Source: Methanobacteriota archaeon
GTDB lineage: Archaea > Thermoproteota > Thermoprotei_A > Sulfolobales > Sulfolobaceae
Direction of reading: 5' to 3'
Assembly: GCA_017857195.1 (NCBI GenBank)
Contig: JAFMDM010000006.1
Location: forward strand, 1-35,288
Length of the DNA stretch: 35,288 bases
The notes under the pieces were generated by a model that saw nothing but the letters and a program-made list of their open reading frames with translations, did not search any database and was not told where the DNA came from. Below are positions 1 through 35,288 of the stretch, piece by piece (within the stretch, counting starts at the first letter, position 1; every line of letters starts with the position of its first letter). Both the position numbers and the translations under genes were made by a program.

Positions 1-210
1 AACGCAAGTTTAGAGAAACAGTATTTAACTAATCATCTGCCCCTGGAAGGGGCGAAGCTTTCAGCCTTTATGTAAACTACTCCACACCTCATGGACGGAA
101 TATCTACGCCTTCCGTGAGGGTTTCTTACTTTTTCACGAACCTCGATCCTCCGTCATCTGCGGTGAAGTTCATCGAATCATTCCTTCATACCCTCAGGAA
201 AACGGAAACT
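1..210. other. left-edge non-coding stretch
   Basis: Apart from the hairpins at 40-120, no open frame that looks like a gene was seen here. The stretch ends at the promoter of the permease gene that starts at 240. Confidence 0.5.
40..120. repeat. two hairpins at left edge, possible IS200/IS605-type end remnant
   Basis: Positions 40-54 form a perfect 6-bp stem with a 3-nt loop (gcccct/aggggc), followed by a tract reading gaagctttcagcc and then gtaaactactcc. Positions 87-98 and 109-120 form a second, imperfect 12-bp stem (10 of 12 paired) around a 10-nt loop. Subterminal hairpins and a short gtgaactac-like cleavage region are typical of IS200/IS605 single-strand transposons, and a related gtgaactaccc tract recurs near 23834. 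No transposase is present here. The mobile-element reading is inference; the hairpins are seen directly. Confidence 0.3.
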
Positions 211-220
211 CCTATAAGAG
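211..220 (+). promoter_or_regulatory. TATA box of AEC permease gene
   Basis: The sequence cctataagag is centred about 25 nt upstream of the ATG at 240. This is the spacing expected for a leaderless Sulfolobales transcript and it supports that start. Confidence 0.6.
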
Positions 221-239
221 GATAGTGGACTGATGCTCA

Positions 240-1142
240 ATGTTTCCCTTCCTTCAAGGCCTGATCCTTCTCATTGCGGGGGCAATGGGATACATATTGA
301 GTGGGTATAATGGGGCTAGGGTTGTTCTAAGGAAGTTAGGCCCCATTAACAGTTGGATCGTAGTTCCAACATTATTCTATGTGGCGGCCGTGGATAGAGG
401 ACTCCTTCCCAGCGATCTCAACATATTCCTTCTTCTTGGAGTATTTTTGCTGGTAATGGTACCTCTGCTGATCTTGTTATGTAAGGGGTTCGATGGACCC
501 TTACTGGGTTCGGTAGTGTTGGCGTCCACATTGATGAATAGCGTTAACTTGCCATTCTCTCTTCTCCTCATACTTCAGGGTTCCTACGCATATGCGGCCA
601 TCTTTGCGTCAGGGGTGAGTTTCATGAGACCATTGGTGGCCATGGCCACATATAGGTTAGTGGTGGGAAGGTCAGGGAGTACCCACTCGTTAACTTACAT
701 TCAAGGTGGAATGTCCTTGATCGGACTTTTAGCGGGTGGCATCTCCCACTACCTTTTCATCATATCTTCGGAGGCCATCTCCTTAACAACAGTTGTGGGG
801 CTGGCCCTGGTCATATTCGCCTTCGGATCAACCCTAAGGGAGACTGGACTGCAGTTCAACCATCAATACAAAAGGGCCTTGTTAGTGGTGACGATCATGA
901 GAGCCTTGGTCTCTGTAGCTATGATATCCTCCCTTGGATACTTCTTCCTTCTAAGGGGAGAAGTGAAGGCCATAAGGGAGATAGCCCTAGTGTCAAGCAT
1001 GCCGCCGGCAGTTACAGATTCCGTGTTCGCCAGAATATATGGATTTGACGTCAAATTCACAGTGTTAGCCACCTTCATCCTTACTCCGTTCAACGCTGTT
1101 GAGGGTGTGGGAGTTTATTATCTCCTCTCAGTTCTACGTTGA
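240..1142 (+). CDS. AEC-family (auxin efflux carrier-like) membrane permease
   Basis: This 300-residue integral membrane protein has about ten hydrophobic segments along its whole length. Two features suggest the AEC/BART transporter superfamily: an N-terminal half with a Met-Asn-Ser-Val-Asn-Leu-Pro stretch near residue 100 (the usual GNxGxxxxP region), and a C-terminal repeat with SSMPPAVT followed by a YGFD-like segment (the usual MPxAV..YG region). Members export or import organic acids, malonate, amino acids or auxin-like compounds; the substrate here cannot be read from sequence. The ATG at 240 fits a TATA box at about -25. The stop codon directly abuts the stop of the convergent aldo/keto reductase, with no gap. 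A role in exporting acidic sugar-oxidation products is only a guess from context. Confidence 0.65.
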   Translation: MFPFLQGLILLIAGAMGYILSGYNGARVVLRKLGPINSWIVVPTLFYVAAVDRGLLPSDLNIFLLLGVFLLVMVPLLILLCKGFDGPLLGSVVLASTLMNSVNLPFSLLLILQGSYAYAAIFASGVSFMRPLVAMATYRLVVGRSGSTHSLTYIQGGMSLIGLLAGGISHYLFIISSEAISLTTVVGLALVIFAFGSTLRETGLQFNHQYKRALLVVTIMRALVSVAMISSLGYFFLLRGEVKAIREIALVSSMPPAVTDSVFARIYGFDVKFTVLATFILTPFNAVEGVGVYYLLSVLR

Positions 1143-2147
1143 TCACCTCCTCTTTTGGGCGTTCATTACGAAATCGTAAGGATAGAACAGCTCAAGCTCG
1201 CTGACCTCAGTGAGGGACTCAATGTATTTGGACTCCAACTTCCATCCGGACGCCCCAAGGTTCACCTTAAGTTGATCCATGTTCCTGGCACCAATAATTG
1301 GCGCGGTCACTCCCGGTCTCTGAAGGAGCCACCTTAAGGCAACTTGCGAGGGCTCCCTCCCCACCTCCTTGGATACCTCCAGTAATTTATCCAATATCCT
1401 CCACGTTCTCTCGTTGTTATATCTGCTCCATGCCTCCGACCAACCATACTTCTCCGCAGTCCCTATCCTTGTCCCCTCTGGAGGTGCCATACCCCTCCTA
1501 TACTTTCCGGTGAGCCATCCTCCCCTTAGGGGACTCCACGGAATCACCCCTATTCCCTCATTCATGGCGACTGGCAATACTTCGAGCTCAAGATACCTAT
1601 CCAGAAGGTTGTAGAGAGGTTGAACTGATACAAGGGGAGTGAAGCCCATCTCCCTGACGAGGTCAACCGTCCTTTGGAGTTGCCATCCCGTGAAGTTACT
1701 CACGCCGAAGTACCTCACCTTTCCCTGATCCACAAGATCGGTCATGGTGGAGAGTGATTCCTCCAGGGGAGTCAGAGAGTCCCAGGCGTGGAATTGATAG
1801 AGGTCAATGTAGTCTGTTCTCAACCTCCGAAGACTATGTTCCACCGCAGATAGAATGTGTTTACGAGAGAGTCCAACGTCATTGGGTCCTTTCCCCGTGG
1901 GAAAGCGTACCTTAGTGGCAATTATGAGGGAATCCCTGTCCTTTCCCCTCAACCACTCTCCAATTATTTCCTCCGACTTACCCTCAGAGTAAACGTTTGC
2001 CGTATCTATGAAGTTACCTCCCTCAGAGGTGTAGAGGTCCAACATCTTGGAGCTCTCCTCCTTGGAGGCTTCCCTGCCGAACGTCATCGTTCCCAGGGCG
2101 AGTTCGCTCACTTTCAGGCCTGATTTACCGAGAAACCTATATTCCAT
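1143..2147 (-). CDS. aldo/keto reductase
   Basis: This is an NADPH-dependent oxidoreductase of the AKR superfamily, a cytoplasmic (alpha/beta)8 barrel that reduces aldehydes or ketones, or oxidises sugars in reverse. The catalytic tetrad is visible as Asp50 and Tyr55 in FIDTANVY, Lys81 in ATKV, and His122 in YQFHAWD (numbering from an alternative ATG at 2153). The C-terminal IGARN segment fits the cofactor phosphate-binding site. The length of about 334 residues is normal. Two in-frame ATGs exist, at 2153 and 2147; a TATA-like gtttaata at 2170-2177 lies 26 nt from 2147, and [14 protein letters not shown] is a typical AKR beginning, so 2147 is preferred. The gene diverges from the alpha-xylosidase gene. 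A role with pentoses or other sugars is inferred from the neighbours only. Confidence 0.88.
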
Positions 2148-2169
2148 ACTCACACTACCCTCCCGCGGC

Positions 2170-2177
2170 TATTAAAC
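2170..2177 (-). promoter_or_regulatory. TATA box of aldo/keto reductase gene
   Basis: gtttaata on the minus strand is centred 26 nt upstream of the ATG at 2147. It lies next to a tacatgtta element (2187-2195) shared with the divergent xylosidase promoter. Confidence 0.5.
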
Positions 2178-2186
2178 GTCTAGGTT

Positions 2187-2195
2187 TACATGTTA
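2187..2195. promoter_or_regulatory. possible ara-box-like element between divergent promoters
   Basis: The tacatgtta sequence contains the palindromic ACATGT core and resembles the AACATGTT ara-box reported upstream of pentose-inducible Sulfolobus promoters. It sits about 23 bp upstream of a TATA box (2211-2218) pointing to the alpha-xylosidase and about 18 bp upstream of the divergent aldo/keto reductase TATA box. The match is short, so this is inference. Confidence 0.35.
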
Positions 2196-2210
2196 CGCAG
2201 GCCTGTCCGT

Positions 2211-2218
2211 ATTAAATA
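2211..2218 (+). promoter_or_regulatory. TATA box of alpha-xylosidase gene (leadered)
   Basis: attaaata is the only good TATA-like sequence upstream of the gene starting at 2330. The predicted transcription start near 2240 would give a 5' leader of about 90 nt, unusual beside the leaderless genes around it. Confidence 0.45.
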
Positions 2219-2329
2219 GTGTGAGGACAATGAAGATAGTAATCATTCCCTCTAGAAAGCCCATCAATTGGCTTGAACAGGAATGCACCTCAGGGTACAA
2301 CCCTACGAACCTATTAGGAAGACAGCGTA

Positions 2330-4345
2330 ATGTCAAAGGTGGACATAATCCCAGTAGCGGAGAACGGATTAATGGTCTCGTTTGGGAATCATAGGACACT
2401 ATCGTTTAGGGAGGTACAGTATAATGGGAAGTGTAAGATCACTTTGAAAGTTGGGGAGAGGATAACGTTCTCAGCTGATGGGGAGGAAATATTGTTAGAT
2501 TTGAATAGGGAAATCTCCCCCGACGGCCACCTACACCACACCATGAAAATGAGGGGAACTGGGTTTTACGGTCTGGGCCAACATCCCGGCTTCTTCAACT
2601 ATGAAGGCAGAGAGGTAACCCTGACTCAAAGGAACGGCGAAATAGGCATACCCTTTCTTCTGAGCAACCACGGTGTAGGTGTGATATGGGATCTATATTC
2701 CATGTCAAGGGTGAGGGTGGGCAGATCAAATGGGTGGGCACAGGTGGACCTATGGGCTGAGGAAGTAGATGGCCTTAACTATTACGTGATCTATGGCCCC
2801 AGTCCTGATGACATAATACGCACGTACAGAGAATTGTCGGGAGGAACACCCATGCTTCCAAGGTGGGCGTTCGGCTATTGGCAGTCAAAGGAGAGGTATG
2901 CCTCCCAGAGCGAATTGATGGAGGTGGTTGAAGAATTTAAGAGGAGGAACATACCTCTGGACGTTATAGTCCAGGATTGGATGTATTGGGGGAAATATGG
3001 ATGGAACGCCATGAAGTTCGATGAGTCTAACTACCCTAACGTGAAAGAGGCTACACGTAGAATACATGAGTTAGGTGTACACGCGGTCATATCGGTCTGG
3101 CCGAACTTCGGTCAGCAGACTGAAGTGTTAGGGAGAATGTACCCGCACCTCATACCTGGAAGCCTAAACTACGACCCATCGTCTGAGGAAGGGAGGTTGG
3201 CATATTGGAATGAGGTGAGGAAGTTATTGGATATGGGGTTCGACGGTCTTTGGCTTGATGCCTCTGAACCAGAGCTATTCAAGCCCACCGGAGGGGACAG
3301 GGGGACGTACACCTTCTACTCTGGACTGAGGGACTCCACTCTCAAGGTAGGTAAAGGTTCCTCTTATCTCAACGCCTATCCTTATCTGCATTCCGTTGGG
3401 ATCTATGAGAACTGGAGGAAGAGTTTCCCAACCAGGCCGGTGATCTTGACCAGGTCAGCCTATCTAGGGCAACACGTCACAGGTGCAATAGTTTGGTCTG
3501 GGGACATCCATCATGATTGGGGAGTGTTGAAGGCACAGATTCAGGGTGGGCTGAACTTCAGTGCCTCTGGGCATCCCTACTGGACCACGGACACTGGGGG
3601 TTTCTTCAGTGGAGATCCCTCCAGCGAATCTTACGGCGAAATATTCGTGAGGTGGATACAATGGTCCGCCCTTTGTCCGATAATGAGAGTGCATGGGACA
3701 GGATATCCAAAGGAACCTTGGAGGTTCAAGAATGAGGGTGTAAGAAGGGCAATAGAGTTGAGATATAGCCTGCTACCATATATCTACTCCCTGGCCTGGA
3801 TGGTCACAAGGGGGTATACCATGATGAGGCCGCTGTTCATGGACTTCCCATGGCTGGTGGATGTGGACGATCAGTATATGTTAGGTCCGTTCCTGATGGT
3901 GAGTCCTGTCACTTTTCCAAAGGTGAGGGAGAGGGAGGTTTATCTCCCGGGAGGATGGTACGACTTCTGGACCAATGAGAAAGTGGTGGGAAAGGATAAC
4001 GAGACGGTTAAGGTGAAGGCACCTTTGGAGAGGATACCGTTGCATGTTAGGGAAGGTTCCGTGCTGCCGCTGGGTTCCATAAACGGGGCGGAACCCATGG
4101 AGTTGAGGATATATCCTGGAGGAAACTCCTCATTTGACCTCTACTTCGACGAGGGAGACGGTTGGGGGTATGAAAGTGGTGATTATCAAATAGTGCGCTT
4201 GGAGTTAAAGGATGGGACATTGAGTATATCCTCAACAGGTAAGTTAAAGCTAAAACACGAGTTCAAGGTAACTGTGCTGGGTAGAGAGATAAAGAAGCTA
4301 AGCTACACGGGCGAGTCAACGTCACTGAACTATCCGGTCCTCTAG
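2330..4345 (+). CDS. xylS: GH31 alpha-xylosidase / alpha-glucosidase (XylS-like)
   Basis: This 671-residue glycoside hydrolase family 31 enzyme would cleave terminal alpha-linked xylose (as from isoprimeverose or xyloglucan oligosaccharides) or glucose in the cytoplasm; there is no signal peptide. The GH31 barrel spans about residues 175-510. The nucleophile is Asp310 in WLDASEPE and the likely acid/base is Asp392 in WSGDIHHDW. The GYWQSKERYAS and VQDWMYWG stretches are typical of the YicI/XylS branch rather than the MalA branch. It is somewhat shorter than Sulfolobus solfataricus XylS (about 731 residues), mainly at the N-terminus. The frame is closed by a TAG at 2315-2317, so ATG 2330 is the first possible start; a weak aggaag lies 8 nt upstream. 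Co-location with lacS recalls the XylS-LacS partnership in xyloglucan breakdown. Confidence 0.88.
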   Translation: MSKVDIIPVAENGLMVSFGNHRTLSFREVQYNGKCKITLKVGERITFSADGEEILLDLNREISPDGHLHHTMKMRGTGFYGLGQHPGFFNYEGREVTLTQRNGEIGIPFLLSNHGVGVIWDLYSMSRVRVGRSNGWAQVDLWAEEVDGLNYYVIYGPSPDDIIRTYRELSGGTPMLPRWAFGYWQSKERYASQSELMEVVEEFKRRNIPLDVIVQDWMYWGKYGWNAMKFDESNYPNVKEATRRIHELGVHAVISVWPNFGQQTEVLGRMYPHLIPGSLNYDPSSEEGRLAYWNEVRKLLDMGFDGLWLDASEPELFKPTGGDRGTYTFYSGLRDSTLKVGKGSSYLNAYPYLHSVGIYENWRKSFPTRPVILTRSAYLGQHVTGAIVWSGDIHHDWGVLKAQIQGGLNFSASGHPYWTTDTGGFFSGDPSSESYGEIFVRWIQWSALCPIMRVHGTGYPKEPWRFKNEGVRRAIELRYSLLPYIYSLAWMVTRGYTMMRPLFMDFPWLVDVDDQYMLGPFLMVSPVTFPKVREREVYLPGGWYDFWTNEKVVGKDNETVKVKAPLERIPLHVREGSVLPLGSINGAEPMELRIYPGGNSSFDLYFDEGDGWGYESGDYQIVRLELKDGTLSISSTGKLKLKHEFKVTVLGREIKKLSYTGESTSLNYPVL

Positions 4346-4375
4346 GACGGAGTACTTCTGGAATAAGTGGAGGTA

Positions 4376-5422
4376 CTAACGCCTCGTTATCCTGTCATAT
4401 TTAACGGTCCAGTTCACCTTTGCCTTTCTCGATATTCCGTCCAGCCTCCTCATTAGTTCTTTGTCTAGTTTGATCTTAGTGGCCTCCACGTCCTCCTCTA
4501 ACTGGGAAATTGACGTGGCTCCAACTATGGGTACGACGTTAACGTTGAGTTGGCTAGCCTTGGTCAACATCCACGCGAGGGCAAGCTGAGCGTCCTTTAC
4601 CCCCAACTCCAAGGCCACCCCGTGAAATTCCTTCACGGCCTCCAAGGTCTCCCTGTTGAGATACCTTGAGGAAATCTCTGGCACATAGGAGGCCCTGGAG
4701 CCCTTGGGGACACCGTCCAAGTATTTACCAGTAAGTACACCCTGGGCCAGAGGGATATAGGCCATTACTCCCAGGCCGAGGACCTCAGCCAATGGCAGCT
4801 TATCGTTTTCTATTTCCCTCTCCAACAGATTGTAGGGCTCCTGAAGGACTGTGAAGGGTAAATGGATCTCCCTGGAGAAGCTAACTATGTAAGGGACGTC
4901 CTCTGGGGCAAAATAGCTGGCCCCCACGTAATGGACTAATCCTTGTCTAACCAGGTCTGAGAATGTCTCGAGGGTCTCCTCAATTGGTGTTGAGGGATCT
5001 GGCCTATGCATTAGGTATATATCCAAGTAGTTAGTTCCTATTCTCCTTAGGCTCTCCTTAGCCTGCCACATCACATGCTTTCTTGACAGTCCTTCACCGT
5101 TTGGATGATCAGCCATCCTACCTCTAACCTTCGTGGAGATCACCAGGGATTCCCTGTCCAATCCTTCAATGGCCCTCCCCAATATCTTTTCAGCGTGCCC
5201 AACATGCCTAACGTCGGGACCCTGCATCACACCGTGATAGACGTTCGCCGCGTCGATGAAGTTTATTCCCATTTCAATGGCCCTTCTAATCACCCTCACT
5301 GAGGCCTCCTCGTCTACCTTAGGTACACCATATTGGTCCACCTCTGAGGAGGGCGGTAGGTGCCATAAACCAAGACAAAGTCGAGATACCCTCAGTCCTC
5401 CTCCGAAGGAAATGTATTCCAT
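4376..5422 (-). CDS. aldo/keto reductase, second copy
   Basis: This is a 348-residue member of the AKR superfamily, clearly distinct from the copy at 1143-2147. The catalytic tetrad is Asp57 and Tyr62 in FIDAANVY, Lys98 in STKV, and His139 in YLMHRPD. An insertion after Tyr62 (about residues 63-75) is longer than in the first copy. The C-terminal PIVGATS fits the cofactor-binding segment. It would reduce or oxidise a sugar or aldehyde with NADP(H) in the cytoplasm; the substrate is unknown. The ATG at 5422 has a TATA box 26 nt upstream and is probably leaderless. It is convergent with the xylosidase (30-bp gap) and divergent from the Gfo-TIM-Gfo-MFS operon, with which it may share the control region at 5423-5582. 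Confidence 0.87.
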   Translation of the reverse strand: MEYISFGGGLRVSRLCLGLWHLPPSSEVDQYGVPKVDEEASVRVIRRAIEMGINFIDAANVYHGVMQGPDVRHVGHAEKILGRAIEGLDRESLVISTKVRGRMADHPNGEGLSRKHVMWQAKESLRRIGTNYLDIYLMHRPDPSTPIEETLETFSDLVRQGLVHYVGASYFAPEDVPYIVSFSREIHLPFTVLQEPYNLLEREIENDKLPLAEVLGLGVMAYIPLAQGVLTGKYLDGVPKGSRASYVPEISSRYLNRETLEAVKEFHGVALELGVKDAQLALAWMLTKASQLNVNVVPIVGATSISQLEEDVEATKIKLDKELMRRLDGISRKAKVNWTVKYDRITRR

Positions 5423-5444
5423 GACTTCATATGGGTACCATCCC

Positions 5445-5451
5445 TAATAAG
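5445..5451 (-). promoter_or_regulatory. TATA box of second aldo/keto reductase
   Basis: cttatta on the minus strand is centred 26 nt upstream of the ATG at 5422, consistent with a leaderless transcript. Confidence 0.55.
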
Positions 5452-5530
5452 CCTTGGAGACCAAGAAACAGTTGTTATTCATTATCATTTATAAATTATC
5501 TCAAGGTGTCACCCCTCAGCCGCCCAGCAG

Positions 5531-5546
5531 GTCGGTTTATACCGAC
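5531..5546. promoter_or_regulatory. perfect inverted repeat, candidate operator
   Basis: gtcggt-ttat-accgac is a perfect 6-4-6 inverted repeat. It lies 13 nt upstream of the TATA box (5559-5568) of the sugar-oxidation operon and within the divergent region shared with the aldo/keto reductase. Position and symmetry suggest a binding site for a dimeric regulator. No regulator gene is present in the window. Confidence 0.5.
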
Positions 5547-5558
5547 TCCCTGGACTAA

Positions 5559-5568
5559 CTTTTTTACC
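5559..5568 (+). promoter_or_regulatory. TATA box of Gfo-TIM-Gfo-MFS operon
   Basis: cttttttacc is centred 26 nt before the ATG at 5589 and only 20 nt before the upstream in-frame ATG at 5583. It therefore favours 5589 as the leaderless start. Confidence 0.55.
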
Positions 5569-5588
5569 ACGGACTCCTAAAAATGTTG

Positions 5589-6677
5589 ATGATTAAGCTC
5601 TGCACCATAGGGGCGGGAAGTTGGGTCCAGGAGGGCCACATGCCCGCCATAAGGGAGGTCGATGGGATTAAGTTAATCGCAGTCTCGGACGTGGATGAAC
5701 GGAGAGTGAAACTTTTTCAGGAGAAATATGGAGTAAAGGGATACTCGGATTACAACGAGATGTTGGCCAAGGAGAGTCCAGACGCAGTATTAGTGGCGGT
5801 GCCTCACGTACTCCACGCTAAGGTAGCATCTCAAGTGCTCGAGGCGGGAGCCCACGTCTATCTGGAGAAACCCATGGCTACCAATTTGGAGGACGCCATG
5901 GCGTTGGCTCAATTAGCGAAAAAGCGGGGGAAGATGGTCATGATAGGTCACGAACACAGGTTCGGCCAGGGCTCCGTGATCGCAAGGAGGTTACTTGAGT
6001 CAGGCAGGCTGGGAAGGATCTATCACTCAAAGGCCGAGTACGTGAGAAGAAGGGGAATACCCGCGGGACCAACTTTCGTGACAAAGGAATTGGCGAAGGG
6101 TGGGGCACTCTTCGATATTGGCTCACATGTCATAGACCTCGCCATGTTCCTCTCAAACTTCCCCAGACCAGTGAAAGCTTACGGTAGGACATACATGAAC
6201 TTCTCGGAGAGAAGGGAGATGTTCTCAAATTATCCAAAGACTCAGAGGTCCAACAGGCTGGAGGTGGAAGATACCGCGCTTGGGTTGGTGACCTTTGAGG
6301 ACGGTTCAACAATGTTCGTGGAGGCCAGTTGGGCATCCTTCACTAAGGTTGACAGGAGACATGTTGCGGTGATGGGAGATAAGGGCGGAGTGGATCTAGA
6401 GGGGAACGACCTTTCGTTCATGACCACAGTGGACGGAGAGTTCATGAACTCCCAACCAATTCAAGGTCAACAGTTTCTCTATCAAGATATATGGAGGAAG
6501 TTCTCTGAGGCTGTAAGCTCCAACCTGAGCTCAGCTCCCTTCCCCGGCACCACCGCACAACAAGGGGTATTAGAAATGGCCGTAATGGAAGGTATATATA
6601 GGTCAGCAGAGAGGGGAGAGGAAGTTAGAATAGATGTGAATGTAAGGGAGCTCGGATGGGTGGATCATGATGCCTGA
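5589..6677 (+). CDS. Gfo/Idh/MocA family NAD(P)-dependent dehydrogenase
   Basis: This is a cytoplasmic sugar or polyol oxidoreductase of the glucose-fructose oxidoreductase/inositol dehydrogenase family, about 362 residues, the usual length. The N-terminal Rossmann fold has the glycine motif GAGSW near the start. The EKP motif carrying the catalytic lysine is at residues 95-97, and the substrate-side pair is Asp178 and His182 in FDIGSHVIDL (numbering from 5583). In-frame ATGs occur at 5583 and 5589; TATA spacing and the typical MIKLCTIGAG beginning favour 5589. It is the first gene of a tight operon, and the next gene starts inside it (11-bp overlap). Substrate is unknown; myo-inositol, a monosaccharide or a glycoside C3-hydroxyl are all possible. 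Confidence 0.88.
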   Translation: MIKLCTIGAGSWVQEGHMPAIREVDGIKLIAVSDVDERRVKLFQEKYGVKGYSDYNEMLAKESPDAVLVAVPHVLHAKVASQVLEAGAHVYLEKPMATNLEDAMALAQLAKKRGKMVMIGHEHRFGQGSVIARRLLESGRLGRIYHSKAEYVRRRGIPAGPTFVTKELAKGGALFDIGSHVIDLAMFLSNFPRPVKAYGRTYMNFSERREMFSNYPKTQRSNRLEVEDTALGLVTFEDGSTMFVEASWASFTKVDRRHVAVMGDKGGVDLEGNDLSFMTTVDGEFMNSQPIQGQQFLYQDIWRKFSEAVSSNLSSAPFPGTTAQQGVLEMAVMEGIYRSAERGEEVRIDVNVRELGWVDHDA

Positions 6678-7356
6678 ATTTCCACTGGGAGTTCAAAGCT
6701 ACACCTTCAGGAAGCTGGGATTCGAGGCCGCCATTGACTACTCTAGGTCTAGGGGGTTGAATGTAATTGAGGCCTACCCAGCCCACGTACCGGTTGGGGA
6801 CAAAACGAAGGCGCTCATGGCCAAGGAGCGAGGAGTGAGAGTGGCCTCTCACGGGGTAAACAGGCTGGACCAGGGATCTCAGGACCTGTTTAAATTCGCC
6901 AAGGAGTTGGAACTTCTCCTTGTGGTGGATCCCGCCCCCGGCTCGCTGGCTCAACTTGAGGAGATGGCCTCCAACTACCACGTGAAGTTGGCCATTCATA
7001 ACCACGGACCCACCCACAGATGGGGCTCAGCCCTGAGGACTGGGGAGGAAATCACACCTTACCCCCACCTTGGACTCTGTCTTGACCTCGGACATTTGGC
7101 CAGGTCGTCTGAGGACCCATTTAAGGTTGTGGAGAAGTATGGGGAGAAGGTATTTGACGTTCATCTCAAGGACCTTGATGTGGAAGGAGAGGACGTTCCC
7201 TTGGGAAGCGGCGTATTGAAAGTCTGGGATTTCCTCAAATATCTCAAGGGTACGGCCCTAAGACCATTATTAATGGTGGAATATGAGGCGGAACCGGAGG
7301 ACCCTTACAGGGGAGTAGATCAATCCCTTGCCTTGGTTAGGGCGGTGATGAGATGA
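6667..7356 (+). CDS. sugar phosphate isomerase/epimerase-like TIM-barrel protein
   Basis: This 229-residue protein belongs to the xylose-isomerase-like/AP endonuclease 2 TIM-barrel superfamily, which includes IolE/IolI and 3-keto-sugar-processing enzymes. Metal-site and active-site stretches are visible: Glu35 in NVIEAYP, IHNHG at 110-114, Asp140 and His143 in CLDLGH, His166 in DVHLKD, and Glu207 in VEYE. It is shorter than the usual 260-290 residues, with the shortfall in the N-terminal third, but no key strand is obviously missing. It overlaps the upstream dehydrogenase by 11 bp (8 bp if the second ATG at 6670 is used), with a ggtgg ribosome-binding site. The next gene overlaps it by 4 bp. 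Sandwiched between two dehydrogenases, it would act on their oxidised sugar product; the exact reaction is not readable. Confidence 0.82.
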   Translation: MMPEFPLGVQSYTFRKLGFEAAIDYSRSRGLNVIEAYPAHVPVGDKTKALMAKERGVRVASHGVNRLDQGSQDLFKFAKELELLLVVDPAPGSLAQLEEMASNYHVKLAIHNHGPTHRWGSALRTGEEITPYPHLGLCLDLGHLARSSEDPFKVVEKYGEKVFDVHLKDLDVEGEDVPLGSGVLKVWDFLKYLKGTALRPLLMVEYEAEPEDPYRGVDQSLALVRAVMR

Positions 7357-8372
7357 ACCTGGGGGTGCTTGGCACCGGGTTCGTGGTGGATACGTTTCAC
7401 ATGCCGTCCCTTAGTGAGATCCCAGATGTCCGTGTTGTGGCGGTAGGTTCCAGGAGGCCTGAGGAATTCGCCAGGAAATGGAGTGTGAACAGGTATTACA
7501 GGGGCGACTCCTTTGTTGAGGACCTATGCGCGGACAAGGAAGTGGAGGCCGTTTTGGTGGCGTTACCCAACTTCCTTCACGAGAAGGCCATAACCCTTTG
7601 CGCGGAAAGGGGCAAGAACATAATAGTGGAGAAGCCACTTGGAAGAAATTCCGACGAGGCGGAGAGGTCCCTTAAGGCGGTGGAGCGATACAACGTTCTG
7701 CACGGATACGCTGAGAACCAGGTCTTCATACCTCAGCTGGTTAGGTTAAGGTCGATGGTGGAGAGGGGGGTTCTCGGAAGGTTGGTGTGGGTGAGGTCCA
7801 GGGAAGCCCATTCCGGTCCCCATAGTCCGTGGTTCTGGAACAAGGAGCTATCGGGCGGCGGAGCGTTGCTGGACATGGGATGCCATTCCGTGGAGGTGAC
7901 TAGGAAGATATTCGGCGTGGAACCCTCTCAAGTTATGGCATGGGACAGTCTAACCGTTCATAGTGATAAAACAACGGCGGAGGACAACAGTTTGGTCCTC
8001 CTGAGGTTCGGGAAAAGGCTAGGACAGGCGGAGAACAGTTGGACAGCCAAGGGAGGATTGGACCTCAGGTACGAGGTCTATGGAAGCGATGGTTCCGCCT
8101 TTGTGGACGTGACCAGAGAGACGGGACTAAGGATCTTCACAACCTCCAAGGTGGACTACGTTGTGGAGAAGGCAGATGTGACAGGAGGGTGGCTTTACCC
8201 AACCTGGAGAGAACATGAACTATACGGGTATCTTGACGAGATGAAACACTTTTTGGACTCGTTCAAAAGGGGGGAGATGCCAAAGGAGAACCTTAGGGAC
8301 GGCCTTCGAGTGAACAGGATATTGGACGCTGCGTATAGGTCCATTTCCTCAGGGAGGTGGGAGACACCATAA
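7353..8372 (+). CDS. Gfo/Idh/MocA family dehydrogenase, second operon copy
   Basis: This 339-residue NAD(P)-dependent oxidoreductase has a GTGF nucleotide-binding turn at residues 7-10, an EKP motif at 93-95, and Asp174/His178 in LLDMGCHSVE. It belongs to the same family as the first operon gene but is clearly divergent, so it probably handles a different substrate or step. The ATG overlaps the upstream stop by 4 bp (atga). A perfect ggtga Shine-Dalgarno sequence at 7344-7348 supports the start and translational coupling. The cytoplasmic product probably works in series with the TIM-barrel protein, one dehydrogenase oxidising the imported compound and the other reducing or re-oxidising a product. 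That order is inference. Confidence 0.87.
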   Translation: MNLGVLGTGFVVDTFHMPSLSEIPDVRVVAVGSRRPEEFARKWSVNRYYRGDSFVEDLCADKEVEAVLVALPNFLHEKAITLCAERGKNIIVEKPLGRNSDEAERSLKAVERYNVLHGYAENQVFIPQLVRLRSMVERGVLGRLVWVRSREAHSGPHSPWFWNKELSGGGALLDMGCHSVEVTRKIFGVEPSQVMAWDSLTVHSDKTTAEDNSLVLLRFGKRLGQAENSWTAKGGLDLRYEVYGSDGSAFVDVTRETGLRIFTTSKVDYVVEKADVTGGWLYPTWREHELYGYLDEMKHFLDSFKRGEMPKENLRDGLRVNRILDAAYRSISSGRWETP

Positions 8373-9490
8373 ATTTCTCAAGACTATGGGGTTCCCTCTC
8401 CAGGATCAAGCAGCTTCAGTTTGGGCTGATGTATAGTTCGGTGGTGGGGTTAGTTTACCCCCTGGTTCCCCTCTATCTTAAGGTGAGAGTTCTGGAGTTG
8501 AGTATAATACTCTCCTCCATTTCCATGAGTGCCTTCATATCCAGTATCTTATGGGGGAGAGTTGCCGACTCTCGGGAAAGAAGGAGAAAGGTGATATGGG
8601 CCACCACCCTAGGAGGAGCCCTTTCCTATGGATTTCTTGCCTTGAGCCCTCCCCTCCCTGTTTTCGTGGCCCTTTTGCTGATTGCGAACGCATTCACACC
8701 AGGCGTGGTTCCTGTTGCCATGGCTGCGGTCAGTGAGGCTGAGGACTCCCACTCTCGGATGGGTAGTTTTTGGATAGGCAGTTCCCTTGGCTATGCAGTA
8801 GGCACCATGGTCACAGGCTTCGCCTTGCAGAGATTTGGCGTTACACCTGCGTTCGCCACATCATCAATCATGCTGATACTAATCCTTCTCATAAATGGTC
8901 GTCCTTCTACCCCCCTTAGGAGAAATGAAGTTAAAGTGAGGGGAATATCAATTAAATTCTGGGTATTCACGTTGGTTACTGTTTTCTTCCTTTTCACTGA
9001 CGTGGCAAAGAACCTCTACATTCCACCCTTCTTCGCCTTTAAGCTCCATTTGGGGGACGCTTTCGCCACTGCCTCATTGTCAGTTGAGGCATTACTTGAG
9101 GTACCAACAATTCTACTGTTCAACAATCTCATTAAGAGGGCGGATTCCTGGAAGACCATGGGTTTGGGTGTTATTTTTGGGGCCATGTACCTTATCTTAA
9201 ACGCCACTGCCTTCAACTTGGTATCATCTCTACTGGACATGTGTTCCTATTGTCTCGTGTGGGGAGCTTTCAGCGTTTCAAGTACGACCATGGTTTCTAG
9301 GTTGAGCGGCCTGCAGAGCAGGGGGACAGCTTACGGAGTCTATAATGCCACCCTTCCATTGGCCAACGTAATGGGACCGCTCTATGTGGGAGCGTTCATA
9401 AATGAGCTGGGTTATAGGATGGGTTTAGTTACCATGTCTGTTCCGCTGATTGTGTTGGGGATGATCATGATCCTTTGGTGGAAGGTCTAG
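8357..9490 (+). CDS. MFS transporter
   Basis: This 377-residue polytopic membrane protein has about 11-12 hydrophobic segments. A motif-A-like loop, GRVADSRERRRKV, lies after the second segment (about residues 66-78) and is diagnostic of the major facilitator superfamily. It is probably the importer for the substrate of the three enzymes encoded just upstream. The GTG at 8357 sits directly behind agggag and overlaps the previous gene by 16 bp; a later ATG at 8429 would remove the first 24 residues and cut into the first membrane segment, so GTG is preferred. The operon ends here, followed by an R1 repeat. Substrate unknown. Confidence 0.8.
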   Translation: MGDTINFSRLWGSLSRIKQLQFGLMYSSVVGLVYPLVPLYLKVRVLELSIILSSISMSAFISSILWGRVADSRERRRKVIWATTLGGALSYGFLALSPPLPVFVALLLIANAFTPGVVPVAMAAVSEAEDSHSRMGSFWIGSSLGYAVGTMVTGFALQRFGVTPAFATSSIMLILILLINGRPSTPLRRNEVKVRGISIKFWVFTLVTVFFLFTDVAKNLYIPPFFAFKLHLGDAFATASLSVEALLEVPTILLFNNLIKRADSWKTMGLGVIFGAMYLILNATAFNLVSSLLDMCSYCLVWGAFSVSSTTMVSRLSGLQSRGTAYGVYNATLPLANVMGPLYVGAFINELGYRMGLVTMSVPLIVLGMIMILWWKV

Positions 9491-9512
9491 AATAGTTATC
9501 GAGAGTCTGTCC

Positions 9513-9652
9513 ATAGTGTCGAGCTTATTAGGATAAATTATCTCTCCCTTCAGAATATTATGTAATTGACATGAATTAATGAAGATCGTGTCGAGTTAGC
9601 AGATCTCGATAGATAGACCTCTGCTAATTTGCCTAATCAGTGCTGACACTGT
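9513..9652 (+). repeat. R1 repeat, copy 1 (MITE-like, degenerate terminal inverted repeats)
   Basis: This 140-bp intergenic element starts with atagtgtcgagc and ends with ctgacactgt, so its ends are imperfect inverted repeats. It shares ordered blocks with copies at 24017-24150 and 25878-25998: ttaggata and attatctctc near the left, tgacatgaattaa in the middle (identical in copy 3), and agatctcga towards the right (identical in copy 2). It lies between the MFS gene and the lacS promoter. No ORF is inside. A non-autonomous transposon or an old mobile-element end is the likely nature; a structured RNA is the alternative. Confidence 0.6.
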
Positions 9653-9680
9653 GGACACATTGGTCATCGAAGCAGAAGTG

Positions 9681-9688
9681 CTTAAAAT
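9681..9688 (+). promoter_or_regulatory. TATA box of lacS
   Basis: cttaaaat is centred about 26 nt upstream of the GTG at 9710. It fits a leaderless mRNA and lies 29 bp downstream of the R1 repeat end. Confidence 0.65.
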
Positions 9689-9709
9689 GGGCTCACATTA
9701 CACAACATT

Positions 9710-11155
9710 GTGCTATCCTTTCCAACCGACTTCAAATTCGGGTGGTCACAGGCAGGATTTCAGTCTGAGATGGGCCTCGGAGACGTGGATCCCAACAGTG
9801 ATTGGTTCAAGTGGGTTCATGATCGCGAGAACTTAGCGGCAGGTTTGGTAAGCGGTGACTTGCCTGAGGACGGTCCAGCATATTGGATGAATTATGAGAC
9901 ATTTCACAATAACGCAGTATCCATGGGTCTAACCATGGCGAGAATAGGGGTGGAGTGGTCCAGGCTCTTCCCAAATCCTCCCTCCACACCAACCTACGAG
10001 GAAAAGGAAGGAAGGGTGACCGACGTGAATGTTGATGACATAAAATTGCTGGACCAATACGTCAATAAAAAGGCCCTTGAACACTATAGACAGATATTCA
10101 AGGACCTGAAGTCCAGGGGGATTTACTTCGTCCTGAACCTATATCATTGGCCCATGCCCCTTTGGGCTCACGACCCCATTGCGGTGAGGAAGGGTCAACT
10201 GAATGGACCCATCGGGTGGCTAAGTACCGTCAACGTAGCTCACTTCGCCAGGTTCTCAGCTTATGTGGCATGGAAATTTGACGACCTGGTGGACGAATAC
10301 TCCACCATGAACGAGCCTAACGTGGTGTGGGGAAACGGCTACATGGGGGTGAGGTCAGGCTTCCCTCCTGGGTACCTGAGCTTTGAACTAATGGAAAAGG
10401 CCTTTAGGAACATTGTTCAAGCACACTGCAGGGCCTATGATGCAATAAAGTCTGTTACCAAAAAGCCTGTGGGCGTGATATATGCCAACACCGCCTTCGA
10501 GCCCCTAACTGAGGCTGATAGGGATGCCGCAGAGATGGCTGAAAGGGACGGGAGATGGAGGTTCTTTGACGCCATAATCCACGGCAAACTTGGAGACGAG
10601 ACCAGGGAGGACCTCAAGAATCGCCTAGATTGGATAGGGGTGAACTACTACACCAGAACCGTAATAAGGAAGAAGGGTGATGGATACGCAGGAGTTCCTG
10701 GATATGGGCATGGTTGTGAAAGGAACTCCCTAAGCCAAGACGGGAGGCCCACAAGTGACTTCGGTTGGGAGTTCTACCCAGAGGGGCTTCAGGACGTTCT
10801 GCTCAAGTATTGGCGCAGATATGGGCTGAGAATGTACGTCACTGAGAATGGAATATCGGACGAAGGGGACTATCAGAGACCGTACTACCTTACCACTCAC
10901 CTATACAACGTCAAAAAGGCCATTGAGGGAGGTGCAGACGTAAGAGGTTACCTCCACTGGTCCCTGACTGACAACTATGAGTGGGCCTCTGGATTCAGCC
11001 AAAGGTTCGGGTTAATTCAGGTGGACTACGAGAGTAAGAGGCAATTCTGGAGGCCAAGTGCCTTAGTTTATAAAGAGATCGCCAAAAACAGGGGAATACC
11101 AGACCACCTAGAGCATCTCAACAGAGTGCCTCCAATTAAGGGGCTAAGACGGTAG
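9710..11155 (+). CDS. lacS: GH1 beta-glycosidase (LacS)
   Basis: This 481-residue family 1 glycosidase hydrolyses beta-glucosides, beta-galactosides and short cello-oligosaccharides in the cytoplasm. The sequence follows Sulfolobus solfataricus LacS almost throughout, for example [15 protein letters not shown] at the N-terminus and a C-terminal EHLNRVPP segment. The catalytic acid/base is Glu202 in TMNEPN and the nucleophile Glu379 in VTENG. Length matches the family (489 in S. solfataricus). The start is GTG at 9710, supported by TATA spacing and by the family N-terminus MxSFP. It is the partner expected for the alpha-xylosidase upstream in degrading xyloglucan fragments. It is transcribed alone, as a small gene on the opposite strand follows. 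Confidence 0.97.
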
Positions 11156-11157
11156 GC

Positions 11158-11322
11158 CTAAAATATGAACCTATTACGAAGGGACTCCCTGACCTTCTCC
11201 AGGTACTCCCAGTCCTTCCTATACTCTGTCCTTAGGTACTCCTCTGGAAGCTCAGTTATATCAAACACCTTGAGCTCTCCATCTTTGTCCTTCTTTCTTG
11301 TTTGAACACCGGTGGTTATCAT
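11158..11322 (-). CDS. small charged hypothetical protein (54 aa)
   Basis: This short frame encodes 54 residues beginning MITTGVQTRKKDKDGELKVF and ending NRFIF. It is rich in Lys, Arg, Glu and Tyr, with a probable C-terminal helix around residues 24-52. The frame is clean, the codon use (AGG arginines, GAG glutamates) matches the real genes, and a TATA-like cttatacat lies at 11341-11349, about 23 nt upstream of the ATG. It is convergent with lacS, with stops 3 bp apart. I do not recognise a function; it could be a small conserved Sulfolobales protein. It has neither a signal peptide nor a membrane segment. Confidence 0.6.
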   Translation of the reverse strand: MITTGVQTRKKDKDGELKVFDITELPEEYLRTEYRKDWEYLEKVRESLRNRFIF

Positions 11323-11521
11323 TTCATATCACCTACTTTATGTATAAGTAAGTCCTCCCTATAAGATTTTCTCCCAAATGTCTAAGTTTTATGACAGATT
11401 GTTTAAACCCAGGACTCCATGATCTAAATTAGAAAACTAAATGGTGATGGAGAGTAGAGTTTCACCATGCTCCCATCGCATCTCTAAAGGTACTGGAGAG
11501 AGCGAACAGGTGACCTACGCA
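11323..11521. other. intergenic region between small gene and malA
   Basis: About 200 bp separate the divergent starts of the 54-aa gene and malA. It holds a TATA box for each (11341-11349 minus strand; 11521-11530 plus strand). No further gene or clear repeat was seen. Confidence 0.5.
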
Positions 11522-11530
11522 CTTAAATGG
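11521..11530 (+). promoter_or_regulatory. TATA box of malA
   Basis: acttaaatgg is centred about 26 nt upstream of the ATG at 11551, supporting a leaderless start. Confidence 0.65.
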
Positions 11531-11550
11531 GAATTCTCATATAGGGTAAT

Positions 11551-13566
11551 ATGCCTGATATGGAGGTTTCAAGGAAAGGAAAAGTCTTCAGGGTGAGGAT
11601 TAATCACCCTAGACCGCTTGTTCAGTTTCCATTTGAGGGATCGTCCACATCTCCCTCTGATCTTCCGGAGCAGCTTCAAATAACAGACCCCGCTTCTAGA
11701 ATATTTGAGGGGCGTCCACATGTCCTTCTACAGGGAAAGGGAATAGTAATACAGAGGAAGTTGGGAGTAAGGGAACATGTACTTGGGCTGGGGGAAAAGG
11801 CCTTTGACCTGGACAGAAGGAGGGTGACCGCTCAAATGTGGAACACTGACGTTGGAGGAGCCTATGGTTGGTACGTGGATCCGCTCTATAAGTCCATCAA
11901 TTTCTTCATTTGTGTTGAGGGGAGGAAAACCTTAGGGTACTTTATCAACTCTCCCTCAAAGGTCGTGATTGATGTTGGGAACTTGGACTATGACAGGGTG
12001 ACCATTTTCGTCCCCGAGGAATCCTTGGAGATGTTCGTGTTTCAAGGTGAGTCGGTGGAGGAGGTCTTGGAGGAGTATGTTGAACTTACCGGAAAGCCCT
12101 TCCTACTACCCGAGTGGGCATTAGGGTATCAAATAAGCAGGTACTCATACTTCCCCCAGGACTACGTGGTGAAGGTAGTGGAGGAACACATAAAGGGGGG
12201 TTTCAAGGTGAGTGCCATATACCTGGACATAGACTACATGGATAGATATAGGATGTTCACATGGGACAGGGAAAGGTTCCCCAACCCCAAGGAACTATCC
12301 GAGAAACTTCACTCGTTGGGTGTTAAACTGATCACAATTGTGAGTCCCTGTCTTAAGATGGAACAGGGCTATGAACCGTTCAAGGAGGCCCTGGGATGTT
12401 TCGTTGAGAGACCCACGGGCGAGATATATGTGGACAGAATGTGGCCAGGTTACTCCGCATGGTTGGACTTCCTCAATCCGAAGGCAAGGGAATGGTGGAG
12501 GGAAAAGATAGTGAACCTGCTCTCCCAAGGAGTGGACGCCATATGGTTGGACATGAATGAGCCGGCTGTTCTATTTAAGGAGAGCAAGACCATAGACGAG
12601 GACGCCCTTCACACCTTGGAGGATGGGACGAAGGTTCCCCACTCCTCAGCCCACAACGCTTACGCATACTATCAAGCCATGGCCACCCACGAGGCCCTCA
12701 GGGAGGTGAGAGGGGACGTTTTCATTCTGTCCAGAGCAGCCTACGCCGGTTCCCAGAGGTTCACGGCGGTGTGGACTGGGGACAATGTGTCAAGCTGGGA
12801 TGACCTGAGGTTGCAGTTGGTGTTAATACAGGGACTCTCGGTGAGCGGAATACCTTACGCTGGATGTGACATAGGTGGCTTCTCCTGGAGGTCTCCCAGG
12901 GCGCCTCCCCAGTGGTCCCCGGAGCTACTCACCAGATACTATCAAGCGGCACTATTCTTCCCACTATTTAGAAACCACAAGGCCAAGGCGGGAGTGGACC
13001 AGGAGGCATACACCTTACCAGACCCCTGGAAGGATAGGGTGAGGAGAGTGGTAAACTTAAGGTACGCTTTCATCCCCTTCCTCTCGGCGCTCACCCTTGA
13101 GGCCCACGAGAGAGGACATCCAATAATAAGACCCATGGCCTATCACTTCCAGGAGGACGAGAACGTTTACAGAATGGACGATGAGTTCATGATCGGTTCC
13201 CATATGCTTCAGGCGCCCATAGTTCAGCAAGGGGTTGAAAGCAGGGAGGTCTACCTACCAGCAGGGAAGTGGGCGGAGTTCTGGACAGGTGAGGTGTATC
13301 AGGGACCGATATGGGTTAAGTCCGTGTCCGAAATACCTCTTTATCTCAGGGAGGGTGCCATTGTACCCATGGATAATGGAGACGGACTTGACGTGGTAAC
13401 CTTCGGCGAGGGAGGAAGGATAATGTTAAGGGACTCAACCTTACTTACAACAGAAAAGGGAAGATTGACGTTCTCCAGGGAAGTTAAGGTGGGCGACGTC
13501 ATCGTGTTGAGGGGAGGTAGGAACACCAAGAGAGTTAGGTACGTCGTGAGAGAGGTGTCTATTTAA
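11551..13566 (+). CDS. malA: GH31 alpha-glucosidase (MalA)
   Basis: This 671-residue family 31 alpha-glucosidase releases glucose from maltose, malto-oligosaccharides and the non-reducing ends of dextrins in the cytoplasm. The N-terminal beta domain covers about residues 1-180, followed by the catalytic barrel. The nucleophile is Asp334 in IWLDMNEP and the acid/base Asp411 in WTGDNVSSWDD. The LxLGEKAFDLDRR segment at about 79-90 and the YLDIDYMDRYRMFTWD region match the MalA group, unlike the xylosidase at 2330-4345. Length is close to S. solfataricus MalA (693). The ATG at 11551 is supported by TATA spacing. It appears monocistronic. Confidence 0.95.
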   Translation: MPDMEVSRKGKVFRVRINHPRPLVQFPFEGSSTSPSDLPEQLQITDPASRIFEGRPHVLLQGKGIVIQRKLGVREHVLGLGEKAFDLDRRRVTAQMWNTDVGGAYGWYVDPLYKSINFFICVEGRKTLGYFINSPSKVVIDVGNLDYDRVTIFVPEESLEMFVFQGESVEEVLEEYVELTGKPFLLPEWALGYQISRYSYFPQDYVVKVVEEHIKGGFKVSAIYLDIDYMDRYRMFTWDRERFPNPKELSEKLHSLGVKLITIVSPCLKMEQGYEPFKEALGCFVERPTGEIYVDRMWPGYSAWLDFLNPKAREWWREKIVNLLSQGVDAIWLDMNEPAVLFKESKTIDEDALHTLEDGTKVPHSSAHNAYAYYQAMATHEALREVRGDVFILSRAAYAGSQRFTAVWTGDNVSSWDDLRLQLVLIQGLSVSGIPYAGCDIGGFSWRSPRAPPQWSPELLTRYYQAALFFPLFRNHKAKAGVDQEAYTLPDPWKDRVRRVVNLRYAFIPFLSALTLEAHERGHPIIRPMAYHFQEDENVYRMDDEFMIGSHMLQAPIVQQGVESREVYLPAGKWAEFWTGEVYQGPIWVKSVSEIPLYLREGAIVPMDNGDGLDVVTFGEGGRIMLRDSTLLTTEKGRLTFSREVKVGDVIVLRGGRNTKRVRYVVREVSI

Positions 13567-13597
13567 GAGGGGTGAATAGTTTCTTATCCAGTATATA

Positions 13598-13744
13598 ATG
13601 ACAATGGGATACACAGTTAACTGGATAGTTAGGGATAGCGTTCAAGAGTCCAAAGTGTATTGTGAAAATCTCAATAATATTCTGGTGTCCCTTATCCCTA
13701 TCCTATCTTCAGGAGATCTAGGGCAGGAGGCTGAGAAGAGATGA
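13598..13744 (+). CDS. possible small ORF downstream of malA (48 aa)
   Basis: A frame of 48 residues starts at ATG 13598 (second ATG at 13604) and reads MTMGYTVNWIVRDSVQES onward, ending EAEKR. Composition is plausible for a small soluble protein, with a Cys at residue 22. A TATA-like tatttaag (13559-13566) overlaps the malA stop but its spacing is loose. I recognise no family. It may be chance coding. Confidence 0.3.
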   Translation: MTMGYTVNWIVRDSVQESKVYCENLNNILVSLIPILSSGDLGQEAEKR

Positions 13745-13905
13745 ACTCTCCAATTTCAATTAACTGATCACAGGTTATCAACGACAGCTCTAATCGAGTA
13801 AACGTCTCTAAACGTAAGATAGGTCTCCAAGCGACAAGTGAATTCCCTCCACAGAAGGAATTCAAGTGTACACGATCTCTTCCTTTAGCCATGAGCTAAG
13901 ATAAC
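13745..13905. other. intergenic region before the alpha-mannosidase
   Basis: Apart from the possible small ORF at 13598-13744, the stretch from the malA stop to 13905 holds nothing that could be assigned. Confidence 0.4.
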
Positions 13906-13913
13906 ATTTTTAG
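13906..13913 (+). promoter_or_regulatory. TATA box of alpha-mannosidase gene
   Basis: atttttag is centred 27 nt upstream of the ATG at 13937, consistent with a leaderless transcript. Confidence 0.6.
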
Positions 13914-13936
13914 GTTAGTAAAGCTCATATTTCTTC

Positions 13937-16801
13937 ATGAGGACAGTTCAAGAACTTGAGGCCAGATTGAACTACGTATTGGCGTCTTCATTTAGACGTC
14001 CGAAATTCCTGTCGTGGGAGAGGAATGGAAATGTTGGAAGGGTTCAGGTGGACTCCTCTGGAAGGAACTATGAACTCATGGTGTTGAACTTTGCCGGGAG
14101 TGCCCTGGTAAAGTTGGACGGTAAACCACACTTCGAATTGGACAGATATCACTTGGCCGTGCCCGTACCTGCGGGGAGTCACGTGGTGACCGCAGAGTTC
14201 TCCAATCTAATGGACTTCGGGGAAAGGGTTGAGTTGAACATGGGTACCCCAGTGGGAGTGGAGAGGGATCCTGATGCTCTCAGGCTATGGATATACGGTA
14301 ACACGATATTAGATGTTGTGAGGAACGTTGGAGACAGGGAGGTGGAGGAGGACCTATTAGAACTACTCAGCAAGGCCATGAGCGTTGCCTCATTCAGGTC
14401 GGTCTCCAGGGACCAACTATTCTTGGCTGTCAGAGCCATGGGCCTACCCAGATGGGTGGAAAGGTTCCCGGCCTCCATAGACGACGACCTCTCTCAGGTT
14501 TATGTGGAAAACGATAATCCACATTACGGGAAGGCCCTGGAATTATTGAAGGAGGGATTAGGTGAGCTCAGGAGGAAGTACGGCAAGAGAGGCCTCTTGA
14601 TAGGTGTAGGACATGCTCACATAGATACTGCGTGGCTCTGGAACTTCGATGAGACCAGGAGGAAAGTCCATAGAACTTTTTCCACCGTGTTAACTCTCAT
14701 GGAAAGGTACGACTTTCATCACGTGCAGAGTGCCTCAATTTACTATGAGTGGTTAAAGGAGGATTACCCAGATCTCTTCCAGAGGGTAAAGGAGAGAGTG
14801 AAAGAGGGAAAATGGGAGCTCGCAGCCTCCTACGTGGAGACGGACACCAACATGGTGACTGGAGAATCCCTAGCGAGACAATTACTTTACTCGCAGAGGT
14901 TCTTCCAGAGGGAATTTGGCAGAAAGGCTGACGTGCTCTGGCTTCCTGATACGTTCGGTTTTGCCTCCACCTTACCTGAAATTGCCAGACTGGGTGGGGT
15001 AAAATATTTTGCGACTCATAAGGTATTCTGGAACGATACCAACGTTTTCCCATATAACATCTTCCATTGGGTCGCACCTGATGGTGGGAAGATTCCTGCG
15101 GTAGCCTTTGGGCATGGAAAGGGTGGGTATAACTCAGACTTCTCAGGGTCCAGCGTCCTTGAACAGTGGAGGAACTGGAAGGAAAAGGATCAGCCAATGC
15201 TTTACGCTTACGGGTACGGGGATGGTGGAGGAGGCCCAACAGAAGAGATGCTCCTGAGAGCTGAGGCGGTAAAGCAGCTCCCTATCCTTCCAGAGGTCTC
15301 CCTCGGCGGGGTAGGCGAGGAGATGCAAAAGATCAGCCCTAGGGAGGAGTGGAGGGGAGAGCTGTACGTAGAGACCCACAGGGGAGTCTTTACATCTCAC
15401 TCCATGATGAAGCAACTCAACAGGAGGGCTGAACTGTCATTGAGGGACGCTGAGCTTTGGTCTTCGTTGTCTGGAACCTATGACCGGGAGAAGTTCCAGA
15501 GGCTTTGGAAGGTTGTGCTCAAGGATCAATTCCATGATGTTCTCCCAGGTTCGGCCATAAGGGATGTTTATAAGGTTGCTTACAAGGAGTTGGAGGATGT
15601 GATCGGGGAAGCCAAAAGACTCAAGGAGGAGGCGCTGAGGAAGATGATAGGGGATGGAAATGATTTGTTTGTATGTAATTCCCTCCCCTGGGAACGGACA
15701 GAATTGGTGGATGCGGAAGGTTCCATGGTACTAACCAAGGCAGTTCCCATGGGTTGTACGAAAGTTTTGCCAGTGGAGAACAATGGAGATAGTGTAAGAG
15801 AGGAGAACGGCTCTCTGGTCCTCGACAACGGTACTCTGAGAGTTACAGTGTCCAGGGAGGGACTATTGGAGTCCGTTTTAGATATCAAGGAGGGAAGGGA
15901 GATCCTGAAGGGCCCAAGTAATAGGATAGTTATATACGAGAATATCCCAGGTCCCAACGACGCTTGGGACATTGAGAGGTCCTACCAGGAAACTTCAACC
16001 GAGGTGAAGGCCACTGAGGTACGTGCCTTGAACGCTGGGAAAATAGGGGTGATAAGGATAGTGAGGGAGTTCGGGGAAAACAGGATAGTTCAAGAGGTGA
16101 GGCTAACCCCCCTCTCGGACAGGATCGACTTCTTCACCTCGGTTAAAATGCGGGACAGGGAGCTCATGGTTAAGGCCCTATTCGACCTCAACATTAACGC
16201 CGAGCATTTCGTTGTAGATGCGCCTTTCGGTGTGACATGGAGACCAACACACACAAACACCTCGTGGGATGAGGCTAGATTTGAGGTCCCCATGCAGAAG
16301 TTCGTGGACCTCCAAGAGGGAGATTATGGAGTAGCTCTGCTAAACGATGGTAAATACGGTGTTTCTGTAAGGGGAAGTTCGGTGGGCATAACCATCACCA
16401 GGACGCCTATTTTCCCAGACCCGGCTACAGATCTGGAGGAGTTTTCCTTCACCTACTCTCTCCATCCACATAGGGGGTGGGCCCTAAGGAGGGCGTGGGA
16501 ACTTAACGTACCCTTAACTGTAATAAGGGGAGAGAAAGGTGTCACACCGCTCACAGTGGAGGGAGAGCTGATGCTTGAGGCAATTAAGGTAGCAGAGGAT
16601 GATAATTCGCTGGTGTTCAGGTTTTTTGAGTTCCAGAACAAGAGAGGAAAATGTAAACTGACTTTCAACAGGCCCGTATTGGAGGCGTGGAAGACCAACC
16701 TATTGGAGGAACCCACGGAAGGAGTTAAGAGTGAGGGAAGGACTGTAATCTTCACTTACAGTAACAGGGAGATAGTAAGTTTGAAGGTCAAACTAGGCTG
16801 A
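13937..16801 (+). CDS. GH38 alpha-mannosidase
   Basis: This 954-residue zinc-dependent family 38 glycosidase removes alpha-linked mannose from oligosaccharides or glycan chains. The catalytic domain covers roughly residues 215-600. It shows GHAHIDTAW at 225-233 with zinc ligands His228 and Asp230, the nucleophile and zinc ligand Asp303 in ETDTNMVTGES, the WLPDTFGFAS segment at 336-344, and GYGDGGGGPT further on. The C-terminal third is the beta-sandwich region of the family. No signal peptide is seen, so it is probably cytoplasmic. The ATG at 13937 fits TATA spacing. Its 3' end overlaps the convergent dehydrogenase gene by 14 bp. A homologue of this type lies in the equivalent sugar-gene cluster of S. 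solfataricus. Roles in demannosylation of own glycoproteins or in scavenging mannosides are both possible. Confidence 0.95.
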   Translation: MRTVQELEARLNYVLASSFRRPKFLSWERNGNVGRVQVDSSGRNYELMVLNFAGSALVKLDGKPHFELDRYHLAVPVPAGSHVVTAEFSNLMDFGERVELNMGTPVGVERDPDALRLWIYGNTILDVVRNVGDREVEEDLLELLSKAMSVASFRSVSRDQLFLAVRAMGLPRWVERFPASIDDDLSQVYVENDNPHYGKALELLKEGLGELRRKYGKRGLLIGVGHAHIDTAWLWNFDETRRKVHRTFSTVLTLMERYDFHHVQSASIYYEWLKEDYPDLFQRVKERVKEGKWELAASYVETDTNMVTGESLARQLLYSQRFFQREFGRKADVLWLPDTFGFASTLPEIARLGGVKYFATHKVFWNDTNVFPYNIFHWVAPDGGKIPAVAFGHGKGGYNSDFSGSSVLEQWRNWKEKDQPMLYAYGYGDGGGGPTEEMLLRAEAVKQLPILPEVSLGGVGEEMQKISPREEWRGELYVETHRGVFTSHSMMKQLNRRAELSLRDAELWSSLSGTYDREKFQRLWKVVLKDQFHDVLPGSAIRDVYKVAYKELEDVIGEAKRLKEEALRKMIGDGNDLFVCNSLPWERTELVDAEGSMVLTKAVPMGCTKVLPVENNGDSVREENGSLVLDNGTLRVTVSREGLLESVLDIKEGREILKGPSNRIVIYENIPGPNDAWDIERSYQETSTEVKATEVRALNAGKIGVIRIVREFGENRIVQEVRLTPLSDRIDFFTSVKMRDRELMVKALFDLNINAEHFVVDAPFGVTWRPTHTNTSWDEARFEVPMQKFVDLQEGDYGVALLNDGKYGVSVRGSSVGITITRTPIFPDPATDLEEFSFTYSLHPHRGWALRRAWELNVPLTVIRGEKGVTPLTVEGELMLEAIKVAEDDNSLVFRFFEFQNKRGKCKLTFNRPVLEAWKTNLLEEPTEGVKSEGRTVIFTYSNREIVSLKVKLG

Positions 16802-17846
16802 CCTCCCTGCCCTTCTGTGAGGAGCGATATATGCCATCGATTATGGAGTGGAGCACCAAGCTTTGCCTAAGGTTTGGAAAGGGCTCCCTGCCCTCCCTCA
16901 CTGAGGATACAAACTCCTCCACTATGGCCTGATGGAGGTCCACTTTCTTCAGTTGCGGCCTAACATCGACCACCTTTCCTCCCAATACTCCATGAAATGA
17001 GACTTCGTTCATGGCTTCATCCCCTCTCATCTCCGAGCCACCCCTTTCACCTAGGATGCGTACAACTCCCACCTCCCCCTGGTGTGAGACGTTTCCAGCC
17101 CACCCTACTTCAACTGACATCATGAAATCTTTGAATCTAACCATTCCCACGGCGTAATCTTCAAGGTCAAAGGTTCTTGGGTCCCAGGAACCCCAATTCA
17201 ATTTCACCTCCTCTTCCCTGTTGCCGAACTTGGTGTAAATCATTCCACTCACGGTCAGCGGAGAGGGGAAGTCTAAGGGAGAGAGAGCGTTATCTATGGC
17301 GTAGCAACCGATATCAAGGAGAGCTCCCCTTCCTCCGTTCAATGACTTATCCAAGAATGTGGGTATTCCTGGGATTCCTCTTCTTCTCACCAGGTAAGTG
17401 GTGATCAGGTACACTTCCCCAACCTCCTCTCTGACCAGTCGAGAGGCGTAGGAAAGTGCTGGGGAGAACCTGGACCAGTAGCCTACCATCACTTTCCTTC
17501 CCGTTTCTCTGGATGTCCTCTCCAAATCCTCCACCTGCTCAACAGAGGAGGCCACGGGCTTGTCCACTAGGACATGCGCTCCTTTCCTTAAGATATCCTT
17601 AGCTACGGAATAATGAAGCCCAGTCGGTGTGACGACACTAACGAGATCTGGAGTCTCCCTATCCATCATTTCAAGGTGATCTGTGTAATACCTAACTCCG
17701 AATTCCTCTCCGACCTTATGTGCAACTTCTTCCTTTACGTCCACCACCGCAACCACCTCAACATTCTTCACCTTAAGGTATGGAACCAGATGTCTATTCC
17801 TACCATGTCCACCTACTCCCACCACCGCAACCTTCAATTTTTCCAT
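16788..17846 (-). CDS. Gfo/Idh/MocA dehydrogenase, glucose-fructose oxidoreductase/xylose dehydrogenase-like
   Basis: This 352-residue NAD(P)-dependent sugar dehydrogenase has a glycine motif GVGGHG at about 10-15 and the catalytic-lysine motif as DKP (95-97) instead of EKP. It has Asp178 and Tyr182 in LLDIGCYAID, where the other family members in this window have His. Tyr at that position is characteristic of the Zymomonas glucose-fructose oxidoreductase, dihydrodiol dehydrogenase and D-xylose dehydrogenase branch. An aldose such as xylose or glucose is therefore the likely substrate, giving the lactone. The ATG at 17846 has a strong TATA box 27 nt upstream. Its stop lies inside the 3' end of the alpha-mannosidase gene (14-bp overlap). 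As a candidate first enzyme of the pentose oxidation route represented at 26375-28709, it is attractive but unproven. Confidence 0.87.
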   Translation of the reverse strand: MEKLKVAVVGVGGHGRNRHLVPYLKVKNVEVVAVVDVKEEVAHKVGEEFGVRYYTDHLEMMDRETPDLVSVVTPTGLHYSVAKDILRKGAHVLVDKPVASSVEQVEDLERTSRETGRKVMVGYWSRFSPALSYASRLVREEVGEVYLITTYLVRRRGIPGIPTFLDKSLNGGRGALLDIGCYAIDNALSPLDFPSPLTVSGMIYTKFGNREEEVKLNWGSWDPRTFDLEDYAVGMVRFKDFMMSVEVGWAGNVSHQGEVGVVRILGERGGSEMRGDEAMNEVSFHGVLGGKVVDVRPQLKKVDLHQAIVEEFVSSVREGREPFPNLRQSLVLHSIIDGIYRSSQKGREVSLV

Positions 17847-17868
17847 AACGCGGAGTGGTGGTTACAGA

Positions 17869-17877
17869 TTATAAAAT
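17869..17877 (-). promoter_or_regulatory. TATA box of GFOR-like dehydrogenase
   Basis: attttataa on the minus strand is centred about 27 nt upstream of the ATG at 17846, one of the best TATA matches in the window. Confidence 0.65.
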
Positions 17878-17883
17878 GATAAG

Positions 17884-17942
17884 GTTAAGGTAGGGAAACA
17901 TTCCTAAGGTCTCGTTATCCTTACCTTAACTACCTTTAAAGG
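17884..17942. repeat. inverted repeat and palindrome between pseudogene and dehydrogenase promoter
   Basis: gttaaggta at 17884-17892 is exactly inverted as taccttaac at 17922-17930. The stem can extend inward by one G-T pair and two G-C pairs. The perfect palindrome cctttaaagg follows at 17933-17942. The block lies just upstream of the dehydrogenase TATA box, so it may be an operator, or the 3' end signal of the decayed gene beyond it. Confidence 0.4.
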
Positions 17943-18060
17943 AATTGAATCCCTTCAACATCTTGGAAAAACTTGTTACGTATACCTAACGTGTGCTCGG
18001 TTGAGTCACCTTTATTCTCATGAGAACGGTAGAGGAGAACGACGTATTGTTATAATAGAG

Positions 18061-18642
18061 CTAACTTGGATAGAAAACCTTTATCCCAGCGGAGAGTGCC
18101 ATCGCTTTAACCTTATCAGGATATTTATCATGTATGAAAGGAGTCACCACCATTATCCTATCGACTTTCCTCCCACTATATTTTTCATAGAACTCCCTCT
18201 TCCTCATTAGAATAGCTACATCTCATCTCTTCATGGCGGAGGTTATTTCAACGAGGATTAGCTTTCCGTCGGTTATCACCACGTCATATTCCACATCAGA
18301 GGGTTCACCGTAGACGAACCCAGTTCTACCTCAGAGAATTGATCTGTCAACTTTCCATCCAACCTCCTTTAAGAGTTCCCTGGCACCCTCCCTAAAGGAT
18401 TCTTCACTCATAATCCCCCACCTCGCTCCTAGGGCATTTATCATGTTCTCAAGTCTCTTGATGTCGTCCTTGGTGGCCATGTTCAGCTCAATTCTTCTTA
18501 TGTCATCCTTTGTAGCTAAGGATTGCCACGGTATCAATCTAGCCAATGCCTGATACACGATCTCTGGTTTAGCCGTGAGAACCTCCACTAGGATGGATGG
18601 GTTCTCCATCAACACCCTCTTTATCTCTTCCGCCGAGGCCAC
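18061..18642 (-). pseudogene. DUF3782 / PD-(D/E)XK-like protein, two in-frame TGA stops
   Basis: A continuous frame of 193 residues runs from GTG at 18642 to TAG at 18061-18063, interrupted only by TGA at 18331-18333 (codon 104) and TGA at 18223-18225 (codon 140). The N-terminal part (MASAEEIKRVLMENPSIL, then two repeats of ATKDDI) has the helical form seen in DUF3782 proteins. Past the first stop the frame continues with VYGEPSDVEYDVVITDGK and LILVEITSAMKR, the nuclease-like D...E core. After the second stop it continues with DVAILMRKREFYEKYSGRK and a C-terminal VDRIMVVTPF strand. The absence of any frameshift shows recent decay by point mutation. A TATA-like tttaaat lies at 18663-18670. The family is common next to AAA ATPases and transposons in Sulfolobales; its function is not established. 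Confidence 0.8.
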
Positions 18643-18998
18643 GTTATAAGATCTTATCTACCCATTTAAAAATGACTTTAGGGTGCTTCAGTAAATTGCT
18701 GGCCCTTTACAAAGGATTTTTGGAGTTTTCAGTAGCCTTCATGATGCAACATCTCCACATTCATTATGGGGGGGGGGGTGGAGATGTATCAACCTCCTAA
18801 CATAGGTTTAACAACACTCACCTCCCAATGATTTCATTAAGGGATCTTTGAGAGACATTTTTCAAAATTTAAGAATATACTTCTCGCTGAAGAGATCCTC
18901 CAAGAACATAAAGACAGTCAGGGATGGATTGGTAGCTCCCACCTTAAGTCTTGTGACAACTCCCATCGCAGCTAATATTTATTCTAGTTATCATAATC
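18643..18998. other. intergenic region with hairpin and G11 tract
   Basis: Nearly 360 bp without a credible gene. The only structure seen is the inverted repeat around an eleven-G run at 18749-18787 and the promoter of the pseudogene (18663-18670). Confidence 0.5.
18749..18787. repeat. hairpin with 10-bp perfect stem and G11 loop
   Basis: acatctccac at 18749-18758 is exactly inverted as gtggagatgt at 18778-18787. The loop contains a run of eleven G from 18768 to 18778. The homopolymer is extreme for this sequence and may be length-variable or a sequencing artefact. Confidence 0.5.
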
Positions 18999-18999
18999 G

Positions 19000-19007
19000 C
19001 TTTAATA
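19000..19007 (+). promoter_or_regulatory. TATA box of TIM-barrel isomerase gene
   Basis: ctttaata is centred 26 nt upstream of the ATG at 19030, consistent with a leaderless transcript. Confidence 0.6.
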
Positions 19008-19029
19008 GTCCTTAAGCCCATTTTAATTC

Positions 19030-19842
19030 ATGCGGGAGTTGCAGTGGAATTTAGGGATCATATCTGACGAGATCTCCCAACACTTTGAGCATGCAGTCAA
19101 GGTGATCGTGGAGCTTGGTGCAGGATACGTCGAGTTGAGAAACCTTTGGGGAAAGAACGTGACCGAACTTTCTGAGCAGGAGTTATCTCAAGCTATCACT
19201 TTAGTGAAGTCTGCGCGATTAAAGATCTCAAACCTTGACTCTCCAGCTTTTAAATGCCGTTTAAGTGACGACAATTCTTACAAAAAACATCTTCAGATAC
19301 TAAGAAAGGTTGTTGAGATCTCAAAGAGACTCGACCTAAGCTATACTAGAATATTTACGTTCTGGTACGAAGGTCAGTTAGAGGACGTCATGGATAAGCT
19401 TGAGGAACGTTTCGGGCCGGCAGTGGACCTGGCGGCAAGTGAAGGAATTACCTTGGTTATAGAGAACGAATACAGCTGTACCGTAGGTACAGGAGCTGAA
19501 ACGAGGAAATTCCTAGATAGGTTGAAGACGAGGTGGGTGAGGGTATTATGGGATCCTGGGAACGCGTTCTTTGCCAGGGAAACTCCGTTCCCCAGAGGAT
19601 ATGAACAGGTTAAGGACAACATACTTCACGTTCATTTAAAGGACGCCTCAGTTATTAATGGAAACTTCGTATGGTTACCCATAGGGGAGGGAAGTATAAA
19701 CTACTTTGACTTCTTCAGGGCCATGAAGGGAAAGAGCCAAGTTTTATCGTTGGAGACCCACTACAGGGTGCCCTCAGGGGACCCAGAGGAGAGCACCAGA
19801 AGGTCTTTCCAATCAATGATGTCCATACTAAGGGAGATATGA
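19030..19842 (+). CDS. sugar phosphate isomerase/epimerase-like TIM-barrel protein
   Basis: This 270-residue member of the xylose-isomerase-like TIM-barrel superfamily has normal length for the family. Candidate metal ligands in order are Glu145 or Glu147 in VIENEY, Asp175 in LWDPGN, His202 in HVHLKD, and Glu242 in SLETHY. VELRNLWG near residue 35 is the usual first-strand motif. It would isomerise, epimerise or dehydrate a sugar or keto-sugar in the cytoplasm; relatives include inosose dehydratase, hydroxypyruvate isomerase and keto-sugar epimerases. The ATG at 19030 fits TATA spacing. It differs from the operon copy at 6667-7356 in keeping the Glu-rich ENEY rather than HNHG, so the two are not interchangeable. 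It appears monocistronic. Confidence 0.83.
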   Translation: MRELQWNLGIISDEISQHFEHAVKVIVELGAGYVELRNLWGKNVTELSEQELSQAITLVKSARLKISNLDSPAFKCRLSDDNSYKKHLQILRKVVEISKRLDLSYTRIFTFWYEGQLEDVMDKLEERFGPAVDLAASEGITLVIENEYSCTVGTGAETRKFLDRLKTRWVRVLWDPGNAFFARETPFPRGYEQVKDNILHVHLKDASVINGNFVWLPIGEGSINYFDFFRAMKGKSQVLSLETHYRVPSGDPEESTRRSFQSMMSILREI

Positions 19843-20224
19843 GGCGATAACATGAACAAAATAGGAGTAGCCGGAGATAGTAGCGTTAGAAGGAGAATGA
19901 CCAACGATACGGGCTTCTTCCCCATATTCTTAACTCTGCCTTCCATTAGGACATACAGGCGTTACCGACCTTTTTAAATCTTGCTTTTTATAAACTACGA
20001 AAGGTTCCTTCGCGTCTTTCTCCACAAAATGAATTAAACGAAAAATACGTTGGACGTGAGTTGAGCTTATTACCCAATTGGTATTGAGATAGTTGACGAT
20101 GGTAGTGTTGTGTATATACAATAATATACATCAGCCACCGTGGAGATTACAGGTCACAGCATGCCAACCTTCAATTAATTAGGTCTGTCAGCTGTAACCT
20201 ATGTAGTTTCATGATAACAAAAAC
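19843..20224. other. intergenic region with a doubtful 41-codon frame
   Basis: A frame from ATG 19852 to TAA 19977 starts MNKIGVAGDSS, which recalls a dehydrogenase N-terminus, then loses resemblance (ending RYRPF). It begins 10 bp after the isomerase stop and may be a broken remnant of a following gene. The rest is AT-rich and holds tgtatataca at 20111-20120. Confidence 0.3.
20111..20120. promoter_or_regulatory. perfect palindrome, candidate VapB operator
   Basis: tgtatataca is a perfect 10-bp palindrome. Nine of its ten bases recur as tgtatatacg at 20244-20253, just before the vapB start. RHH antitoxins bind such paired palindromes, but the sequence is low in complexity. Confidence 0.35.
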
Positions 20225-20232
20225 AATTTATG
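20225..20232 (+). promoter_or_regulatory. TATA box of vapBC
   Basis: aatttatg is centred 26 nt upstream of the ATG at 20255, which selects that codon over the in-frame ATG at 20243. Confidence 0.55.
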
Positions 20233-20254
20233 TTTAGACCTCATGTATATACGT

Positions 20255-20488
20255 ATGCCCATGATAACCGTTAGGGTGGATCAGGAGCTGAAGACCAAGA
20301 TGGAGGAACATCCAGAGGTAAATTGGAGTGAGGTCATAAGGAAGGCCATAAGGGATGAGCTGGAGAAGGTGGGGAAAAGGGATGTTGCAACTGCCCTCTT
20401 GCTCAATGAGAAGAACAGAATTAGCGGCCAGCAGACAGAAAGTTCGGAGGAGATACGAAGATGGAGATCGTTGTTGACTCCTCAGTGA
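20255..20488 (+). CDS. vapB: VapB antitoxin, ribbon-helix-helix
   Basis: This 77-residue antitoxin would neutralise the VapC nuclease encoded next and repress the operon. Residues 3-10 (MITVRVDQ) form the beta ribbon of an RHH/CopG DNA-binding fold. The following WSEVIRKAIRDELEK is the helix pair, and the C-terminal tail, rich in charged residues and ending RRWRSLLTPQ, would wrap VapC. ATGs occur in frame at 20243, 20255 and 20261; TATA spacing favours 20255. A palindromic tgtatatac overlaps the start region and may be the autoregulatory operator. It overlaps vapC by 28 bp. Confidence 0.85.
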   Translation: MPMITVRVDQELKTKMEEHPEVNWSEVIRKAIRDELEKVGKRDVATALLLNEKNRISGQQTESSEEIRRWRSLLTPQ

Positions 20489-20874
20489 TCTCCAAGTGGT
20501 ACTTAATGGAAAGGTACTCCGAGGAGGCCCTGAAGTTGAGAGGAAAGTATGTAACTGGTGAATTGGAGATATCCGCACCGTGTTTCATGCCCGCCGAGGT
20601 AATGAAGGTCATAGAGACCGCAGTCAGGAGTGAGGAAAGCTTGGTTGAAATATCCAAGAGCCTCACACTTTATGGCTTCAGACTCTACCCTATCAGTTAC
20701 ATGGGAGAAAAGGCGGCCACCTTGGCCTGGGAAAATGACATGGACTTCCTGGAGGCATGCTACGTGGCATTGGCTGAAATACAAAGAGTTCCCCTGGTTA
20801 CAGCTGACGACGTACTCTATGAGTCCTTGAAGGGAAAATTCACCTGGATCAAACATGTGAGGGGTTTTACTTAA
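20461..20874 (+). CDS. vapC: VapC toxin, PIN-domain ribonuclease
   Basis: This 137-residue PIN-domain protein is the toxin of a type II toxin-antitoxin pair and is expected to cleave tRNA, rRNA or mRNA. Acidic site residues appear as Asp6 in IVVDSSV, Glu46 in MPAEV, Glu98 in the DFLEACYVALAE segment (where Asp is more usual), and Asp116 in LVTADD. Length is normal for the family. A strong ggagga Shine-Dalgarno sequence sits 9 nt before the ATG, inside the vapB coding region, so the pair is co-translated. The 3' end overlaps the convergent dehydrogenase gene by 8 bp. VapBC pairs are abundant in Sulfolobales. Confidence 0.9.
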   Translation: MEIVVDSSVISKWYLMERYSEEALKLRGKYVTGELEISAPCFMPAEVMKVIETAVRSEESLVEISKSLTLYGFRLYPISYMGEKAATLAWENDMDFLEACYVALAEIQRVPLVTADDVLYESLKGKFTWIKHVRGFT

Positions 20875-21820
20875 GGCCTGAGGAGTATATGTCTAAGGTT
20901 GCCTTGAGATCGTAGGCTGCCTCATGTGGCGAAAATGGAACTTCGGAGTCCTCTTGAATTGCCTTGAGGAATTGACTAAAAATCAATTGATAGAGGTCCT
21001 CATCCTCAATTTCCTCCCTACGTCCGTTCACCAAAATAGGACCGTAGGGTGCCATCCTCCCCTTGGGCCTATCCCAGACGTCGTCCACAATGCTTCCGCC
21101 ATCTCCCACCACCTCAAACCTTGGGAGGAGGGGAGGGTTGGGGTAGGCCCAGCTATAGAACAGAAAACCGTGTGCTCCCCCTTGAAATTGAAAGATGGCC
21201 AGAGTGGTGTCCTCTCCCTCTATTGCCCCTGCTCCATTATGGACATAGGCCTTAACTTCCTCATACTGGCCTCCGAACTGAAGGAGGGTGTCCACGAAGT
21301 GAACTCCCCCGTCAATTAACGCACCTCCCCCCATTTGGGTTCTCTTCCTCCTCCAATCCGTGCCGGACCACCTTGATTGGGACCGCACAATTATCGTGTG
21401 CACCTTACCTATCGTCCCCTGTTCTATTAACTCCTTTACACGCCTCACGGACGGATCGAAGTGGAACTGCTCGGTAACCATGAGCTTTCTTCCTGTTGCT
21501 TTGGAAGTGGATATCATTCGCTCCGCTTCCTCCATTGTGGTAGCCATGGGTTTCTCCACCGTAACATGTTTTCCCATCTCCATTGCCTTCACCGCCACTG
21601 GCATGTGCAGGTCGTGGGGCAAAACTATGTCGGCCACTTCCGCATTGGATCTGAGGGCATCGTTTAGGTCCGTGTATGTGGCCTTCGCCTCGAACTGCGA
21701 GGCACATTCCTGTACGGCTTCCTTGGACCTCGAGTAGACCTCCAGTTCAACGTCAAGTTTGGATAGGGCAGACAAGTGGACCCTTCCCCACCCCCTACAT
21801 CCCAACACCAATACTTTCAT
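20867..21820 (-). CDS. Gfo/Idh/MocA family dehydrogenase
   Basis: This 317-residue NAD(P)-dependent oxidoreductase is rather short for the family, with a compact C-terminal domain. The nucleotide turn is GCRGWG at residues 7-12, where the second Gly of the usual GxGxxG is replaced. The EKP motif is at 89-91, and Asp170/His174 lie in LIDGGVHFVD. It would oxidise a sugar or glycoside hydroxyl in the cytoplasm. The ATG at 21820 has a TATA box 26 nt upstream that falls across the stop codon of the clan GH-A glycosidase gene. The two same-strand genes can therefore be read separately even though only 22 bp lie between stop and start. Pairing with a glycosidase suggests that it acts on the released sugar. 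Confidence 0.86.
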   Translation of the reverse strand: MKVLVLGCRGWGRVHLSALSKLDVELEVYSRSKEAVQECASQFEAKATYTDLNDALRSNAEVADIVLPHDLHMPVAVKAMEMGKHVTVEKPMATTMEEAERMISTSKATGRKLMVTEQFHFDPSVRRVKELIEQGTIGKVHTIIVRSQSRWSGTDWRRKRTQMGGGALIDGGVHFVDTLLQFGGQYEEVKAYVHNGAGAIEGEDTTLAIFQFQGGAHGFLFYSWAYPNPPLLPRFEVVGDGGSIVDDVWDRPKGRMAPYGPILVNGRREEIEDEDLYQLIFSQFLKAIQEDSEVPFSPHEAAYDLKATLDIYSSGLK

Positions 21821-21840
21821 AGGACATCATCTACTCTGTG

Positions 21841-21850
21841 AATTATAAGG
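21841..21850 (-). promoter_or_regulatory. TATA box of dehydrogenase, inside the preceding gene's 3' end
   Basis: ccttataatt on the minus strand is centred 26 nt upstream of the ATG at 21820 and includes the stop codon of the glycosidase gene. Confidence 0.6.
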
Positions 21851-23612
21851 CCATCAGGCTGAGGGAGGCTGATTTGGGGCCAAGTGTTTTGGGAATGGGT
21901 TCCAATTCAACCCGTTGTGGTGTTAACTTAATTTCCAGCTTCCTCTCCTCAAAGGAGTGATTCATTACGCCCACAAGAAATTCTCCCTTTCCCTCCAGGT
22001 ACTGTACCTCCACGTCCCTATGCCCGGTCAGCATGGATGGAAGGTTGGACATGTCCCTTAGCCAATCATAGGGCCAAAGCTCTCCAGACGATAAAAGCTC
22101 CACAGGAATTAGGGAGAGGATCGCCTTACCCTTCCCTCTCTCAACCACGAAAAGTAAAGGTCTACCCCCTTCATCCTTACCTAGAACTTTCGCATCCCGG
22201 GGCCTCATTGAATAGGTGAGAGCTCTCCCCTTGAACCTAATCTCTCTGTTTTCTACCTTAAGAACGAGGTCGTCCAACATTAATCCTGGGGAGCCGGCGT
22301 TTAGATCTGGGGTCACGCCGAAAAGTTCCTCCCACATGTCAGTTGCCGAGGAGTGCCACACCGTTCTCGCTGTGGAGTAGTATAGGGTACCACCCCCCTC
22401 AACATAACGAAGCAACCTCCTCCAGGTGGTGGAGAGAAGCCTGGGAACTGACGGTAAAATCAATAACTTGTACGGCCACTGGTCCTCCTCCCTTGTAAAT
22501 GTCACCTGAATTCCCGCAGACCTTGAGTTGACGAAGGACTGACCCATGGCTCTCCACATATCGTTCCTATATTCGCCCTCTGGAACGAAAGGATAATCTC
22601 TCCAGAACCAGTGGGGGACTAGAATTGCTGCGCTCCTTTCTGGAACCTTGAATTGGGAGAGGTCCACTTTACTCAGTTTCTCACTGAACTTCCTAATGAC
22701 CTCTGCTGCCGGCTTTGGGCTAAGATCTGCCCTCAAAACTCCAAAGGTTAGTTCGTGAGGTTCCCAAAGGTAAGGTTCGTCCCCTGGAGCATCAAAATCT
22801 GAAAGACACCACACCAAGGCCCCTTGAGCTCCATATAGTAGGGAACCATGCAGTATTACATCCAAGAAGCCGGCCTGGGATTCCTCAGAGTAGTTTGAGG
22901 TAGGTAGCCCGAACTCCTCCAATAACACCTTCCCCAGGGATCTGTCGTATTCAATGGTGGCGAGGTAAAGCATGGTATGCTTCACGGGGTCGACGTCGTA
23001 CAGGTATATGTGAGGAGAAAAGTAGTCAACGGAGTCCCTGAAGTTCTCCGGTTTCAGGTACGCTGGGGCGAAGGGAGATAGATTATCACCCAGAGATATG
23101 GGCCTGGGGTCCATGGTTCTAATGACCGATGCCAGCGAATCGAACCATACCTTAAGCTGCTCTGGTGAGGATGGTCTCTGGTGCAGGGTTACCTCGTTTG
23201 TCAATACCCATCCACGAACGTGATGGGACTTACCGATCAGTTCCACCACCTCCCTGACGAAACGTCTCTCCCTCTCAATGGAGTTATGAGAATAGGTGTC
23301 TCCCCAAGGAAGGGGCCAGTTCTTTCCACTCATGTGACCCACCAATAAGGTGGGGAAAAGCGAGATTCCCTCCTGCTCCACCAACGAGATGAATTCCTTG
23401 ACCGAGGAGGAACAGGTGTCCCTTAACCTGCCCTCCTCATCTGAACAATCCTGGGCCAGGAGGAAAAACCTGAGGGGCTTAATTCCTATTTCCTTGGCCC
23501 TTCTCAAATCTTCCCTGACTGCCGAGGGATTCCACTTAGTCCAGCTCCTTATGTTCCCCTTGGAGGGCCAATAATTGGCGCCCACTAAGAAAGTTCCCCA
23601 GATATAGTCCAC
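21843..23612 (-). CDS. clan GH-A glycoside hydrolase (GH5/GH42-like) with C-terminal amidotransferase-like domain
   Basis: This protein of about 589 residues has a clan GH-A barrel followed by a flavodoxin/class I amidotransferase-like domain, as in GH42 and some GH5 proteins. Numbered from the TTG at 23630, the acid/base is Glu146 in VLTNEVTL and the nucleophile Glu239 in LLEEFGLPT. The second domain runs from about 335 (SAAILVPHWFW) to about 430 (YVEGGGTLYYS), with a beta-rich tail. It probably cleaves beta-linked mannosides, galactosides or glucosides; the exact family cannot be fixed by eye. The longest frame begins at TTG 23630, but a TATA box at 23634-23640 leaves no room for that start. 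GTG at 23612 is 25 nt away and is preferred. No signal peptide is present, so it should be cytoplasmic. Confidence 0.78.
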   Translation of the reverse strand: MDYIWGTFLVGANYWPSKGNIRSWTKWNPSAVREDLRRAKEIGIKPLRFFLLAQDCSDEEGRLRDTCSSSVKEFISLVEQEGISLFPTLLVGHMSGKNWPLPWGDTYSHNSIERERRFVREVVELIGKSHHVRGWVLTNEVTLHQRPSSPEQLKVWFDSLASVIRTMDPRPISLGDNLSPFAPAYLKPENFRDSVDYFSPHIYLYDVDPVKHTMLYLATIEYDRSLGKVLLEEFGLPTSNYSEESQAGFLDVILHGSLLYGAQGALVWCLSDFDAPGDEPYLWEPHELTFGVLRADLSPKPAAEVIRKFSEKLSKVDLSQFKVPERSAAILVPHWFWRDYPFVPEGEYRNDMWRAMGQSFVNSRSAGIQVTFTREEDQWPYKLLILPSVPRLLSTTWRRLLRYVEGGGTLYYSTARTVWHSSATDMWEELFGVTPDLNAGSPGLMLDDLVLKVENREIRFKGRALTYSMRPRDAKVLGKDEGGRPLLFVVERGKGKAILSLIPVELLSSGELWPYDWLRDMSNLPSMLTGHRDVEVQYLEGKGEFLVGVMNHSFEERKLEIKLTPQRVELEPIPKTLGPKSASLSLMAL

Positions 23613-23633
23613 ATGAGATTCTGGAACCAAAGT

Positions 23634-23640
23634 AAATAAA
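23634..23640 (-). promoter_or_regulatory. TATA box of clan GH-A glycosidase
   Basis: tttattt (within aaggtttatttac) on the minus strand is centred 25 nt upstream of the GTG at 23612 and decides that start over TTG 23630. Confidence 0.5.
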
Positions 23641-23940
23641 CCTTAGGAAAGGATATGAAAAAATATATTACATATCTCTACAGTACTTTTAATGAGATTC
23701 CTTTGTGATTTGAATAATTAAAAGGAAGGCAGGCTTTAACCTAGAACTATTTTTAACCATGTATGATGGACTCTCCCTTAGGCGCTTCTCCCCTTCATTT
23801 CCCAACTTCAATCAACCGGACTTACGTCAATAGTGAACTACCCTGCCATCACCGGCAGACCTAAAATCACCTCCTCGAAAGTCAAAATTGAGGAAACAGT
23901 TTGGATAATTCATCGTGTCGTATACCCAGGTAGAGCATGT
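23641..23940. other. AT-rich intergenic stretch, possible mobile-element debris
   Basis: No credible gene. A gtgaactaccc tract followed by a 5-bp hairpin (ctgcc/ggcag) at 23834-23858 resembles the subterminal part of IS200/IS605-type elements and echoes gtaaactactcc at 73-84. Repeat R2 begins at 23941. Confidence 0.3.
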
Positions 23941-24015
23941 CGTAGTGTAGACATCAAGCTAAAGATCATAGGGTTGGCCCTCTCCCCTGAGGGTGTAGTG
24001 TTATTCATCCTTCGT
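23941..24015 (+). repeat. R2 repeat, copy a
   Basis: This 75-bp segment matches 25990-26067 at roughly 80-85 percent by eye, including identical agtgtagacatcaagct and ttattcatcc blocks. It lies directly to the left of R1 copy 2. Confidence 0.65.
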
Positions 24016-24016
24016 C

Positions 24017-24150
24017 ATAGTGTCGTCACTTGTTAGGTAAATTATCTCTCTTAAGAACTATGCGCCTGCCACGAATAATGAGAATTGTGGCGAGCCAATA
24101 GATCTCGAAGACGGGCGTCCGTTAATTTAGCTAGTCAGTGTCGACACTAT
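24017..24150 (+). repeat. R1 repeat, copy 2 (best-preserved terminal inverted repeats)
   Basis: This 134-bp element has a left end atagtgtcgtcacttgttag that aligns with the reverse complement of its right end at 24127-24150 at about 19 of 24 positions. The right end contains the perfect palindrome agtgtcgacact. Internal blocks shared with the other copies are cacttgttagg and attgtggcgag (copy 3) and attatctctc and agatctcga (copy 1). No ORF is inside. It ends about 50 bp before the TATA box of the ATPase gene. Confidence 0.65.
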
Positions 24151-24200
24151 AAAAATGGTATGGTTGGGAAACTACTTTTACCGGAAAAGTGGTCGTAGAT

Positions 24201-24210
24201 CATTTATGCT
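24201..24210 (+). promoter_or_regulatory. TATA box of ATPase gene
   Basis: catttatgct is centred 25 nt upstream of the GTG at 24230, supporting a leaderless GTG start. Confidence 0.55.
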
Positions 24211-24229
24211 TTCTCCATAAACTTAGTTT

Positions 24230-25492
24230 GTGAGAACTGAGGACTTCAAGTCGGTCATCTCCGAGTTCCTGACTTACGGGATTCCGGAGGTTAGGGAAAG
24301 GGAACTTAAGTTGCCCCTGGAACCCAACATTACAGTCACCGTAAGTGGGGGAAGGAGGGGAGGAAAGACCTCGCTCCTCTACGAAACCATGAGGAGAGTC
24401 CTAGACAACGGTCTAGCTCAGAAAGATGAAATCCTTTACGTGGACTTAGAGCACCCGAGACTGAGGGGGAGTAAGGTGGAGGAACTGGACGATATGCTGG
24501 TCGCCTTCAGGGAACTGACGGGTAAATCCCCAAAATATCTCTTCCTAGATGAGATCCAGGTCGTCCAAGGATACGGCACATGGTTCAGGAGGAGGCTAGA
24601 TGCCAAAATTTACCTGACGGGCTCGTCCTCATCCCTAACTCCCAGGAAAGTTGCGGAAGAGTTAAGGGGAAGAAGTGTGAACTTCGAGGTATTGCCCCTG
24701 AGCTTCAGGGAATACCTCTCGTTTCTCGGGGTCAAGGTGAATAGGGATTTGGCCCTGTACTCCGATGAGAGAGGTAGGCTTCTCTCTCTGCTCATGGAGT
24801 ACTTAACCTTCGGCGGATATCCAGCTGTGGTGTTGGAGAGGGATCCAGTCATGAAGAGGATGATCCTCAGGTCCTATTTCGATTCCGTGGTGGTGAGGGA
24901 CCTTGGAGGGACACCTCAGGCAGAAGCAGTAGCTAGGATCCTCATATCAGGTTACTCCACGATGCTCTCAATAAATAAGCTATACAACTCCTTGAGGGGT
25001 ATGGGGTTTCCACTGAGCAAGGAGAAACTCATTGAGATGTTGAGGAGGGCAGAGGAGAGCTACTTCTACTATCCAGTAGAAATATTTGAAAGGAGTGAGA
25101 GGAAGAGGAGAGTCAACCCAAGGAAAACCTACATAGTGGACACCGGCTACTCTATGGGACTGGGTTACGAATTCTCTATTTCGAGGGCCATGGAGAACGC
25201 CGTTTACTTAGAGCTCAGGAGGAGGGGGTACCAGCCCTATTACTGGAAGGAATACGGAAAAGCGGAGGGGGCAGAAGTGGACTTCGTGGTCTCCGACAAT
25301 TTCAGGGCGCGGGAACTAATACAGGTCACCTATGCGAAGGATAGGATCGAGGAGAGGGAGATAAGGGCATTGAAGAAAGCTTCGGCCGAGCTCAACCCTG
25401 AGAGGATGACCATAATAACGTGGAACCATAGGGGAGAGATGGAGGGTGTGAGGGCGATTCCCCTGTGGTATTGGTTGCTAGAAAAAATGTGA
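24230..25492 (+). CDS. AAA-family ATPase with DUF4143-like C-terminal domain
   Basis: This 420-residue P-loop ATPase belongs to the archaeal group that carries an AAA domain plus a C-terminal nuclease-like DUF4143 domain. Walker A is GGRRGGKT at residues 40-47, and Walker B is YLFLDEIQ near 102-109. Sensor-like LTGSSSS follows near 130. The C-terminal part shows ENAVYLELRRRGY and GAEVDFVV followed by ELIQVTY, the pattern of a PD-(D/E)XK-like fold. The biological role of these proteins is not established; they are multicopy and often lie in variable regions. The GTG at 24230 fits TATA spacing. The stop codon falls inside gtgacgacact (25489-25499), an exact inverted copy of the agtgtcgtcac at 24019-24029 in R1. 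R1 copies bracket the gene on both sides, suggesting it arrived with, or between, mobile sequences. Confidence 0.82.
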   Translation: MRTEDFKSVISEFLTYGIPEVRERELKLPLEPNITVTVSGGRRGGKTSLLYETMRRVLDNGLAQKDEILYVDLEHPRLRGSKVEELDDMLVAFRELTGKSPKYLFLDEIQVVQGYGTWFRRRLDAKIYLTGSSSSLTPRKVAEELRGRSVNFEVLPLSFREYLSFLGVKVNRDLALYSDERGRLLSLLMEYLTFGGYPAVVLERDPVMKRMILRSYFDSVVVRDLGGTPQAEAVARILISGYSTMLSINKLYNSLRGMGFPLSKEKLIEMLRRAEESYFYYPVEIFERSERKRRVNPRKTYIVDTGYSMGLGYEFSISRAMENAVYLELRRRGYQPYYWKEYGKAEGAEVDFVVSDNFRARELIQVTYAKDRIEEREIRALKKASAELNPERMTIITWNHRGEMEGVRAIPLWYWLLEKM

Positions 25493-25499
25493 CGACACT
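25489..25499 (-). repeat. inverted copy of R1 end motif at ATPase stop
   Basis: gtgacgacact is the exact reverse complement of agtgtcgtcac at 24019-24029, the left end of R1 copy 2. It includes the ATPase stop codon. Confidence 0.5.
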
Positions 25500-25559
25500 G
25501 TGGGATACCATGAACCAAGAGTTCAAGGTGAAGGGTTAGGACACTCAAACCTTATGTAA

Positions 25560-25712
25560 TCCATCAGGAGTACCATGCCTATCCTATGGCCACCCTTGAA
25601 GTGTGACGACGACCACAGAGGAGTGACCTCAAATCCACTGGAAGTGTTCTCGTGTGGACATCTCATTATAGCTAGCGCAATTGTCCGTAATGTAGGAAAA
25701 GATGTTGTATAA
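25560..25712 (+). pseudogene. possible C-terminal transposase (TnpB-like zinc ribbon) fragment
   Basis: A short open frame without its own start reads TMPILWPPLKCDDDHRGVT, then EVFSCGHL, then IVRNVGKDVV before a TAA at 25710. A cysteine, a spaced CGH and a following basic helix are reminiscent of the C-terminal zinc-ribbon end of IS605-type TnpB proteins, but the second half of the ribbon is incomplete. The lack of a start codon and the isolation in repeat-rich DNA point to a remnant. The family assignment is tentative. Confidence 0.25.
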
Positions 25713-25877
25713 AAGTCCCTCTTAAGATCGCGAGTTTACGTGTGGGGGTCAGATGAACTCAACGTGAGAGCGTCAGGAACGTAAATATTTGTGCGAATAG
25801 ATTAACATGACAATAAATATTATCTTTTCTAGAACGAAAAAACCTGAGTAATAACTAAAAACTTGATCATTGTGTCG
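25713..25877. other. intergenic stretch, nothing assigned
   Basis: AT-rich sequence without a credible frame. It contains a gtgtcgaca motif (25872-25880) at its junction with R1 copy 3. Confidence 0.4.
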
Positions 25878-25998
25878 ACAGTGTCCTCACTTGTTAGGAT
25901 AGGTTACTCCCCTTTCAGAACTATGGGACTGACATGAATTAACGCGGATTGTGGCGAGTTAACATGTCTTGACAGATAGGCCAGTGTATCGATAGTGT
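25878..25998 (+). repeat. R1 repeat, copy 3 (right end deleted)
   Basis: Starts acagtgtcctcacttgttagg and shares tgacatgaattaa with copy 1 and attgtggcgag with copy 2. The right part is shortened, ending near cagtgtatcgatagtgt. It runs directly into R2 copy b. Confidence 0.6.
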
Positions 25999-26067
25999 AG
26001 ACATCAAGCTATAGATCAAAAGGTCGGGCCCGTTCTCCCTGAAGGTGTAGCATTATTCATCCCTTGT
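25990..26067 (+). repeat. R2 repeat, copy b
   Basis: Matches 23941-24015, with identical agtgtagacatcaagct and ttattcatcc blocks. It lies directly to the right of R1 copy 3, whereas copy a lies to the left of R1 copy 2. Confidence 0.65.
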
Positions 26068-26341
26068 GAAATTCTGGTTGGCTAAAAGAAAAGTTCGTAG
26101 TTTGGTGCCCGACATCATGGACGACATCAAGAATATATTTAGTCTATTTATTTAAATTGTATTTTTACATTCTTGATACACTCTCGCGTCTCAGCTGGGG
26201 AAGAGGGATGTCTCACCGACCCTCGCTCAGACGCCTTGGTGGCACTTGCATGGTCGACAACTGTCGTCCACGTATAGTCCAAAAACTGATATTCAAGTGT
26301 GAGGGGCCATCCATCTTCACGGGATCTTCCCCAAATCCCCA
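26068..26341. other. intergenic stretch upstream of aldehyde dehydrogenase
   Basis: Open frames of 62-72 codons exist on both strands but overlap each other and resemble nothing known. No credible gene was seen. It is probably part of the decayed mobile-element region. Confidence 0.4.
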
Positions 26342-26345
26342 TTAA

Positions 26346-26354
26346 GATAAAAAT
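26346..26354 (+). promoter_or_regulatory. TATA box of aldehyde dehydrogenase gene
   Basis: gataaaaat is centred about 25 nt upstream of the ATG at 26375, consistent with a leaderless transcript. Confidence 0.55.
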
Positions 26355-26374
26355 CCCGCTGCACATCTACTTTT

Positions 26375-27814
26375 ATGAATAGAGTAGGTGTATTCCTTGG
26401 AAAATATGTTATACCCGAGGAAAGGGAGTACTATCAGGTGAGGAACCCTGCTGATACTTCGGAGGTGGTAGGCGAGTTTCCTCTGATGATGAGGGAGGAC
26501 GTCAAGAGGGCTATGGAGGAGGCGGAGAAAGGTTTCCAATCCTGGTCCAACATGCTCCCAGTGCAGAGAGCTAACGTCCTTTATAGGGCGGCTAATTTGA
26601 TTGAGTCCAGGGCGAGTCAAATGGCGGAGCTCCTAACTAGGGAGGAGGGGAAGACCTTGCAGGATAGCATGTTTGAAGTCACTAGGACGGTCAACCTTCT
26701 CAGATTTTACGCCGGCCTAATAACCAGTAAGACCGGGAAGGTCATACCTTCTCAGGACCCCAGGACTACACTACTCACCTTCAGGGAACCATTGGGAGTA
26801 GTGGGAGTGATAACGCCTTGGAATTTCCCGCTTTCACTACCCGCCTGGAAGATAGTTCCTGCCTTGGCCACAGGGAACAGTGTGGTGTGGAAGCCAGCCT
26901 CCATTACCCCCGCAGTAGGAACGGAGTTCGTTAAAGCGCTCTATGACGCTGGATTGCCCGAGGGGGTGTTGAACACCGTCCTAGGTCCTGGAAGCACAGT
27001 TGGTGACGAGATGACCAGTTCCAAATTCGACGCACTTACCTTCACCGGTTCCCTTGAAGTAGGCAGGGAGGTGGCCAGGAAGATGGGCGGGAAGTTCGTG
27101 AGACTACAGCTGGAGTTAGGAGGTAAGAACGCCACTATCCTTTCAAGGAAGGGTAAATTATCTCTGGCTATAGAGCACGTGGTTAGGGCAGCGTTCGGTC
27201 TAACGGGGCAAGCGTGCACCGCAACCTCCAGATTCCTGGTTCCGAGGGAGCTACACGACGAAGTCGTAACGAAGCTGGTGGAAAGAACTAAGAGGCTAAC
27301 GGTCGGGAACGGACTTACAAAGGGCGTGGACGTGGGTCCCTTGGCCAGTAGGGAACAGTATGAAAAGGTCCTCTCCTACATTAAGGTGGGGAAAGAGGAG
27401 GGAGCCAAATTGGTCTTGGGTGGGGAGCCGATTAAGGAACATGAGAGAGGCTACTTCGTACAGCCTACCATCTTCGATCAAGTGACCCCAGAAATGAGGA
27501 TAGCCAGGGAGGAGATCTTCGGCCCTGTGTTATCCGTGATGACCTATGAGGGGATGGATCAGGCAATTGAGATTGTCAACGGCACTGAGTATGGACTGGT
27601 GGCGGAGATAGTAACGGACGACATTACGGAGGCAGTTGAGTTCTCCCGCAACGCTAAGGTTGGTGTGGTGAAGGTGAATAAGCCCACCACAGGTCTTGAG
27701 CCTTGGGTACCGTACGGTGGAGTTAAGGGTTCAGGTAATGACGTATACAAAGAAATGGGAGAGGAGGCCCTGGACTTCTTCACGAGGTATAAGGCAGTAT
27801 ACGTGGGTTATTGA
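26375..27814 (+). CDS. aldehyde dehydrogenase, probably 2,5-dioxopentanoate (alpha-ketoglutarate semialdehyde) dehydrogenase
   Basis: This 479-residue NAD(P)-dependent ALDH has the oxyanion Asn150 in TPWNFP, Lys173 in WKPA, general base Glu247 in LELGGKN, and catalytic Cys281 in GQACTA. Full length and intact. It probably oxidises 2,5-dioxopentanoate to 2-oxoglutarate, the last step of the oxidative pentose (Weimberg-type) pathway. That substrate is inferred from the next gene, which encodes the dehydratase forming exactly this compound, and from the same pairing in S. solfataricus. The ATG at 26375 is supported by TATA spacing. The stop lies 46 bp before the dehydratase start, which has its own TATA box, so the two genes may be transcribed together or separately. 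Confidence 0.9.
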   Translation: MNRVGVFLGKYVIPEEREYYQVRNPADTSEVVGEFPLMMREDVKRAMEEAEKGFQSWSNMLPVQRANVLYRAANLIESRASQMAELLTREEGKTLQDSMFEVTRTVNLLRFYAGLITSKTGKVIPSQDPRTTLLTFREPLGVVGVITPWNFPLSLPAWKIVPALATGNSVVWKPASITPAVGTEFVKALYDAGLPEGVLNTVLGPGSTVGDEMTSSKFDALTFTGSLEVGREVARKMGGKFVRLQLELGGKNATILSRKGKLSLAIEHVVRAAFGLTGQACTATSRFLVPRELHDEVVTKLVERTKRLTVGNGLTKGVDVGPLASREQYEKVLSYIKVGKEEGAKLVLGGEPIKEHERGYFVQPTIFDQVTPEMRIAREEIFGPVLSVMTYEGMDQAIEIVNGTEYGLVAEIVTDDITEAVEFSRNAKVGVVKVNKPTTGLEPWVPYGGVKGSGNDVYKEMGEEALDFFTRYKAVYVGY

Positions 27815-27831
27815 ACAGGTGAGGGTATCAA

Positions 27832-27840
27832 CTTTTTTAC
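27832..27840 (+). promoter_or_regulatory. TATA box of KDA dehydratase gene
   Basis: cttttttac is centred 25 nt upstream of the GTG at 27861. It decides the start: the longest frame would begin inside the previous gene at 27696. Confidence 0.6.
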
Positions 27841-27860
27841 GAGCATCCGTAAAAGGATCC

Positions 27861-28709
27861 GTGAAGCTATTTAGAGTCAAGAAAGGCGTAGAGTTGGCTT
27901 CCATGTTAATTTACGGGAGTCAAATTTACAGGGTCGACGATACCTTAAAGGTGTTGCTAAAAGGTGTAAGGGAAAGGGAGGCCGTCTCGCTAAACCTAGA
28001 CAACTTGGTTTCCAAGGGAGAGGATCAGGGGTGGAGGATAACCCTCCCGCTGGATCCACCTGAGGTGTGGGGAGCGGGAATATCCTATGAATCAGCCAGG
28101 GGAAGATATTCGGAGGACGTTAAGGATAAGGGAAGAACGATATACGATATGGTGTATGATGCCGAGAGACCTGAAATATTCTTCAAGGCCACAGCCAGCA
28201 GATGCGTGGGACACTTGGAGCCCATAAGAGTGAGGTCCGACTCCTCATGGACGCTCCCGGAGGCGGAACTTGGAGTGGTACTCTCCTCCTCCGGTAAGGT
28301 ATTGGCCTACACCATAGTGGACGATGTATCCGCCAGAGATATAGAGGCTGAAAATCCATTGTATCTCCCTCAATCCAAGATATATTTGGGCTGCTGTGCC
28401 ATAGGTCCATTGCTAGTAACTCCAGATGAGATAGATCCTTATTCCCTAAAAATAAAGCTGAGAATATTGAGGGGAGGAAGGGAAATTTACGCGGGGGAAA
28501 CAAGTACCTCTAGGATGAGGAGGAGGATAGAGGAGCAGGTGAGGTACCTCACAAGGGACAATCCAATTCCTGATGGTACAGTGCTCACAACGGGAACCGG
28601 AATAGTCCCTGGAAAGGAAGTGGCTCTCACCCACGGAGATGTGGTGGAAATAGAGGTGGAGGGAATTGGGACTCAGATCACACCTGTTGTGAAGGGTGGT
28701 CCGGTTTAG
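27861..28709 (+). CDS. kdaD: 2-keto-3-deoxy-D-arabinonate (pentonate) dehydratase, FAH-fold
   Basis: This 282-residue protein of the fumarylacetoacetate hydrolase superfamily dehydrates 2-keto-3-deoxy-arabinonate/xylonate to 2,5-dioxopentanoate. It follows the S. solfataricus enzyme closely, with MKLFRV at the start, PPEVWGAGISYE at 66-77, RPEIFFKAT at 103-111 and ENPLYLPQSKIY near 164. The Mg-binding residues are Glu134 and Glu136 in LPEAEL and Asp155 in VDDVSARD. The GTG at 27861 gives the family N-terminus and fits the TATA box; the 55 extra codons of the longest frame overlap the previous gene in another frame and are not real. Cytoplasmic, partner of the aldehyde dehydrogenase upstream. 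Confidence 0.93.
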   Translation: MKLFRVKKGVELASMLIYGSQIYRVDDTLKVLLKGVREREAVSLNLDNLVSKGEDQGWRITLPLDPPEVWGAGISYESARGRYSEDVKDKGRTIYDMVYDAERPEIFFKATASRCVGHLEPIRVRSDSSWTLPEAELGVVLSSSGKVLAYTIVDDVSARDIEAENPLYLPQSKIYLGCCAIGPLLVTPDEIDPYSLKIKLRILRGGREIYAGETSTSRMRRRIEEQVRYLTRDNPIPDGTVLTTGTGIVPGKEVALTHGDVVEIEVEGIGTQITPVVKGGPV

Positions 28710-28733
28710 CGAGGAGCCACTTGGCGCAGGAAT

Positions 28734-29636
28734 CTATGCCCTGTTAAGCTCCCTTAAGGCCTTGATGAGCCTCTTCTTCGCTTCCTGATCCCTCCAAGCC
28801 TTGGATAACGAATCTCTTAACAACGTCCCCACTTCCTCATCCTCGGTGAGAATTGAGGAAGCCCATCCCAACACTCCCTCATCCATGTAAAGCATCCTCA
28901 CCGTCATTCCTCCGTCAATAACGAAGTTAACCCCGGATATCCAGGAGGCATCGTCGGACGTGAGAAAGGACACAAGCGAGGCCACGTCCTCAGGTCTCCC
29001 AACCCTCCCAGTGAGGTGTTGTTGATTGTCCAAAGGTGAGAGGGAGGGCTCCCTAGGAGGCACCTGCCACTCGGACGTATCTATCCAACCCGGTGAGATG
29101 GATATCACCCTAATCCCATACTTGGCTAAACTCACAGCCATGGAGTGAGTCAACGCTACTACACCACCCTTGGAGGCTGAATATGGTTCAGTGTCAGGCT
29201 CGGACTGAAAGGCCCTTGTGGAAGCAATGTTAACCACCACTCCACCCTTCAAATAAGGGAGGGCATACTTCGTGGTAAGCCAAGGGCCGGTTAAGTTAGT
29301 TTCTATGACTCTCCTCCATTCATCCAAGCTCTGTTCCTCCAAGGGTTTGCCATGGAATCCCACCCCGGCATTATTGACTAAAACGTCGAGTTTTCCATAT
29401 CTCTTTCCCACCCACTCCATCAGGTTCTTCACGTCTTCCTCCGAAGATACGTCAGTTCTAATAAAAGTGACCATCACTCCAAGTTCTCTCAGGTTCCTCT
29501 CCCTCCACTTTCCCTTATCCTCATTGATGTCGGCAATAACCACTTCACATCCCTCAGAGCCCAACCTATGGGAGATGGCAGCCCCTATTCCTGCCGCTCC
29601 TCCTGTCACTAGGCAGACCTGATCCTTCCTAGCCAT
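28734..29636 (-). CDS. short-chain dehydrogenase/reductase with C-terminal extension
   Basis: This 300-residue classical SDR has the nucleotide motif TGGAAGIG at 11-18, NNAG at 88-91, and the catalytic Ser139, Tyr152 and Lys156 in YSASK. The Asp36 at the end of the second strand (VVIADIN) points to NAD preference. The usual SDR core ends with DGGMTVRMLY near 260. About 40 more residues follow (EDEEVGTLLRDSLSK and a basic helix), longer than most sugar dehydrogenases. The likely role is oxidation of a sugar or alcohol; a pentose or glucose dehydrogenase role would fit the neighbours but is inference. The ATG at 29636 has a TATA box 25 nt upstream. It is convergent with kdaD (24-bp gap) and follows the sugar-binding-protein gene on the same strand. 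Confidence 0.86.
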   Translation of the reverse strand: MARKDQVCLVTGGAAGIGAAISHRLGSEGCEVVIADINEDKGKWRERNLRELGVMVTFIRTDVSSEEDVKNLMEWVGKRYGKLDVLVNNAGVGFHGKPLEEQSLDEWRRVIETNLTGPWLTTKYALPYLKGGVVVNIASTRAFQSEPDTEPYSASKGGVVALTHSMAVSLAKYGIRVISISPGWIDTSEWQVPPREPSLSPLDNQQHLTGRVGRPEDVASLVSFLTSDDASWISGVNFVIDGGMTVRMLYMDEGVLGWASSILTEDEEVGTLLRDSLSKAWRDQEAKKRLIKALRELNRA

Positions 29637-29657
29637 AGAATAAGTTGACTGTCCCTC

Positions 29658-29664
29658 ATAAAAA
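29658..29664 (-). promoter_or_regulatory. TATA box of SDR gene
   Basis: tttttat on the minus strand is centred 25 nt upstream of the ATG at 29636, consistent with a leaderless transcript. Confidence 0.5.
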
Positions 29665-29688
29665 GGGTTCCTAGAAAGAACTAAAAAA

Positions 29689-31278
29689 CTAATATATTCT
29701 TAGGACCTCGGCCACGGCTATACTTAGGGCACCTAAAATTAGATATCCTCCACCCCATGTGGAGCTAGAGGAACTGGAAGCGCTGTCGGCCTTAACCCAA
29801 GGTGGATAGTAATCAGCAAACGGATGTCCAGGGAAGCCCAGGAATCCTAGGCCCAGTTTCGCTGCAGCCTGCCACTCCTGGTATTCCTCATGTATTGAGG
29901 AGTTAAGTGTGCTTAGCCATGCGGATGCACCTGGAGCACCTGCCTCCTGGTATGCCAGCATGCCAGACGTTAATTGTCCGAACACGTCATCGAACAGTCC
30001 ACCGTCGGAAAGCTGATAGACGAAGTCGTGAGTAGGAGTACTCAATAACGCCTGATAGTCTGCCCATTGGGCGGGAGTGTTGAAGTAGTCCGTGGTTACG
30101 TTGTTGTAGAAGGTGACCGCCTTCCACTTTGTCCATATTTGTTGTCCTTCCCAAGATGCCCAGTACTTAGCCAACGTTATTCCCGCCTGCTCCGAGGGTC
30201 CCACAGGAATTCCCACTGAGTCAATGACTATGGCATAGTAGTTCTGGGTTCCTGGGAACGGGGTCTCAACGATAGTGGTATTTGGCATGCTGAGGTACTG
30301 TGGAGTAGCCGGAACAACAGTCACGTTTAGGAAGTCGTACGCATAGTTGGTGAGCCAGTTTCCGTTGGCTTGGAAGGCTACCTTACCCTGCGCTAGGTTG
30401 GTGAGTCCCTGAGTCCAAGTTATGGATTGCCATCCTGGGTAGTCGGTGTTGGCAAACATTAGGAAGTATTGGTTAGTTTCATTTATTATGTGCATCACAG
30501 TGGAATTCATGGGTAGGACACCGTAGGTAATCTCGTTATACATTGTAGGTCCTGCTAGAGAAAGGAATATGTCTTCCCACACATTGAGCTGGTCCCAGCC
30601 CGAATCTGCACCAGGTATTTCCCAGGCGCTCACTCCGTGGGCTTGAAGTTGTTCAGTATCGTAAACAAGTGTGGAAAGGTTATATGGGAACGGCAGATTA
30701 TACTTCTTCAATAGAGGCCAGTTCACGAACAGTAAAGATCCCCTGTGCACGTTCACTGGCATGGACAGAATCGTACCATTGAACGAGCCTGCCTCAAGCA
30801 CTGCTGGCACTGCATGCTGAAATAGACCCATCTGTTCAGCAATGGGAGTGATGTTCACGAAGGACTTTATTCCCTGAGGTGCTGCCTCGACATAGGAGAT
30901 CATTTCAGGACCCATATGAGTCTGGAAGGTGGCGGGAGGTTTTCCTGCCTCTATCAGCGCCAAAATGGCGAACTTGGCGTTCGTGCCTCCAGCACCGGGA
31001 ACAAGGCTAGGAATTACCTTGTAATTGGGGTAGATGCTCTCAAACGCAGGGATTAGGTGATTTAATGCCACCTTGCCCGTGGTGGCCCACCAGGTGTAGA
31101 AAACCACCTGTCCTGAGCTATTTGTTATTGTTGTAGGGGGTGTCGTGGTGGTAGTTGTGGTTGAGGGCGGCCTGGTGGCCAAGTAACCGAATACCCCTCC
31201 CACTATTACCACTATTATTACAACAGCCACTATAATCCAAGTGGTGGTCCTAGATATGCCTCTTTTTCTCTTCACCAT
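29689..31278 (-). CDS. sugar ABC transporter substrate-binding protein with class III (pilin-like) signal peptide
   Basis: This 529-residue cell-surface binding protein resembles the Sulfolobus glucose/pentose-binding proteins (GlcS type). The N-terminus, MVKRKRG then ISRTTTWIIVAVV, is a basic region, a Gly and a hydrophobic stretch, the pattern cut by the PibD peptidase and used for bindosome assembly. A Thr/Pro-rich linker spans about 37-52 and many Asn-X-Thr/Ser sites occur. The mature domain has the usual SBP beginning VVFYTWWAT. A Ser-rich tail at about 505-512 precedes a short hydrophobic C-terminus. No permease or ATPase gene lies beside it, so it either borrows a distant transporter or was separated from it. 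The ATG at 31278 lies about 35 nt from a TATA-like atttaaat (31310-31318), leaving a short leader with gtgag. Confidence 0.88.
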   Translation of the reverse strand: MVKRKRGISRTTTWIIVAVVIIVVIVGGVFGYLATRPPSTTTTTTTPPTTITNSSGQVVFYTWWATTGKVALNHLIPAFESIYPNYKVIPSLVPGAGGTNAKFAILALIEAGKPPATFQTHMGPEMISYVEAAPQGIKSFVNITPIAEQMGLFQHAVPAVLEAGSFNGTILSMPVNVHRGSLLFVNWPLLKKYNLPFPYNLSTLVYDTEQLQAHGVSAWEIPGADSGWDQLNVWEDIFLSLAGPTMYNEITYGVLPMNSTVMHIINETNQYFLMFANTDYPGWQSITWTQGLTNLAQGKVAFQANGNWLTNYAYDFLNVTVVPATPQYLSMPNTTIVETPFPGTQNYYAIVIDSVGIPVGPSEQAGITLAKYWASWEGQQIWTKWKAVTFYNNVTTDYFNTPAQWADYQALLSTPTHDFVYQLSDGGLFDDVFGQLTSGMLAYQEAGAPGASAWLSTLNSSIHEEYQEWQAAAKLGLGFLGFPGHPFADYYPPWVKADSASSSSSSTWGGGYLILGALSIAVAEVLRIY

Positions 31279-31523
31279 CTCACTTATTATTCGTGCTTTA
31301 CCAGGCCTTATTTAAATATTATCCAAACTCTGTATGAAGTCACATTTAAAACTGACTAAGGAACAAGAATACTATGCATCAAGTTAATAGTATGAATCAC
31401 AAAAGGCAAATATGAAAAGCAATTGATATAGCTCTAAGCAGTGAAATTTAGTTACTAAATATATGAAACTTTTATTAAAAAGTATGGTATACCCTCTTCA
31501 TGACTGATTATAGCATCTGAAAC
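31279..31523. other. AT-rich divergent intergenic region
   Basis: No gene seen. It contains the minus-strand promoter of the binding-protein gene (TATA-like near 31310-31318) and a 6-4-6 inverted repeat, actttt/aaaagt, around 31470-31486. This region is markedly more AT-rich than its surroundings. Confidence 0.5.
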
Positions 31524-31524
31524 A

Positions 31525-31532
31525 AAAAATAT
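31525..31532 (+). promoter_or_regulatory. probable TATA box of first acyl-CoA ligase
   Basis: aaaaatat is centred about 27 nt upstream of the GTG at 31556 and supports it over ATG 31571. The match is only fair. Confidence 0.4.
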
Positions 31533-31555
31533 GAACCTGATTTCCAAAGAAATGT

Positions 31556-33103
31556 GTGGACTCCACCATAATGGATTTCAACCTCAACCTCAAGGCCCTT
31601 CTTTGGAGGATGGAGAAACTTTATAAAGAGAAGGAGATCGTATCCAGGACTTTTGAAGGGAGGGAGAGATATACTTACGGCCAGCTGACCAGTGAGGTGA
31701 GGAAGTTGGCAAACATGTTGAGGGGAGAGGGAGAGGTGGTGGGTTCCATGGCCTGGAACACCAGGAGACACCTGGAGATGTACTTGGCGGTTCCCTTGCT
31801 GGGAAAGGTACTCCACACAATCAACGTCAGATTTCATCCCCGGGAAGTTGATTACGTTGTAGAAACTGCTGGAGATACAGTGCTCTTTTACGATCAGGAC
31901 CTTGAGGGAACCATATCCTCCCTCTCCACTAAGGTGAGGAAAGTTGCGTTGGACGAAAGGTGGGACAACCAGGTGGATTCTTGGGACGAGCTCAACACCC
32001 TCCCCGAGGTTGAGGAGAGGAGGGGAGCCATACTCTGTTTCACCTCAGGTACGACAGGCAGGCCAAAGGGGGTCGTGTATAGTCATAGAAGCATATTCAT
32101 CCACTCCCTGGCCCTATTGGCGGGAGATGTTATGGGGATCACATCAAAGGATGTAGTGATGCCTGCGGTACCCATGTTTCACATATCCGCCTGGGATGTT
32201 CCTTTCGCGTCACTCATGACTGGGGCTAAGTTGGTTCTCCCTGGGCCTAGACCTGGACCTAAGGAATTGGCAGACCTGATACAGGAGGAGAAGGTTACAA
32301 TGGCGGTCGGTGCCCCAACGGTATGGATATCCTTCCTAGATTATGTGAAAAGGGAGAGGGTGGACCTCAGTTCTTTGAAGTTGATCGTGACTGGAGGAGC
32401 AGAGCCTCCGGTGAGCCTTTTGAAGGGATTTAGGGAGTTAGGCGTGAAAACCTATCATGCGTGGGGAATGACGGAGACCGAGGCTATCACCACAATTAAT
32501 AGTTCCCAGGAGCCTGAGGAGTTCAGAAAGCAAGGTGCACCAATGCCTGGTGTGGAGTTCGACGTAATATCTCCGCCAGGATCTTCCCTCCCATGGGATG
32601 GGAGGACGTCGGGAGAACTGGTGGTCAGGGGAGCCTGGGTCACGGGAGGATACTTCAAGGACGAAGCGAAGAGTAAGGAGTCAACTATCCATAATCTGGA
32701 AGGGCTATGGTTCAGAACAGGAGACGTGGTTACAATTGATGCTAGGGGCAACGTTAAAGTTGTGGATAGATATAAGGACCTCATAAAGAGTGGTGGTGAA
32801 TGGATCTCCTCCGTTGACCTAGAGAACGCCATAATGGAGTACGAGCCTATACTTGAGGCCGTTGTGGTGGGAGTTCCAGACGAGAAGTGGGGAGAGAGGC
32901 CTGTAGCCCTTGTGGTGCCAAAGGCAGAGTTCAGGGGGAAGCTTAAGGAGGACGACGTCAAAAGACACCTTGAGTCGTTGAACAGGTTCCCCAAGTGGTG
33001 GATCCCCGATAGGGTAATCTTCGTGGACGCTATACCTAAGACCAGTACGGGAAAGATGGACAAGAAGGAGATCAGAGCTTCAATTAACAGATTACGAGAG
33101 TGA
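31556..33103 (+). CDS. AMP-forming acyl-CoA synthetase (medium/long-chain fatty acid-CoA ligase type)
   Basis: This 515-residue ANL-superfamily adenylating enzyme activates a carboxylic acid to its CoA thioester with ATP, via an acyl-adenylate. The P-loop motif TSGTTGRPK lies at 163-171, followed by the A5 motif AWGMTETEA near 301-309. The hinge region has WFRTGDVV and RYKDLIKSGGEWIS, and the catalytic C-terminal lysine is in PKTSTGKMDKK. The pattern is closest to medium-chain acyl-CoA ligases. Start is GTG 31556 or ATG 31571; a TATA-like sequence favours the former. It is transcribed toward a second ligase after a 74-bp gap that carries its own TATA box. Substrate unknown; a fatty or aromatic acid is likely. 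Confidence 0.9.
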   Translation: MDSTIMDFNLNLKALLWRMEKLYKEKEIVSRTFEGRERYTYGQLTSEVRKLANMLRGEGEVVGSMAWNTRRHLEMYLAVPLLGKVLHTINVRFHPREVDYVVETAGDTVLFYDQDLEGTISSLSTKVRKVALDERWDNQVDSWDELNTLPEVEERRGAILCFTSGTTGRPKGVVYSHRSIFIHSLALLAGDVMGITSKDVVMPAVPMFHISAWDVPFASLMTGAKLVLPGPRPGPKELADLIQEEKVTMAVGAPTVWISFLDYVKRERVDLSSLKLIVTGGAEPPVSLLKGFRELGVKTYHAWGMTETEAITTINSSQEPEEFRKQGAPMPGVEFDVISPPGSSLPWDGRTSGELVVRGAWVTGGYFKDEAKSKESTIHNLEGLWFRTGDVVTIDARGNVKVVDRYKDLIKSGGEWISSVDLENAIMEYEPILEAVVVGVPDEKWGERPVALVVPKAEFRGKLKEDDVKRHLESLNRFPKWWIPDRVIFVDAIPKTSTGKMDKKEIRASINRLRE

Positions 33104-33149
33104 ACTAACCTTCGCAGATTCACCCATGCAATCAGTTAAACCTAAGAAG

Positions 33150-33157
33150 TTATTATT
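33150..33157 (+). promoter_or_regulatory. TATA box of second acyl-CoA ligase
   Basis: ttattatt is centred about 25 nt upstream of the ATG at 33178, consistent with a leaderless transcript. Confidence 0.6.
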
Positions 33158-33177
33158 TCTTTCAATTACTTTCACCC

Positions 33178-34707
33178 ATGCTTACACAGACGGAGGTGCT
33201 AAGGGAGACCGTTAAGAAACACGGGGAGAGGGTCGCCCTAACTTACTTTGGTAGGGAAATCAGCTACAGCCAATTGGACGCGATCTCGAATGGAGTGGCG
33301 GCCCAGCTATCACCTTACGTTGAAAGGGGGGATAGAGTGGCGGTCATAGCCCAGAACATTCCCCAATTCGTGATATTGGAATACGCCGTGTGGAAGCTGG
33401 GAGGAGTGTTCGTCCCATTGAATCCCATGTTCACCCCCAGGGAGCTAAGTTACTACTTCAAGGACTCCGATGCCAAGGTGATCGTGTCCACCTGTGAGTC
33501 CCTGGGTAAGGCAAAGGAGGCCGCGGAGGGAAGAGCGTTGTTAGCCACATCTCCTCACTCCTTCGGCTCAAATCAATTGGAAAGGTGGAAGGTGGAGCCT
33601 TGCCAGGAGGAACTCTACCTTAAGGGTAGAAGCAAATTCTCAGCAGAATTCCTGGACCCTAACGATCCAGCAATGTTGGTCTACACCTCTGGAACCACGG
33701 GGGATCCAAAGGGTGCAGTGATTAGGCACAAGAACGTCTACGCCAGCTCTTGGATATACAGGGAGTGGTTCAACTTCACCCCAGAGGATAGGATACTTGG
33801 TGCGGCACCTTTGTTCCACGTGACAGGACTCATATTTCATGTGGCCACTGCGGTACTGTCAGGTGCCTCCCTGAGGCTTTTCTACAGGTTCGACCCTGAG
33901 GTCGCACTTTCCGTGGTGGAGAGGGAAAGAACCACAGCTACCATGGCCGCAGCTACCGCCTTCATTGCCATGGTTCCAAGGGTTAAGGGAAGGGACGTTA
34001 GCTCAATGAGGCTATGGTCCTCCGGGGGTATGCCCGTTCCGCTGTCCCTCGAAAGGGAGTGGAAGGAGTTGACGGGCAGTTACATATATGTGGCCTGGGG
34101 GCTCACTGAGACCACTTCCCCCGCGACCCTCTGGCCCTATCCTTATGAGGGGGAAATACCCTACGACCCTAAGACCAGCGTTGTGAGTTCTGGGACACCG
34201 GTGTACTTCACCAGGGTGAAGCTTGTGGACGAGGAGGAGGTTGACGGTGAGAAGGTGGCAGAGATAGCCGTAAAGGGACCGCAGGTGGTGGATGAATATT
34301 GGAGGAAGCCCGAAGCCACCTCCAAGACCATTAAGGATGGATGGCTCCTCACTGGAGACGTGGCCAAGTTAATTAACGGTTGGGTCTACATAATCGATAG
34401 GAAGAAGGACCTCATAAACGCATCGGGATTCAAGGTGTATCCTAGGGAAGTTGAGGAGGTGCTATATCTCCATCCTGCCGTAGCAGAGGTGGCAGTGGTA
34501 GGTGTACCAGATCAATACAGGGGAGAGACTGTGAAGGCCTTCGTAAAGTTGAGAAGTGGACAAGGGGACGAAAGGATGAGGAGGGAGCTCGAGCAGTTCT
34601 GTAGGGAAAGGCTGGCCGCGTACAAGGTACCAAGGCAGATAGAGTTTGTGGACGAAGTTCCCAAGACCGCCAGCGGCAAGATCCTCAGGAGGGCGTTAAG
34701 GAGTTGA
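33178..34707 (+). CDS. AMP-forming acyl-CoA synthetase (4-coumarate/long-chain acyl-CoA ligase-like)
   Basis: This 509-residue ANL-superfamily enzyme is distinct from the ligase upstream. The P-loop motif YTSGTTGDPKG is near 172-182, with AWGLTETTSP in the middle, then GWLLTGDVA and DRKKDLINASGFKVYPREVEE at the hinge. The catalytic lysine is in PKTASGKILRR close to the C-terminus. It would activate a free acid to acyl-CoA. The immediately following gene starts 2 bp after its stop and encodes a thiolase-like protein, so an acid is probably activated and then cleaved or condensed by the products of this transcript. The ATG at 33178 is supported by TATA spacing. Substrate unknown. Confidence 0.92.
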   Translation: MLTQTEVLRETVKKHGERVALTYFGREISYSQLDAISNGVAAQLSPYVERGDRVAVIAQNIPQFVILEYAVWKLGGVFVPLNPMFTPRELSYYFKDSDAKVIVSTCESLGKAKEAAEGRALLATSPHSFGSNQLERWKVEPCQEELYLKGRSKFSAEFLDPNDPAMLVYTSGTTGDPKGAVIRHKNVYASSWIYREWFNFTPEDRILGAAPLFHVTGLIFHVATAVLSGASLRLFYRFDPEVALSVVERERTTATMAAATAFIAMVPRVKGRDVSSMRLWSSGGMPVPLSLEREWKELTGSYIYVAWGLTETTSPATLWPYPYEGEIPYDPKTSVVSSGTPVYFTRVKLVDEEEVDGEKVAEIAVKGPQVVDEYWRKPEATSKTIKDGWLLTGDVAKLINGWVYIIDRKKDLINASGFKVYPREVEEVLYLHPAVAEVAVVGVPDQYRGETVKAFVKLRSGQGDERMRRELEQFCRERLAAYKVPRQIEFVDEVPKTASGKILRRALRS

Positions 34708-34709
34708 GC

Positions 34710-35288
34710 GTGGTCGGATTCTCAGGCTCAGTGCACAAGAAGTATGATGGTTCCGCCTTCGACCTGGCGGCTGAAGTCACGTTAAATGCCCTTGAGTCCG
34801 CTGGACTTCAACTTAGGGATGTGGACGGGCTTATCACCACATTCCTACCTGGAGTTTTCGATGGGACAGTGTACAGACACTTCTTCACCAATCAACTGAG
34901 GCAGGCGCTAAACGTGAGGGCCAGATACGTTGATGTACTTGACTTCGGAGGGGCCTCGGCCTTGGCCGCAATATACAGGGCCCACAAGGCGGTGAGGGCA
35001 GGGGAGGCGGAGACGGTCGTCTGCATAATTGGCGGAAAAGGTTCTTCTGTTAGAGCCAGGGGAGTGACGGTGGATTCCATGGACAGGGTGGAGAACGGTG
35101 TGCAGTTGAGTCCGTTCGATTGGTTGCTCAGGTCCAATCAGGACCTCAATCCAGTCACCGACTACGCTCTGGTCGCCGCCATGCATTCCAGGCTCTACGG
35201 CACAACGGATGAACAGAGAGCCTCCATAGCTGTCTCCCAGAGGTATAACGCCGGGGCCAATCAAAGGGCACTTTACAGGGATCCCCTG
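34710..35288 (+). CDS. thiolase-like protein, partial (runs off window; no nucleophile Cys)
   Basis: The first 193 codons of a thiolase-superfamily protein of the SCP2/lipid-transfer type run to the window end without a stop. Recognisable parts are VVGFSGSVHK at the start, DVDGLITTF near 38-45, the active-site turn DFGGASALAAI at 78-88, and an AVRAGEAETVVCIIGGK strand. At the place of the nucleophile Cys (usual CASG) stands Gly81, so it should not work as an ordinary thiolase; Ltp2-type aldolases, which act with DUF35 partners, share this loss. Start is GTG 34710 with aaggag 7 nt upstream; TTG 34704, overlapping the ligase stop, is an alternative. It is co-transcribed with the ligase. Confidence 0.85.
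   Translation, partial: MVGFSGSVHKKYDGSAFDLAAEVTLNALESAGLQLRDVDGLITTFLPGVFDGTVYRHFFTNQLRQALNVRARYVDVLDFGGASALAAIYRAHKAVRAGEAETVVCIIGGKGSSVRARGVTVDSMDRVENGVQLSPFDWLLRSNQDLNPVTDYALVAAMHSRLYGTTDEQRASIAVSQRYNAGANQRALYRDPL

Follow-up and report, generated by a model that had tools for sequence, protein, structure and literature searches.

Four same-strand open reading frames, here termed GFO1, TIM, GFO2 and MFS, form an operon in a 35,288-nucleotide stretch of archaeal DNA (the window), which is from a second Sulfodiicoccus species. The measured overlaps are 11 bp for GFO1/TIM (8 bp if TIM starts at the next ATG), 4 bp for TIM/GFO2 (ATGA) and 16 bp for GFO2/MFS, in agreement with an earlier sequence-only reading that described four genes with 4–16 bp overlaps. 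That reading gave positions 5531–9490 for the operon; the end stands, but coding starts at 5583 (or at the ATG at 5589). Coordinates are listed in Table 1.

Table 1. Features of the operon and its surroundings (window positions)
Feature	Position	Strand	Remarks
Upstream element CGGTTTATACCGACT	5533..5547	+	15 bp; same 15 bases 5′ of GFO1 in window and HS-1
GFO1, DgpA-like Gfo/Idh/MocA dehydrogenase	5583..6677	+	364 aa; Pfam, PDB phmmer
TIM, AP_endonuc_2/xylose-isomerase-like TIM barrel	6667..7356	+	229 aa
TIM H111-N112-H113	6997..7005	+	AtOGE His132 (metal) and His134 (catalytic base); 8bvk profile alignment
TIM D140	7084..7086	+	AtOGE Asp163 (metal); 8bvk profile alignment
TIM H166	7162..7164	+	AtOGE His189 (metal); 8bvk profile alignment
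TIM E205	7279..7281	+	expected place of AtOGE Glu233 (weak metal ligand, beta-8)
GFO2, Gfo/Idh/MocA dehydrogenase, GenD2/KanD2-type 3′′-dehydrogenase kin	7353..8372	+	339 aa; Pfam, PDB match
MFS transporter	8357..9490	+	377 aa, GTG start; MFS_1 84 bits
GH1 beta-galactosidase BgaS (LacS type)	9710..11155	+	NF041004 821 bits, cut-off 475
GFO3, third Gfo/Idh/MocA	16788..17846	-	VRRRGIP present; Tyr replaces catalytic His
TIM2, second AP_endonuc_2 protein	19030..19842	+	beta-5 Glu (VIENE)
GFO4, fourth Gfo/Idh/MocA	20867..21820	-	Pfam

Conservation and genomic neighbourhood

The four genes are found in the same order in Sulfodiicoccus acidiphilus HS-1, with aa sequence identities of 74% (GFO1), 60% (TIM), 76% (GFO2) and 62% (MFS, in the same place). 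AKR, GH31 and AKR genes precede the operon in both genomes, and GH1 and GH31 genes follow it. Since gene order and flanks are identical in HS-1, the grouping goes beyond chance. The operon genes of the window and HS-1 differ by dN values of 0.18–0.33 with dS saturated, and all four are under purifying selection. The upstream element CGGTTTATACCGACT displays a TATA-like core, TTTATA, within CGGT..ACCG arms; in the window and HS-1 regions compared, the 12-mer CGGTTTATACCG is present only 5′ of GFO1. The element is a candidate promoter or operator.

The operon lies within a glycosidase island, part of which is shared with Saccharolobus. BgaS starts 219 bp 3′ of the operon and is conserved in HS-1 and Saccharolobus, and two GH31 genes and one GH38 gene are situated around the operon. 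Import of whole glycosides had been argued from the lack of a glycosidase and a kinase in the operon; the argument is weak and finds no support here, as a missing glycosidase carries little weight where the operon is part of a glycosidase island. The absence of a kinase says little because sugar breakdown in Sulfolobales follows a modified (non- or semi-phosphorylative) Entner-Doudoroff route. For S. solfataricus the modified pathway is mentioned in PMC12542729.

Four of the six PF01408 matches over cut-off in the genome fall within one 16-kb stretch (GFO1–GFO4). TIM2, a candidate hydratase or epimerase partner, has relatives with 57–71% identity in Caldivirga, Saccharolobus and HS-1, and adjoins GFO1-TIM in Caldivirga. 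GFO1 orthologues are found beside a PF01261 gene in 5 of 5 Caldivirga-family loci and in both Sulfodiicoccus loci, although the Caldivirga-family partner is of another TIM subfamily. Saccharolobus carries a GFO1 orthologue with no TIM beside it and a TIM homologue with no GFO1 beside it, the latter adjoining a GH31 gene of the same family as the window's GH31. No paper on these genes was found in the Saccharolobus literature.

The dehydrogenases and the transporter

Both GFO1 and GFO2 show the PF01408 Rossmann domain and the PF02894/PF22725 C-terminal domain over cut-off, and GFO1 shares 29% identity with GFO2 of HS-1, consistent with the two divergent Gfo/Idh/MocA dehydrogenases read earlier from the sequence. 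No NCBIfam equivalog model is over cut-off for any of the four operon proteins, and GFO1 and GFO2 are far under every one.

A phmmer search of PDB with GFO1 gave 9m3d (DgpA1, 3e-47) and 7xr9 (DgpA, 1.2e-41), the next hit being 7.6e-24; DgpA thus leads any other family in this search by more than 20 orders of magnitude. The substrate-side motif of GFO1 is VRRRGIP, compared with IRRKGVP/VRRRAVP in DgpA. The catalytic motifs are EKPMA (the EKP lysine) and GGALFDIGSH (GGxxxDxGxH) in GFO1, and EKPLG (the EKP lysine) and GGGALLDMGCH in GFO2. After beta-2 there is an acidic residue in GFO1 and Ser-Arg-Arg in GFO2, which suggests that GFO2 uses NADP(H). We propose that GFO1 is an NAD-dependent glycoside (3-)dehydrogenase and that GFO2 is a keto-sugar reductase.

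The best PDB matches of GFO2 are of the GenD2/KanD2 type (6nor, 1e-36; 6jw6, 1.3e-35); GenD2 acts at C-3′′. Homologues of GFO2 that are 54–66% identical occur in other Thermoproteota, with no consistent partner gene in their neighbourhoods that points to a substrate.

The MFS start codon (GTG) is uncertain. A 39% identical homologue is located 2.5 kb from a GFO2 homologue in Caldivirga. The protein had been called an MFS importer; the family assignment holds, but the direction does not follow, as the best NCBIfam match is to a model for sugar efflux and falls well short of the cut-off.

The TIM barrel protein

TIM matches Pfam AP_endonuc_2 (PF01261) with 57 bits (cut-off 31.1), and its predicted model (pLDDT 95) displays a xylose-isomerase-like fold. 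The HNHG and CLDLGH motifs pointed out earlier are present, as IHNHG at residues 110–114 and CLDLGH at 138–143. A profile search of PDB has 3lmz as the top hit (2.5e-84). This structure and the other nearest ones, 3p6l and 4kw2, are solved but carry no assigned function, and no enzyme of known activity was found in the literature for the subfamily, which is widespread in Planctomycetes, Verrucomicrobia and Bacteroidota. The earlier reading named a clear grouping of TIM with endonuclease IV as a result that would refute it. TIM is not endonuclease IV: EndoIV (5zhz) gives 4.9e-6 in the profile search against 2.5e-84 for 3lmz, and the Foldseek top 50 contains no structure labelled EndoIV. The Foldseek search, suggested earlier as a way to narrow the reaction, does not discriminate, because many PF01261 enzymes score alike.

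The first characterised match in the profile search is AtOGE (8bvk, 2.2e-12), the Agrobacterium 3-keto-O-glycoside beta-eliminase. Its lead is narrow (2e-12, against 5e-12 for Art22, 2e-11 for MJ1311 and 7e-11 for IolE), the match of AtOGE to the single TIM sequence is weak (E 0.19), and AtOGE is outside the Foldseek top 50. Three of the four active-site segments in Table 1 are placed by the 8bvk alignment; E205 is equated with Glu233 by its position in the last strand, outside that alignment, and is invariant in the homologue alignments. In AtOGE, the H189A change leaves <0.1% activity. H111, H113, D140, H166 and E205 are all kept in 10 of 10 archaeal homologues not chosen by pattern. For another homologue set, IHNH and CLDLGH were among the search patterns, and conservation of those letters in that set is therefore biased. 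From these residues we propose that TIM is a metal-dependent keto-sugar beta-eliminase. As IolE has an identical His-x-His, the chemistry, beta-elimination beside a ketone, is better supported than the substrate.

TIM2 was also considered as a possible counterpart of the hydratase AtHYD; its matches in PDB were limited to weak ones, to Art22 and MJ1311.

Proposed pathway and alternatives

We consider it somewhat probable that these genes specify an oxidise-eliminate-reduce route for glycosides in the cytoplasm, akin to DgpABC, Lgd and AtOGE, in which a glycosidic (or equivalent C1-O) bond would be opened by redox chemistry and not by hydrolysis. MFS would move a small glycoside, anhydrosugar or oligosaccharide, and GFO1 with NAD+ would oxidise a ring hydroxyl, most likely at C3. 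TIM, with a divalent metal on His111, Asp140, His166 and Glu205 and with His113 as base, would remove the proton beside the ketone and thereby release the aglycone by beta-elimination. The resulting glycal may be hydrated by TIM, by TIM2 or spontaneously, and GFO2, probably with NADPH, would reduce the keto-sugar, giving a free sugar that could enter the modified Entner-Doudoroff route. The sequence itself shows the gene order, the protein families, the active-site residues, the cofactor motifs and the conservation; all of the reactions, the C3 regiochemistry, the substrate and the direction of transport we infer. An order of oxidation and then isomerisation or elimination, as first proposed from the sequence, is supported by the AtOGE-like metal and base site in TIM and by the DgpA-like GFO1. 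Further points in favour of the pathway are the linkage of GFO1 orthologues to PF01261 genes, the Bacteroidota clusters and the bacterial lgd gene set described below, and the ability of S. acidiphilus to use lactose, maltose, sucrose and raffinose for growth. Against it stand the narrow lead of AtOGE, the separate GFO1 and TIM homologues of Saccharolobus and the ordinary glycosidases around the operon.

The gene set, one PF01261 protein between two dehydrogenases, shares its logic with E. coli YcjQRS and would fit a cycle of that type, in which GFO1 oxidises the glycoside at C3, TIM epimerises a neighbouring carbon and GFO2 re-reduces it without bond cleavage. Two dehydrogenases suit such oxidation and re-reduction, and YcjR (6wn6) is at fold rank 14 for TIM (TMq 0.80, Foldseek) with a profile value of 1.4e-4. 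In the two-Glu epimerases UlaE, tagatose epimerase and YcjR, however, a catalytic Glu is situated at beta-5, as is a Glu in Art22 and TIM2, whereas TIM has His111 there and so lacks the catalytic Glu expected of C3/C4 keto-sugar epimerases (UlaE, DTE, YcjR). AtOGE is also the better profile fit, and the cycle appears unlikely.

Slightly less likely again is inositol or polyol catabolism, with GFO1 and/or GFO2 as inositol dehydrogenases and TIM as an IolE-type inosose dehydratase. The best NCBIfam matches are IolG for GFO2 (132 bits) and IolE for TIM (36 bits), and the His-x-His shared with IolE would serve equal chemistry; both scores, however, are far below the cut-offs of 355 and 290. No IolD is over cut-off in the window genome (88% complete) or HS-1 (99%), a result that speaks against the classical inositol pathway but does not bear on a non-IolD (Thermotoga type) route. 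Thus none of IolG, IolE and IolD is over cut-off. The DgpA likeness of GFO1 and the ranking of aminoglycoside 3′′-dehydrogenases ahead of 3ezy and inositol dehydrogenase 4hkt for GFO2 also speak against it, leaving the polyols named in the sequence-only reading possible but less favoured.

The adjoining GH1, GH31 and GH38 genes, and the Saccharolobus TIM next to a GH31 gene, would also suit an operon that acts after these glycosidases, on free monosaccharides or 3-keto-sugars. DgpA-type enzymes, however, act on glycosides, with free 3-oxo-glucose a hydride acceptor only, and a transporter inside the operon suggests a substrate of its own; we rate this a shade below the inositol reading. Least likely is the biosynthesis or salvage of an unusual sugar (surface glycan, aminoglycoside-like, N-glycan) and not carbon supply, in favour of which the solved structures closest to GFO2 are dehydrogenases of antibiotic sugars and one GFO2 homologue (G053, locus L190) adjoins a DegT/DnrJ/EryC1 aminotransferase, but the Sulfodiicoccus operon is inside a conserved glycosidase and aldo-keto reductase block, the scanned window genes include no glycosyltransferase or aminotransferase, and the kin of GFO1 are catabolic.

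Oxidise-eliminate-reduce routes for glycosides have only recently been discovered in bacteria, and no characterised archaeal one was found in the literature searched, an absence that is no proof. It is possible, though we hold it only tentatively, that the oxidise-eliminate-reduce operon is the first archaeal redox deglycosylation system, a cytoplasmic three-enzyme minimum with an NAD-linked dehydrogenase and an NADPH-linked reductase flanking a thermoacidophilic eliminase, and that it holds the first activity for the 3LMZ/3P6L branch of PF01261. If so, the glycosidase islands of Sulfolobales would hold a non-hydrolytic route beside the hydrolytic one, and 3-keto-sugar chemistry would gain thermostable enzymes. 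The activity of one heat-stable archaeal TIM could inform a large orphan group within PF01261, because the subfamily is widespread and its solved structures have no assigned function.

Comparison with known systems

The Bacteroides BT2156-BT2159 3-keto-glycoside cluster, covered in part by PMC9007349, has two Gfo genes and a PF01261 gene, as here, plus DUF1080 (PF06439, named 3keto-disac_hyd, a 3-keto-hydrolase). Bacteroidota relatives of TIM are found in DUF1080-TIM-GFO-GFO clusters and carry Tat-like leaders, whereas the archaeal TIM has no such leader and no signal peptide. The BT_2158_fam model, with a cut-off of 750 bits, gives 55 for GFO1 and 20 for GFO2; neither it nor BT_2159_fam is over cut-off, and DUF1080 is present in neither Sulfodiicoccus genome. 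The operon thus lacks these marks of a BT2156-BT2159 system.

IolG-IolE pairs a Gfo protein with a PF01261 dehydratase that has the His-x-His and eliminates beside a ketone, but the operon proteins are under those cut-offs. E. coli YcjQRS (D-glucoside/D-guloside interconversion) combines dehydrogenases with a PF01261 keto-glucoside enzyme of similar fold; YcjQ is a non-Gfo protein, and the epimerase has the beta-5 Glu where TIM has His.

DgpABC, which cleaves the C-glycoside puerarin in the gut bacterium PUE, consists of a Gfo protein and a PF01261 metalloenzyme, as here, and DgpA is the best solved relative of GFO1. Its CGE is a heterodimer with a Glu at the beta-5 metal position, whereas the Sulfodiicoccus operon carries no beta-subunit gene, and DgpA recycles its own NADH on 3-oxo-glucose. 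In the AtOGE/AtHYD operon of Agrobacterium tumefaciens (3-keto-O-glucoside) the oxidant is the flavoenzyme GlycDH in place of Gfo proteins and there is a hydratase of its own, AtHYD; overall similarity of AtOGE to TIM is low, but H132/H134/D163/H189 are kept in TIM.

The bacterial levoglucosan cluster lgdA-lgdB1-(lgdB2)-lgdC of Bacillus smithii and Paenarthrobacter is a like operon, with a Gfo dehydrogenase, a PF01261 eliminase, a Gfo reductase and a transporter (PMC10066097). Levoglucosan dehydrogenase (LGDH, NF052479) gives 91 bits for GFO1 and 81 for GFO2 against a cut-off of 650. The lgd sugar is imported and used, through an ABC transporter with a binding protein where the archaeal operon has MFS. 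The Sulfodiicoccus operon resembles a condensed form of this kind of sugar-bond cleavage, which has been described in bacteria only of late.

Operon structure and dehydrogenases

The sequence-only reading described four overlapping genes, for two Gfo/Idh/MocA dehydrogenases (GFO1, GFO2), a PF01261 TIM-barrel protein (TIM) and an MFS transporter, and the open reading frame coordinates bear this out (table). The archaeal genome is 1.78 Mb in 193 contigs, the window being one entire contig of 35,288 bases, and represents a second Sulfodiicoccus species besides S. acidiphilus HS-1. HS-1 carries GFO1-TIM-GFO2-MFS in identical order, with identities of 74%, 60%, 76% and 62%, respectively, and both genomes share the flanking aldo-keto reductase (AKR), GH31 and AKR genes on one side and GH1 and GH31 genes on the other. 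dN values of 0.18–0.33 with saturated dS show that all four have been maintained in working order. The 15-bp element CGGTTTATACCGACT, which may be a promoter or operator, is found ~35 bp 5′ of the first ATG, with no base differing between the two species.

Features of the operon and the surrounding island
Feature	Position	Strand	Characteristics
GFO1	5583-6677		operon gene 1; 11-bp overlap with TIM
TIM	6667-7356		operon gene 2; 4-bp overlap with GFO2
GFO2	7353-8372		operon gene 3; 16-bp overlap with MFS
MFS	8357-9490		operon gene 4
GFO3	16788-17846	-	DgpA-like VRRRGIP kept; Tyr replaces catalytic His (GGRGALLDIGCYAID); chemistry could be altered
TIM2	19030-19842	+	PF01261; Glu at beta-5 metal position
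GFO4	20867-21820	-	convergent with short ORF 20461-20874
595-aa protein	21843-23630	-	Glyco_hydro_42M match below threshold only

The catalytic motifs EKP and GGxxxDxGxH are intact in both dehydrogenases, and neither protein reaches an NCBIfam equivalog cut-off. In PDB searches the nearest solved relatives of GFO2 are 6nor and 6jw6, GenD2 and KanD2; those of GFO1 are two DgpA proteins (3e-47 and 1.2e-41; next match 7.6e-24), with which it shares the VRRRGIP segment. GenD2 is a 3''-dehydrogenase in gentamicin biosynthesis (PMC4340712), and DgpA uses NAD+ in the C3 oxidation of O- and C-glucosides (PMC11239390). The position following beta-2 is Asp in GFO1 and in its orthologues; GFO2 carries Ser-Arg-Arg there, and most of its orthologues Ser/Gly-Arg/Lys. 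On the standard reading of Rossmann folds, these residues suggest NAD for GFO1 and NADP for GFO2, a split that would suit one oxidizing and one reducing step.

Fold and active site of the TIM protein

TIM matches Pfam AP_endonuc_2 (57 bits, cut-off 31.1). Its structure model, built from a 35-sequence alignment of relatives, has a mean pLDDT of 95.1 and a pTM of 0.92. Foldseek returned first 3lmz, 3p6l and 4kw2, Parabacteroides structures without assigned function, then a broad mix of sugar isomerases, epimerases, IolE, and C-glycoside and glucal enzymes; none of the top 50 is described as endonuclease IV, the grouping that the sequence-only reading had named as counting against it. Because so wide a range of enzymes matches alike, the modelled fold by itself settles the superfamily but not the reaction.

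A profile search of PDB sequences is more informative than the fold: the best match after the three unassigned entries is 8bvk, the Agrobacterium 3-keto-O-glycoside beta-eliminase AtOGE (2.2e-12). The lead is narrow, with Art22, MJ1311 and IolE close behind; the glucal hydratase AtHYD (5e-6) and DgpC (3e-5) are lower. The alignment pairs TIM His111, His113, Asp140 and His166 with AtOGE His132, His134, Asp163 and His189, and Glu205 on the last strand is at the position of AtOGE Glu233. In the published AtOGE numbering, His132, Asp163 and His189 are metal ligands and His134 is the base; H134A is dead and H189A retains <0.1% activity. The 35 relatives were gathered using patterns with IHNH and CLDLGH, so that these letters are conserved there partly through the selection itself; the five TIM residues are also invariant in 10 of 10 archaeal homologues picked without those patterns. 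IolE has His-x-His at the matching position, and Art22 and TIM2, like classical 3-epimerases, have Glu where TIM has His. The TIM sequence thus points to beta-elimination adjacent to a ketone, a chemistry common to AtOGE and IolE, rather than to epimerization.

Gene linkage and the glycosidase island

Among 398 Thermoproteota genomes, GFO1 orthologues (~45% identity) occur in Saccharolobus as well as in the family to which a genome taken to be Caldivirga maquilingensis belongs. An AP_endonuc_2 gene adjoins GFO1 in all five Caldivirga-family loci, followed in four by a TIM2 orthologue. This adjoining TIM is of another subfamily than that of the window, and the five active-site residues are kept in all three copies checked. 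Pairing of one dehydrogenase with differing TIM proteins is the pattern expected if TIM acts on the GFO1 product. The Caldivirga set lies in two places, GFO1-TIM-TIM2-GFO-TIM and, ~40 kb off, GFO2, an MFS homologue and AKR (L182, L183). Exceptions to the GFO1-TIM pairing are the two Saccharolobus loci, which have no TIM within 1.5 kb of GFO1; the Saccharolobus TIM homologue adjoins a GH31 gene. In seven Saccharolobus species (L015-L021, ~9.4–10.5 kb) TIM is 36–40% identical and usually next to GH31, with a Gfo gene farther off.

The 80 bacterial TIM relatives are mostly from Planctomycetes, Verrucomicrobia and Bacteroidota. At least five of their loci, all Bacteroidota-type (Mariniphaga twice, Maribellus, Rhodothermaceae, Pricia), carry an uninterrupted run of DUF1080, TIM and GFO genes, with one GFO or two. 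The 3-ketotrehalose hydrolase BT2157 belongs to DUF1080 (PMC9007349); DUF1080 proteins are missing from both Sulfodiicoccus genomes.

GH31 and two AKR genes lie upstream of the operon, and a LacS-type GH1 (821 bits, cut-off 475), GH31 and GH38 downstream, together with GFO3, GFO4 and TIM2; the genome encodes six Gfo proteins above cut-off, four of them within 16 kb here. Parts of it also occur in Saccharolobus: GH38, GFO4 (46%), GFO3 (53%), GH1 (69%), XylS-like (50%) and TIM2 (63%). TIM2 orthologues are 57–71% identical in Caldivirga, Saccharolobus and HS-1, and in Caldivirga adjoin GFO1-TIM. The 595-aa protein, possibly of an uncharacterized glycosidase family, is 44% identical in Saccharolobus (L184, 4207-6000), beside GH38 and Gfo genes. 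A short ORF (20461-20874, +), PIN-domain-like by eye, overlaps the end of GFO4 by 8 bp. The GH31 gene at 2330-4345 corresponds in HS-1 to two overlapping ORFs (L014, 13461-15331), suggesting a frameshift or sequencing error. Positions 26375-31278, with an aldehyde dehydrogenase, a fumarylacetoacetate hydrolase-like ORF (by eye), an SDR and a solute-binding-like protein, are perhaps a separate sugar-acid oxidation cluster.

Proposed pathway

The best-supported account, held with moderate confidence, is a cytoplasmic oxidize-eliminate-reduce pathway for an imported glycoside, anhydrosugar or oligosaccharide. MFS would bring the substrate in, GFO1 would oxidize the sugar, probably at C3, TIM would eliminate beside the ketone, and GFO2 would presumably act as the reductase. 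The evidence is stronger for the elimination chemistry than for the substrate; the sugars used by S. acidiphilus are lactose, maltose, sucrose, raffinose, xylose, arabinose, glucose and galactose (PMC8551704), a range broad enough that several substrates are possible. The earlier oxidative glycoside or polyol interpretation is supported for oxidation followed by isomerization or elimination, given the AtOGE-like site and DgpA-like GFO1, but not for its argument from missing genes. The operon itself indeed lacks a glycosidase, but purely oxidative glycoside processing does not follow with GH1, GH31 and GH38 around it; the absence of a kinase, too, is what a modified Entner-Doudoroff route in an archaeon would predict.

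The TIM subfamily has so far had no known activity. The operon is probably an archaeal member of a pathway type known from bacteria, the most similar known system being bacterial lgdA-lgdB1-lgdC with its transporter (PMC10066097).
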